Shown in pieces: positions 1 through 64,000 of a DNA stretch of 64,000 nucleotides; the stretch's first letter is position 1; each line of letters opens with the position of its first letter. Position numbers and translations under genes: made by a program. This stretch comes from Timema cristinae (lineage: Eukaryota > Arthropoda > Insecta > Phasmatodea > Timematidae), in the NCBI GenBank assembly GCA_039000515.1, contig JBCFYV010000100.1, positions 24,005,769 to 24,069,768 of the forward strand, read 5' to 3'. The notes below the pieces were generated by a model. It had not been told where the DNA came from. It saw only the letters and a program-made list of their open reading frames with translations, and made no database searches.

Positions 1-70
1 GCATAAGTGAGTATAATACCGAACGGGTAGTAAGACGTGGTGATAATAAATAAAATAATAATAATAATGA
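1..70 (+). mobile_element. SINE 3' tail (truncated at window edge)
   Basis: The sequence carries the ACCGAACGGGTAGTAAGACG tail followed by a TAA/TAAA run. This tail recurs at the 3' end of two SINE families in this window, so it is the end of an insertion whose head lies to the left. Confidence 0.7.
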
Positions 71-89
71 TAATAAAAAATAAAATATG

Positions 90-165
90 CTCTCTGTGAG
101 GGTCAAATTCACGACCTTGAGATGATGACTTTCACGCTGCCTACTACGCCAATGAGGCTGATATA
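90..165 (-). repeat. tRNA-like fragment, degenerate
   Basis: Read on the minus strand it resembles the tRNA-Met-like sequence at 4152-4224, with the same CCTCA acceptor start and the GGTCGTGA variable/T-arm segment, but the anticodon arm is altered. It is probably a SINE head or tRNA pseudogene. The following bases to about 1230 are AT-rich with nothing recognisable. Confidence 0.4.
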
Positions 166-1249
166 TTTCAAAATAAGAAATAGGACGCATTTTATGAAGA
201 TAAACCTCATTAAATTGACCTGTGCACACATTTCCCTAGTTAAAATATTTGTCAATTTTAGAACTTTTCAACTAAAAGTAATGTCAAATTTACTGTAACC
301 AAAAATAAAATAGCACGAGAATGTTTTCATAACACTTTTAATCGGTTATGTATTTAATAATTTTTTATAAAACAAATAAGATTATGATAAAAAAAATGTA
401 AAGTTAACTAGCATTTAATCAAGATTAGGATTTTTAATAATTCAATTTAATTTCATTTATTGATATTTTAATCTAGTTTTGTTATTAGAAATAGTTACTA
501 GAAATCCATTCAAACACTTAAAAATATATTTAAATTCATTGTACAATTGTAGTCTTGTATTAGATAAAATACATCTGGTCATATTGCTTTTCAATAGCGA
601 CATATTAATGTAGGCTGAAAAGAAATGCGATTAAAGGTCAGCTTTTTTTATAGTTTGTATAGCAAAAACCATTTTATCCGCAAAAACAAAAGTATATATT
701 GCTTCAATATAGTAAATTAGTTTAATTTTTTACATAAATAATAATGTCAAGAGTTATTGGACCCGCAGTGGTGATCGTATTGTCTAAATCTCGGTTCAAA
801 CGACACAGTTTACTGTACAATATAATGTACAAAATGTTGTGGCGACAAGATAGTGCCGTTTGAACACCAAAGATTGTTCAAGATTTGCTTTGCACAACTC
901 ATTGTATGGTAAACAATATCTTGCATGCTGTAGGCAATATAACAAGTCCCATTTTTATTGTACTACTTTTGAGTTATAAATATTATATCTCCATCTACTA
1001 GATTGTTACTTCATTATAATTTTAGGTGGATACACTTCAAACATTGAGAATTTCAACTGATTAAAATAAAAAATAAAAATATGAAACTAATCCTCGGTCA
1101 TATTGATACACTTTAGGGATGATAAAGAAAGTTAACATATTTTTTTATTTAATTCGAGTTGTAGAAAGTATTTATAGTAAATATTACTCATTAACATATG
1201 TTATCGTTATTTGACCATAAAAATGGCGATACAACAACAGTGTATTGTC

Positions 1250-1539
1250 GGTGACCTGGTGGTCTAGGGGTAAGGTGTCAGACTTCTGTGCTGGCGGCCG
1301 GGGTTCAATCCTCGGTCCCGGCAAAGATTTATCTGATTACCAAACCCTTCCTTCACCTCTGACAAAACATCTTGTGAATGTGGGTAATGCCAGGCCGCCA
1401 CCGTGGTTCGGATTCCACGTTAAACTGTAGGTTCTTCATTTCATCTCACAATCACCCTACCATTACACATTAGCGTAAGTGCTTATAACCCGAACGGGTA
1501 GTAAGACGCGGTGCTAATAATAATAATATTAATAATAAT
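1250..1539 (+). mobile_element. SINE family A, full-length with target-site duplication
   Basis: A tRNA-like head has an A-box-like GTGGTCTAGGGGTAAGG and a B-box GGGGTTCAATCC. A body of about 180 bp follows, then the ACCCGAACGGGTAGTAAGACG tail and a (TAA)n end. A 13-bp direct repeat AACAGTGTATTGT flanks it at 1236-1248 and 1540-1552, which shows insertion by target-primed reverse transcription. Other copies: 38629-38907 (minus), 57768-58055, 61685-62013 and 62457-62731. Confidence 0.92.
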
Positions 1540-1729
1540 AACAGTGTATTGTTAAAATATGTTATTGAATCAAACGTGCCGTGTTAAAAGTCTCTCCATC
1601 TAATGAATATATGGGACCATGATATTGTACAAATTGTACAAGTAGTTGTATCGTGTGTACCTGGCTCAATGTGTCACATGTCTGACTGGTGGCCGGTGAC
1701 ACTGAAACCGGGTTTAAAATTAAGTTAAT

Positions 1730-1980
1730 TTTTTATCAACTCGTTTTACTATCGGCTCAGGTTATACGAATGGTAATCATTTTAATGGGATAGGGATGAG
1801 TAAGGAAGTATTTTATAGCTAATCAATCAGCGTTTGATTTGAAGAATAATAAGAAACCATTTAGTAAAACCCTCTCACAATAGACTCGACCGGGAATTGA
1901 ACCCCGATCTGCCTGTGTTCAATAGGCCAGTCTCACAACACTCAAATTACGCCTTTATACCGTTCGACCACTGACATGCG
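1730..1980 (-). mobile_element. SINE family B, degenerate copy
   Basis: On the minus strand it shows the tRNA-like head with the GGTTCAATTCCCGGTCG B-box region, the conserved body with a run like GTTTTACTAAATGG, and a diverged version of the shared tail (CCTGAGCCGATAGTAAAACG). No clear target duplication was found, so it is an old copy. Confidence 0.65.
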
Positions 1981-2269
1981 TTAGAATTAACTTAACCCGA
2001 CACAGCTTCTGTCACGCGTTTCTTACTGAGACAGTTTTCTATGCTACAATCTGTCACCACCGAAAAAACAATACATATATAAATATATGTTGTAAATAAA
2101 ATTGAATTGTTCTGCTACCCATACGGACTATTCATGTATTTACTCTGATGTGATAAGTATGAGGAAGGTAAAATTTAAGATGAAATTCACCCACATTGGT
2201 ATTGAGCAAGAGCCTTAACTAATTCAGTGGAATACATCTTCAGTACAGGATTAGGCAAGAAGTTATCCG

Positions 2270-2560
2270 GGAAAGAATGAGGGTATAGGGAGTATATAAG
2301 TGAGTAGAGGGAGCAATACTGATATGGTATGGGCATGTAATTAGGATGGAAAAGAGAGGATGCCAAAGAAAATATTGGGAATTGAGTATATAAGGAAAAG
2401 GCCACAAGGGAGACCAATAAAGAGGTTGGAGAAGATGATAGCAAAAAGTGTTCAAGGGAGAGGAAAAGAATGGAAGAAATTATTGGAGGTAGAATGAATG
2501 GTGGGAGGACAGAGGGAGATGGAGGTATTTTACTTAACTGACCTAGCCACAGGCTGGAAG
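2270..2560 (+). pseudogene. Non-LTR retrotransposon remnant (end of reverse-transcriptase ORF)
   Basis: Two frames joined by a frameshift near 2355 resemble the C-terminal tail of many LINE reverse-transcriptase polyproteins: W-Y-G-H-V-x-R-M, then R-M-P-K-K-I-L, then a K-R-P-x-G-R-P-x-K-R segment and a W-K-K-L-L-E stretch. The remainder after a stop reads G-G-Q-R-E. It is non-functional. The LINE clade cannot be given from so short a piece. It was recognised by motif only. Confidence 0.6.
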
Positions 2561-2574
2561 CAGTTGATGATTAT

Positions 2575-2660
2575 AAATACTCCCGGCTGGGATTCGAACA
2601 CCGACAAAGGTCACAAGTTGAGGCTGATGGCTTAGTCCAACTGACCAGCGAAGTTACAAT
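2575..2660 (-). repeat. tRNA-like SINE head fragment
   Basis: The minus strand carries a B-box-like GTTCGAATCCCAGCC with a decayed upstream arm. It is probably a truncated SINE head. Confidence 0.4.
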
Positions 2661-2904
2661 GTGTTTGAGTTAATTATATTTTAGGATTAAAGAATAATTA
2701 TATGTTTCTTGATTTTGACCTCTTATTTTGGGTTTCATAAAAGATGATGGTTTTACACCCGTCCTTCAATTGGCTGACTAAGTTCTTTTAATTTTACTGG
2801 TTTTATATCATCTTGACTTACGATATCAATAAGTTATGGCCGAACGTGTGTTTGAAGAAAGATGGGATGATTACGATGCGATTCAGCCTGTGTGAAGAGT
2901 AAAT

Positions 2905-2985
2905 AGGTGCAAAAGGTTGGGATTGAACTAACGATCTTAGGATAGTGAGATGTAAGTTCTACCGGCTTTGTTACCGGGGTTGTTT
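2905..2985 (-). repeat. tRNA-Met-like fragment, degenerate
   Basis: The minus strand resembles the tRNA-like unit at 4152-4224, including the CGGTA start and an AGTTCAATCCCAACC T-arm. Stems are broken. The stretch 3000-3890 shows no gene or clear repeat apart from a short duplicated segment near 3690-3790. Confidence 0.35.
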
Positions 2986-3689
2986 ACGTTGTAATGTAAT
3001 AGATTTGACCCTAAGGAGTATTTGAAAGCATTGACCATTTATCATTCTAATTATTCATATATTCAAAAATATTTTACATATAATTAAACATATTTTACTT
3101 TATTTAAATTTTACAACCTATTACGTGGCGCTTAAATCACGTCTTCCTCTAAATTATTTACTAGTTAGTTCGCGCCTCGTGGTAAGATGGCAGCATCTAC
3201 TGGAGCTAAACTTAAGAAATGTTAACGTCTTTTAAAGTATTTCCTCTTCGAGAAGCTTCCAAACGCAATAGGTATTTTTCTTTCTGGGTTTGTAGGTGTG
3301 TAATTTACCGTTAGGAAGATTCCTTCGAGAAGCTTCTATTGAACTCAGATATATGTGACTTTTTGAAACTCCGTATTTTTCACTGTGCAATCAGTCGTGG
3401 TTTTGAATGGACGTGCTTTAAGCGATCAGTGATTATAAGTTGCTAGGCCCTCTACATGATCGTGTTTCGATTAGAAAATATTAATAACAATATGATTTCA
3501 ATTTAAAGAATAAACAGATATCAAACTTTATGTGATATATTATCATTTATTAAAGTCTAATGATAAGGAACGAGGCATTATAAGTAAAGCACATAGTTGC
3601 GTAATAGAAATAATGATTTACGGAGTGACTCTTAAATGACTCTGTTATGTAATATAGCAAATAGCGACACAACGTGGGAGATTTATAAT

Positions 3690-3790
3690 CAAAAATATTA
3701 CGAAGTGTAACAAATGGCATCCAACGAGGGGCGGAACGCGAAAAGTGTAACAAATAGCATTCCAACGAGGGGCTGAAGAAACGTAATGTA
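3690..3790. repeat. Short imperfect direct duplication
   Basis: A segment of about 40 bp containing AAGTGTAACAAATGGCAT, then CCAACGAGGGGCGGAA, is repeated immediately as AAGTGTAACAAATAGCAT with CCAACGAGGGGCTGAA. It is a two-copy tandem duplication without a known role. Confidence 0.7.
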
Positions 3791-3889
3791 ACAACGTAAC
3801 CATTTAGCACTACCTTGATTTAATAGCTAGTTTTAGTCAAGAAAATTAATGTATGCGTGAACTCCAACGACTTTCTCCTTTTTTACTAT

Positions 3890-4135
3890 CTTAAAATGGG
3901 GACATTTGTAAGAACATGTAAGATTTGTGAAATTAAATAATATACACTGTTACAGAAACATAAGTAAACACTATTATTATGTTGAGTGCATCTAAAACGA
4001 TATGTTTGGTTTTATTATTTATGTAAATCAAATTGAAACTTTTAAAATATATAATTATATTTATTCCCCCAAACAAATATTTTTATTGAAGGATTGAATA
4101 AAGTGTACCATGGTACTATACAATTTATTTTGAGT
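3890..4135 (+). mobile_element. Repeat family 'B700' 5' fragment
   Basis: This matches the start of the repeats at 7200-7965 and 15520-16262: a GTGAAA..AAATAATATACACTGTTACAG segment followed by similar AT-rich sequence. It is truncated where a tRNA-Met-like unit begins. The family has no recognised coding capacity and its class is unknown. Confidence 0.5.
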
Positions 4136-4151
4136 CAAAAAAGTAAAATAA

Positions 4152-4224
4152 TGCCCCGGGTGAGGATTGAACTCACGACCTTAGGATTATGTGACTTACG
4201 CGCTGCCAACTGCGCTACCGAGGC
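4152..4224 (-). tRNA. tRNA-Met(CAT)-like sequence, probably pseudogene
   Basis: The minus strand folds as a 72-base tRNA plus discriminator A. The acceptor stem is GCCTCGG with CCGGGGC (one G-U pair), the D stem GCGC/GCGC and the T arm GTGAG-TTCAATC-CTCAC. The order of segments resembles elongator tRNA-Met. The anticodon loop reads CACATAA, so the anticodon would be CAT, but the nearly universal U33 is replaced by A and the anticodon stem has an A-C mismatch. Diverged relatives lie at 90-165, 2905-2985 and 6060-6127. I take it as a tRNA-derived pseudogene or SINE head rather than a working tRNA. Confidence 0.6.
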
Positions 4225-4589
4225 TGATATAATCTTGTGTAAGCACTACTTATAATAGCTAGCATATTAAAAAAAAAAAAATCTAATATTAAAATGAACA
4301 CATTTTTTAAAAATCAGAGCTATGGCTAAATCATACCAAAAATGGCACCTATAATATGGTTTTGGTAGGAAGAAGAGTAGAAATTAGTTTCTTAGGTTTC
4401 TAAAGATATTTTAATATATTCATACATGCAGATTTTTCTTTTGATATATATTATCATCATCTATATAATATTATAAATAATATATTAAAATGTGATCCAT
4501 GTTGGTCGCAAAGAAATACGTATGTGTGAATTTTCTCCCCCCTTGTTCTTCCAGCCAAAATCAAGGTAAAGTTTTCAATCAGTACCAAA

Positions 4590-4800
4590 ATGTTTTAACT
4601 TGAACTAGTTTATTTTAATTACAAAATACTTTAGTCTTTTTCCTTTTTCAGTATTTATTAACTTTCTTTTTATCTTGATTTCTTAATCCCTCGATCCCTT
4701 GTCAAAATAATTGAACTCAAATATTTTGATAAAATACGTCGACGTTTCATGACCTTCTGAAACAGAAAAAAAAATCTTTCGCGATGTCTGTCTTGGCCTG
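4590..4800 (-). mobile_element. Repeat family 'B700' fragment, inverted
   Basis: The inverted sequence around 4735-4760 (GTCGACGTTTCATGACC) matches the 3' part of the repeat at 7200-7965. Sequence from 4800 to 6050 shows no gene; it includes poly-A runs and nothing else I recognise. Confidence 0.45.
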
Positions 4801-6059
4801 GAACATAGGCGTGTCCACAGGAGGGGCCAGGTAATACATGGCCCCCTTATGGTGCTTCAAATATTGTTATAAGGAGGCAGGAGCCCACACAAATAATGCA
4901 AGAAATATATAATTGGTGGTAGAAGGCCGTATTTAACTCTAATTACAATTTTAAAAACCACTAAACCCCTATTAAAAGAATGTAATTGAAAAAAAAAATC
5001 TAGTTGATCACTTCAAAAAAATTATAGAGGCATTGATTTTTTTAAAAATAGATTTTAGACCCAGCTTATGTTTTAAAAAGTTCCAGAGAAACATCTAATA
5101 AAAAAAATCACGACAATAACCGCTATAAATAACTTTAAGTGTCATGCTAATTTCAAAATTTTTGTGGCAGGACCCTTTCGAATAATTCCCGGTTCCGAGC
5201 CCAAAGTTAAAGTCCTTCAAACCTATATTTTTTTGCTTGATTTTCGCACCTTACTTCCTCAAACTTAAAAAGTTCCGGTGCCAATGGACTTATTATCCAT
5301 TCCATTGATGACAATCAAAACGAATCAGAAATTTTTGTCTGATGATGTACAAACCATTTTCAACACCTTAAAGATAGTAGAAATGTTCATATTGACCATA
5401 TCTGTGCCGCTAGTGTATTTTTATTGTGCCTTATGAAGCTTCTTGGGGTCAGCAAAGGAATTCAAAGTTGTTAATTGAATGTCTTGATTATTATGGACAT
5501 TTAGAGTACAACGTTCTGATAATACATTTTTTCAATAAGAAAATCTTTAAAGATATGAAAATAATTTTGAAATTCCAGTAGTCAAATAAAGACAGTTCAT
5601 TAGTTTGATATCTAAACGAAAGAAAAGAAAACCAATACTTTGCAGGATTAAAAAAAATGAATTTCATAAATAATTTGTGTCATTAACTTAGTTAATGTTA
5701 TTTAGCAACGATTTGATAGGGTACGTTTGGATTGCCCATCTCTCTCTCTGTCTTACGTAGGCATTGTTCTGAGCCCCCCTGACGCCTTGCCAGAAAATAC
5801 AAGCAAAGTTCGAATTCAGCGCCCTCACTAAGGTGATTACGTAATGCTTGAACGCGCCCCCCTGAGATGTTGCCACAAGATGTTACGTGAGAACATCCAA
5901 CTACACACCTCCCTGAATACTATATCCTGCGTGCCTTATAGGAAATAAAACACATCATATATCGGTCAGTTTTTTAGTTTTAATACAGGATAGCGTGTGT
6001 CAGAAGATAAATAACATGGCCACGATGAAATTCACGCCATGTATAGAGTAGCCAATATT

Positions 6060-6127
6060 CACCGGGTGAGGATTGAACTCACAAACTTATGATTATGAGA
6101 CGTACTGCCAACCGCGCTGCCAAGGTT
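6060..6127 (-). repeat. tRNA-Met-like fragment
   Basis: The minus strand keeps the T arm GTGAGTTCAATCCTCAC and an anticodon loop CTCATAA (U33 and CAT present), but the acceptor and D stems are disrupted. It is a diverged paralogue of 4152-4224 and not an intact tRNA. Confidence 0.45.
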
Positions 6128-6376
6128 AATCAGAACCAGCAAACACTACTTTATCCAAACAAGCAAATTTTCTATAAGAATTTAATTTTTTGTATTTTGA
6201 AAAAATATCAGAAATAAAGTTAAATAATCTGTGGGAAATTGCATACTAGTTGCTTTTAGTTTGATTTAATAGTAAAATGTTAATACTGTTTATTGGTTAC
6301 CGACTTCTCATAGCTCGATGATACGACCATTGGTCTACTGTCGCGGCGAATTGCTAATAGGAGTTTTTCCATCTAA

Positions 6377-6397
6377 CCCCCCCCCCCCCCCCCCCCC
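6377..6397. repeat. Poly-C tract
   Basis: About 21 consecutive C residues, unusual in this AT-rich DNA. Similar poly-G tracts occur at 16218-16236, 26939-26958 and 46019-46036. Confidence 0.95.
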
Positions 6398-6423
6398 GGT
6401 TCATATTGTCATTTGACGATATA

Positions 6424-6643
6424 CAGTAACCCCGTGGCTTCTTTGGTGCTGACTGACAGCTCACAGCTGACATCTGACAGTCAAAATGTAAGTATATACC
6501 TAAATTTGACTGTCAGAAGTGACATATGCTAAAAACATGTTTTTGCAGATTATTTGGTTCGACGTAGAGATACATTATTTTGTCTGGTAACTTTTCAAAG
6601 CTGTGAGCTGTCAGTCAGCACCAAAGAAGTCATGGGGCTACTG
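6424..6643. mobile_element. MITE family E with about 45-bp terminal inverted repeats
   Basis: The ends are long inverted repeats: CAGTAACCCCGTGGCTTC at the left and the complement of CAGTAGCCCCATGACTTC at the right, both continuing through TTTGGTGCTGACTGACAGC. TA lies on each side, which fits a Tc1/mariner-type target site. There is no coding capacity. A second copy is at 40385-40622. Confidence 0.85.
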
Positions 6644-6811
6644 TATATACCCTGCTATTGTGAAAATCGAACAAAGCAAAACGGTAATAATAAACAATTG
6701 TTTCTGACTATTATAACATTCATTATGTTTCAATCCTGTTGACAACTTTTATAAACTGATAAGAAATAAGCGTATTTGATACATTCAGCCCAATTAGCTG
6801 TGTGTGATTAA

Positions 6812-6955
6812 GGTGGGGGTTTAGGGAGTGTGAGGAAAGGTGTTTTTTATAAAGTTTCTATAACAAAACTTTCTTTACCAAAATAAATAAAATATTGCTC
6901 CATTTCTTCACATGGTGATATCAACACTTCTTGAATATCTGTCACTAACAGTTTT
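6812..6955 (+). mobile_element. MITE family A (TTAA-flanked), 3'-truncated
   Basis: It begins right after TTAA (6808-6811) with the GGTGGGGGTTTAGGG variant of the family's terminus and shares the internal CTTCACATGGTGATATCAAC segment. It breaks off near 6955, where a SINE begins. Complete copies are at 23081-23467, 30207-30599 and 46799-47171. Confidence 0.7.
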
Positions 6956-6956
6956 C

Positions 6957-7175
6957 CCGCATCGGTGGCCAAACGGTGTAGAGCGTAACTCTAGTGTTAT
7001 ACTGGCCTGCTGATGACAGAAATATCGGGGTTCGGTTTGGGTCTACTGGGAACGTTTTTTCCTAAATGTTTTCCCACTGTCCTTCCACGCAAATGCTGAT
7101 AGATCACCTGTAAAATGGTTTCTTCCTTATCCCTATCTCATTAGAGTAATCATCATTATATGCGTATAGCCTGTG
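6957..7175 (+). mobile_element. SINE family B, degenerate
   Basis: The head resembles CATCGGTGGCCAAACGGTG with a GGGGTTCGGTTTGGG B-box region. The body reads TTTTTTCCTAAATG, then CCTTCCACGCAAATGC. The 3' tail is decayed. No target duplication was seen. Confidence 0.65.
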
Positions 7176-7199
7176 TTGCTTTTATCTCTCGTTTATCCT

Positions 7200-7965
7200 A
7201 AAATAGAGTAATTTACTAAAAACTTTTCAGACTTGTGAAAACCAAATAATATACATGGTTGCAGAAACACTTATCCAAATAACATAAATGAAACAATATA
7301 CACTTTTAGAGAAACATTGAGAAAATAGCACTTTGTCCACCAAAGAGCATAAAAATAAATCTCAATTTCTAAGTGCTTAAAAAATATGTAACTTATGTTT
7401 GATGATGGCTCAGAAAATATTGGTTTTATTAAAATAGATTTCAAATAAAAGATTTCTATTTTTAATGGTACTACATCTTTACAAAGATAAGTTATTTTGT
7501 ATCTCAAATAACTGCAGGGATATGATCAAAATTGAAAATTTTCTGCTAATGTAAAGTAGGACCATAAAAGTTATTTTCATGGGAAAACGAGGGTTGTCAT
7601 TTTGTTTGTAATGTTAAATATAAAATTTAATTAAATTCGTTTGAACGGATTTCGAGAAAACCAATGTTGTTCTCTAATTTCACTGCCCTTCAGTAAGCTA
7701 CCCTTAATTTTAGGGTTGCTATCTAATTCCATAAATTCCTCGGGAGAACCTTAATAAAACCCTAGCTAGATACAAAATTTTAGCCCGATTGGGGAATAGT
7801 TTCGCCTCAATGTCGAGATTCAGAGAGACGGCATCGCACACAATACTTTTTCAGTTTGAGGAGGTCGTGAAACGTCGACATTTATCAAAATCTTGATTTC
7901 GATTATTTTGACGATCACAATACTTATCTTTCCGAGGTGGCGAAATAAAATAAAGTATGAGTGAG
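7200..7965 (+). mobile_element. Repeat family 'B700', longest copy
   Basis: About 750 bp of AT-rich sequence is shared in order with 15520-16262. Landmarks are CACCAAAGAG, TGGTACTACATCTTT, CTACCCTTAATTTTAGG, AACCCTAGCTAGATAC, TTTTAGCCCGAT, CGACATTTAT and CGATCACAATACTT. There is no open frame longer than about 80 codons and no clear terminal repeats, so the class is unknown. It may be a non-autonomous element. Confidence 0.6.
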
Positions 7966-8339
7966 GGGAGTTTATAAACTCAATTTCACTTTTAATTATT
8001 TAATAAATCAAAATGTGCAGTGTAATCAATATGTCTTTTTAAATAAATAGAAAATGAAAATGTAATAACCACGAAAAGAATTTACACCTTTACATTTATG
8101 CAACCTTGAAATACTGAAAAGAGAAGGAGTTTCCTTCGACTCTTTCCGGTGGATTGAGTTTGTTGTGGAGCGTGTGCGGGCGATCCTCGGCAAAGGGGCA
8201 AGGAGAGAAGTACTTGTGTACTGTATATCTTGGGGCACCTTCAGAATGGGACCACTTAGCAGTGCTTCTGAGAACAGCTTCCTTTTGCAATTACTGGAGA
8301 TATCGAACATCCAATGCAGGAAAGCTGATATCTGACCGC

Positions 8340-8830
8340 TAGCAGAAGATTCTTTATTGCAAACTTTGACTGAAAGTCACTAATCTCGAGCTTTGTGGAA
8401 ATATTTACTATTTTCTTTGTAATACTGTTACTATCGATAAAAAAACGCTTTCAAACTAGTAAAATAATATATACCTAAGGATTAATGTTTGGCGTTTTCG
8501 TAACTTATTGAAAGAATAAAATATATTATATGCAACTATTATGCTTTATTGTTTTGTAGCTGTGGCAACAATAAATATTATAATACTGTACATGAAATAA
8601 TAAACTAAAAATTATTATATTCATATTTGTTTCTTTTTATAACTGGCCACCAAAATAAATAAATACATGTGTTTTATAACTTAGAGAATATTAGTTTCAA
8701 AATAAAACTTTTTTTTTTGTCAACACCGCAATAACACAACAATAAGCGCCCTTGTTTCGGCTGGTTAGCCATCTTGATTTCAGAAGAGCACGCCGTATTT
8801 TAGAAGTTTTCGTTTGAAAAGCATATTTTA
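8340..8830 (+). mobile_element. Repeat family C
   Basis: It shares ordered blocks with 13960-14520 and 58430-58890: TTGACTGAAAGTCACTAAT, CGAGCTTTGTG, GGCCACCAAAATAAAT, AACTTAGAGAAA and a block like TTTTAGAAGTT. No coding capacity or terminal repeats were recognised. The part at 8000-8340 contains no supportable gene. Confidence 0.6.
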
Positions 8831-9117
8831 AGTGAACCACAGACGTCGCTCCCATAAAAAAGAAACAACCAAACGGTTATTTTCATAAGTTCTTGTTTAA
8901 AATAACGTAAAAAATTGTTAATAATTAAAAACAAATTGTTTGTGTGGAAGCACCAAATCAACAGGGATCATATGGTTTAGCGAATGGATATATGGCGACT
9001 TTACCCAACTGTCAGATACCACCTCTCCTACTGTATATACTGTATAAACTGAGGGTTATACATACAGCCATTGCCGGAGAAAAGTAGCGCGGCCCCCGGT
9101 TTGAGTTGTTGACTTGG

Positions 9118-9422
<305 letters not shown>

Positions 9423-9593
9423 CTAAGTGGCCCCGTTTGAAGGGGCCCTAAAAGGTAACATACTATTGGCTAGGACTTCACTCATAAACATGATCAAGAC
9501 ATTTTCTAGTGTAGCCTTTTTTATTTGAAAACTCCCGACAGGGATGTCCAAAGTGCTTTCTGAACCTGATAAACTTTTCCTTTAATTCACGGT

Positions 9594-9870
9594 GTCCCGA
9601 CAAATGGTACCAGTGACATTTCGTACCACTCAATTTTTCACGACATTCCGTACCACCCTACCTGAAAAAGGTTAGTTTTTGGTAAGGTTAGGTTAGGGTT
9701 AGTTTGAAGAACAACAATTTGACATTACAAGGCATCGAAAAAAAGTGCTTGCTTTTCTCATAACAAAAACAAAATCAACAGAATTTAGTTAAATTAAATT
9801 CGCTTAGGTGAATTTAAAACTGAAACCTGGTACACCTTACCATCAAGTAGTACCATTTGTCGCATAGTAA
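9594..9870. repeat. Possible inverted-repeat element
   Basis: CGACAAATGGTACCA at the left and the complement-related AGTACCATTTGTCG at 9846-9862 face each other, with related TACCAC motifs just inside. It may be a small MITE. Boundaries and target duplication are not clear. Confidence 0.35.
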
Positions 9871-10319
9871 ATATTTTAAATTCATTAGTAGACCCTTCTC
9901 AGATAGCCATCCCCCTGAGTGGTACGAGATGTCCTTGGTACAATTTATCTCGTATTCTTAAGTCACACCTTGGTTCTAAGCAAGTACATTTCAGTTCTCA
10001 TACGAAGAACGTTTTAGAAAATACTATCATTTGTTCGGCTAAAATTGGTAAAATTTTACTATATTATTAGTGTTAGTTGGTATTGATAATATCTATCAAA
10101 ATTGACAGTTGCAGATAATATTACTTGACGCATGAATACGTGAAAATATTATATAGTTACTTTTCTAGCTATCAGATATGGATGGCTCTTGTTTTTATAA
10201 AAATTGGACCGTAATTTAGCAACTTTGATTTCCGAAACTAGGGATGCAGAAACAAAGTATTATTATTAGTTAAAGTGGACAAAGGTTTCAATATTGTTTG
10301 CCAGTAATGGGGTTGTAGT

Positions 10320-10600
10320 GCTTCGATTGTTGCCTGGGTCTACTCCCCTCCTTACTGCCAGTTCAGGTTATACGCATGTATGATGATTACGCTAATAGAA
10401 TAGGGATTACGAGGAAGGAAGCATTTTACAGGTGATCTACCCGAATTTGCGTGGAAGGAGAGTGAGAACCATTCAGGATAAGTCCTTTCTCAATGGACAT
10501 GACCGGGAATCAAACCTCGATCTTCCCATCATCAGCAGGCCAGTCTAACAATAGAGTAATGTCGGGGTCGTATACCATTCGGCCACTGAAGCGGGTAATA
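10320..10600 (-). mobile_element. SINE family B, degenerate
   Basis: On the minus strand: a head ending in a B-box related to AGGTTTGATTCCCGGTC, a body with the complement of TTTGCGTGGAAGGAGAGTG, and a much-altered tail. The interval from 10600 to 11030 holds no gene I can support. Confidence 0.6.
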
Positions 10601-11035
10601 TCGTTATGAAGTATTCATTTGAAATAAAAATAATTAAACTAAACATTTTCCTTAGATCTGGAAAAAGTTAAACATTTTCGAACCAAACTTGGCTCATGTA
10701 AAGAATATTTTGTTTTACCACCCCTGTATGCCTACGAGAGTACGAGTCAAGCAGGTATATCCTGCTTTATACAGGTAGTCTGCGCGAATGGGTTTCTGCG
10801 CACGTGACTGGCATGAGTCACACTACCCCTCTCCGCTCCCCCCCTCTCCTACGTCCTTATTCTTTTCTCCCGCCTACAAGTCACCAACTCCTTTTCATCC
10901 ATTCCTCCTCTTTTATATTATTACAAACACACCTTGCTAGTCCGCTTGTCTCTTTTATTTCTGGACAAGAGATTAGGGCCTACAAAACAAGTGAACTTTT
11001 AGCTCGGGCTGTATCGCATTTTTTGGGGGATTTAA

Positions 11036-11352
11036 GGACGCGAGAAAGTGTTTTCGCTGCAGTTTTTATAGCAAAACTTTTTTTGTTCAAAATAAAAAAA
11101 ATAGTTTTTCTTCACATGGTTATATCTTGAATATCCGTAAAGTGTGTCCTGGGATTTAATGACAACTTTTTATCTTCATTTAAAAAGTTTATCGTTTAAT
11201 GTCTCTATGCACATGACAGAGATTCAACAACTGTTGATATCACCATGTGAAGAAAACTAAACTTATGTTTCAACCGAGGAGATATTTGATTTATTTAAAA
11301 AAAAAAATATTATATAGAAACGGCAAAAACACTGATTTTTTTCTCGCGTCCC
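11036..11352 (+). mobile_element. MITE family A copy
   Basis: It follows TTAA at 11032-11035 and begins GGACGCGAGAAAGTG. Internally it has CTTCACATGGTTATATC, TAATGACAACTTTTTATC and CATGACAGAGATTCAAC. Near the right end is the mirrored CACCATGTGAAGAAAAC and a CGCGTCCCC terminus. The right TTAA is degraded to CTAA. The element is almost palindromic in layout and has no ORF. Confidence 0.75.
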
Positions 11353-11419
11353 CTAACTTCCTAGTTTAACGTCACGTGGTCGTGAAGTTATTTTGCTGTT
11401 GGGAACCAATCTGTTGGTA

Positions 11420-11625
11420 TAGTTTTTGTAACATGGAACCCAAGTCATCCTCATTGGTGGTCACGTGGTATATGACGTCAAGCTGTAACATATAATTTAT
11501 GAATTGAAGATAATGGGGGTCAAAGTTCGATTCTTGGTTTGGTGCACTGGGGAGAAAAAGGATGTGAAGTGTTTCCACATGCGATTTATAGCCTTGGTTT
11601 CCCACCACTACCACCAGGCCATATT
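11420..11625 (+). mobile_element. SINE-like fragment
   Basis: A tRNA-like AAGTTCGATTCTTGG B-box is followed by GGTGCACTGGGG and a decayed body. Family membership (B-like) is by resemblance only. Confidence 0.35.
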
Positions 11626-12054
11626 TAAAGGAGGGTACAAATGCTAACGCCCCAGAACCTTCACAAATTATTGCAATACAAATATATAATCTACTCTATA
11701 ATTTATTTATTTATTTCTGACAAAATGTTACTTACTTAGAAGTTGACGTACGCCAAACAAATATTTCAGGCTGTGATTTAAAAAAAACACTGTAAATCTG
11801 AGCGAATTTAATGGCTACAAAGGTTTTTACTTATTTGAGGTATTTTACGTGTACTTTCTAAACCAACTCTCTTTATCAGCACATGAGAATTTCTAAAAGC
11901 AGGAGCGAAAGGGCCTAACAATTTGGTCAGGAATGCTATTTTCACATACCTTACAGTATTCTCTTACATGACACAATGGACATGGGACCAACGGTTCTAC
12001 TTTCCCTCCGAAGGAAGTCGTGCTACAGATTTTAATCGCTCAAGAAAAATGCGT

Positions 12055-12130
12055 CAACCCAAGCCGGGGTTGAACCCACGAGTATCGGGTCCTGGGGTGA
12101 ACATTTAACCCCAAGACCACCGAGATCGAA
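12055..12130 (-). repeat. tRNA-like unit
   Basis: The minus strand contains GTGGGTTCAACCCCGGCTT as a B-box/T-arm and a matching GGTGGTCTTGGGGTTAAATG A-box-like segment, much like a SINE head. There is no tail nearby. Confidence 0.45.
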
Positions 12131-12540
12131 GGCCACAACTGTAACTAAAATTTAGTTAATTATGATGACAACATTTCCTAATTTTAAATAATATCCTTAA
12201 CATTGAGCTTTATACAGTTAATTTTGTAAACAAAAAATGATAATGTAGAAACGTTGAAATTAACATACATTTTACTATAGAGGGCTTCCAATCTTATAAC
12301 TTTGGGGCCTCCAAAACTCTAAAGTCAACCCTGACCCCCCACCATTTTCACTAAACGCGGGTGCAATTCCTCTAAGCTACCCTTCTCATAGATATGTAGA
12401 CTATTTATGTTTTGACAGTCTGACAAGGAAAACCGATTTACATGGCGTGGTTAAACATACTTATTTAGGAAGCGGTCAAATAATATAAGGTTTTTAATAT
12501 ATTTTCACCGGCCAAAAAATGTCATGAGAGACTATTTACT

Positions 12541-12775
12541 ACCCGCTCCGGTGGCCGCGTGGTCTATCGCGCTACTCTCACAGTGAACTAGACTGCCGAT
12601 GAAGGGGAGATAGAGGATTAAAGGGTATTTTCCAAGTGGGTTTTCCACGCTCTCTTCATGCATACTCGGGTACACATCCCTTAAATATAACCTCCATAAT
12701 CCCTAAAACCATTAGCGCAATTAGTACATAAGCGTTTAACCCGAACGGCTCGAAAGACGGGGTGCTAAAAAAAAT
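12541..12775 (+). mobile_element. SINE family B copy
   Basis: The head starts CCGCTCCGGTGGCCGCGTGG. The body has a shortened B-box region and TTTTCCACGCTCTC, and the tail is ACCCGAACGGCTCGAAAGACG. The (TAA)n run at 12831-12864 lies about 60 bp beyond. Confidence 0.8.
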
Positions 12776-12830
12776 AACGTTTCATGTAAGAAGATAAATC
12801 GGAACCAAATTCTCGCATATGGGGCCTACT

Positions 12831-12831
12831 T

Positions 12832-12865
<34 letters not shown>

Positions 12866-12969
12866 TGACTTTTTACAGTGGTTCACCAACTCTGTTGGCT
12901 TATGACCCACTTAAATTAAGAAACATACTCGTATTTAGAGGGCCTCACACACACACACACACACACCAC

Positions 12970-13015
<46 letters not shown>

Positions 13016-13017
13016 GA
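12831..13017. repeat. Microsatellites (TAA)n, (CA)n and (TA)n
   Basis: A TAA run at 12831-12864, a CA run at 12946-12966 and a TA run at 12973-13016. They adjoin the inverted duplication that follows. Confidence 0.95.
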
Positions 13018-13372
13018 CATGACGAAAACAAATTTAGGATGTTCGAAAACAAGTTGCTTAGAAAGGTATTTGGTCCAAAAATGTATTAAGATACTAGGAA
13101 TCAAGGAGGTTACATAATAATGTGCGATATTTAAAAAAATGTGCATATATAATATATTTATATATATATATATATATGTGCACTTTTTTTTAAAATATTG
13201 CACATTATACATATTAAAAAAAGGTTTATATATATATATATATACACATTTTTTTTTAAATATCGCACATTATTATGTAACCTCCTTGATTCCTAGTATC
13301 TTAATACATTTTTGGACCAAATACCTTTCTAAGCAACTTGTTTTCGAACACCCTAAATTTGTTTTCGTCATG
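13018..13372. repeat. Near-perfect long inverted repeat (arms about 126 bp)
   Basis: The left arm 13018-13143 and right arm 13245-13372 are reverse complements with about one substitution in the first 120 bp. For example, CATGACGAAAACAAATTTAG opens the left arm and its complement closes the right arm. The spacer of about 100 bp is AT dinucleotide-rich and holds a third, partial copy (13176-13206). Transcription would give a long hairpin. Open frames in both directions here are shadows of the repeat. Confidence 0.9.
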
Positions 13373-13389
13373 AATCTGACTATACCCAT

Positions 13390-13445
13390 CAATGTAATTA
13401 AAAGGCGTGTAACCCGAACGGATAGTAAGACGTGTTGGGGGGAAA
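13390..13445 (+). mobile_element. SINE tail fragment
   Basis: TAACCCGAACGGATAGTAAG, then ACGTGTTGGGGGG, matches the shared SINE tail with the usual TGCTAA end replaced by a short G run. Confidence 0.65.
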
Positions 13446-13959
13446 ATGTACAATATAGTGCTAACAGCAATATCCAACTCACAACTAAACAACTATTTAC
13501 AAGGAGTTCAGAATCAATAATTTTATGAGCGTTGCTATGGCAACTACAAATGTTTGGACTCTGGCTGCAAGCTCTTCACCATGGAGGACCTTGCAATCGA
13601 ACTACAATATGATCCAATTATATAAAATAATCAACATTTACACAACAGGCTTGTATTATTTATCATAGGACTGCCAAACTGACAACGTTTGTCAAATGTG
13701 AGAGGGCATCATATCATCTCTAAGAACTGTCAATAAGTGTCAATAGATTGTAGGGCGACTATAGCTTTATTAATTGTCTCGTTTTATGCTCACACAGTGC
13801 TGTGAAAAGCCAGCTGTTGGTAAACAGGTATTTTAGCATAACATCACTGTTGCCTGCTTGTAAACAACATCTGCAACACTGCGCAGTCGCACAACCGAGT
13901 AAAACGCAAACTACAGTCCATCCAGCATTAGAGTGGTGATCACTCACAACTTGCAGACG

Positions 13960-14520
13960 ATTTTAATCGCAAACATTGACTGAAAGTCACTAATGTCGAG
14001 CTTTGTGAAAATAATTATTATTTGCTTGGTAAATACAATATTAATTATCAATCAAAAGTGTTAGAGTAAATGCTTCTAATAATACTTCTATAAGGATTAC
14101 TGTAATTGATAAGTAAAGTGGCCTTTTCGTAACTCATTGAAATAACAAAATAGATTAATAAAACTATTATGATTTTTGTTTCGTGGATGTGGGTGGCATA
14201 AGAGATATTACAGTGCATTAATAATGAATTTTAAAAAGATATACCACACTTGTATATTGTTATAGATGGCCACCAAAATAAATGTTTTTAAAACTTAGAG
14301 AAATAACTATACATAATATTTGTTTGATAATAACACGTATTTATTATGTAAACAAGTGCGCATTAACACTACCAAGCACCGATTGTATGACGTCATCAAT
14401 TACCTTTATTACATCTGGTTAGTCGGCTTAATTTGTGAAAAGAACGCAGCCTTTTAGAAGTTCACGTTTGTAAGGAATTTTTAAGTGAATCACAAAAATT
14501 ATACATTCAAACGCATATTT
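13960..14520 (+). mobile_element. Repeat family C
   Basis: It has the same ordered blocks as 8340-8830 (TTGACTGAAAGTCACTAAT through TTTTAGAAGTTCACGTTTG). Its right part is also close to 58790-58890 (ACGTCATCAATTACCTT near 14391). No ORF. Confidence 0.65.
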
Positions 14521-14529
14521 CCCAAATTT

Positions 14530-15383
14530 GTGTTTAAATAATGTAAAAGCGGTTCTAAGAAAATCTTAAAAAAAAAAAAAAATTGTCTTTTGTGAAAATG
14601 TTGATTGTCAAAAGTATCAACAGCAAGTCTTGCATGCCATTTGTGTGCGACTAAATCAAGCAAACAGTTTTTCTTTTAATAATATTTACTCAAGAAGATC
14701 TCTATGGGATGTGTGTGGTGACTAGAAAGTTCCCTGTGAACACACACACCAACGACGCGACTGTTTCGTCGTTCATATGTTGCTTTGAAGTTGCTAGCTA
14801 GAAAGGTGTGACAAGAAATGTGTAGACAATTGGTTACCTGTGTAGACTACACATGGCCTAATGCGATACTTTGCGGCGATCTAATAATATGAATAAATTA
14901 AATCTTCTCTCTAGTGAGCCCTCTTTAGAATGATTAGTTTTCTGCGTCTCTGAGAGTTAGCCTATAATAATTTGTAAAGCATTAAACCCGTAGCTAGAAT
15001 ATTAGGTGCACGTGTTTACCGCCTTTGTCATCCTCGGTGGTATTGGGGGAAATTTCTCACTTCGGGACCCGATGTTCCTGTGATCGAGCCCAACTGGGGT
15101 CAACGGATTATTCGTGAGCGATAAAAATCCGTAACACAATTTCCTTCGGAGAGGAAGTAAGGCCGTCGGTCCCATGTCTATTGTGGCATATAAAATATCC
15201 TGGGAGGTGTGTGAAAATACCTTTCCTGGCAAAATTGGAAGGCACTTTCTCACTCGCTCGTAGATATTCTTATGTTCTGATATAATCAGTCAGTTCAGCA
15301 AGTGAACGTTAAATAACTCAAATAAATAATAACTTGTCCATCCCATCCCTATGACTAACCATTATGGTTATTTTTTGTTGCAG
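14530..15383. other. Non-coding, probable intron sequence
   Basis: No coding frame or clear repeat was recognised. A weak tRNA-like segment (GATCGAGCCC and CATCCTCGGTGG) lies around 15020-15110. It probably belongs to the intron ending at the 15384 acceptor. Confidence 0.4.
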
Positions 15384-15443
15384 ATTATATCCATGATCAG
15401 CGCTATGTGAGGAAAGGCGAACAGCAAGATGACAGTTTGACCA
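15384..15443 (+). CDS. Internal exon of the putative membrane-protein gene
   Basis: A 60-base exon sits between a good acceptor (TTATTTTTTGTTGCAG) and donor (ACCA|GTAAGT). Two of three frames have stops; the open one is phase 1 in and phase 1 out and encodes Y-I-H-D-Q-R-Y-V-R-K-G-E-Q-Q-D-D-S-L-T. It would lie just outside the hydrophobic segment encoded by the next exon. The following intron is about 7.2 kb and holds a family B700 repeat, two SINEs, a tandem array and a hAT element. Confidence 0.6.
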
Positions 15444-18400
15444 GTAAGTTACTAGCGCTAACTAAAATAAACGGGTGGTGTACCGCACAAACTTTCTCCC
15501 GCTTTTATTTGAAAATAGATACATCCACTAAAAACTAGCTAGATTTGTGAAACAAAATAATATATAGTGTAGCAGTATTACTCCGTCAAAGAGCATTGCT
15601 GAAATAATAAACACTGTTACAGATTCATGGGAAAAAGCGTATCATTTCTGACCACCAAAGAGAATAACAAGCAATTTCACATTTCAAAATTCTTAAAACA
15701 AAATAAATATTTGTCTTTTGCTTGGAAACTGTTGTTTTTATTTTTATTAGTACTACAACTTTGCATGAGTAAGTATTTAAACAGGTATCTAAAATAGTTG
15801 CGAAGAAATAGTCAAAATTGGAAATTACCACTCCCGTTTTGCCTCAAAGGTAATTTTTAATGAAAAATGGAATTTTCCATTTTGTTTATAATGTTAATCA
15901 GTGCCTAGATTCAAAATCTAATCAAAATCTTTATAGCTAGTTTTGAGAACTTGTATTATTTTCTATTTATTCCCTTTACTATACTACCCTTAATTTTAGG
16001 TTTAGGAACTTAATTACAAAAAAACCTCGAGTGACCTTTGTGAAAACCCTAGATAACAAGTTTTAGCCCGATCGGTAAAAATATTTCGGTTTTAGCCTGA
16101 GGTACAGACAGACGTCGTAAAAACCACTTATCTGATTACAGAGTGTCATAAATCGTTAACATTTATTATTATCAAATTCTCAAGAATTTTTTTTTACAAT
16201 CACAATACTTCTCTGTCGGGGGGGGGGGGGGGGGGGTGGCGAGAGAAAATAAAAAGAAGTGAAATTGCCATTCAGAGATAGATCTAGAAAATACAATATT
16301 TGTTTGTGGCCTAGATACAAAATATATAATTATATTGAGGCCTGTTATTATTTTATTTACAGGCCAATTTTCATAGTAAGAGCCATATTACAGAAAGGCT
16401 ATTAGATCTATTTATTCACGCGTCAAGTCATATAATATGTAGCCGTTAAGTTTGATATAATTATATTATCAATACCTATAAAATATCACTAATAATGTAA
16501 TAAAATTTTATCAAAATTAACTGCAAAAAAATGTGTATTTTCTAAAAGAACTTTCGTATAAAAATATGAAAGAAAGTGAAAGATTCAAAACTTTTTTTTT
16601 TCGTCGCCGCGTCTTGTTACTCCATCCGGGTACTACGTGATTTAATGCTAATAGGATAGATATGATCAAGGTATAGACTTAGATGCATGGTACCCGCATT
16701 TTCCTCAATGTGGGAGGTGGGAGCCATTTAGTAAAACAGACCTCATCTGGGATACTAACCCCGACCTCCCCTTCACTGGCAAACCATAATATATGAGCTT
16801 GACATTTAGTCCACGTGCCCCTCTACGATGGTTGCAGAACATATGATTTGACGTATGAATGCAAGAAAGATTCATAATAAGAATACGGTAGGAAGAACAA
16901 TACATTTCTTAGGGCTACAATAGCTACTAAAATCTCTGTATATTCATACGTCAAGTCATAGTGATATATAGGATCAATATTCTATTAAAATATAAATCTT
17001 TAATAAATTGCTTTCATTTTAAACCACAAATATATTATTAATATTTTCTCTAAGGTTCTTATTAACTTGCCCTTACTATAGGAAATCTAAGAACTCTCTT
17101 AATATAGTAACTTTCTTATCGTAGTAACTTTCTTATTGTATACTTTGATTTTGGTTGGATGAACAATAGAAAAAATTTAAACATATTTCTTTGCGGCCAA
17201 CATTGATACATTTTAATATAGGTATTATTTGTGTCAGTCTATAGATATTAATAATATCTGTCCAAAGTGACAGCTGCAGATAACATAACTTGACGTTTGA
17301 ATATATTAAAATTGTTCTAATAACTTTAGTAACTAACCTCTACTGTTATTCTTATCGAAGTAACTTTCTGACTGTAGGAACATTTTCAAATATTGTTAAT
17401 TCATGCGTTAAATGTATAGGCCTAAAATATATATATTCATGGTAATTTTGGCTTGACCCACTCGAATAATCTAAGACGTCACACTCTCGCAATTTGGAGT
17501 ACCGATGGCGGAAAGGTCGGAGCTTGAATTCCAGCCGGATATACTATGGGTATTTTTATAAATTAAATTGTTTCCCACACTCCCTTCCTACAAACACGCG
17601 TACACTTTTCCTAAAATTCTACCTTAACCAATCCCTACTGCACTAGCGTAATTAATATGTAGACCCCCTATGCTTGTAGATCAAACGGGTTGGGATATAC
17701 GATGAAAAAATATGGTAAATGTGGCATGAATAATGAATTATAACTGCTCCGGTAGATTGACTTGTATTGAGTCATGAGGCGTCAATAATGTGTTAGAATT
17801 AATCATTTTAACTTTCGATCTATGTTTCAACAAACATTAGTAGTGGAATCAAATGTTGGGAACAAAAGTAAAATAGGTATTTTATAGTGTTGCTTAAATA
17901 ATAGTGTCTTGGTGGCTACAGACAGGGAAAACAGGGGAGTGTAAGAGAATTTCATTTAAAAAAAAAAAGATTTGGGAATTTAAATACTCGATTAATTCTG
18001 CTTCTTAAAATTTAAACCAAAGTGAGAATTTTCTTTCTCGAATTAGCAAAATCATTTATTATACCCTTTTACACAGGTAAATAAATAATACCTCATACAT
18101 TAAATAATAGAAAAAGAACTTAAGAATTTAGTAACCGTTAGGATTGCATTCTAAAATATGTAATCAATGCAATAAATGAAAAAAATTACCACTCACCAAG
18201 AAAACTTGTAAAAAGTTTAAACGGAAATTCGTTTACATGTTTGAAAAACCTATAGAAGGGCAGGGAATTTTCATAAAAAGTAGTTTTGTATCCACCTTGA
18301 GTGTCAGGGTCCTTTGCAGAAAGCAGAATATCTTGTTTATTTTGAAATACACAAATATTGTATTTATTATCTTTCTTCTTTTTCCAAAACATTGTCAACA

Positions 18401-21400
18401 ACAGCCTCGATATCCTTGTTCCCCGCTCCGTCAAGATGCGGTTCACAGGACACTTGTCTCCTTTAGCACAATCAGGTGTTTTTCCTGCCGCGTACTACAA
18501 CCCATCCGGTTTGTACGATTTAAAACTAAGCTGTTGGGGTAGGATAAGGCAGGTAGAATTTAAAGTAAACACACCTGCATTTGCGTGGTTTTTTGTTTTG
18601 GAAACTATTTAGAAATAAAAACCTCTCATTACACTCTAGAGGGATTCGAACACCGACCTCCCTGTTACGGGCAAGCCATACTAGATTCTTTTAAAGCTTA
18701 ATCCACTTATTCACCGATATGGTACCACAATATTTGTTTTGCACAGAAAGCGTGTTGAAAAATGAGAATATTGCTTATTAAAAATGCCTGTCGCTGGTTT
18801 TAAAAAAAAGATACAGAGAAAAATTGCATTGAGTTAAAAGTTTCAGAAAGCTCATTAAAAGAAAGCGAGCTTTTGAAGAATACGATACGAATGAACTCGA
18901 ATATGAGAGGGGAAAACTAATTTACGAGTTGTTCCAAAACCTCCATCGATTGTAAAAATTAACACTAAGCTGCTGATGTCGCACTGTTGTATTATGTTAT
19001 GTGTGATGGGTTGAAATGTGTGATATGCTATATTGTGGTATGTGTGTAATGTATTGTGATGCGTGGTGTGCTGTAACGTGTGATGTGTTGTGATATGCTA
19101 TTTGTGTATGCATGTGTTGTGGTATGCATGCATGTGAGTGCTGTAACGTGTGATGTGTTGTGATATGCGATGTGTTGTGTATGCATGTGTGTGTATGCGA
19201 TGTGTTGTGATATGCTATGTGTTGTGACATGCGTTGTGTTGTGATATGCGATGTGTTGTGATATGCGATGTGTTGTGATATGCTATGTGTTGTGACATGC
19301 GTTGTGTGATTGCGATGTGTTGTGATTCATGTGTTGGAATGCGTTGTGTTGTGATATGCGATGTGTGTGATTGCTATGCGTTGTGTTGTAATATGCGATG
19401 TGTTGTAATATGCTCAGTGGTGTATTGGGGCGGAACGCCGTTCTGGTACTCTTATTTTCAGACCAGAACGACGTTCCCCCACTTTCTCTAGTATTTGAAT
19501 GGTTCAAATGACAAAATATAAAAAATTGAATATTTGTGCTAGGAAATATTGTAAAATGAAATAATATGTGTGTTCCTTCCTTAGTCATTTGTAGCAAATT
19601 GGGCTTCCAGTGAAAGCTCTCAGTCACAATTCACATTGCGGTAGGTCAGGGCCGGGCTATGATCTGCGCTCTGTTCAATCAAGCCTCACTACGCAATGGG
19701 AATGTTTACCTGTACGAATGTTATTTGAAATTTGTGGTCCTCCTAACCTATTCCTGTTGGGGCAGTGGGGCACTTTACCATTCTGCCACAAGAATCTTTT
19801 AAGAAGACAACTTGGCGACTGATTAAAGGTCTCTAGCAATGCACAGTAAATGAGGGTTGGGGATGGAGGTGACGGTTCATTTCTCTCATTTGTGTCGCGA
19901 ATTTCTTTCAAACAGCCCCCAAATTTTTCTTGAGCTCTGTCTTGTGTTCGAGTTCCATGCGAAACGTAAACAAACGTTCATGGACGCATTTGTTACTCAA
20001 AGCATACACCGAAGAAAAGTGTTGGCGTTAATGTTAGTGAACCCGACGTGAACGTGACAATGAGTGAAGGTATTCCAAAAGGAGATGATATTTGCGTTGT
20101 TAGTGAAGTGACTCCGAAAAAATATAATTGACTAGCGATAATACTAACGATAATCTCAAGTCCGAATGGCCTGAAATTTGGACTGCTGCTATGAGCGATG
20201 GGACTAAAGAAACCTTACTATGGTCTGTATGTAGGTCTGATAGAATTGGGTGTTCATTTGTTCTATCGTGACAACCTTTGGTCCATTTAAATCGCAAAGA
20301 CTGAACGTTTCCAAGGAATGGAGCTCGATGTCAATCTCATCTAAAGGACAGCATTTGTACAGCACAACTTGCATCATTGAGGAAAAAAACCTTTTGAGTA
20401 TTCAAAGTCCCAGTCACACAAAAGCGCTGAAAGCATTATACATTCGACTGAAAAAATTGTAAACCATTTAAATAAGACTGAAGTTGAGGCCATTATCAAG
20501 GTTTTTAGAACTGCATATTTTATTGCTAAACATGATAGACCAAATTTTGATCATGCTGAACAGTTGCAGTTGCAACAATTACATGGTGCAGTAATCTCAC
20601 CTGGTTTGCGATCGAGATTTAGCGTTACAAACATAATTGACCATGTTGCGCAAGAAATGAAGTCCAGTCTGCAAATACATATTTAAAATAAATGGAAAAG
20701 TATTGTGATAGTAGACGAGTCTACAACTGTCAGTACCAAAACTACTTTGAAAGTGTATTTACATGTGAAACAAATAAGCCAACTGATCTACAATTAATTA
20801 TCTTTTTTAGATTTGATCGAATTGCCTGATAAAACAGCGAAAACGATTACCGATAACTTACTAACATGCCTCAGCACGTATGGATTCGACCATACATATC
20901 TTCAGAAAAATCTAGTTTATTTTACATGTGATGGTGCTAGTGTCATGGTGGGAAGAAAATCAAATGTTGCATAACGACTGCAACGAATGTACCCTTCTAT
21001 TATCGTGTGGCATTGCCCTAATCATGGATTAGAATCGTCAGTTGGAGAAGCAATTTCTTAAGTGCATGAAGTTGATAATTTCCGTGCATTTATGAACAAA
21101 CTGTACTCATTACATAGACAATCTCTCAAAAACCAAAATGAGATTGAAAAGTGTGCGTTGATGCTAATCGAAGAGATCAAGAAAATCGGTCGTGTATTGA
21201 AAGTGAGGCGGGTTTCAAGTTCGTTTCGAACCGTTTCTGCATTTTGGAAAAGCTATAAATCTCTGTGTTGTACTTCGAGCCTGCAAGTAATGATACAAAC
21301 CGCTCGCAATCGGACCAAGTCATATTCAAGGTGCTCTACATATTGTATTTCATCGAAACCATTTGTAATGAACCCGGCACTCATGCATGATGTTTTATTC

Positions 21401-24400
21401 AGACTCTCACACTTTCTGAGTCCTTCCAGAGATGAGATATTACTCTTATTCGTACTGATAAGCTTGTTCGCCGTACCATACGATATCTAGACTTAATAAA
21501 GGAAAGTACAGGAAAACATATGCTGGAAGCAGAGAATATAGTAACATAATTTTGCTCAGTAAAACTTATTGATAATAACAAAATGTTTCTGTTAATCACT
21601 CTAAGATTTTAACCAGTGGCGTAAACAATATGAAACGCTGCTTATTTTCAACAACCTTTTACCACGAGTCAATTCTATCACAACCAAGCTCTACAAACAT
21701 CATTCCCAGTAAGGTTGACATAATTTCAGAGCTTTTTGATCTAAAATTAGTGAATGGCCAGCAGAAATACACCCAGGTTATGGAGAAACTGAAATAGAGT
21801 CTCTTAGCAGCAGCTTTGGATTGGTATTTTCGAGGACATTTATGGCCGACAGAGACTTCCTGGACAATGGCGGACGAGATAGTCCATCTAATTTGATTCC
21901 TCTTATTAATGGTTTAAAAGTTAACCCTTGCAGCTCTTCTGAATGTGAAAGAGGTTCTAGCTCTATGAACCTTATAATTACGGATACTAGATCAAGATTA
22001 CTAATTCGCCATGTGTCAAATCTTATGTTCATCAAACTTCACGATTGAACAGTGGAAACCAGACAGCTACGTTCGCAAGTGACTGAGGAATCACCGCTCA
22101 GCAACTGATACCCAGATCAAAGCAGTCAAGAATACAGAACGTCCAGGGGAACAACTTTGGAAATTCCTTTAAGGAGATAAACTAAACATTGTTTCACCTA
22201 TGGACTAATTACATCCATGCAGTTATGTAAGTCATAACTTATAAGTAGCATTTTTATTATTCTTAAACGCAATGCTAACCTTTATTAGTTTCTTCTTACC
22301 GATTGCAGCAGCCATTGGCTCCTTACCATTCATGCCGTGTATTACAGTAATATTAGCCTAAAGTATTACAATTTACGACCACGGATCACCCATTCCAGTT
22401 CTAGTACAGACGTCTGAGATGGTAGTCCTATAATGGGTAATGTAGCCTTTGCCATTATCTATTTGTGTACACACTTTTACATTTTGAAGTTATTTCCATT
22501 GTCTTTGGGATTTAAAAGCTTAGAAACTCTGCCTATTATGTACACGTGTATTTAAAAATCGTTCATGTTACATGGTGCATTCCAGCACTTTTAAAAAATA
22601 AAACTCCACTTAATATGCTATGTGTTGTGATATGAGATGTGTTGTAATTGTAACCTTGTTGCAGGTAAACTAGACCAGCTGTACCTGTTGGGATGTCTGG
22701 GTTGGTCCTACTACTACTGAATACTGCTCACATTATGGAGCAAGGAGCTCTACTTGTGCTTCAAGAAGAGGAAATGTAACAAGTTCTTCTATTCAGCCAA
22801 GGAGAAGAAACTGGCCGCAATAAAGGTGAGGCAGGACATTTCTCACAGCGCTATCTTACTTGCCGCTGTTAGGGTGGCGACATTTCACTTAGGCCTACTG
22901 TTATTTTATCGCATGCATGGTGGCGCTTTATTAAGTATAGTCAAAACCTCTCTAATGATGTTTTCTATGTCCAAAGAAACGGTTTGACTAGAAACGGCAG
23001 TACAGGTAGATAACAGATTGACTTTAGCACAGCAGCCTTATGCCTTATGTCTTTTCCTCATTTGTTTGCGTCATATTTAAGGTTGGATGGTGGGAAATGC
23101 GAGTTAAGTGGAGTATTTTTTAAAAGTTTATATAGCGAAATAACTGTTTCGAACAAAATAAATAAACATTGCTCTAGAATAAGCATAGAGCATAATTTTC
23201 TTCACATGGTGACCTCAACCTTTTTTGAACACCTCTCAAGAGTGTCCTGGAATTTATTGACAACTTTTTATCTTCATTTAAAAAAGTTTATCATAAATTG
23301 CAAATATGGTCATGGCAGATATTCAACAGTTTTCGATATTACCATGTGTAGAAAATCAAACTCTGTTTCTTCTTAAGAAATATTATATTTATTTTGGCGG
23401 AAAAAAAATATTTGTGATAAAAACTGCAAAAACACTGATCTTTTTTCGCATCCTCTACAGTTCCATATTAAGTTGATCAACTAAATTATACGATTTAATT
23501 TTTTTAGTCAGCATATTTTGGATTTTAATAAAAGTAAGTCTGGGTTTAAAATATACCTATATAATGGATGACGGTGGTTCAATGATGCGCCTAATATCGT
23601 CCAGGTGATCAGCAGTAACAACCTCACATAATATCATGCAGTGATCAGCAGTAACAACCCCACATAATATCTTCCAGGTGATCAGCAGTAACAACCCCAC
23701 ATAATATCTTCCAGGTTATCAGCAGTAACAACCTCACCTAATATCTTGCAGGTGATCAGCAGTAACAACCCCACTTAATATCTTCCAGGTGATCAGCAGT
23801 AACAACCCCAATAATATCTTGCAGGTGATCAGCAGTAACAACCCCACATAATATCTTCCAGGTGATCAGCAGTAACAACCTCACCTAATATATTCCAGGT
23901 GATCAGTAGTAACAACCCCACATAATATCTTGCAGGTGATCAGCAGTAACAACCTCACCTAATATCTTCAGGTGATCAGCAGTAACAACCCCACATAATA
24001 TCTTGCAGGTGATCAGCAGTAACAACCCCACTAATATCTTGCAGGTGATCAGCTGTAACAACCCACTAATATCTTGCAAGTGATCAGCAGTAACAACCCC
24101 ACATAATATCTTCAAGTGATCAGCAGTAACAACCCCACATAATATCTTGAGGTGATCAGCAGTAACAACCCCACATAATATCTTCAGGTGATCAGCAGTA
24201 ACAACCTCACATAATATCTTCCAGGTGATCAGCAGTAACAACCCCACATAATATCTTGCAAGTGATCAGCAGTAACAACCCCACATAATATCTTCCAGTG
24301 ATCAGCAGTAACAACCCCACATAATATCTTCAGGGATCAGCAGTAACAACCCACATAATATCTTCAGTGATCAGCAGTAACAACCCCACATAATATCTTG

Positions 24401-24959
24401 CAGGTGATCAGCAGTAACAACCCCACATAATATCTTCCAGGTGATCAGCAGTAACAACCTCACATAATATCTTGCAGGTGATCAGCAGTAACAACCCCAC
24501 ATAATATCTTCCAGTGATCAGCAGTAACAACCTCACCTAATATCTTCCAAGTGATCAGCAGTAACAACCCCACATAATATCTTCCAGGTGATCAGCAGTA
24601 ACAACCCACCATAATATCTTGCAGGTGATCAGCAGTAATAACCAGACTACCGACCAGAGGATGGGTACAGGGCCGAGGGTCTCAAGCTGAAATGCCGCCC
24701 CACAGGATGCCTCCGTGCCACGCAGTGTGTCCCCCTCACAGTACCCCACGACGCCTGCCACCGCCTCGACCCCTTTGAGCCGCCACCACAACCACCACAC
24801 CCTCACACTTCCACCCCGCTCAGCCGCCCCCGACACCCCACGGAGGACGCAACCCTCGATTACGCATACGACAACCCAGCGCTGTCGTCATCGTCACCCG
24901 TGCTGGACAAGCAGGGGGCGGGGAGTGGTGTGGCACCGCGACAGGAGAGCTCCTTCTGA
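15384..24959 (+). CDS. Unrecognised gene, 3' part (three exons), putative single-pass membrane protein
   Basis: Three exons can be linked by phase: 15384-15443, 22665-22825 and about 24625-24959. Only one frame is open in the first; it enters and leaves in phase 1 and joins the matching phase of the second. The product reads as an acidic/basic linker, a hydrophobic segment of about 20 residues, a Cys/Lys/Arg-rich stretch (C-F-K-K-R-K-C), then a proline- and histidine-rich tail with Y-A-Y-D-N-P-A-L about 30 residues from the stop. This suggests a type I membrane protein with an NPxY-like endocytic or adaptor motif (inference). Earlier exons must lie left of the window or be unrecognised. Two breaks are present as printed: TGA at 22718-22720 and a one-base frame change near 24650. 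I do not recognise the family. Confidence 0.55.
15520..16262 (+). mobile_element. Repeat family 'B700' copy with poly-G tract
   Basis: It is collinear with 7200-7965 over most of its length (CACCAAAGAG, TAGTACTACAACTTTG, CTACCCTTAATTTTAGG, TTTTAGCCCGATCGG, CAATCACAATACTT). A run of about 19 G at 16218-16236 sits where the other copy has CGAGGTGG, so a short G run expanded after insertion. Confidence 0.6.
16605..16840 (-). mobile_element. SINE family B, degenerate
   Basis: Minus-strand reading gives a decayed head near 16835, a B-box-like GGTTAGTATCCC, a body resembling other copies and a tail near 16605-16635 related to ACCCGGATGGAGTAACAAG. Confidence 0.5.
17455..17700 (+). mobile_element. 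SINE family B, degenerate
   Basis: The head region (CACTCGAATAATCTAAGACG) and body (CACACTCCCTTCCTACAAAC, ACTAGCGTAATTAATATG) align with other family B copies. The tail is decayed (CAAACGGGTTGGGATATACG). Confidence 0.55.
18640..18725 (-). repeat. tRNA-like SINE head fragment
   Basis: The minus strand carries GGTCGGTGTTCGAATCCCTC, a B-box-like motif. The region 17700-18640 shows nothing else I can name. Confidence 0.4.
18990..19406. repeat. Tandem array, unit about 17-20 bp (TGTGTTGTGATATGCGA)
   Basis: Many imperfect copies of GATGTGTTGTGATATGC and shortened variants. The same sequence resumes at 22612-22650, right before the 22665 exon, on the far side of a hAT insertion. The array therefore once reached the 3' splice site of this intron. 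Confidence 0.9.
19415..22611 (+). mobile_element. hAT-family DNA transposon, degenerate, with 8-bp target-site duplication
   Basis: The element starts CAGTGGTGTATTGGGGCGG and ends with CTCCACTT, a diverged inverted match. The 8-bp direct repeat AATATGCT lies at 19407-19414 and 22612-22619, the length typical of hAT insertions. It interrupts a tandem array. Inside is a transposase pseudogene at about 20050-22170. Confidence 0.85.
20059..22170 (+). pseudogene. hAT transposase pseudogene (KIAA1586/ZBED-like)
   Basis: A possible start M-S-E-G-I-P-K-G-D-D is followed by broken frames. Recognisable pieces in order are: I-V-I-V-D-E-S-T-T-V-S (about 20705), the F-T-C-D-G-A-S-V-M-V-G segment (about 20925), W-H-C-P-N-H-G-L-E-S-S (about 21010) and a segment K-I-G-R-V-L-K-V-R-R-V-S-S-S-F-R-T-V (about 21180). 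The D-E-S and C-D-G-A motifs and the W-H-C-x-N-H-x-L-E block are typical of hAT transposases related to KIAA1586 and ZBED proteins. Multiple stops and frameshifts (for example near 20800, 20973 and 21060) mean it cannot encode transposase. It belongs to the transposon and not to the host gene whose intron it occupies. Confidence 0.75.
22612..22664 (+). repeat. Residual tandem repeat leading into a 3' splice site
   Basis: CTATGTGTTGTGATATGAG and GATGTGTTGT continue the 18990-19406 array, followed by TAACCTTGTTGCAG, the acceptor of the 22665 exon. Confidence 0.8.
22665..22825 (+). CDS. Exon encoding putative transmembrane segment (in-frame TGA)
   Basis: Acceptor CCTTGTTGCAG and donor AAAG|GTGAGG bound a 161-base exon, phase 1 in and phase 0 out. 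The frame reads L-D-Q-L-Y-L-L-G-C-L-G-W-S-Y-Y-Y, then TGA at 22718-22720, then I-L-L-T-L-W-S-K-E-L-Y-L and C-F-K-K-R-K-C-N-K-F-F-Y, ending K-K-L-A-A-I-K. Between about 22702 and 22720 another frame reads a leucine run (G-L-V-L-L-L-L), which would suit a membrane helix better. One missing base near GGTTGG and one extra A near CTGAATA would explain this. It is either a sequencing or assembly double indel or real decay; TGA readthrough is possible but unsupported. Confidence 0.6.
23081..23467 (+). mobile_element. MITE family A, complete
   Basis: It is flanked by TTAA at 23077-23080 and 23468-23471 and starts GGTTGGATGGTGGGAAATG. Internally it has CTTCACATGGTGACCTCAAC, TTGACAACTTTTTATCTTC and the mirrored TACCATGTGTAGAAAATC. 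The right end is CATCCTCTACAGTTCCATA. The TTAA target suggests piggyBac-type mobilisation. It lies in the intron between the last two known exons of the gene. Confidence 0.8.
23604..24640 (+). repeat. 37-bp minisatellite made of a 3' splice junction (about 28 copies)
   Basis: The unit is a 37-mer containing ATAATATCTTGCAG then GTGATCAGCAGTAACAACC. The last unit is the genuine acceptor of the terminal exon: TCTTGCAG|GTGATCAGCAGTAATAACC runs on into unique coding sequence. Each unit therefore duplicates the intron end plus about 19 exon bases. Units differ by single-base losses (CCCC or CCC, CTTCCAGG or CTTCAGG). Minus-strand frames across the array are artefacts of the repeat. Confidence 0.95.
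24625..24959 (+). CDS. Terminal exon of the putative membrane-protein gene
   Basis: It begins at the last unit of the 37-bp array. From the phase-0 acceptor the first frame (V-I-S-S-N-N-Q-T-T-D) runs to a TGA after about 21 codons. One base further on, near 24653, the frame from 24654 is open to TGA at 24957-24959 (E-D-G-Y-R-A-E-G-L-K-L-K-C, then a Pro/His/Thr-rich tail). A lost C in GACCAG (GACCCAG expected) would join the two. If instead GAG|GAT at 24659/24660 is the acceptor, the long frame is reached directly, but that site has a poor pyrimidine tract. The tail ends with D-Y-A-Y-D-N-P-A-L, a serine run and Q-E-S-S-F. The GC content is far above the surroundings. Confidence 0.55.
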
Positions 24960-25740
24960 CCGCCCCATGAGCTGGGGGACGTCGGGTTGGCTTCCACCCC
25001 TCCGCCATCCCTGCAGACGTTGACGCCAGTTGAACTAGTAGTTATCAACAGTTAACCTTTGCTTGTGTAGACATAGGCCCTTTATAGTGGCGTGGACCTT
25101 GGTTCAATTCCCGGCACCGCCAGAATATCTCATTACCCGGATATTGGTCCAGCTCATTCGACAAACATCGGCCTCAGTGTCGGTTGATTAGTATTAAGTG
25201 GGATGTTTTAGGTTAAGTTAGATTATAAATGTTGTTATGTGGAAATAGACTTATATTTCAAAAGTGCTTGTTAAATCTTAAAATTGAATTTAATTTTAGG
25301 TTACTGTCACTTTGGAGAAGGTTTATTAGCAATATTTCTGTCCATGAACACAAATAGCAAATAAAACGTTATGTTAATTGTACATAAATTATGATCTAAG
25401 ACGTTGGATTTGTTGTAAGGATTTTAATTTGCAGCTTTTTCATTCCAGAATGAACATTTATTTGTTAGGAATAACTCATATTTGTATTAAATAAGCAGAG
25501 TTTTTGTTTTATGAAGTATTTTTAAGTATCTACGTTGGAAGTATCTACTTAGCCTCATTCACCACAAAAAAATTAAACGTACAGGAATATTGGTACCACT
25601 GGTTGGTAAACTAATATTGTCCAGAGCACAAACAAGTAAACACATTCACGTTGTGGTATTAATAAACTTTCTTCCAGTATTGTTTAGGACACTACAGGTT
25701 TATTTTGAATATTGATTGTTAGGTATTAATTTGTCTGGTT
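24960..25740 (+). other. Probable 3' UTR and downstream sequence
   Basis: No further coding frame is present. A tRNA-like segment at about 25070-25125 carries CTTGGTTCAATTCCCGGCAC (a B-box) and may be a SINE head. AATAAA-like signals (AATAAA at 25660 and several ATTAAA) are present, but a true polyadenylation site cannot be picked. Confidence 0.35.
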
Positions 25741-25744
25741 TATT

Positions 25745-26150
25745 TCCACCATGTATTTGTACCGGTTGAGGATATAGATCTAAAATACATTAATTACGCT
25801 TAAGAATTGGGGGGAGGAGGAAGGGATAGGTTTAGAGGATATATAACTAAATTTGCTTGCATGGAGAATGGAAAACCTCCCATGAAAAAACACCCTCAGT
25901 CCACCCGAGCAGGATTCAAACCCCTATCTCATCGCTTTTTTTTTAGCACCAGCGTTTTACTACCTATTTGGACTGTATGAATATTTAATAATTACACCAA
26001 TGTTTAAATGAGAGTAAGGTTGAATTTAGAGGAAGTGTACTCACATTATCATGGAGAGAGATTGGGGAACCACTCAAGGAAAAGTACCTTCAGTAAACTC
26101 GACCGAGAGCAAACCACTGTTACAGTAATGCCTGTGACAGCAGCTTATTA
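25745..26150 (-). mobile_element. Two degenerate SINE family B fragments, minus strand
   Basis: Two body/head segments in tandem. One, at about 25750-25930, has the complement of GGGTTTGAATCCTGCTCGG. The other, at about 25940-26120, has a tail complement (AGCACCAGCGTTTTACTACC) and a body (AGGTTGAATTTAGAGGAAG). Confidence 0.6.
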
Positions 26151-26689
26151 AACCTTTTTCCCATCCGTGATCCCTTTTTCATAAGACAAATAATTAATAG
26201 CGACCCTGGGCAGTAATGGTTGAGTTTTTTTTATAATATAGTGTCTGTTTTTGAGCAGTTTGACAACAAAATAGCGTAAGTACTTGGGGTAACGCTTTTA
26301 TTTGCTTCAAACAGAGAGAAAAAACTCTTTATTTTATCTTTCCTGACCCAGTTTTTAATTAATTTAAAAAATATCTAATAAAAAATTTAAAATTCGGTGC
26401 TTTAGGTGTGCATGTTCATTCGCAGGGGCAACTAATTTTAAAATGTCAGTCCTCTTGATCCGGTAGGTGGGAAACTTAGATCTAAGAGGAAATGTTCCCG
26501 CATTCATGTGAAGTGATAGTGAGTTACTATTTGGGGAAATCCCCCTTGGTGTACGAGGATGAGATTTGAGTCCATGCATGACCTTCTCATCACCGGCATA
26601 CGTGACTAGACGAGCTTGACGTTAATCCGCGCTCCTACCAATGGGTTTTGTGTTTTAAATATGCATTGGACCAAGCTTAGTAATGTCGA

Positions 26690-26960
26690 CTACCGGCATT
26701 GGTGGTCGCATTGTCCAATGCGTCACCCTCATAGTGGGCTTAATTGTCGATGGCAGAAATATTGAGGTTTTAAACTTGGTCGGGAGTACGAAGGGTGAAT
26801 TTTTAAAATTCCTAATGGTTTAAGATTCTACCTTCATGAGAGTGCTGGTTCATTTCCATATAACTCTTGCTTCTTCCTTATAAATAAACATTAGTGTAAT
26901 TAATGTATGTATAAAACCTGAACATGCTGGTGAGACGTGGGGGGGGGGGGGGGGGGGGAT
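26690..26960 (+). mobile_element. SINE family B, degenerate, ending in poly-G
   Basis: The head is related to GCATTGGTGGTCGCATTGTCC, followed by body and tail (CCTGAACATGCTGGTGAGACG). The usual TGCTAA end is replaced by about 20 G residues at 26939-26958. Confidence 0.6.
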
Positions 26961-27474
26961 GAAAGTAAAACCCACGAAAGCCCAGAACTTCATTCCAGAA
27001 TTAACTTATATTTTGATCAACTAAAACTTTTGTGAACCATGTGCTTGTTACCTTCTCTTTATTAAATACATTTTATTTGACTGTAGTTGGAAACTTTTGT
27101 TACTTTGAGGAAAAACTTGCACCACAACACCTTTTTAAAGTTTGTTTTACACCATTTTAGAGAAGGATTTGTTTGTATCCACAAAACTCAGTAAGAGACT
27201 GAACTAACTTGTACAGTACTAGTAATATGTAATGTAATATTGTACATTTAGAGGTGAAGTCCTTTCGAGAGGAGAAAACTAGTTTTTTCTAAAATTAAAA
27301 TAAGGTGCCAGAACATTTGAACATAGCATCTACCTCATGTGTTTTATTTTGATATTTTCTTTCAAGATGATTTACATTTTTGGTTTTTCTAAACTCTTTA
27401 GTTTCATATACTTTCTCAGTCAAATTAGCTTACTTTACCAGACAGTATCTTGAATATTGGATGTATAGTGTTTT

Positions 27475-27715
27475 TTTTCGGTATGTGTTTTACTACCTGT
27501 TCAGGCTACCAGTATTTAACCATACTAGTAGGGGAAGTAATAAAGGAGGTAAAATTTAGGAAAAATCTTTCCACATTCTACTTGGAAGGAAAGTTGAAAA
27601 CCATTTAGGAAAAAAACACCCAGCCGAGATTCAAACCTTGACCATGGGCAAACTGGACTAGATGAGACTGACATTCAGTCAACTTTCCCACTGGTGTGGG
27701 AATATCATAGTATTA
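27475..27715 (-). mobile_element. SINE family B, degenerate
   Basis: The minus-strand tail complement GTTTTACTACCTGTTCAGG, the body GGAGGTAAAATTTAGG and the B-box complement AGATTCAAACCTTGACC are in the right order. Confidence 0.6.
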
Positions 27716-27719
27716 ATTA

Positions 27720-30200
27720 GTTTTAAGTCATTTAGTTAATTAATGGTAAATATTTGAAAAATCAGTATCCTCATTTTACTTTTTTGTTGTTGTAAATACC
27801 AATACGCTACACTAATGTATTTTTATTTTAAAATTATTTATATATTTTGAATGTAAAATATACATTTTTTAGTATCCTGTGAATATAAGCGTTTGGTGAG
27901 TAATTTTACAAGACATAAAACTATCTGCGTTTGTAGATATGGTATTTCTAATACAAAACAAAAAACATCACTAAATCACCCAAAAATGCCTTACAAATAC
28001 AAATATCACTTCTTTACTTTAATAATTTCCCTTGAAATTATTATCTTTGTTATTAGGTTATTCACCTTCATTACATTGGCTGTGGACAAATTATATGATT
28101 ATTCGAAGACACAACATAATACACTTTAGATTTAATTAATAATTTAGGACCACCATTCTTGACTACATGTTATTAACAATAATAAGCACAATTATTTCCT
28201 TAAGCTACACTTTGCTCAAGTTTGGTGAACCAATGAATTTTACTAGTTTTATTATAATTCATTTTATCACTACTGATATCACAATTTAGCTTTTTAAAAT
28301 AAATTTGCTTTGTAAATGACACTTTAGAAAAAGTATCTTTTAATAATTTCAAATGATGATGTTCAGTTGCAGATTATATAACTTTACAAATACTTATATG
28401 AGAATTTTAGTACATAAATTTTATAACTGTAAGCAAAGTTACTTGCTATCTAAATGGGACTGTTGCTCACTTTTCCCCCTAAAACTGGTTGTTAGAGATT
28501 GGGTTGATTGCACAATTATACGTAACACAAACACAAAGCACATTTAGTGTTTTTTCAAACAGTATGAAAGCAATCATTGTTAAATAAATACCATATGAGT
28601 ATGTTTTTAAAAAAACATTCCACTATACTTATTTTAATTTAAAAATAATGGCATAAAATTTTATACAAAAATAAATCATAAATTCCTATTAAAATGTTCA
28701 AAGTACCACAGTTGCTCTTACCATCATTAATATTTTTCTAACACATTTAAAAAATCTGTACACACTGAGATTTTTCTTAAATTATACAATTTTTCAAACA
28801 TAATTTGTTCACTTTCACCGTGATACGTTATATTAAGGGGTGATCATTAGAATTTTTTGATCTGTAAAATAAAATTTTATAATAATATAAATGTTTATTG
28901 TTCAATATAAATGTTTACAATTAATGTAGATTGATTATGTTTATGGCAAGGGTGTGGAGTCAGATTCGGCAAAAATATGCCAACACCGACCTAAAAAATA
29001 AAAACTTATATTAATATATGGTAATACATAATATCATTTTAATTTTATACTTTTTTTAACTCTTTTCAACCAATAGTTGTAATTTAGATTGACAAATTTA
29101 TTTAAATATATGTTCATAATGTCAAAGAGGTATCCCACGAAGATGTAGCATATTACTGTGATAAATAAAAATTTGTTATTAATAATTAATAAACATTAGC
29201 CATTTATGAAGATGGAGTTGGACTCTAGAAAAATAGAGGATTTTGAGTCGAAAACTTGCCGAACAAACTCCACATCCCTATTTATAGATACTAATAATTG
29301 TATATAAACATGTTATATTTGTATTTTGGAACCTGTATTATGTACATTAATGATTTTAGTAATAAAATAAGCTTTGGTAACAAAAGATAAATTTTAAGAC
29401 AAATATTATAAAACCGGTATTTATGAAAGCAATTCATTAAAATTTTTACATATAGGCTTATTGTCAAAATTTAAAATTATATTTCTTAATCTAAAATATG
29501 TTTTATATAATGACATTGTTATGCATATGTTAGAGAACGATTTTTGCACATTACTGATACATATACACATGTGATAAAATATAAAAGTATTTAATTTAGA
29601 ATAATAAATTATTTCAAAATGCTTTTGTTTGTTTTTGATATAAAGTGTATTAAATAATATTACAAATTGGGATTGATATTGTATTATAGAAATTGTATTG
29701 TAAATTTATAGCATTTTGCTATAAGTAATTTTAAAGAATGAAGTGCTTATTTTTTTCTTGTTACTAATATTTGTTTGATATGACTATATGAGTTTTTAAT
29801 TAAAAAAAATACAGTTTAGCTATTATCAGAAACTAATTTTTTTAATCAATAAAATAAAAAGAAGAAAATAATTTATTTTTCATTTATCACTGTTTTGTTG
29901 TTTATTAAATTTAAATTGTTATTAAAAAATGTCAAACTTCTAATATATGCACTTATTTGGTTACTCAAAAAATGTTTTTGTATAATCAGTCATATGTATT
30001 TCGAATATGTTTGTTAAAATTCTGGATACCTGAATGTTACATTCTGAAACTTTACAAGTCTCAAAAAATGTGTGATTCATTTTATACAATATTGACCAAC
30101 ATAATAGATATTGGTGAAATAAAATGTACACATTTGTTTTATTTATGATAAAAAAATTATCTCTCATAATTTTAAGATACAAACTTTTGTTCAGCAGGAC
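27720..30200. other. AT-rich intergenic sequence, no recognised feature
   Basis: About 2.5 kb of strongly AT-rich DNA with only short chance frames. No repeat family from elsewhere in the window was recognised. Confidence 0.5.
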
Positions 30201-30206
30201 ATTTAA

Positions 30207-30599
30207 GGTGAGATGGATGGGGATACAAGAAAAAAAGCCAGTGTTTTTTTTGTTGTTTTTATATCAAAACATTTTTTTTCGGTCAAAATAAATCAAAAAT
30301 TTCTCCAGAACAAACAGAGAGTTTAATTTTCTTCACGTGGTGATATCAAAAGTTCTTCAATATATATATTGAGGCTATCGTGGAATTTAATGACAACTTT
30401 TCCTCCCCATTTAAACAAAATATCATCTAAAGCCGCTATGCTCATGACAGATATTCAACATCTTTTGATATCAATATGCAAAGAAAATAAAACTCTATGT
30501 TTGTAGTGGAGCAATATTTAATTTGTTTTGGCTGAAAAACTGTTTTGACATAAAAACTGAAAAACATTGTCCTTTTCACACAACCTCTTCCATCTCACC
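30207..30599 (+). mobile_element. MITE family A, complete with matching termini
   Basis: TTAA flanks it at 30203-30206 and 30600-30603. The termini GGTGAGATGGA and TCCATCTCACC are perfect inverted repeats, and inside these GCCAGTGTTTTTT faces AACATTGTCC. The internal CTTCACGTGGTGATATC is characteristic. There is no ORF. The TTAA duplication fits piggyBac-type transposition. Confidence 0.88.
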
Positions 30600-30897
30600 T
30601 TAATACATTATCTTCTAGTTTGTATGTGTTTTAGTAACATGAAACCAAAACATCATAATTATCTTGTTAAGTTTTGTTAACATTCCTCCCTCTATAAACC
30701 TCTAAAAACTATAACATGAATGTTTACACTAATCTTAACACAATAAAAAAATGTGCTTTAAAGTGTCAAGAATATAAGTATGTTTTAGTTTCACTTACTC
30801 AACAAGCCATTAATTTTATTTTAATGTAATGTTGAAGCATTATGATTGGTAAAATGGTGTAATAACTTCAATTGTTTTGGCTGAGACTAGGGCTGTA

Positions 30898-31289
30898 TCC
30901 GAATAGTCAAGTACACTTGACTTGATGCAGACTTGATGCAGTCTTGATAATTTTACACTTCTCGCGGTTTTCATAGTGAAGACTGCATCAAACTATTCGA
31001 ACGGCAACACATTTGGGCCCACAGTGCTGCTTCCTACCGAATAATTTGTGTAAGTCGGTGCTCAACAGACGAAACGATAATACTAAAACAATTGCCAGTC
31101 AAACACCGCACCAACACTGCATGGCTCGTAGCTTTCGTATCCATGGTTACCAAGACCTTGAGAAAACTGCATCGGTCTAGTCTGCGACTATTCGGACAGA
31201 TCTACAGTTGGTCATGTGATTGCCAATGCAGCTATCAACGCCACGAGCCAATGTGACGCCACATAAGTAGACTATTCGGATACAGCCTA
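30898..31289. mobile_element. MITE family F, about 390 bp, with long terminal inverted repeats
   Basis: The left end is TAGGGCTGTATCCGAATAGTC and the right end GACTATTCGGATACAGCCTA, nearly perfect inverted repeats. Internally TTGATGCAGACTTGATGCAG is partly mirrored by AACTGCATCGG. The TAGGG start suggests a hAT-type non-autonomous element, but no 8-bp duplication was seen. Confidence 0.8.
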
Positions 31290-32074
31290 GATTTAATTTA
31301 ACTGTAAATAGTAACCATAGCAAGTTTAGTTAACATATCCAAAAATGTAGTATTTGCTAACTGAGAAAAGAGTTCACATGTTCTGTTCACATTTAACTGA
31401 CATAAATCATTTGAAAAGTTACATTTATTGCCATTATGTGTTTTAAAGTTGATAGTTAGTTGTCTGACTCTTTTATAAAAAATATATTTTTTTGCTGGCT
31501 TTCATAAAAAAATTAAAATTAATTTGAATTATACTTTATGTATAATTATTTAATTGGGGTTTATTGTGGGGTTTCAATACATTTCAAAATATTTAGATTG
31601 TGTTTTAAGGCCTTATTAAAAGTACCCTACCAGAAAATTACATATCAGTGTAGTGTAAACATTTATATTTTCATTATTTAAAATGTGAATATAGATTTTT
31701 TTTATTTTAAAATGTGAAAAATTCAGGCCTAATTTAAAAAATAAGTTTAGTTGTAAATAACAGTATATGTTTTATGGCTTGAACTAAATTGATAATATAA
31801 TAATATGATATGTTATGATAGTAAAACTTTAAACTATATCTAAAAATATAAGAAATACATTTAATGTTTTTGTTTTTCCTAAGAAACATAAATATGTATT
31901 TTAGTTGTTTGTTTTAAATAAAAAAATAAGAATGTGTTTGAATAGCAAATACATATGTAGGCCATAACTATAGATTCATACATTATTTTAAATGTAAAGA
32001 GAAATTATAAGATGTTCATTAAAGGTAGCACCAATTAAAATTTTACTATAGGGGCCTAATATTATATGATATTA

Positions 32075-32414
32075 CAGTAAAACCCCATCAGACCAAACTC
32101 CAATAGCCCAAAATTGCGGATAATCCGAACATACTTTTCAGAAAATAAGGGAAAAAATCAAATCAAATGAAATATATTTTATTGGTTAATAAGCTCAAAA
32201 TTTAAATAGAATTGTAAGAAACAGTGATATCTGATAATAAATGCTTTATATTTACATGTTGTAGTCAACAGATATTTTCCTATATCTAAAAATAATTACA
32301 GTAGGTAAATCTTATGTCATAGCCTACTCAGTTAAATACTGTATCCCTGTATGAATTTTCGCTAATCCGAACAAGCTTCGGTCCCAATTACTTTGGATTA
32401 ACAAGGCTTTAGTG
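32075..32414. mobile_element. pogo/Tigger-like MITE, about 340 bp
   Basis: It is flanked by TA (32073-32074, 32415-32416). The left end CAGTAAAACCCC and right end GGCTTTAGTG are imperfect inverted repeats. Inside are GCGGATAATCCGAAC and, facing it, CGCTAATCCGAAC, a motif typical of pogo/Tigger termini. Confidence 0.7.
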
Positions 32415-32419
32415 TACTA

Positions 32420-35400
32420 TATTTTGAGGGCTTGAACAAGTTATTAAAAATTAAAAATAACTGAACATTGTAAAGGACATTTTATAATAATGTTAATTTA
32501 AATAAAATAATATAGTTGATATATAAACAGAAACTATTAATTGATTAAAACTATTATTCTAAATTAATATTTAGAGCTATACTTTTGGACTTTACCTTGT
32601 TGGTGATTTGAATAATATATATTTAAATACTGTTGTTTTAAACTGTTAGTATTGGATACGGTATATTATTAAATAGTTATGGTACCCATGTCTATATATG
32701 TACCAATCACTTAAATGTAAAATGTGTTATACTTTTGCTCACAGTCTAATTTTAGAAAATTGAGTCCATTTGATAAATAATCTGAAAAACTTATCAGTTA
32801 AAAATAAATATAACTGAGACTTTTGCATTTGAGATTAAATTAATGTATTTTATATCTTATTTAGTACACATACCACTAAAATGGTTCCTAATTGTAAATT
32901 AAATATTGATCCTGGTGACCATGAAATTATAGAAAGGGGAAATCGCAGTTTATAAATAATAGAGCTACCTTCTTAGAATCTGTTTAAAAATACACACTTC
33001 AATAAGTATGTTAACCTTACTAACTGTAAAATATGTTATGGACGAGTAAAATGCTACATAATTTAAGGGTGAACCTCGTCAGATAATCTTTATTCTCACA
33101 TTAAGATTTATTAAACATCAATTTGAAACAAATTTTTAAAATATTACAATATACATCAGTACACTATAACACTGTGTATGAATTGGAGATAAAATATATA
33201 GATATTTGTAGGTAATAAAATATTAGCGCATTCAACTGCTGTTGGATTAATAACAACTGTTTCTAACAACGATTTTTGGATCAAGTGAGTTTATAGATAT
33301 GTAGGCCTAATTTGTTAAAATGGATTCTAATAATTTTTACACATTTAAGAAATTTCACTGCTTTATTAAATTTCAGCAGAAAGAATGTTGTTAAAATCAA
33401 TATTTATTATTTTTAACTTTTATCTCACATTATTTATGCAGTGCTCTAGTAACATAAATGTCACAGCTCTTATATTTACACCCTACCTCAGTATATTTAT
33501 ACTGTTAGGGAAACTTATTTACAGAAAGGGTGGGATTTTCTTATCCACATAGACTTTGAATAATTTGTGGACCCCTGAATGAGATATTTTGAGAAAATTA
33601 AAATGTATAATTATAACATTATTAAAATCATTGTGAACAATAGCTAAAAATCACAATATGGCAAACTTCCAAAATATTAACCTAGAATATATTCAAATGG
33701 ACACAAAATATTTAATATAAAGTGTTAGTAATTTGATTAGTAGCTTAGTACTAGTATTAAATGTTCAATGTGTTTGACACATGTTGACACCTTATCAGTA
33801 TGATTCCCTCCATGAAAAATGTGTACATAAAATTAACTAATAATATATGCATTTTATAAAACATTTGTAACCAACTATATAAGTTGGTATAGGTATCTTG
33901 AATAGTGAGGAAGTAATTTCACATCGTCAACTTGATGCTCACTCCTTAATCACTTTTGTGAATACTATTCTCATACACACTTGGTTATAATGTGTAATGA
34001 ACTGGTTTAAATATGTGCCTTATTTTTGTGCAAAAAAGGTGTAGATATGTTGTGCAGCCATCCTGTATTATGAGGGTGCAATAATTTTGATTTTGTGTTA
34101 ATATTTTTAGTAGTGTTGTTAATGTTCTTGGTTGTGAAAGAATAAAAATAATTAGTAAACCATTGTTTTATATGCTACTGGTAAATAAATGGTTTTAGAT
34201 TAAATTAGATAGGTACATAAATACTAACATTATATTATGTAAATTCTGATTTAAAAATCTGGTGATATAAATGCTGTTAAGCATAAAATTGTGTCAAAGG
34301 AGGCTAAACTTTTTTGTGGTACTGTTCAATTTTTGTATTTCATGTGTACTTCTTACACTTTATATTTCAGCAAGAATATACCAAATTCATCACAGTACAA
34401 GTTTTTAATTTAACTTGGTATCAACAAGAATCAAAATGTGTTCTTAGACATGTGAGTTTGTAACAATAAAAATAAGCAGAACTCACATTATTTTACTGTT
34501 TTAGTTTTATGTAGCTAAATATTTATCCATATACAAATGTTAACTAGTCATTTGGTCCTCTAAATTAAATTATGTATTTTAATATATTATTGCTTAGTAT
34601 AAATAAATTATAAAATGTCAGTATAATTTAATCTGATTTACTAAAATATGTAATGTTATTTTAGGCAAGTTAATAATAAAAGTTATCATCTGTAAAAAAA
34701 TAATTTAAAATAAAACTGCAAATTGAGATTATAAATTTTGGAATATTTTATCATTGAATATATAAATCACTTGTGTTGTTTTGTAGACACAACTCTATTA
34801 ATTAACATAAATGTATATGTAAATTTAATTAAAACTCTTTGGATTAAACTATTAATATTTTTACTATGCAAAACTTAAATTTAGGATGAAAAGGTTTTTC
34901 ATCCTTACAAAATTATTTTAAATAAATATCATTAAATAGAAGAGAAGAAAAGTGGCCATTAAATCTTTAAATATTCACACAAATTTTATTCTTTGTGTAG
35001 CCCACACATAGTGTCTTAAATAAACACAAACAATTATTCTACACTAATTTTAAAGTTTAAATGTATTAAATGTAACTAAATGTTTTGCACCAAAAACCTG
35101 TAATTATAGTGGCTATGAATTGCATCAACAATCATAATTATTTAAAGTATTAATTATACCCAAAGCAATAGAATATTAATAAAATAAGTACTTAAAACAG
35201 TTTTTTAACTCTTAGCATTTTAAAATGAGAACTCCTGTGATATGTAAACAATACTATTTACTTTTTTATATATGTAAACAATACTATTTACTTTTTTATC
35301 TCGTACATGTAAATATAACTTAAAAATTAATGTATCTCTTCAATTGTTTGGACTTAACATACATATTAGTATTGACATGTACAGTTACAATTAAAGTAAG

Positions 35401-35785
35401 TGATTTCCATGCACATAGAACTTAAGATCCTTCATTGATTAATAGAGATAATTTTGCTAGACTTATTTTTTAAGAACTTTTACATATAACATTAAAACAT
35501 ATCTACACATTTCATCATAACAAAATATCTCATATCAAAACGTATATAAGTTTATTGTAAACTTTTTGAAAATTGACTCTACTTTACATCTATTACTATT
35601 TCCAGTCTGTGGCCTGGGTCAGTTTTTTATTCAAGTCATATATTTTCCACTACCGGCTTGCTAGGTCTGTCGTAGCTTCATATGTCTTATAATGTAACTT
35701 AAGATAATGTCGGGCACAACATCCAGTCCCCAGCTGTTAATTCATCACTGTGAAAAGGTAAACCCACATTTAACCAACAAGATAT
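32420..35785. other. AT-rich intergenic sequence
   Basis: More than 3 kb without a supportable gene. The only structure noted is a perfect short tandem duplication at 35239-35299 (unit about 33 bp, containing ATATGTAAACAATACTATTT). Confidence 0.5.
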
Positions 35786-35789
35786 TTTT

Positions 35790-35865
35790 TGGCTGTGCCG
35801 GGAATTGAACCCGGGACCCTTCGCTCGATAGACAACATGCTACAATGAGCTAAGGTGTTTGATTT
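35790..35865 (-). repeat. tRNA-like sequence with perfect T arm
   Basis: The minus strand has CCCGGGTTCAATTCCCGG (a perfect T arm) and an A-box-like CTTAGCTCATTGTAGCATG. The acceptor and anticodon arms do not pair convincingly. It may be a SINE head or a tRNA pseudogene. Confidence 0.5.
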
Positions 35866-36109
35866 GTGAAATAGACTACCTGACCTTTTAAATGCAATCT
35901 ATGGTCAATTGTGTTAAGTTTATTATGAATTAATGATAATAAAACTACTTAAACTAAAAAAGTACTCCATCATTGTCCAGGAACTTAATTTTTCTCAAAC
36001 AAAAAAACAATGCCAAAATATGTGTTAAAACATGTTGACTTAAATAAAACATAACAAAAGTAACAAATCAATTTATTATATTTTCACTATTTATTATTTT
36101 GGCTTTAAG

Positions 36110-36745
36110 AGATAGATGCATCAAGGAGAAAGGTATGGTTTATCAATATGGCTATAAGAGATAGTTGTAGCAGGTAGATAAGTATGGTTTATCATTACGG
36201 CTATAAGAGATAGTTGTAGCAGGTAGATAAGTATGGTTTATCATTACGGCTATAAGAGATAGTTGTAGCGGTAGATAAGTATGGTTTATCATTACGGCTA
36301 TAAGAGATAGTTGTAGCAGGGAGATAAGTATGGTTTATCATTACGGCTATAAGAGATAGTTGTAGCAGGGAGATAAGTATGGTTTATCATTACGGCTATA
36401 AGAGATAGTTGTAGCAGGGAGATAAGTATGGTTTATCATTACGGCTATAAGAAATAGTTGTAGCAGGGAGATAAGTATGGTTTATCATTACGGCTATAAG
36501 AGATAGTTGTAGCAGGGAGATAAGTATGGTTTATCATTACGGCTATAAGAGATAGTTGTAGCAGGGAGATAAGTATGGTTTATCATTAAGGCTATAAATG
36601 ATAGTTGTAGCAGGGAGATAAGTATGGTTTATCATTACGGCTATAAGAGATAGTTGTAGCAGGAGATAAGTATGGTTTATCATTACGGCTATAAGAGATA
36701 GTTGTAGCAGGGAGATAAGTATGGTTTATCATTACGGCTATTAAT
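36110..36745. repeat. 49-bp minisatellite (about 13 copies)
   Basis: The unit contains GCTATAAGAGATAGTTGTAG and GATAAGTATGGTTTATCATT. Copies are highly similar with few single-base changes, so expansion is recent. I found no exon or splice site at either end, unlike the gene-associated arrays. Confidence 0.95.
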
Positions 36746-36749
36746 CTTA

Positions 36750-38615
36750 CTATTGTGTCTGCTGTACTTCCAATTTCTGAGTCCTGCATGCATGGAAATC
36801 AATCAGATATTAATAATTAATAACTGTACTTGCTGTTTGTATTTATGTCAGCTAAAACATTAGGCCTACTCTTTAATTTCTTAGGATAACTTTTATTTAT
36901 TTCATCACTGAGTAATACTAAGTATTTTAAGCTTGGTTACATAAATTATTGTAATAATTATTCAATCAACAGTTTTCTCTATTAATTATTTCAAGTTATA
37001 ATTCCAAAACAATACTAATATAAATTATTATTATTGCAATATTTATGAAATTAGGACTAGCTTTTTTTTTTATCGGATTAAAAATATTTGATCTATAAAA
37101 ACACTAAAAGGCTGTTTTAGTAATAAAAAAAAGCTTTAAATATAAAATATTATGATAAATATTTAAAAAAAATTCAATTGTACTTAATTTAATTTTGAAC
37201 AAAACTTGTAAATTAGATTGACATTCCAAAAAAAATCTTGTGGTACATTAAATATAGTTTGAAACACTTTTGTTTAAATAGCTCAAAAAGAATAAATTAT
37301 TAGTGTTTAGTGTAACAACAGTGTTTTTATATGTCAACTTTCTTTATAAACATAAGGAAATAACTTACGTGACAAAAGAGTTTTTTCAAAGTTGGTAAAT
37401 GTTTTTCACAATTCTTCATTGATCTATCATAAAAAAAATGTGTAAGAATACAAATAAGAAAATATTATATGTTATATATAAAATAAGATCTTGGTGTTGG
37501 TGTTATGTTCTAATGTTTAATTATATGAAACATCACAAATATGAGCTATTATTGTATTCAATGCAGTATTCTGTGATATTGCCCCTTAATGGACAATAAA
37601 TGCTTTTAAAGAAAGTTTAAGTTTACTTTTTGAATGGTATCTATTAAGTTACCTACACTTGTTTTATTTGATACTGGTGTCCCACAATACTTTGCTCACC
37701 ACAAAGTAGGGTAAATAAAACTAAATAATTCTTATAAAATTCACTTGTTAATAGATTAATTTTGCCGTTTAAGTGACTGGTCTAGATAACTCTTTGATTT
37801 ATCTCGGGTTAAGAATAAAAATGTAATGTAAATGTGTTTGTCTTATTAAATAAAAATTACCATTTCTGACTCACTGGCTTTGTATGTTTAGCTTACGCTC
37901 TTTGTAGAAAAACTGATATGGACAGAGTCAATAATGAATGGGTGCTGAAGGAATACAATTTAGAAGGGAATCCAATAGTTCAATATGAAATAAGCGTCTT
38001 ACCTTGGTTTGGTATGTTAGAGAATGAGTGTGAATTGAGTGATGAAGCAAATGTATGAAGGTAGAGTGTGCGAATCAAAAGGAAGATGTAGGCCATGTTA
38101 AAGACTTGGTTAAATATGGAAGACGAATGTGTGAAAAAGAGAAACATTAATTGTTTTAGGAATGAAAGAGCATGTATGACTCGGTGTATGGTTGTTGTTG
38201 AAGTGAAGGAAGTATGTAAGGATAGGGAAGTGTGTGAGAAAGTTTGTGAGGATGGATTAAGTGAATATGGAGTTGTTGTTTTTCGAGCTATATTCACGCT
38301 TTCTTGCCTACCCCTTAAAGGGAACATGTGATTAGGTAATGATGTATGTGTGTATGAGTTTGCCTTAGTACTAGAGAAATAATTAATCTGAACGTTATAT
38401 AGAAAATAGCCTTTTAACCCACACCTTCGGTATGATGACTAAGATATTAGCCTCTTCCCCCTTCATTTTCCACTAGTGTGACAAATAATTGTAAAATATA
38501 TTCAATTGTTCAGCTACGAAACCTCACACACATGGTTAAGGATAAGTTTTGTTTCTTCATTCCCTGAACAATAGTTCCAATCACTAGAGTGTGATCAAAA
38601 AATTAAATATATTCA
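36750..38615. other. AT-rich intergenic sequence
   Basis: No supportable gene. A 78-codon frame at 38095-38331 (+) has no recognisable motif, an overlapping minus frame of similar length and a GT-rich base bias, so I do not call it a gene. Confidence 0.45.
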
Positions 38616-38628
38616 ATAACAAATAGTT

Positions 38629-38907
38629 TTTATTATTATTAGCACGCGTCTTACTACCTGTTCGGGTTATACGCACTAACGCTAATGTGTAATGGTAGGG
38701 TGATTGTGAGATGAAATGAAGGACCTACAGTTTAACGTGGAATCCGAACCACGGTGGAGGCCTGGCATTCCCCACATTCACAAGATGTCTTGTCAGAGGT
38801 GAAGGAAGGGTTTGGAAATCAGATAAATCTGTGCCGGGACCGAGGATTGAACCCCGGCCGCCAGCTCAGAAGTCTGACACCTTACCCCTAGACCACCAGG
38901 TCTCCTG
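38629..38907 (-). mobile_element. SINE family A, full-length with 12-bp target-site duplication
   Basis: It is a complete inverted copy. The tail complement with TTATTATTATTAGCACG is at the left; the head complement with CGAGGATTGAACCCC and CCTTACCCCTAGACCACC is at the right. The direct repeat TAACAAATAGTT lies at 38617-38628 and 38908-38919. Confidence 0.92.
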
Positions 38908-39129
38908 TAACAAATAGTTAAAATAAATCTACTTTTCATAAAAATATGTTTTTTAACCCAAACTATACAATCTATTTAAGAGTTTTCAAACCAATCAATA
39001 AAAGTGTACATTCTCATGAATATACCCAAGAAAGTTATTAAGAATTACATGAGCCATTCCAACCTTTAAATTTGGTGTGGTTTTAATAGGTATAATAAAT
39101 ACAATGAAAATTATGTATTTTATATTTTG

Positions 39130-39335
39130 TGTCGGTGGTGGTACGGTCTAATGTGTCTAGCTAACAATATAATATTGATTTGCCAATGACAAGAAGTCGA
39201 GATTAGAATGATTGCGGGGAGATATAGTTGGTGGTTTTCCCATCCCATTTACACTCTAGTGCGGGTGCACTTACTCTAAGGAATCATCATTATCCTTTAT
39301 GTTGAGTCGTTAATAGTCTTGGTGTTAAATTAAAT
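39130..39335 (+). mobile_element. SINE family B, degenerate
   Basis: The head is GTCGGTGGTGGTACGGTC, with a B-box-like AGTCGAGATTAGAATG and a body with GGTGGTTTTCCCATCCC and AGTGCGGGTGCAC. The tail is decayed. Confidence 0.55.
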
Positions 39336-39394
39336 AAGGGGTAGAGGGGTATTTTAAAACCATATATTACAAAATAGGTCCCAGAACATTACTA

Positions 39395-39565
39395 TGCTCG
39401 CACCCGTGGGGACGCGGAAAAGGCATAAATCGCGTTTTGTTTGGTTTACCAGTGATGGAAAGGGTGGAGGTATATAATCCCATCCACATGTATTGAGGTT
39501 TTCCCATAATCGTTTCCCACTCTCCCTCCACGCCAATGCAAGTATGTTTACTTTAAATTCTACCT
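39395..39565 (+). mobile_element. SINE family B fragment
   Basis: The head begins near CGCACCCGTGGGGACGCGG. The body has ATAATCGTTTCCCACTCTCC and CTCCACGCCAATGC. The tail is missing. From 39565 to 40380 nothing is recognised. Confidence 0.5.
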
Positions 39566-40384
39566 TGGGCTAGCTACACAACTGTCTGCACTGAAAATCC
39601 ATATATCGTTCCCAATAGTATTGTTTCATAAGACATTTTATTTTAAATAATCATGTTTATTATATGTAACTACGTCTTATTAGTGTAAACCCTTAAACAA
39701 CAACAATAGTTCATCTACATTTATGTTAGGTTTGGGGTTTTTTTTTTCAATAAAGAAAGCAAATGTATTTCATCGTTTCATTCTACATGATGTATTGCGA
39801 CGTAGACAACAAACTCTGCCAGCATGTTCTAAACATAATTTGAATTAAAAAGGTTAATAAACACATTGGGTTAGTTTGACTGTATTATTTAGCTACAGCA
39901 TACGTAGGCTATAAACACAAGAGCAGTTGATACAGGCGATGACTGAAGCCAGCAATGCCCTCAGAAACGAACTCTATGGTATAATGTGTCACAGCCTGCT
40001 TGCAGGCAGAGGATGGGTCTATTTCCAACAGTACATATGAAGGTGATTGATATAAACAGATGCAACTTATAAATCAAATCAGAATTATAATTACAGTTAT
40101 GTACAGAACATTTGTTATTTTCATTACATGTAATACGTAAGTATGTTGCTGTAGCTCCATTAGGGTGCCACATAACCCTATTGTGTAAATTAGTTTTTAA
40201 TTTCAAATAATGTCTGGAACATGCTGGTGGAGTTTGTTGGTTACGTGTCGTGGAACAACCTGTATAACACTACCTGCCTCCAATCCTCTCAACTTTCCTC
40301 AAGACGAGTTAGGACCTGTTTACACTAGGGAAGGGTATCATTAAAGTAAAACTACGAGTGAGGAATCATAAGCTCGTTAAATGT

Positions 40385-40622
40385 CTTATGATCTATCTAT
40401 GGCTTCTTTTGTGCTGACTGACAGCTCACAGCTGACTTCTTACAGTCAACATTTAGGTATATACCTAAATTTTGACTGTCTGAAGTGACAGCTGCTAAAC
40501 ACATGTTTTTGCAGATCATATGGTTCGGTGTAGGGATACATAATTTTGTTTGGTAACTTTTCAAAGCCGTCAGCTGTCGGCTTTGAGCTGTCAGTCAGCA
40601 CCAAAGAAGTCATGGGGCTACT
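40385..40622. mobile_element. MITE family E, second copy
   Basis: It shares CTGACTGACAGCTCACAGC at the left and AGCTGTCAGTCAGCACC, then AAAGAAGTCATGGGGCTACTG, at the right with 6424-6643. The core ATGTTTTTGCAGAT is also shared. The left TIR has lost its first bases. A small internal duplication (AGCTGTCGGCTTTGAGCTG) distinguishes it. Confidence 0.8.
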
Positions 40623-41094
40623 GTAGCTCCGATCAATGTATAGTGCTCAAGTATGGAGAGAGAGATCACGCCTCATAAAACTATTGTGTTGTGTATGACG
40701 TCATCAGTAGGTAGGTCGGCAAATCTGTCTGAACCTGTTCCAAGGTATAGAGAGGGTCCGATGTGGAGGTGTGATAGCGTTAGAAATCGTACATAGCTAG
40801 AAGTTGAATTTGTTATGCATCAGCGTTTTCCTAAAGAATAAGAAGGTAACGTTTAGAGCAGTATTAGAGATAGGGATGAGCTTTGTAAGTTATAATTTAA
40901 CATAACGGACTCGAGTGTTAGGAGGCTGGCTAATCACCCAAAAAATTGGGAGTGACTCCCTTAAGATAGGCTTAGAAATATACATAAGGATGAGAATGTA
41001 TACCCATCATGCATCTGCACTTGCTTAAAGGAGGAGAAGTGCATAGTATTAGATATTACCCGAGGTAAATCGCCTTTACGAGATAAAGCTGTCT

Positions 41095-41610
41095 AGCGTC
41101 AGGATGCAGTAGGGGAGGAGGGATTGGGGGTGAAGTTGGAGAGGGTTGACTGAGGTAGGGTGTGGAGAGGGTAATTTAAATTTATGATTATGACGTTGGC
41201 AGCCCATGATATTGTTCCGTCTTATTCATTGGAAATTTTTAGGAGGGGGAATCTGATTGTGGAAAGAATGGAAAAAGTATGGATTTAAATGGGAGCAGTA
41301 GGATCTGCAGGTTAGGGCGTTTATCTGAGTGGTGATTTTCAATCAAAAGTTTGGTTGTTGTGTCCTGACGCCTGTGAACTGTAGGTGAGGGTGCATGTAC
41401 GTGAACTTGGGAGGTCCAGCTAAGGTAGATGGTAGGGTATATGATAGGGGGTGAGCATGATGTCCTGAAAGATGGGCAGATGAGGTTGGATTGGGGTGAA
41501 GGCGTAAGTGTAAAGGGCTAGACGCTCATTGGTGGTAACGTAGAGGGGGCTGGGGTTTGACACTCGTAAGGTTTTGGAAGGGGGGTATGGAGGGGGAGGA
41601 ATGGAGATGG
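41095..41610. other. G-rich, strand-asymmetric stretch
   Basis: About 500 bases with a strong excess of G over C on the + strand (for example GCAGTAGGGGAGGAGGG and GGAGGGGGAGGAATGG), unlike the AT-rich surroundings. No coding frame or repeat match was found. It may be part of an unrecognised retroelement read on the minus strand. Confidence 0.4.
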
Positions 41611-41639
41611 CAGCCAGCTGCTGAGCCCGAACTAACTAT

Positions 41640-44090
41640 TATGCACTACTTCAGATAACCAAAAGTGCTATGAAAGACCACTATATCTCTAGCAATATTA
41701 TGAATTAGGTCTTTATAATACCGGCAATGCTATGATTGATACCTCTATATAGAATGTTCGGAAACTCATAGCCTAAACTGCAAACTTGTTTGAACTAAAA
41801 GTAATACAAAATCCCAGCACACCAATATCCGGAAACCTATGCTAATACCTCTGCAAGGCTGTTCAAGCATGTGTGTACAACTAGTTGCATAGGAGCTAGG
41901 CGTGTGGCACTGCACACGTAATAATGGCAAGAACTTTCTTTGATGTAGGACCGTTAATGATGACCCTCAAATTGTATTCGCATTTCTAGATGTGTTCTAG
42001 ATATGTTCTGCTGCCGTGCTCCAAGATGTCAAGGAGAGCAGTGCCGTGCGTCTAGCTCCTATGCAAACTGTTGTACACACATGATTGCACAGCTTTGCTA
42101 TCACGGCGCTGTGCGCCGATACTTTAGACACAATTTAAAGTTATCAGCATAGTTTCCCGCGTGTAAATGTATAGAGATTTTGTATAACTTTAGCCTCAAC
42201 AAACTCTCTGTGCAATTTGGGCTATAAGTTTCCGAACATCCGGTATAAACAGCAATGTTATGACTGATGCTTCTATACAAATATCAGTGCTATGACCAAG
42301 GTCTCTATACAACCAACAATGTTATGACTGATGCCTCTATATAAATATCAGTGCTATGACCAAGGTCTCTATACAACCAACAATGTTATGACTGATGTCT
42401 CTATACAAATATCAGTGCTATGACCAAGGTCTCTATACAACCAACAATGTTATGACTGATGCCTCTATACAAATATCAGTGCTATGACCAAGGTCTCTAT
42501 ACAACCAACAATGTTATGACTGATGCCTCTATATAAATATCAGTGCTATAACCAAGGTTCTATACAACCAACAATGTTATGACTGATGTCTCTATATAAA
42601 TATCAGTGCTATGACCAAGGTCTCTATACAACCAACAATGTTATGACTGATGTCTCTATATAAATATCAGTGCTATGACCAAGGTCTCTATACAACCAAC
42701 AATGTTATGACTGATGCCTCTATATAAATATCAGTGCTATAACCAAGGTCTCTATACAACCAACAATGTTATGACTGATGTCTCTATATAAATATCAGTG
42801 CTATGACCAAGGTCTCTATACAACCAACAATGTTATGACTGATGTCTCTATATAAATATCAGTGCTATGACCAAGGTCTCTATACAACCAACAATGTTAT
42901 GACTGATGCCTCTATATAAATATCAGTGCTATGGCCAAGGTCTCTATACAACCAGCACTGCTATGACTGATGTCTCTATATAACCAGCATTGCTATGACT
43001 GATGTTTCAATATAACCAACAATGCTATGACTGATATATCTATATAACCAGAAATGCTATGACCGATGTCTCTATATAGCCAGCAATGCTATGAATGATG
43101 TATCTATATAACCAGCAATGCTATGACTGATGTCTCCATATAACCAGCAATACTATGATTGATGTCTCTATATAACCTGCATTGCTATGACCAATGTGTA
43201 TATAACCAGCAATGCTATGACCAATGTGTTTATATAACCAGCAATACTATGACGGATGTCTCTATATAACCTGCACTGCTATGACTGATGTCTCTATATA
43301 ACCAGCATTGCTATGACCAATGTCTCTATATAACCAGCAATGCTATGACCAATGTGTGTATATAACCAGCAATGCTATGACTGATGTCTCTATATAACCA
43401 ACACTGCTAAGACCGATGCATCTATATAACCAACAATGCTATGACCGATGTATCTATATAACCAACAATGCTATGACCAATGTCTCTATATAACCAGCAA
43501 TGCTATGACCAATGTCTCTATATAACCAGCAATGCTATGACCGATGTCTCTATATAGCCAGCAATGCTATGACCGATGTCTTTATATAACCAGCAATGCT
43601 ATGACTGATGTATCTATATAACCAGAAATGCTATGACTGATGTCTCTATATAACCAGCAATGCTATGACCAATGTCTCTATATAACCAGCAATGCTATGA
43701 CCAATGTCTCTATATAACCAGCAATGCTATGACCGATGTCTCTATACAACCAGCAATGCTATGACCGATGTCTTTATATAACAGCAATGCTATGACTGAT
43801 GTATCTATATAACCAGAAATGCTATGACTGATGTCTCTATATAACCAGAAATACTATGACCGATGTCTCTATATAACCAACAATGCTATTACCGATGTCT
43901 CTATATAACCAGCACTGCTATGACTGATTTATCTATATAACCAGCAATGCTATGATCAATGTCTCTATATAACCAGCAATGCTATGACCAATGTCTCTAT
44001 ATAACCAGCAATGCTATGACCGATGTCTCTATATAACCAGCAATGCTATGACCGATGTCTTTATATAACCAGCAATGCTATGATTATGGC
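41640..44090. repeat. Satellite array of 32-bp units, partly a 64-bp higher-order repeat
   Basis: The basic unit is about 32 bp, containing CAGCAATGCTATGACCGATG and TCTCTATATAA. From about 42240 to 42950 two diverged units alternate regularly: CCAACAATGTTATGACTGATG and ATATCAGTGCTATGACCAAG. They form a homogeneous 64-bp dimer repeated about 11 times. The remainder to 44090 is monomeric and more variable. The left part (41640-41754) is degenerate and is split from the rest by a MITE at 41755-42238. Confidence 0.95.
41755..42238. mobile_element. MITE of about 485 bp inserted in the satellite
   Basis: The left end ATGTTCGGAAACTCATAGCC and right end GGCTATAAGTTTCCGAACAT are inverted repeats. Internal inverted blocks include TGTGTGTACAACTAGTTGC and GTTGTACACACATGATTGC. 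Satellite sequence lies on both sides, so insertion came after the array formed. Confidence 0.8.
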
Positions 44091-44179
44091 CCATGTATGA
44101 ACGGTAGTGCCAGCAATTTACTACCATAGTAACCCCGGGTCCCTCCTCCAAACTCTAGGATGCAGGTAGCCCTAATAAT

Positions 44180-44281
44180 AGCTGCCAGTTGATATAGAGT
44201 GGTTGAGTCTATTTGTGGTGTGAGGTCGACAAACACTCGGCTCGTTCCGCTAACTACAACAAACTCAATCCAACTAGATCA
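44180..44281 (+). other. Candidate 5' non-coding exon of SMYD4 (weak)
   Basis: An unrepeated, GC-richer segment ends in a good donor ACTAGATCAG|GTAAGA. It lies about 3 kb upstream of the first SMYD4 coding exon on the same strand. No promoter element can be shown. This is a splice-site-based guess. Confidence 0.2.
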
Positions 44282-44750
44282 GGTAAGATCACTTCTTGTC
44301 TTGTAGATAAATAAAACGGTCTAATTACTCAACGTAATCACTGTCTTGGAACTATAAACGTTTCACGTAAGTGTTCAACCAACTATATTATGATTTATTT
44401 AAAGTGTTCATCTTAATTAATAACAAACATGGCCGAAGTGTGCATTCATTTTAATGTTAGGATGATGTGATTTATCATTTGCATGTGGTGATAAATATAA
44501 ATGCGTATAACACAAACGGTTAATTAAATCTTCAAGTTGATTTAATTCAGCAAATTCTAATAAAAAATAGACATAAAAATAATCATTGCTTCTGAAGATT
44601 TTTATTGATATTTCCTTTTATTATTTTATTTTCTAGTGGTTTTAATATTGTATTAGTATTTTTATTCTTTTATTTGTTTGATTTAAAATTCCCAATTTTA
44701 AACTATCATTAGTTTGCGGTGTGACTGATTCGCCCAATTAATATATTGCT

Positions 44751-44811
44751 ATGCTTGTGCCCGGTGTTGGTAGAGGACGGAGATTAAATCACACCACTAG
44801 GCAAATAGAAG
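44751..44811 (+). other. Candidate short coding exon (weak)
   Basis: ATG at 44751 opens 20 codons (M-L-V-P-G-V-G-R-G-R-R-L-N-H) to a good donor GAAG|GTAAGT in phase 1. It does not join the first SMYD4 exon in frame, since the phases differ. If real, it is an untranslated-leader uORF or an exon of something else. Confidence 0.15.
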
Positions 44812-45445
44812 GTAAGTGGACACGCACTAGTTTGTGAGTTTGTTAAAAAAAAATATCCAGTGAACGGTTTGAACGTTCGATGTACTGTTGTACATTACAA
44901 ATTTTGTTGAAATAGATTTTTAGAAAATACAAGTATATGTTTTTGTGGCTCAAAATTGATAGCTTTTTACTATTTTACAATTAGTATTATAGGTTTTGAT
45001 AATATCTATCAAAAGTTTTGGCTGAAAACCACTTAACTTGGCGTATGAATACGGGAAAGTAGATCTATTATCATACTTAGCTTACAAATAAGATTCTTCG
45101 CATGAAAATTGAAGTATAGTTAGTGATAGGCAGTGTTTGTTTATCTCAAAAGCGTCATGCTACCTGGGTGCATGATGTTTTAGGATGATTTATATTGATG
45201 ACGTATCACTTGAATATAAATTGAAGCACATATTTTGAAGCTCAAATAAATGCAATTAATCGTATAAAAGGGTCGGTTGCATGAACAACAATCAGTGTCT
45301 TGAATACAGAGCAGATGTAAAAGTATATCCAATCATCTCAAAGCATATTTTTAGTTGCTCTATCAATAAATTAGGACATGATTTTTGATCAAATATCTTA
45401 TTTTTCTCCAATAAACTGTTTGATTCTACGATCAATATTAATGTC

Positions 45446-45692
45446 ACCGCGTCTTACTACCCGTTCGGGTTATACGCTTTAAGTACTAATTACGCTAATG
45501 GATTAGGAATTGGGATGGTTGAATTAGAGGAAGTGAACCCGAATTCGCTTGGAGGGAGAGTGGAAAACCATTTAGGACCACCCCTCCCCCGCCTCAGTTC
45601 ACCCGACCGAGATTCAAACCTCGATCTCCCCGTCCTCGGCAGTCTAGCTCAACACGACTAGCGCGTTAGCTAACTACGCCACCGAGGTGGGT
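45446..45692 (-). mobile_element. SINE family B, well preserved
   Basis: The tail complement CGCGTCTTACTACCCGTTCG, body complement and a head complement ending CTAACTACGCCACCGAGG agree well with 9118-9377. No convincing target duplication beyond a few bases (GTCAC on both sides). Confidence 0.9.
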
Positions 45693-46018
45693 CACAGAGA
45701 AATAAAATGTTAGCTGAGGTTTAGACTAAGTACATTTTATTGTGTATACTCGTATTTATTGATTACAAAACTGTTTAGTATATTTTTCACCCTCAAGTAT
45801 GTTTAGATATTGTGAGGGGTGTCAATCCAAACGGGCTACTAAATATATACGTCAGTAGAAATAAATCTCTACGTAATGTTTTATATTATTAGATTTGTTT
45901 GCTGGAGTTAGTGTTGAGAGATGACGGGAGAACCATATTGATAAGAGATCACATGTGCACCCATGTGTCCCACCATAATGACTAGTGTAGGCCGACACCT
46001 TAGCTGAGTCGGTAGCGT

Positions 46019-46036
46019 GGGGGGGGGGGGGGGGGG
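46019..46036. repeat. Poly-G tract
   Basis: Eighteen consecutive G residues follow ACCTTAGCTGAGTCGGTAGC, which looks like a tRNA/SINE head (an A-box with GTAGCGTGG). Confidence 0.9.
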
Positions 46037-46179
46037 AAGTGGTTGTTGTGTCTGTTGTAGATTTAAGTTAGTTTATAAATCTTGTGTTAGTATAATCAGT
46101 CGGTTCAGAAAGTGCACGTTACAAATGGATCAAACAAATGAATGAAATAAAATGACTACTGTACAGCAATCTAAATGTA

Positions 46180-46395
46180 GAGCTTGTTTAGTCTGGTTTA
46201 CCGGTGATCGAGAGGTCAGGGTTCAAATCCTTGTGTACTAAGGTTTATTTCCCTTAAATTATTTTTCACTCTCCCTCCACACGAATGAGGCCACATTTCC
46301 TCTCGATTCTACCTCCCTCATCCATAACTAAGCTAGCTAGTGTATGTGCGCATAGCCCAAACTGGTGCTAACACGTGTTTGCGGGAGGGGGAGGG
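46180..46395 (+). mobile_element. SINE family B, degenerate
   Basis: The head is near TTTAGTCTGGTTTACCGG, with a B-box GGGTTCAAATCC, a body TTTTTCACTCTCCCTCCAC and an altered tail (CCCAAACTGGTGCTAACACG) ending in a G-rich run. Confidence 0.65.
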
Positions 46396-46798
46396 GAGAA
46401 TGAACAACTCCAATTGTTAAATAGAAGGCAACATTTAAATAAAATAAAAACTATGTCAAAAAAAAAAAAGGCTGCCAAATTGTTAGTTCTTCGATAGTTT
46501 CAATAAGATGTTGTAATTAGGTTGAACATTGATAAAACTAATAATAGAGCCTCTTTGAAAAACCCAATTATTCAAATATCTCGGTTGATTATAGATCTCA
46601 ATATCCGGGAAACGTAAGTTAACTGGTATAGGAGCGTAGAATGGAGCTTTGTGACTCGAGTGATGTAATTAAATAGGAGGGTCATAATACAAATAATATT
46701 GTCATTTGTATTTTCCTCCTCCCCTGTTTGTTCTCCTACTGACGGACAGCTCCACCCAGGATCCTGTGAATTTCTGCTCGACTATTCTAGCGTTTTAA

Positions 46799-47171
46799 GG
46801 TGGAAGGAGACACAAGAAAAGGCAAGTGTTTTTTTGCAGTTTTTATGTCAAAACTTTTTTTTTTTTATAAAATAAATAAAATGTTGCTCCAGCACAATCA
46901 TGAGTTCAATTTTCTTCACATGTTTATACGAATAGTTCCTGTATATCTATCACGAGCATGCCGGCATTAGCTGAGAAACTTTTTAAATGAAGAGAAAAAG
47001 TTGTCATTAAATTCCAGGACAACCTGAGCTTTTGAGGTATTGATGGGAAGAAAATTAAATTCTTTGTTTTTACTGGAGCAGTGTTTGATTTATTTTTGTC
47101 AAACAAATGTTTTACCATAAAAACAGCAAAAAAAACACTGTCTTTTCCTCGCCTCCCCCTTCCATACTACA
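46799..47171 (+). mobile_element. MITE family A, complete, next to SMYD4 exon 1
   Basis: TTAA flanks it at 46795-46798 and 47172-47175. The termini GGTGGAAGGAGACACAAG and CCTCCCCCTTCC with TACTACA are imperfect inverted repeats. The internal TTTTCTTCACATG and GACAACTTTTTCTCTTC (inverted relative to other copies) are typical. The right end lies only about 30 bases before the probable acceptor of the first SMYD4 coding exon and supplies much of the pyrimidine-rich DNA there. Confidence 0.82.
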
Positions 47172-47202
47172 TTAACCAATGGTTATTGCTGCTTAGGCCC
47201 AG

Positions 47203-47401
47203 GATGAGGGATGAGGATGACCCTGACCCTTACTACACGTCCCTGTGCAGTGCCAAGACCCTTCAGTCCAACCAGAAAGGGTTCTTCCAGGACTACGCCG
47301 ACCAGGTGACGGAGGCCGTGGGTTCGAAATGGATCGAGCGCATGTTTGGAAAACTCTCCACCGACAACGACAGGATAGCAGCCTGCTACGCTGATGACAA
47401 G
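47203..47401 (+). CDS. SMYD4: SMYD4 exon 1 (first coding exon found)
   Basis: ATG at 47204 follows a plausible acceptor (GCTTAGGCCCAG|G) and opens [11 protein letters not shown], ending A-A-C-Y-A-D-D-K at donor GACAAG|GTACAC in phase 0 (66 codons). It includes the segment [10 protein letters not shown], a weakly hydrophobic helix typical of the N-terminus. I choose this start because upstream sequence is MITE DNA and an upstream frame open to 47081 has no further match. An upstream exon joined at 47203 cannot be excluded. Confidence 0.75.
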
Positions 47402-50400
47402 GTACACACCAATCTTTATAGGAACGGCCTTCCTTATCTGACAGCTAGAACAGTTGTTTTTTTTATCTAATCCCGCCTCTTACTACCCCTTAAGATTATA
47501 CGCCTATGTACTGATTACATTAATGTGATAGGACTTACCTCGGTGGCGTAGTTGGCTAACGCGCTTGTCGTGTTGAGCTCGACCGCCGAGGACGGGGAGA
47601 TCGAGGTTAGAATCTCGGTCGGGTGAACTGGGGGCGGTTTTTCCTAAATGGTTTTCCACTCTCCCTCCACGCAAATGCGGGTTCACTTCCTCTAATTCAA
47701 CCTTCCCAATTCCTAATCCATTAGCGTAATTAGTACTTAAAGCGTATAACCCGAACGGGTAGTAAGACGTGGTGGTTAATATTATTATTAGTACTTAAAG
47801 CGTATAAACCGAACGATAGTAAGACGTGGTGCTAAATAATAATAAAAAAAATTGTTGGGTATTAAGAAGGTTGAATTTAGATAACATGTACCCACATTTG
47901 CGTGAAGGAAGAGTGAAAAACTATTTAGGTAAAACTACTATCAGTAGGCCTACACCCGACCAAGATTCGAACCTCGATCTCCCGTCATCGGCAGTCTAGT
48001 CTACTGTGAGAGTAGCTCCTTAGACCATGCAATCACCGAAGCGGGTACGGATGTAGTGAGGTTTTTTTGTTGTTTTTTCTAAATGGCTTACTCTCCGTAT
48101 TTTAAAATATGGAAACATTTCCCCTAAATTCAACACTCGTCATCTCTCTCTCTCATAGGAGTAAATATGAGGAAATCCCTTGCGGGTAGTAACGTGCGAA
48201 GGGCGTTATAGCTAATAGTCGACTGATTTGGTAATAAAATACACGAGTGGAGTGGAGTAACGTGGAGTAACTCAGACCAGGAGTTTTATTATGTCTAGAG
48301 TCGCTCGTAAACTGAATAACGACTGTTGGACTTGCCAGAACGGAGCGTTAATGTGGGCTCACACGCACTCGTTGATAAACCCGAGCAGAGCAGAAGCATA
48401 ACCACGTGACGAGCTATAAGCCAATCACAAGATTTCATCCACGTTGTCCGCTCGGTGCGTTCTGAAATAACTTCGTCTTGTATTTTGTTTATATTTAAGA
48501 AAGTAACGCGATACAATTAAGTATATGATATAAAGGCAAAACTCGAGGGATGACTCATTGTATTTTACCTGCGTAAATCAGCCGTAGCTGAGTCATATTA
48601 GAAAATGAAAAATAATACCTGGATACGGGAATCAAACCTGGCACCTTTGGCTTATCACTGAACTATCCGGGGCTCGTCCCGCGCTCTGGGCCATTCTTCT
48701 TCTCTGCTTGACAACATCAGTTTGGAAGAGTAAAACACAGTTCAACACCAACCGAGTCAATCGGTACGCATGCGCATAGTATAAACCAACCGAGTCAATA
48801 TGCGTATGGACCTACAAAGCGAGATACCAGCAGACATCTGCATCTACTGTTGTGATATAATTTGAAATAATTGTTTAAATGAAAAGCGTATGTGCGGTTA
48901 TTGTTCTGTATTGATTTGTTTCACTCACAACGTCATAATTAGAAAATGTTCATCGTGATAATATTTTAAAGATCTGCTCACTTACCAGAGCAGCGTTTTT
49001 AAATCGGTGTGCCGCGGGGTGAAAAAACAGCGAGACAAAATTGAATAAATATTTTAAATCCATGTTCAACGTAATTTTAAAAATTAACTCAATGATTAGC
49101 ATGTCTGGGCCAAATCACTCGTAGCCCAGTAGGGGAAAGATTAGCCAGTACTAGTGAACTATTGTCCAGGGGACGCCCGGATGTACTAATCGTGCATCCT
49201 TTCCGTGGGGACTCTTCCCATGTCACGATGAGATGAAATAGTGGGTGATAGTGAGTATGAAGGTGTGAAACCAGTAGAAATTCTTAAACCTAACCCAAGC
49301 CTAACCAAACAAATACTGATGACCTTTGAGATAATTCCCCTTTAGGGAAAGTTACTCTAAAGTACCTGTCATAAATCAAACCCGGGAACCTTAGGCTCTT
49401 AGACAGGTGTGATGACCACTACACAACGGGGCCGGTTCCTTCACAAGGTTACCTCAACGATAATTGTTGAATATCTGTCAATGGTGTCCTAGAATTTAAT
49501 GACAACTTTTTATCTTCATTTAAAACGTTTCTTATCAAATGCCACTATGCACTGCCAGATATTCAACAAAAAAAGTAATGTTGATATCACCCTTAAAAAA
49601 AAAATTAAACTTTATGTTTATACTGGTGTAATATTTTATTTATTTTGGACAACAAAATGTTATGCTATTAAAGCTGTAAATCACTGCCTTTAAGCAGATT
49701 CTACTCTAAGTTTACGGCGAGCTTGTGAATCAAGCTTTACTCGGTGCACGTAATGAGGATTTCTATAGCGTGTGAACAATCAAACAAGCCAAACATTTGC
49801 TCAGATTTACGGAAACATCTCAACCCACCTCATTGAGGCTTGTAAGATGGTGAGTTCTAATCTGGTTTCATAATTGAATACACCTGCATTATTGGACTGT
49901 AGGCCATTTACATTATTTTAATTTCTAACAACCTACATCGGTGCATACACAGACTAAAATGTCAAACTCGTTTAGTTTGGTTTGCTGTCGACGGAGAGGT
50001 TGGGGCACTGAGTCGGATGTACTGCTCCACAATGTCTTTCTGCTTTCCATCCACGCAAATATGGGTACATTTTCTATTAATTATACCTTACTTATTAGTG
50101 CAATTAAATGTGGATAGTTCTGACGGGTTTATGACATACTATAAACATGATGAATAGCAATTATATATTCCCAGAATTTCTTGAAATGTGATGTAAATAA
50201 AATAAAAAATAAAAGTTTTGTTTACGTTAACAAATTGAACTGTCGTGTCGATAAAAATTATCATAATATAAAATATGATGAGGCTACACATAAGAATGGC
50301 TTTAACTTTTTAATACAACCATTTTATTTTTATAGTTAGGAGTAGATGCTACCTAACTTAACTAGTTTATTAAGTCTCCTAGACCAAGGTCATCCAAAAT

Positions 50401-53400
50401 TTCTCATCCAAAACGCCAAATATGACTATCAATTGGCACCGTGGGCCAAAGATATATTTAGTCATCTCATCAACTTAATATAGCCCATAAACGACACTTA
50501 ATGAACAATTACCTTCTATACTTATACGTTCGTCACAAATATAAATTCAGTATGGAAATTATCATGTTTAAAAAAATTAAATAACTGCATCTAATGAAGC
50601 TTTTATTTTAGGAAACAAAATAAATAAATGAATAATAACAATCGCTAAAATACTGGCACTAGCTCCCATTTCCTTCCGCCCTAATTTAACTGTTCATCAC
50701 TTGCTGACCCAGGTGCGGATGGCCGTGCTGGAACCCTTAAAACACACACAGGAAATGTACCGACGGAAATCGGCTCCAGTGGCTTTCCAGAAGAGGATGG
50801 AGGCTGACCGTGCTTTGTCCTCCAATAACCCTCAGAAAGCCCTCATGTTGTACAGTCAGAGCTGCATGCGAGCTCCTGGTACAGGTGAGTCTGGCAACAC
50901 TTCCAAGATCTGTACCGTGATCAGTTGTCCTCCAACAATCCTCCTGGTACAGGTGAGTCTGGCAACACTTCCAAGATCTGTACCGTGATCAGTTGTCCTC
51001 CAACAATCCTCCTGGTACAGGGGAGGCTGGCAACACTTCCAAGATCTGTACCGTGATCAGTTGCCCTCCAACAATTCTCCTGGTACAGGGGAGTCTGGCA
51101 ACACTTCCAAGATCTGTACCGTGATCAGTTGTCCTCCAATAACCCTCCTGGTACAGGTGAGTCTGGCAACACTTCCAAGATCTGTACCGTGATCAGTTGT
51201 CCTCCAACAATCCTCCTGGCACAGGTGAGTCTGGCAACACTTCCAAGATCTGTACCGTGATCAGTTGTCCTACAATAACCATCCTGGTACAGGTGAGTCT
51301 GGCAACACTTCCAAGATCTGTACCGTGATCAGTTGTCCTCCAATAACCATCCTGGTACAGGTGAGTCTGGCAACACTTCAAGATCTGTACCGTGATCAGT
51401 TGTCCTCCAACAACCTCTGGTACAGGTGAGTCTGGCAACACTTCCAAGATCTGTACCGTGATCAGTTGTCCTCCAACAACCCTCCTGGTACAGGTGAGTC
51501 TGGCAACACTTCCAAGATCTGTACCGTGATCAGTTGTCCTCCAACAATCCTCCTGGTACAGGGGAGTCTGGCAACACTTCCAAGATCTGTACCGTGATCA
51601 GTTGTCCTCCAACAATCCTCCTGGTACAGGTGAGTCTGGCAACATTTCCAAGATCTGTACCGTGATCAGTTGTCCTCCAACAATCTCCTGGCACAGGTGA
51701 GTCTGGCAACACTTCCAAGATCTGTACCGTGATCAGTTGTCCTCCAATAACCATCCTGGTACAGGTGAGTCTGGCAACACTTCCAAGATCTGTACCGTGA
51801 TCAGTTGCCCTCCAACAATCCTCCTGGTACAGGTGAGTCTGGCAACACTTCCAAGATCTGTACCGTGATCAGTTGTCCTCCAACAATCCTCCTGGCAAAG
51901 GTGAGTCTGGCAACACTTCCAAGATCTGTACCGTGATCAGTTGCCCTCCAACAATCCTCCTGGTACAGGTGAGTCTGGCAACACTTCCAAGATCTGTACC
52001 GTGATCAGTTGTCCTCCAACAATCCTCCTGGTACAGGGGAGTCTGGCAACACTTCCAAGATCTGTACCGTGATCAGTTGTCCTCCAACAATCCTCCTGGT
52101 ACAGGGGAGTCTGGCAACACTTCCAAGATCTGTACCGTGATCAGTTGCCCTCCAACAATTCTCCTGTTGAAGTTAGTATTGTATTCTTCAGGAACTGTAC
52201 CTGTAGTTCTGAGACAGCACCAATTAGTCGACAACCTTATCCCTATGGGATCGCGTTAAAGGTGAATACTACAGATTTGTTTGTCTTCCATTGATGTACT
52301 TGATTAGTTCCTTTTCAGTGTCTCAGTACACCACGAGTTCTTATCGAGTAATGTTTATGCGCAGGCGTGGATAAGACCGTGGACCAGGGTTTGAGTCTCG
52401 CCCTGGCACTAGGCGGTCGCTCTGAAGCTCTTTTAGTCCTGGAGGACTACTTGCAGAGTTTGGCGGATACAAATTTGGCAGTCAAGGAGGGCTTTCCTCA
52501 ACATCTCAGGTATAACCAATACATTCGTAGGAGTTAAGGAGTGCTTCACTCAACATCTCAGGTGCAAAAGGGGGCAAAACTTTTATTTGGGTGACTGAGT
52601 CAATTTTAGAACTCTATCTTATTAGTATGTTTCCTTTCAATTCTATCTCCCTACCACACATATTGACGCATCATGTAACATCTTTTGCATGATGAAACTA
52701 TGATTCATTGACCTTGCAGGTATCAGCTCTACTGGCGCATGATGAAACTATGATTCATTGACCTTGCAGGTATCAGCTCTACTGGCGCATGATGAAACTA
52801 TGATTCATTGACCTTGCAGGTATCAGCTCTACTGGCGCATGATGAAACTATGATTCATTGACCTTGCAGGTATCAGCTCTACTGGCGCATGATGAAACTA
52901 TGATTCATTGACCTTGCAGGTATCAGCTCTACTGGCGCATGATGAAACTATGATTCATTGACTTGCAGGTATCAGCTCTACTGGCGCATGATGAAACTAT
53001 GATACATTGACCTTGCAGGTATCAGCTCTACTGGCACATGATGAAACTATGATTCATTGACCTTGCAGGTATCAGCTCTACTGGCGCATGATGAAACTAT
53101 GATTCATTGAACTTGCAGGTATCAGCTCTACTGGCGCATGATGAAACTATGATTCATTGACCTTGCAGGTATCAGCTCTACTGGCGCATGATGAAACTAT
53201 GATTCATTGACCTTGCAGGTATCAGCTCTACTGGCGCATGATGAAACTATGATTCATTGACCTTGCAGGTATCAGCTCTATTGGCGCACGATGAAACTAT
53301 GATTCATTGACCTTGCAGGTATCAGCTCTACTGGCACACGATTAAACTATGATTCATTGACCTTGCAGGTATCAGCTCTACTGGCGCATGATGAAACTAT

Positions 53401-56400
53401 GATTCATTGACCTTGCAGGTATCAGCTCTACTGGCGCATGATGAAACTATGATTCATTGACCTTGCAGGTATCAGCTCTACTGGCGCATGATGAAACTAT
53501 GATTCATTGACCTTGCAGGTATCAGCTCTACTGGCGCATGATGAAACTATGATTCATTGACCTTGCAGGTATCAGCTCTACTGGCGCATGATGAAACTAT
53601 GATTCATTGACCTTGCAGGTATCAGCTCTACTGGCACATGATGAAACTATGATTCATTGACCTTGCAGGTATCAGCTCTACTGGCGCATGATGAAACTAT
53701 GATTCATTGACCTTGCAGGTATCAGCTCTACTGGCGCATGATGAAACTATGATTCATTGACCTTGCAGGTATCAGCTCTACTGGCGCATGATGAAACTAT
53801 GATTCATTGATCTTGCAGGTATCAGCTCTACTGGCGCATGATGAAACTATGATTCATTGACCTTGCAGGTATCAGCTCTACTGGCGCATGATGAAACTAT
53901 GATTCATTGACCTTGCAGGTATCAGCTCTACTGGCGCATGATGAAACTATGATTCATTGACCTTGCAGGTATCAGCTCTACTGGCGCATGATGAAACTAT
54001 GATTCATTGACCTTGCAGGTATCAGCTCTACTGGCGCATGATGAAACTATGATTCATTGACCTTGCAGGTATCAGCTCTACTGGCGCATGATGAAACTAT
54101 GATTCATTGACCTTGCAGGTATCAGCTCTACTGGCGCATGGGTCGCTGCTACCGGGGGTTGAACCAAGTGGCCAAGGCTCGGGTGTCGCTGCAGCTATCC
54201 GCACGGCTAGTACGCGAGCACCTTGCTCAACTAGGCAACGAGGCCGTCATCTCCCTGATGCGGCTACAAGAGGAACTGGCTGACCTGGTGCTTTTAGAGG
54301 AGGAGGGTAGCTCAAAGGAACTGCTCCAGATAAAACAGCCAGGTTTGGTTTGGAAAAGTTTAGCTAATATGTCTTAGAAAATGTCAAAATACTTGGTAAA
54401 ACCAAAGGTTCACACTTCATTTGTGGTTGTTTTTGGCCTATGAATACATTTTTAAAATAAAATTTCTTCTTCGGGTTATACATTTGGGATGTATTACAAA
54501 TTGTATCTATTCTGATGATAGACAATGTTATTACAAAACCATAAACATGCGTCATACAGCTTGCAGACCAATGGACAATTGCGCAGGGAAAACTTCTTTT
54601 GTGTTTTTTTTAAATTTCTCAAGATGAATCTGTGCCAAATTTTGCAAATACGTAGATAGATGTCTTCTTTTTCAGAAAAAATGAACCTTTGGCTTCGATT
54701 CCTGTGTCCAGGTGTAATTTTTCAATTCAACGAATATGATATTATTTGTGGCTTTAACCGTAATTATCAAATATAATATCTTGGATATTAGGTAACCCAT
54801 CATGATGTGCGCATTCGTACTGTTGTTAATGTACATTTGCAGAATAAAGCTCTACCGAGTCGAGAGTGGCTGCTTTAGCTGATAGCTCGTGATCTTAATG
54901 GATCACACATATGTGTCCTATACATTATTTCTCACTCTCATTCCATGAAAATTTGGGAACAGTTCCTTTAAATTCTACCTTTCTCAACCGTAATCCCTTA
55001 GTGTAATTAAATATGGATTGGATTGTAAGACGCTAGAGAAAATTAAAAAAAAGTATTGATTTGTTTTGTAAATGTACTGTACACTCCGTTTATCCTGAAA
55101 GGGAACAATAGTACTTTTTTTTTAGCAACGCATCTTACTACCCGTTCGGGTTATACGTTTATGTACTAATTACGATAAATGGTTTTAGGGATGAGGAAGG
55201 TTATATTTAGAGGAAGTGTAATCACGTGTGCATGCATGAAGGGAGAGTGGAAAACCATTTAGGGAAAACCACCCTCAGTACAACTGACCTGAATTCGAAC
55301 CTCTATCTTATCTTTACTGGCCAACAATATTATACGAGACTGACGCCTTTACCCACGTGAGCACCGGTGCGGGTGATTCCTAATTTGATTAGTAAGAACC
55401 GGGGAATCGAACCGAAATATTTAATGGTTTTGTTTCTTGTTCTGGTTCTCAAAAACAATTTAATGTTCCGGTTCTGGTTGTAGAAAAATAAATGTACCTG
55501 TTCTTTTCAGTTCTTAATTAAATTCTGGTTCTGTTTTCGGTTATTTCAATTTTGTATTTATTTGTAATAATAGACATTATAAAATTCGTAAGAAACATAC
55601 ATTTAAAAAAGTTATTTATAAATAAAAAGAAGCAAATAAAATGCAACAATAAGAAATAATTATAAAAATTTAAAACTATTTTGAACCTTAAAAATATCAA
55701 TTCCAATTCCGGTTACTAAGAAATTTATTATTAGATTTATTATTACAGTTCTGGTATCTTTAAAAATAACTGTTAATTTTTCGTCATCATTTCTGGTTTC
55801 GGTTCAAATCCCTGGTAAGAGCTATTTAAAACGCCTTAAGATGAAGGGGTTAGATAAATCTCTTGACAAGTGTGTACTACAAATTGCATATTTAGGATGA
55901 TTAAGGATACACGTGGTCACATTGTTTAGATGATGTAAATTATTCGTCTGATCATTAATAACGTACTCTATGGTGTCAGTCTCACAATTGACTGGATTGT
56001 TGGTGACGGAGGATTCCCAGTTGGAATCCCAGTAGGGTTACTAAGGTGGGATATAGAGGACGCGAGAAAAGGAAAAGGTTTTTTTTTTCCAGTTTTTATA
56101 GCAAAATTGTTGTTGACAGAAATAAATCAAATATTGCTTCAGAAACATATAGAGTTTAATTTTATTGACATGGTGTTATCAACAGTTGTCGAATATCTTC
56201 GTGAGAATAGAAGAATTAGATGTCAAAACTTTTAAAACGTTGCCAATAAATTCCAGGACACCCTTTTTAGATATTCAAGAAATGTTGATGTCACCATGTG
56301 AAGAAAATTACACTCTATGTTTTATCTAGAGCATATTTTATTTATTTACCCCCAACAAAAAAGTTTTGCTACACAAACTGCAAAAACACTGGCCTTTTCT

Positions 56401-56566
56401 TGCGTTCACTACACTCCCTCCGTAGGGTAGTTATATTTCTAAATGATTTCCCACCTTCCATCCATTTAATCGCGTGTGCACTTTATGTAAATGCTACCCT
56501 TTACATCTCTACCCCCAAAGTGTAATTAAATGTGGATAGCCCGGGCGGGTGGTAAGACGTGGCATA

Positions 56567-56597
<31 letters not shown>

Positions 56598-59500
56598 TAT
56601 TGCTACTATTTTACAGCTCCATGGACTATGGAAGAGGAGAATATTTTATAGACAATGTGTTTCCGCATTAGAGGGGAGAATATGGTAGAGCCACAGTGTT
56701 AATTACTTGTGAGAAATAACTCCTCAGACAGTGTAACCGATAAGTTAATTCTAGTCGCGCTTCGAGCCGACAGATCCGATGAGACTGAAAGAAATCTTGT
56801 GGTTGATTTAGAGTTAGTTACATGATTACGTCTCTGATCTGCTCTGGTTTTTCGTCGAGCGTGTGAACCCCACAGTGAACCCTAAGAGGAGGTGTAATAC
56901 CCACAGACGAGACTCCACTGCCGCCGGTGGTTGCGGGCTGTCACCCGGAGTTGGGGTGCGCGTCACGTCTTCTTGGGGTGTCACGGACGGAGCAAGCGGG
57001 GAGGTACGTCGTGGCGCGGGAACCAGTGGCTACTGGCGACACTCTGGTGGTGGAACCTGCTTACGCCGCCTGCCTCCTGCCGGATAAATTCGGCTCTCAT
57101 TGCCATCACTGCTTCGCCAGGTAGCTTACCCTCTACATTTACAATAGCAAGCTAGGTTCATATTACTTACTACCACTGCTTCGCCAGGTAGCTTACCCTC
57201 TACATTTACAATAGCAAGCTAGGTTCATATTACTTACTACCACTGCTTCGCCAGGTAGCTTACCCTCTAAATTTACAATAGCAAGCTAGGTTCATATTAC
57301 TTACTACCACTGCTTCGCCAGGTAGCTTACCCTCTACATTTACAATAGCAGCTAGGGTATATTACTTATTCCACATGCTTCGCCAGGTAGCTTACCCTCT
57401 ACATTTACAATAGCAAGCTAGGTTCATATTACTTACTACCACTGCTTCGCCAGGTAGCTTACCCTCTACATTTACAATAGCAAGCTAGGTTCATATTACT
57501 TACTACCACTGCTTCGTGCTACTTACCCTCCACACTTACAATAACAAGCTATGTTAATATCACAGCCTACCAATGCCTCACCACATTTATAATAAGCAAG
57601 GCTTATATAATTAACAGTGCTTAGCCAGGTCACTCGCTTCTTTATACTATGACAATTCAGATCATATTAATAGAACTGCTTTCACTGTAGTAATAGTGAT
57701 AGTAGGCCTACACTTTCTCTTTCTACATGAATATTAGTTCATTTCTTATAAGTTATTACACACCTAGGGTGACCTGGTGGTCTAGGGGTAAGGTGTCAGA
57801 CCTCTGTGCTGGGGGTCCGGGGCTCAATCCTCGGTCCCGGTACAGATTTATCTGATTGTAGAACCCTTCCTTCACATATGACAAGATGTGTATTAATCAC
57901 AACTTGTGAATGTGGGAATACCAGGCCTCCACCGTGGTTCGATCCCACGTTAAACTGTAGGTCCTTCATTTCATCTCACAATCACTCTACCATTACACAT
58001 TAGCGTAAGTGCGTATAACCTGAACGGGTAGTAAGACGTGGTGCTAATAATAATTAGTGACACTACTAGAGCGAACCTTTGACTAAGTCCCCCCTCGTGT
58101 CCAGACTGAATGCTCCAGTGGCGTGCCCGGAATGCAGTGGCCTAGCGTTCTGTTCCGTGCGTTGCCGCGACGAGGCGTGTCGATCGTACCACCGGTACGA
58201 GTGTCACTACATGGACCTGCTGATTGGATCGGGCATGAGTATCCTGTGTCACGTGGCCCTCAGGATGGTCACTCAGGCCGGGGAACAGTTCTTCTTGGAC
58301 CGCCGACAGGATCTGACGTCACACAGCAAAGGTGAGGGGGAGGTTGCATTCATAAGGATGTTCATAGAGACCCACACCACAATGGTTCGTATTTACCACC
58401 GCGTCAATAATATACCCCATATATGATAAGAATATAAGTAAGCGAAAGATATCAGACGGTCCTTTATTTATAACATGAAAAAAACTATGTCAATCTATTC
58501 GGAAATAATTAATAATTTGATTAGTAATACTATATTTTCAATAAAAAGTGTTATCAAACACTTCTAATAATATTTCCCTAAGTATCCCTCTATATTGACT
58601 TTTTATAGATAATTTAAAAACAATAAACCTAAATAAAACTATTAAGTTATTTGTTTCATTGTTGTGGCAGCAAGAGATATCGTGCATGAAACAGTACATT
58701 AAAAATTATTTTTATGTTCACACTTGTATCTTCTTTAATAGGCACCAAAATAAATAAACGCTTTTCTATAAACTTAGAGAAAGACCCATACATTTATATT
58801 GATTACAAAAGGAAACTTTTTAATTTTGTGAGCACATGCGCATAAACACAACTGAATACGGTTCGTATCATGTCATCAACCACCTTCATTATGCATGGTT
58901 TACCCTATTGTTGACCCTTGTTCTAAGACATAATGTGTGATGTTACCTAGATATCAGAAACCGACAGGACACTCTCTATTGTTGACCCATGTTCTAATAC
59001 ATAATGTGTGATGTTACCTAGATATCAGAAACCGACAGGACACTCTCTTTTTGTTGACCCTTGTTCTCAAACATAATGTGTGATGTTGCCTAGATATCAG
59101 AAACAAACAAGACACTCCCTAGTGTTGACCCTTGTTCTAAGACATAATGTGTGATGTTACCTAGATATCAGAAACAGACAGGACCTCTCTATTGTTGACC
59201 CTTGTTCTCAAACATAATGTGTGATGTTGCCTAGATATCAGGAACCGACAGGACACTCTCTATTGTTGACCCTTGTTCTCAAACATAATGTGTGATGTTG
59301 CCTAGATATCAGAAACAAACAGGGCACTCTCTATTGATGACCCTTGTTCTCAAACATAATGTGCCATGTTGCCTAGATATCAGAAACCGACAGGACTCTC
59401 CCTATTGTTGACCCTTGTTCTCAAACATAATGTGTGATGTTGCCTAGATATCAGAAACAAACAGGACACTCCCTATTGTTGACCCTTGTTCTCAAACATA

Positions 59501-61986
59501 ATGTGTGATGTTGCCTAGATATCAGAAACAAACAGGGCACTCTCTATTGTTGACCCTTGTTCTCAAACATAATGTGCCAAATTTAAATAAACGCTTTCTA
59601 TGACACTTTAAAAATGGAGCCCTAGATTAATAGAACAAAAGGAAACTTTTTGACTTTTCTAAGACAATTGGATGTTATAAGATATTCGTATCATGACAAC
59701 ACCTCTATTGTGTACCCGTTGTTTTCTAAACATAATGTGCTATGTTGCCTAGATATCAGAACACAGGCCACTCTATTGTTGACCCTTGTTCTCAAACAAT
59801 GTGTGATGTTGCCTAGATATCAGAACGACAGGACACTCTCTATTGTTGACCTTGTTCTAAGACATAATGTGTGATGTGGCCTAGATATCAGAAACCGAAC
59901 AGGACACTCCCTATTGTTGACCCTTGTTCTCAAACATAATGTGTGATGTTGCCTAGATATCAGAAACAAACAGGCACTCCCTATTGTTGACCCTTGTTCT
60001 CAAACATAATGTGCCATGTTGCCTAGATATCAGAAACGACAGGACTCTCCCTATTGTTGACCCTTGTTCTCAAACATAATGTGTGATGTTGCCTAGATAT
60101 CAGAAACAAACAGGACACTCCCTATTGTTGACCCTTGTTCTCAAACATAATGTGCATGTTGCCTAGATATCAGAAACCGACAGGACTCTCCTATTGTTGA
60201 CCCTTGTTCTCAAACATAATGTGTGATGTTGCCTAGATATCAGAAACAGACAGGACACTCCCTATTGTTGACCCTTGTTCTAAACATAATGTGTGATGTA
60301 CCTAGATATCAGAAACAGACAGGACACTCTCTATTGTTGACCTTGTTTTCAAACATAATGTGCCATGTTGCCTAGATATCAAACAAGGGCACTCTATTGT
60401 TGACCTTGTTCTCAAATAAGTATGTGCCTGATTAACACATCCAGGAAAACATCCCCTATTGTTGACCTTGTTCTAAACATAATGTGTGATGTTGCCTAGA
60501 TTCAGAAACCACAGGACACTCCCTATTGTTGACCCTTGTTCTAAACATAATGTGTGATGTTGCCTAGAGAATCCTGCCCCATCAGGACAAATTATCTCGC
60601 GGTCCACAACCTGGTCACACATGCCAACAAGAGGAAACCCAAAGAGTTCTTCCAGCGGACACTCATGGCGGTGTTTCTTTTGAAATGTCTCCAGAAGGCT
60701 GGCTACTTCTCCGCACCATCAATAGATCAAAGTGAGTAGACATCATAATATCAGCAACAACAACAACGCCTTCCATCAGTTGTGACCAAGTGGTCTAAGA
60801 TGACAGACTCGCATTATACTAGGTCAAAATTGATAACGATCTAGTGGCTCGAATTCCATTGTAGTGCACTGGGAGTTGGTTTTTCGTGTGCAATCTTCCA
60901 TGGTATTTATACTCTTCTCTCAAATTAAATAATAGTGCATGGATTCAAATCTATCCATTTTATCCACATTACCCTTGAATTAAATGTTTATAGCCTTGGT
61001 CTTAAGTAGTCGTAAACATATATTTTTAAACATAGACTTAGATTTATTTTTCTTTGGGGTGTGTCTCTATTATTATTATTTTTAATTCAGGTATATCTAA
61101 GTGGATTTCATAAACCTATTAATTCTATCATCACACAGTTTACAAACTAAATCTAGAACAGACATTAAACACTAGTCCCATAACCATCAATCCATCACGG
61201 TGAATGATAAAACTCTAATTTCGAATGTATTTAAAATCTGACCGTATTAATAATTGAGCCCGAGATCATTTGCAAAGCAGAGCATAGCATAGCAAAGCAA
61301 AGCAAAGAAGAGTGAAAAGATCAGAGACCAAAGCACCAACTAAAGGTTACTTAACTAAGGGTACGGCCAGACTGAGCGCGCGAGCGAGCGAGCGAGCGCG
61401 CGAGCGACTAAAATATAAAATAGAACACATTGGTTGTAATGGGGGTGGCCACACTGGAGCGAGCGAGCGAGCGAGCGCGCGAGCGACTGAGCGCGCGCGC
61501 TTGAAAGATAGAACTGGTTCTATTTTTCAAGCGCGCGCGCTCGACCCGGTACAGTCTAGTTTACAGGCGCTAGGCAATATTATTGTATGTTGGTTCATTG
61601 AGTGCTGGGGAAATTTCTCATTTTGACATGATATTTGACTTTTTTCTATCAGTGATAGGTTTAACACACTTTCTATTAATGGCCCGGTGACCTGGCGGTC
61701 TAGGGGTAAGGTGTCAGACTTCTGTGCTGGTGGTCTAAGGGTAAGGTGTCAGACTTCTGTGCTGGAGGTCTGGGGCTCAATCCTCGGTCCCGGCACAGAT
61801 TTATCTGATTACCAAACCCTTCCTTCACCTCTGGCAAGACATCTTGTGAATGTGGGGAAAGCCAGGCCTCCACCGTGGTTCGGATTCCACGTTAAACTGT
61901 AGGTCCTTCATTTCATCTCACAATCACCCTACCATTACACATTAGCGTAAGTGCATATAACCCGAACGGGAAGTAAGATGCGGTGC

Positions 61987-62018
<32 letters not shown>

Positions 62019-63784
62019 GCCTAATTTAATTGGTAAGACCATAAATAATATAATGTATATATGTAAACCCGATATGTTAAAATACTTCAATATTATAATA
62101 AAAGTAGGCCTTGACAAATAAGAATCACCATTAGTTTGGAGAGAGTATGAAAAAACCACTACAATAAATAAGTTTTAAAAATCACCTTCAGTTCACTGAG
62201 CCAAGATTCGAACCTTTGCCTCCTAGTCAAAAGTTATCGAGTGCAACGCACCATTCTGCCACTGGTGCGGCAAATCTGATTTTAAAACACTTCAGTACAG
62301 TACCATACGCATTTCTCAATTTATTAATTGGATGCACTTCTACTTTTTTCTTTTTTATAAATACACAATATTTTCTGTAAGAATTTTCGAGGATCAGAGA
62401 TGTACTAAGTGTGTTTGACAGAGACATCTTCTCTAACTAGGGGGGAGGGGGGGGGGCGGTGACCTAGTGGTCTAGGGGTAAGGTGTCAGACTTCTGTGCT
62501 GGCAGCCGGGGTTCAATCCTCGGTCCCGGCACAGATTTATCTTATTTCCAAACCCTTCCTTCACCTCTGACAAGACATCTTGTGAATGTAGGGAATGCCA
62601 GGCCACCACCGTGGTTCGGATTCCACGTTAAACTGTAGGTCCTTCATTTCATCTCACAATAACCCTACCATTACACATTAGCGTAAGTGCGTATAACCCG
62701 AACGGGTAGTAAGACGCGGTGCTAATAATAATCTAACTAGGGTCCGCTAATTACGCGCTCGCTCGCTCGCTCGCGCGCTCGCCAGTTTGGCCACCCAGTC
62801 GCTTGCGCGCTCGCTCGCACGCTTGGCAGTCTGGCCGAACCCTAACCCGAACGGGTAGTAAGACGCGGTGCTAATAATAATCTAACTAGGGTCCGCTAAT
62901 TACGCGCTCGCTCGCTCGCGCGCTCGCGCGCTCGCCAGTTTGGCCACCCAGTCGCTTGCGCGCTCGCTCGCTCGCTCGCGCGCTTGGCAGTCTGGCCGAA
63001 CCCTAAGGTGTCAAGCTGAGTAGTTAGAAAATTCATAATTGATAAACTGGCTTTGCCCCATTTAACTAAAGGGTCTTGTGTTAATTTAAAAACTAGACAA
63101 TGATCTGCTGCTAAAGTTTAAAGGCATTAAATGCATTACTAATAATAAAAGATTACTTTTACTTAGCACCTCGCCTTACTACCCATTCGGGTTATACACT
63201 TAAGTACTGGCTACACTAATAGGTTAGGAATTGGGTTGAAAAATTATATCTGGACACGTGAATTGAACCCAGGACCCAACGTAGTTAAACTATACCTTTT
63301 AATAGGTATATATAATGTTAAAAATATCTTAAATAGTTAATAGTTCTCATATCAGGAGATGTTCAGGGAATGGCAATTAAGTTTGATAACCATATAGTGT
63401 ACCTGAGTTCAATCTTTAGCGTTATTGATCTTAACTGTCTGTATAGGGAGATAAATTATATAGTCTTTTCAGACGAATGCTGGCGAGTTCCTATAAATTA
63501 TACTATTCTTGCTCTATTCATCCTTCTTGTCCTGTTCTCTAAGTTTAAAGTGTCTGTTGCTAGTCATGTCATGTTTTACCAGCATGTCTGAGTGAGGAAG
63601 AGCTCCTGATTGGCTCTCTGCTGCTGCGACATCTCCAGCTGTTGCAGTTCAACGCCCACGAAGTGTACGAGACTAGAATAGAGGCTCCTCGTCAATTACG
63701 CACCTCTAAGACAGAGTACATTGGTGTCGCCATCTACCCAACTGTGGCCCTGTTCAACCACGACTGTTACCCAGCTGTTACCAG
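47204..63784 (+). CDS. SMYD4: SMYD4-like SET and MYND domain protein, whole gene (8 exons seen, 3' end outside)
   Basis: Coding exons 47204-47401, 50713-50884, 52365-52509, 54119-54342, 56907-57120, 58105-58331, 60570-60731 and 63583-63784 join in phase (0, 1, 2, 1, 2, 1, 1, 2) to about 514 codons. Order: an N-terminal region, TPR-like helices (about 90-205), the S-sequence start of SET with G-R-Y-V-V-A at 278-283, a full MYND finger (312-351), a helical insert with N-L-V-T-H and the A-V-F-L-L-K-C-L-Q motif, and SET with F-N-H-D-C-Y-P at 505-511. SMYD proteins are lysine methyltransferases using S-adenosylmethionine; SMYD4 members carry TPRs before the split SET. The catalytic G-E-E-I/Y-x-Y part and post-SET cysteines lie beyond the edge. 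No frame breaks were seen in any exon. Introns are large and repeat-filled. Confidence 0.93.
47468..48050 (-). mobile_element. SINE family B (minus) split by a later SINE insertion
   Basis: Its tail complement (47468-47527, CCGCCTCTTACTACCCC) and its body plus head complement (about 47858-48050, from AAGGTTGAATTTAGATAAC to ATGCAATCACCGAAGCGGG) are separated by a plus-strand SINE at 47528-47857. The older element lies in the first SMYD4 intron. Confidence 0.8.
47528..47857 (+). mobile_element. SINE family B, nested insertion with duplicated tail
   Basis: The head CCTCGGTGGCGTAGTTGGC, the B-box AGGTTAGAATCTCGG and a full body agree closely with 9118-9377. The tail (ATTAGTACTTAAAGCGTATA, then the ACCCGAACGGG block) occurs twice in a row, followed by TAATAATAAAAAAA. 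It lies inside an older SINE. Confidence 0.85.
48340..48475 (+). repeat. Dispersed repeat, also found inverted at 56755-56890
   Basis: Shared blocks in order are GTGGGCTCACACGC, a GAGCAGAGCAGA segment, CACAAGATTT and TCCGCTCGG..GCG. The partner copy is inverted and lies at the end of SMYD4 intron 4. The class is unknown. The flanks (48060-48340 and 48475-49100) show no gene; a tRNA-like B-box complement (GGGAATCAAACCTGG) is at about 48628. Confidence 0.5.
49365..49437 (-). repeat. tRNA-like unit
   Basis: The minus strand has GGTTCCCGGGTTTGATTTATG (T-arm-like) and an A-box-like TTGTGTAGTGGTCATCACACC. It is probably a SINE head without a tail. Confidence 0.45.
49440..49690 (+). mobile_element. 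MITE family A, internal fragment
   Basis: It contains TTCACAAGGTTACCTCAAC, AATTTAATGACAACTTTTTA and TTGATATCACCCTTAAAAAA in family order. Both termini are missing. Confidence 0.65.
49970..50130 (+). mobile_element. SINE family B fragment
   Basis: It has TTTGGTTTGCTGTCGACGG, CTTTCCATCCACGCAAATA and TTAGTGCAATTAAATGTGG, aligning with the body of other copies. The tail is decayed. The region 50130-50712 is AT-rich intron. Confidence 0.5.
50713..50884 (+). CDS. SMYD4: SMYD4 exon 2 (start of TPR region)
   Basis: Acceptor TTGCTGACCCAG and donor GGTACAG|GTGAGT bound 172 bases (phase 0 in, 1 out). It encodes [10 protein letters not shown] at the start, Y-R-R-K-S-A, then [12 protein letters not shown] and [13 protein letters not shown], the first TPR-like helix pair (A-D-x-A-L, then K-A-L-x-L-Y-S). 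The last 30 or so exon bases, with the donor, are the seed of the 68-bp array that fills the next intron. Confidence 0.9.
50857..52170 (+). repeat. 68-bp minisatellite made of a 5' splice junction (about 18 copies)
   Basis: The unit holds TTGTCCTCCAACAATC, CTCCTGGTACAG|GTGAGTCTGG and CAACACTTCCAAGATCTG. TTGTCCTCCAATAACCCTC and GAGCTCCTGGTACAG|GTGAGT are parts of exon 2, so each unit is a shortened exon end plus the first intron bases. Most units keep an exact CAG|GTGAGT donor. A few read CAGGGGAGT or AAAGGTGAGT. The genuine donor is the first one (50885). The array ends at about 52170 in unique intron sequence. Confidence 0.95.
52365..52509 (+). CDS. SMYD4: SMYD4 exon 3 (TPR region)
   Basis: Acceptor TTTATGCGCAG and donor CATCTCAG|GTATAA bound 145 bases (phase 1 in, 2 out). 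It encodes [15 protein letters not shown], then [14 protein letters not shown] and K-E-G-F-P-Q-H-L-R. The S-L-A-x-A..R-S-x-A-L..D and F-P-x-H-L-R motifs are hallmarks of the SMYD4 TPR block. A short copy of the exon end (TCACTCAACATCTCAGGT) recurs about 40 bases into the intron, an early-looking junction duplication. Confidence 0.92.
52510..52566 (+). repeat. Two-copy duplication of the exon 3 donor junction
   Basis: CTCAACATCTCAG|GTATAACC at the true donor is echoed at 52545-52563 as CTCAACATCTCAGGTGCAAA, with AAGGAGGGC/AAGGAGTGC just before. It looks like a single junction-spanning tandem duplication, the smallest example of the pattern seen in the large arrays. Confidence 0.7.
52687..54140 (+). 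repeat. 50-bp minisatellite made of a 3' splice junction (about 29 copies)
   Basis: The unit is exactly 50 bp: GATGAAACTATGATTCATTG, then ACCTTGCAG|GTATCAGC and TCTACTGGCGCAT. The last copy is the real acceptor of exon 4, which continues into unique coding sequence after CGCATG. Each unit thus carries a possible branch region, the acceptor and the first 22 coding bases. Copies are almost identical (single changes such as CACATG, GATACATT, TTGATCTTG). Use of any earlier acceptor would meet an in-frame TGA after 11 codons. Confidence 0.97.
54119..54342 (+). CDS. SMYD4: SMYD4 exon 4 (TPR region)
   Basis: Acceptor CATTGACCTTGCAG and donor CAGCCAG|GTTTGG bound 224 bases (phase 2 in, 1 out). It encodes [11 protein letters not shown], then [13 protein letters not shown], followed by a long charged helix ([15 protein letters not shown]). 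The Y-x-L-Y-x-R-x-G-R-C motif ends the SMYD4 TPR block. The first 22 coding bases are the sequence multiplied in the array upstream. Confidence 0.92.
54880..55035 (+). mobile_element. SINE-like fragment
   Basis: It has TTTCTCACTCTCATTCCATG, AAATTCTACCTTTCTC and CCCTTAGTGTAATTAAATA in the order of family B bodies, and a residual tail (GGATTGTAAGACGCTAG). Confidence 0.5.
55125..55378 (-). mobile_element. SINE family B copy
   Basis: The tail complement TAGCAACGCATCTTACTACC is at the left. The body has GAGAGTGGAAAACCATTTAG. The head complement, with TTCGAACCTCTATCTTATC and GAGCACCGGTGCGGG, is at the right. It lies in SMYD4 intron 4. Confidence 0.8.
56042..56410 (+). mobile_element. MITE family A copy
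   Basis: It starts AAGGTGGGATATAGAGGACG and ends near TTCTTGCGTTCACTACACTC, with TATTGACATGGTGTTATC and CACCATGTGAAGAAAATTAC facing each other. The TTAA flanks are decayed (CTAA at the left). Confidence 0.7.
56440..56597 (+). mobile_element. SINE tail with (TAA)n
   Basis: A body fragment with CCCACCTTCCATCCATTTAA and the tail AGCCCGGGCGGGTGGTAAGAC, then about ten TAA repeats. Confidence 0.6.
56755..56890 (-). repeat. Dispersed repeat ending at SMYD4 intron 4 acceptor
   Basis: It is inverted relative to 48340-48475 (complement of GTTCACACGC, GAGCAGATCAGAG and CACAAGATTTCTTTCAG). Its right end lies about 17 bases before the exon 5 acceptor, so the intron end and perhaps the branch site derive from a repeat. 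Confidence 0.5.
56907..57120 (+). CDS. SMYD4: SMYD4 exon 5 (SET start and first MYND cysteines)
   Basis: Acceptor GTGTAATACCCACAG and donor TTCGCCAG|GTAGCT bound 214 bases (phase 1 in, 2 out). It encodes D-E-T-P-L-P-P, then [18 protein letters not shown] and H-C-H-H-C-F. G-R-Y-V-V-A followed by G-D-x-L-V-x-E-x-P/A is the S-sequence that opens the split SET domain and contacts S-adenosylmethionine in SMYD proteins. C312 and C315 are the first zinc ligands of MYND. The acceptor has a poor pyrimidine tract. It was chosen because its phase fits and a TGA closes the frame at 56876. Confidence 0.88.
57105..57640 (+). repeat. 67-bp minisatellite made of a 5' splice junction (6 good plus 1-2 decayed copies)
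   Basis: The unit contains CCACTGCTTCGCCAG|GTAGC (exon 5 end and donor), TTACCCTCTACATTTACAAT and AGCAAGCTAGGTTCATATTA. The true donor is in the first copy at 57120/57121. Copies next to the exon are nearly identical, while those beyond about 57505 are strongly diverged, so recent growth was at the exon side. Confidence 0.95.
57768..58055 (+). mobile_element. SINE family A copy
   Basis: The head GGTGACCTGGTGGTCTAGG, B-box GGCTCAATCCTCGG, body and tail (TAACCTGAACGGGTAGTAAG) are intact. A short extra segment (GTATTAATCAC) interrupts the body. It ends about 50 bases before exon 6. Confidence 0.88.
58105..58331 (+). CDS. SMYD4: SMYD4 exon 6 (MYND zinc finger)
   Basis: Acceptor CCCCCCTCGTGTCCAG and donor GCAAAG|GTGAGG bound 227 bases (phase 2 in, 1 out). 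It encodes [11 protein letters not shown], then [12 protein letters not shown] and S-Y-H-R-Y-E-C. With exon 5 the ligands are C312, C315, C325, C328, C334, C338, H347 and C351, a complete C6HC MYND pattern. After it come H-V-A-L-R-M-V and other helices of the SET insert. Confidence 0.95.
58430..58890 (+). mobile_element. Repeat family C
   Basis: It is collinear with 13960-14520 (AAACACTTCTAATAATA, TTGTGGCAGCAAGAGATAT, GCACCAAAATAAATAAACG, AACTTAGAGAAAGACC). The end of the element, around 58885-58915, passes directly into the 71-bp array. A piece of it (58741-58880) reappears inside that array at 59578-59705. Confidence 0.65.
58905..60569 (+). repeat. 71-bp minisatellite ending at a 3' splice site (about 22 copies)
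   Basis: The unit contains CTATTGTTGACCCTTGTTC, CAAACATAATGTGTGATGT and TGCCTAGATATCAGAAAC. The last unit reads TGTGATGTTGCCTAGAG and passes into exon 7, so each unit holds an acceptor-like TGCCTAG. Many copies have one-base losses. At 59578-59705 the array is interrupted by a second copy of the family C flank. Confidence 0.93.
60570..60731 (+). CDS. SMYD4: SMYD4 exon 7
   Basis: Acceptor TGTTGCCTAGAG and donor GATCAAA|GTGAGT bound 162 bases (phase 1 in, 1 out). It encodes [10 protein letters not shown], then [15 protein letters not shown] and Q-K-A-G-Y-F. N-L-V-T-H and A-V-F-L-L-x-C-L match the SET-insert helices of SMYD4 proteins. The choice of AG at 60568-60569 rather than 60566-60567 follows from the phase. 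Confidence 0.9.
61340..61600. mobile_element. GCGA-rich element with 24-bp hairpin
   Basis: It begins near AAGGGTACGGCCAGACTG, followed by (GCGA)n/(GCGC)n, then GGCCACACTGGAGCG with another GCGA run. At its right end two 24-bp arms (AGCGCGCGCGCTTGAAAGAT and its complement side) are separated by only 2 bases with one mismatch. The GGCCAGACTG motif and GCGA runs recur inverted at 62750-63005. It is probably a non-autonomous DNA element of unknown class. Confidence 0.65.
61685..62013 (+). mobile_element. SINE family A with duplicated head, 8-bp target duplication
   Basis: The tRNA-like head segment GGTAAGGTGTCAGACTTCTG occurs twice in tandem, before a single B-box (GGGCTCAATCCTCGG), body and tail. 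The direct repeat TAATGGCC lies at 61677-61684 and 62014-62021. It lies in SMYD4 intron 7. Confidence 0.9.
62140..62275 (-). mobile_element. SINE family B fragment
   Basis: The minus strand has a head ending GCCGCACCAGTGGCAGAATG and an AGGTTCGAATCTTGGC B-box, with a partial body. Confidence 0.6.
62443..62456. repeat. G-rich run before SINE
   Basis: A run of G with single A and C interruptions (GGGGAGGGGGGGGGGCGG) lies between the left target repeat and the SINE head. Confidence 0.8.
62457..62731 (+). mobile_element. SINE family A with 11-bp target duplication
   Basis: It is a full-length copy (GGTGACCTAGTGGTCTAGG head, GGGGTTCAATCCTCGG B-box, ACCCGAACGGGTAGTAAGACG tail). The direct repeat TCTAACTAGGG lies at 62432-62442 and 62732-62742. 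Confidence 0.9.
62695..63005. repeat. 149-bp tandem duplication of SINE tail plus GCGA-rich element
   Basis: The segment from AACCCGAACGGGTAGTAAG through TCTAACTAGGGTCCGC, a (CGCT)n run, CAGTTTGGCCACCCAGTCGC, a second (CGCT)n run and GGCAGTCTGGCCGAACCCTA occurs twice with an offset of 149 bases. The GCGA-rich part is inverted relative to 61340-61600. Confidence 0.9.
63165..63245 (-). mobile_element. SINE tail fragment
   Basis: The tail complement CGCCTTACTACCCATTCGGG is followed by ACTAATAGGTTAGGAATTGG. It is truncated and passes into a tRNA-like segment (GTGAATTGAACCCAGGACCC). Confidence 0.65.
63583..63784 (+). CDS. SMYD4: SMYD4 exon 8 (SET core)
   Basis: Acceptor GTCATGTTTTACCAG bounds the left. 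The right edge is GTTACCAG|GCAAGG, a GC donor, giving 202 bases (phase 1 in, 2 out). It encodes T-C-L-S-E-E-E-L-L, then [14 protein letters not shown] and [13 protein letters not shown], followed by [11 protein letters not shown]-x-C-x-P is the SET motif binding S-adenosylmethionine and lying near the pseudoknot. The L-Q-x-N-A-H/Q motif is typical of SMYD4. The remaining SET and post-SET exons are outside the window. Confidence 0.93.
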
Positions 63785-64000
63785 GCAAGGACTACAGAGA
63801 AAAGCTATGTAATAGTTTCTGCAGCCTAGGTATAAACTAATATTTTTTTAGAATAATTACTAATTTATTTTATACTTTTTATTATTTAATTGATGGGTGA
63901 AAATAAGGATTAACTTCTTAGAAAGAGTTATTAAAATATCACTAGTTGGTGCAGTGTTAGATTAAACTGTCGACAAATCACTGATGGTGTAATGAATATA
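63785..64000 (+). other. SMYD4: Start of SMYD4 intron 8, to window end
   Basis: The bases after the GC donor (GCAAGG) run in frame for only 9 codons or so before TAA, are AT-rich and show no coding feature, so they are read as intron. Confidence 0.6.

Follow-up and report, generated by a model that had tools for sequence, protein, structure and literature searches.

The closest described relatives of the repeats reported here come from amphioxus. A 2010 study of its globins describes minisatellite-like duplications of intron-exon boundaries, attributes the name 'mirages' to earlier work on Adh3 and offers mirages as a route to intron gain (PMC3087553). A second paper added PGBD5 to the mirage genes and cited TnC (PMC3902484). 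The mirage genes of these papers comprise Adh3, TnC, the globins BflGb6 and BflGb9, and PGBD5, with units of 10–72 bp in Adh3, 60 and 108 bp in PGBD5 and 150–160 bp in the globins, and the authors state that splicing is undisturbed by mirages (PMC3087553, PMC3902484).

The window analysed here, a stretch of 64,000 nucleotides of Timema cristinae DNA, contains a SMYD4 gene in which tandem arrays share traits of the amphioxus mirages: a 5' or 3' intron-exon boundary is spanned, many units carry AG/GT, and the units are homogenised. The host differs, being an insect, and so does the density, with three spanning arrays and one old duplication in one gene. Copy numbers reach 29 in Timema, compared with 6 and 3 in the two BflGb6 haplotypes. 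The statement of the sequence-only reading that no described system is known to do this across one gene is wrong, since the amphioxus mirages are of the same kind (PMC3087553, PMC3902484). The SMYD4 arrays are a genuine and unusual insect case of a phenomenon known from the lancelet and poorly understood. Among the open-licence literature matches listed, we found no insect mirage and no gene with this many. The accessible parts of two papers, one on repeats in Daphnia and one on a phasmid genome, yielded nothing on splice borders.

Ordinary intronic minisatellites, or VNTRs, resemble the Timema arrays in unit size, homogeneity and copy number, whereas the three spanning arrays (A, B and C) hold coding bases and a real splice site. 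Rogers is said to have described in 1989 how introns are gained by tandem genomic duplication of AGGT, and Zhuo et al. reportedly traced human introns to tandem arrays in 2007. AG|GT tandem repeats at an intron end are common to AGGT intron gain and to the Timema arrays, but the Timema introns have only one end in the repeat.

Arrays across the splice borders of SMYD4

The SMYD4 coding region lies on the forward strand at 47204–63784; its eight exons are connected by seven joins in frame, and the exons were also compared one by one by tblastn. Exons 1–4 are at 47204–47401, 50713–50884, 52365–52509 and 54119–54342, and exons 5–8 at 56907–57120, 58105–58331, 60570–60731 and 63583–63784. The top protein matches were P0001 (Timema douglasi), P0002 (T. 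monikensis) and P0003 (T. cristinae), each with a best-alignment identity of 94–97% to the window's SMYD4. Shorter matches were P0009 (T. bartmani; 84%) and P0011 (T. genevievae, labelled uncharacterised). For exons 4–8, P0003 was top or equal top of the five Timema records in tblastn. Pfam placed a MYND finger slightly below its cut-off (21.6 vs 22.7 bits) and matched Med31 weakly (E 0.065). In the PDB, 14 sequences of SMYD2/SMYD1 matched SMYD4 across its MYND region. When exons 1–4 (exon 4 in part) served as a query for short Timema fragments, two JGI proteins were obtained at a query coverage of 17–19%. SMYD4 extends beyond exon 8, with an apparent GC donor at 63784 (CAG|GCAAGG), where P0002 reads through (RQGLQRK) and P0003 continues as RYFVGH.

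Arrays were detected with TRF over the window, which lists all five arrays A to E, and their units were cut out and compared with the exons. Array A (50873–52166, forward strand; 68-bp unit, 19 full copies) begins 12 bp upstream of the exon 2 donor, so that the donor at 50884|50885 falls inside its first unit and 12 bases of each unit are exonic. Array B (52687–54140, forward strand; 50-bp unit, 29 full copies) includes the exon 4 acceptor (54118|54119) in its last full unit, with 22 exonic bases per unit. Array C (57107–57560, forward strand; 67-bp unit, 7 copies) includes the exon 5 donor (57120|57121) in its first unit, with 14 exonic bases per unit. In all three arrays, exon and intron bases across a splice border are thus combined in one tandem unit. 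The sequence-only reading had seen minisatellites anchored on exon borders in four of seven introns, each with the exon-side repeat as the real splice site and exonic bases within the unit. Four of the seven introns do carry border-spanning or border-abutting repeats, and A, B and C bear out both statements, but the fourth array, D, merely abuts its exon and no exonic bases were found in it. Alignment of the units to their flanking exons, the check proposed with that reading, divided the arrays in the same manner: A, B and C share exon bases, while D and E contain no exon sequence scoring above the 99.5% null limit.

At the same null limit of 99.5%, each of the three spanning arrays matched only its own exon among the nine exons tested on both strands. 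In none of A, B, C and D did the unit resemble the far border of its own intron more than random segments did (23%, 41%, 92% and 10% of 1500 random segments, respectively, scored at least as high as that border). The match of A, B and C to their own exon only, together with the missing likeness to the far border, argues that each array grew from one border. Ordinary intron sequence follows beyond arrays A and C.

In A, B and C the exon-adjoining unit has exactly the consensus sequence of its array, and the real site therefore gains no advantage over the copies from its local sequence. As the copies of an array have common descent, the counts of intact dinucleotides are not independent observations: in array A, AG is intact in 19/19 units and GT in 14/19, including the first, real copy; in array B both are intact in 29/29; and in array C both are intact in six of seven. 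GT has become GG in five of the 19 units of A, the real one excluded, and only one of the 68 positions varies more than this one. In array B, 20 of the 29 units match the consensus exactly. Mean variants per position amount to 0.026 in A, 0.008 in B, 0.055 in C and 0.119 in D, the most diverged array. Units of A, B, C and E contain CAG|GT, and those of D contain AG|AT. None of the unit lengths (68, 50, 67, 71 and 37 bp) is a multiple of three, so splicing at a neighbouring copy would shift the reading frame.

Array B amounts to a natural test of splice-site choice, as its near-identical 50-bp copies offer 29 acceptors and only the one in the last copy should be right. Because these acceptors are nearly identical, only sequence beyond about 22 bp into exon 4 can mark the right one.

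Part of repeat A has its source in the interior of exon 2. A 34-bp stretch of the repeat aligns with exon 2 at 50804–50833 on the forward strand (27 of 30 aligned bases identical, plus four gap bases) with a score of 31, compared with at most 24 in 1963 random segments from outside the array region. In a second null that included the gene itself, the 99.5% limit was 22 and the top score was also 31. The copies of array A are without exon 2 bases 50834–50872 (39 bp), the exact breakpoint being blurred by a common CTC, and the exon state AATAACC is retained in four of 16 array A copies among those listed. The piece duplicated ancestrally probably reached from about 50804 into the intron, and these 39 bp would later have been lost from the copies. 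Since part of repeat A is exon 2 interior with a 39-bp deletion, the direction of copying was from exon to intron.

Another border in the same gene carries an old two-copy duplication, of the exon 3 end and its donor (52480–52563, forward strand). The copies lie 52 bp apart, the second at 52532–52563, and share 28 of 32 bases, with only two intronic bases inside the duplicated span. Judged by eye, P0011 appears to carry extra exon-3-end-like peptides at this place.

Arrays D and E and the neighbouring gene

Array D (58905–60568, forward strand; about 24 copies of a 71-bp unit, those in the middle diverged) stops one base before exon 7. The in-frame exon 7 acceptor is 60569|60570, one base beyond the array end at 60568, and 0 of 21 BLAST matches cross the array D border. 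At the start of exon 7 itself (60570–60610), a stretch of 14 residues stands opposite KEILPPSDKYLAVH of P0001–P0003. The comparison suggests several one-base length differences that cancel one another, and these are possibly consensus errors.

Array E (23592–24643, forward strand; 37-bp unit, about 29 copies) adjoins the last coding exon of the neighbouring gene, which encodes a small uncharacterised protein (24646–24959, forward strand; start placed from the reading frame). AG is intact in 21 and GT in 28 of its 29 units. The exon matches P0121 of the katydid Anabrus simplex with 48% identity over 100 columns (E 7e-19; E 2e-10 in another search), whereas Pfam gave no match for this exon or for the open reading frame at 20.4 kb. 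An acceptor at 24645|24646, two bases past the end of the array, is favoured by the coding frame. The CAG of the last unit was considered as acceptor and rejected with some reservation; with it the exon frame would meet a stop at 24639–24641, for which reason the later border is preferred, under the same reservation. The sequence-only reading had held that this fifth, 37-bp array behaves like the others. This was not borne out, as array E adjoins an acceptor placed by inference and its unit yielded no exon sequence. D and E were probably either seeded just within the intron or have an exonic part that has decayed.

Within the neighbour exon, at 24690–24800, the likeness to Anabrus P0121 seems by eye to shift frame and return, which suggests one-base errors or a decayed stretch.

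Origin of the arrays and competing explanations

With a probability of roughly three in four, we read the arrays as mirages, that is, border-crossing tandem duplications that are tolerated by splicing and amplified towards the intron. A DNA segment crossing an exon-intron border would duplicate in tandem and thereby found a minisatellite. The spliceosome would stay on the exon-proximal site, so that the duplication is tolerated and the extra copies come to lie inside the intron. The array would then grow, delete and homogenise through slippage or unequal exchange, and this turnover would be confined to the intron side because selection on the protein holds the exon side. The observed basis of this model consists of the combined exon and intron units (A, B, C and the exon 3 copy), the exon origin of part of A, the homogeneity of A to C and the occurrence of unit-A sequence in further Timema records. 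We infer the use of the exon-proximal site as the sole one, the duplication mechanism and the selective boundary, and protein continuity together with the statements of the amphioxus papers suggests that splicing is accurate. Arrays D and E, whose units yielded no exonic bases, speak against the mirage model, as does the divergence of D, the highest of the arrays. So do the array-derived 'exons' in three Timema predictions, which may be prediction noise or real use of internal sites, and the top score of 31 in the second null for unit A.

The mirage model accounts better for tolerance than for the excess at borders, because duplications would be expected mostly within introns, yet 3/7 to 4/8 span a border. 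Base composition and survival are candidates for explaining such frequent border hits. GC-rich exons may attract tandem duplication, with events inside exons purged and border-crossers surviving, an idea that we consider possible though tentative and that is an addition to the mirage explanation rather than an alternative. GC content is 0.56 in the SMYD4 exons and 0.38 in the introns outside the arrays, which is in line with the idea, but the array units are only moderately GC-rich (0.41–0.50) and all of these values come from this one gene.

A rival reading is that the arrays are ordinary minisatellites at chance positions, made conspicuous by the choice of window. All chance tests are post hoc, since the window was chosen because of the pattern. 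When A to D were placed randomly in introns with a one-unit overrun allowed, all four spanned or abutted a border with P 1.15e-4, and a looser rule (array edge at most one unit from a border) gave P 1.6e-3 for all four. Counted as founding duplications, 4/8 cross a border where 0.45 are expected (P 5.4e-4); the eight are A, B, C, D, the exon 3 copy, which originated in a search of borders only, and the TRF rows at 55438, 61692 and 62694. TRF arrays alone give 3/7 against 0.41 expected (P 5.4e-3). When the entire gene was scanned with equal sensitivity, 4/10 founders cross against 0.58 expected (P 1.6e-3), each low-complexity cluster being entered once. Outside the arrays that scan found 17 pairs: the exon 3 copy, a pair at 47729/47787 in intron 1, and 15 low-complexity pairs in clusters at 61.4 and 62.7–63.0 kb. 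At the level of the window, five of eight large arrays begin or stop no more than 22 bp from one of the 16 borders (P 2.3e-7, binomial), with a limit that was picked after the fact and one border that was inferred.

The self-match control is a cruder test and shows no border excess: 5/15 borders had a match and 4/15 a spanning one, compared with 146/600 and 128/600 random positions, which we attribute to repeats occupying much of the window. The claim of the sequence-only reading that random arrays would rarely end on borders this often is thus upheld for SMYD4 to a moderate degree and post hoc (P 1e-4 to 5e-3), without backing from the self-match control. P values of that size are attainable by searching many windows, and three other large arrays lie at no known exon. 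However, chance placement leaves unexplained the exon sequence within the units, the additional duplication across the exon 3 donor, the exon-abutting array in the next gene and the precedent in several amphioxus genes. We consider it unlikely, and border spanning in SMYD4 is modestly above chance, on post hoc grounds.

A process acting across the Timema genome might favour splice-border amplification, with AG|GT units retained because they are self-correcting through recursive splicing. Splicing at a wrong copy would recreate a donor or leave a donor/acceptor pair, and a second step would restore the same mRNA. We think this improbable. The splice dinucleotides of array A are unprotected and those of array B are intact in an array that is near-invariant overall, so that there is no sign of copies being retained as splice sites.

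It is improbable that the arrays are remnants of an intron-creating event, in which AGGT (proto-splice) segments were duplicated in tandem. The CAG|GT in units of A, B, C and E could serve as acceptor and donor. Intron gain by tandem duplication is documented in a review (PMC3443670) and in a paper that proposes it for seven Drosophila introns (PMC2891723), and mirages are put forward as a source of new introns in the amphioxus globin study (PMC3087553). Such an event predicts repeat at both intron ends, but the far borders in A to D show no match, although ancient decay is possible; in addition, ordinary intron lies past A and C, and the D units carry AG|AT.

An assembly artefact, with repeats at exon borders collapsed or expanded, is very improbable. 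Exon 7 and the 24.7-kb exon both seem to contain one-base differences that offset each other, so the consensus may be noisy, and the copy numbers are assembly-based, with outside support absent for B, C and D. But unit-A peptides occur in predictions of three named Timema species, of which two or more are not that of the window, and a 39-bp deletion common to the copies is hard to explain by misassembly.

If the mirage reading holds generally in Timema, mutation would have produced border-spanning arrays recurrently in two animal phyla that are far apart, and such arrays would be more than a peculiarity of lancelets.

Array sequence in Timema gene predictions

'SSNNPP' unit-A peptides occur five times in P0002 and once each in P0003 and P0011; P0001 has none, and P0009 begins only at exon 5. 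P0003 carries a single extra unit and P0002 a run of units. Judged from these peptides, two or more species other than that of the window have unit-A repeats in their records, and the absence from P0001 means only that its predictor skipped the units. The P0003 peptide suggests a 69-bp unit in T. cristinae. P0001, itself a prediction, is continuous over the splice joins, and P0001 and four non-Timema SMYD4 proteins, viewed by eye and unaligned, cross the same joins without repeat-derived peptide. The array-derived 'exons' of P0002, P0003 and P0011 are likely false exons, although real use of internal sites could also produce them. The arrays seem in this way to generate spurious exons in public Timema gene predictions.

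Elsewhere in the window, the large arrays away from any known exon lie at 19019–19413, 36090–36741 (49 bp, 13 copies) and 42244–44083 (32 bp, 58 copies). GAGC/CGCT low-complexity blocks occupy 61374–61497 and 62694–62984, with a 149-bp repeat of 1.9 copies at 62694. The only RNA feature from tRNA and Rfam scans of the window was a tRNA-Met at 4152–4224.
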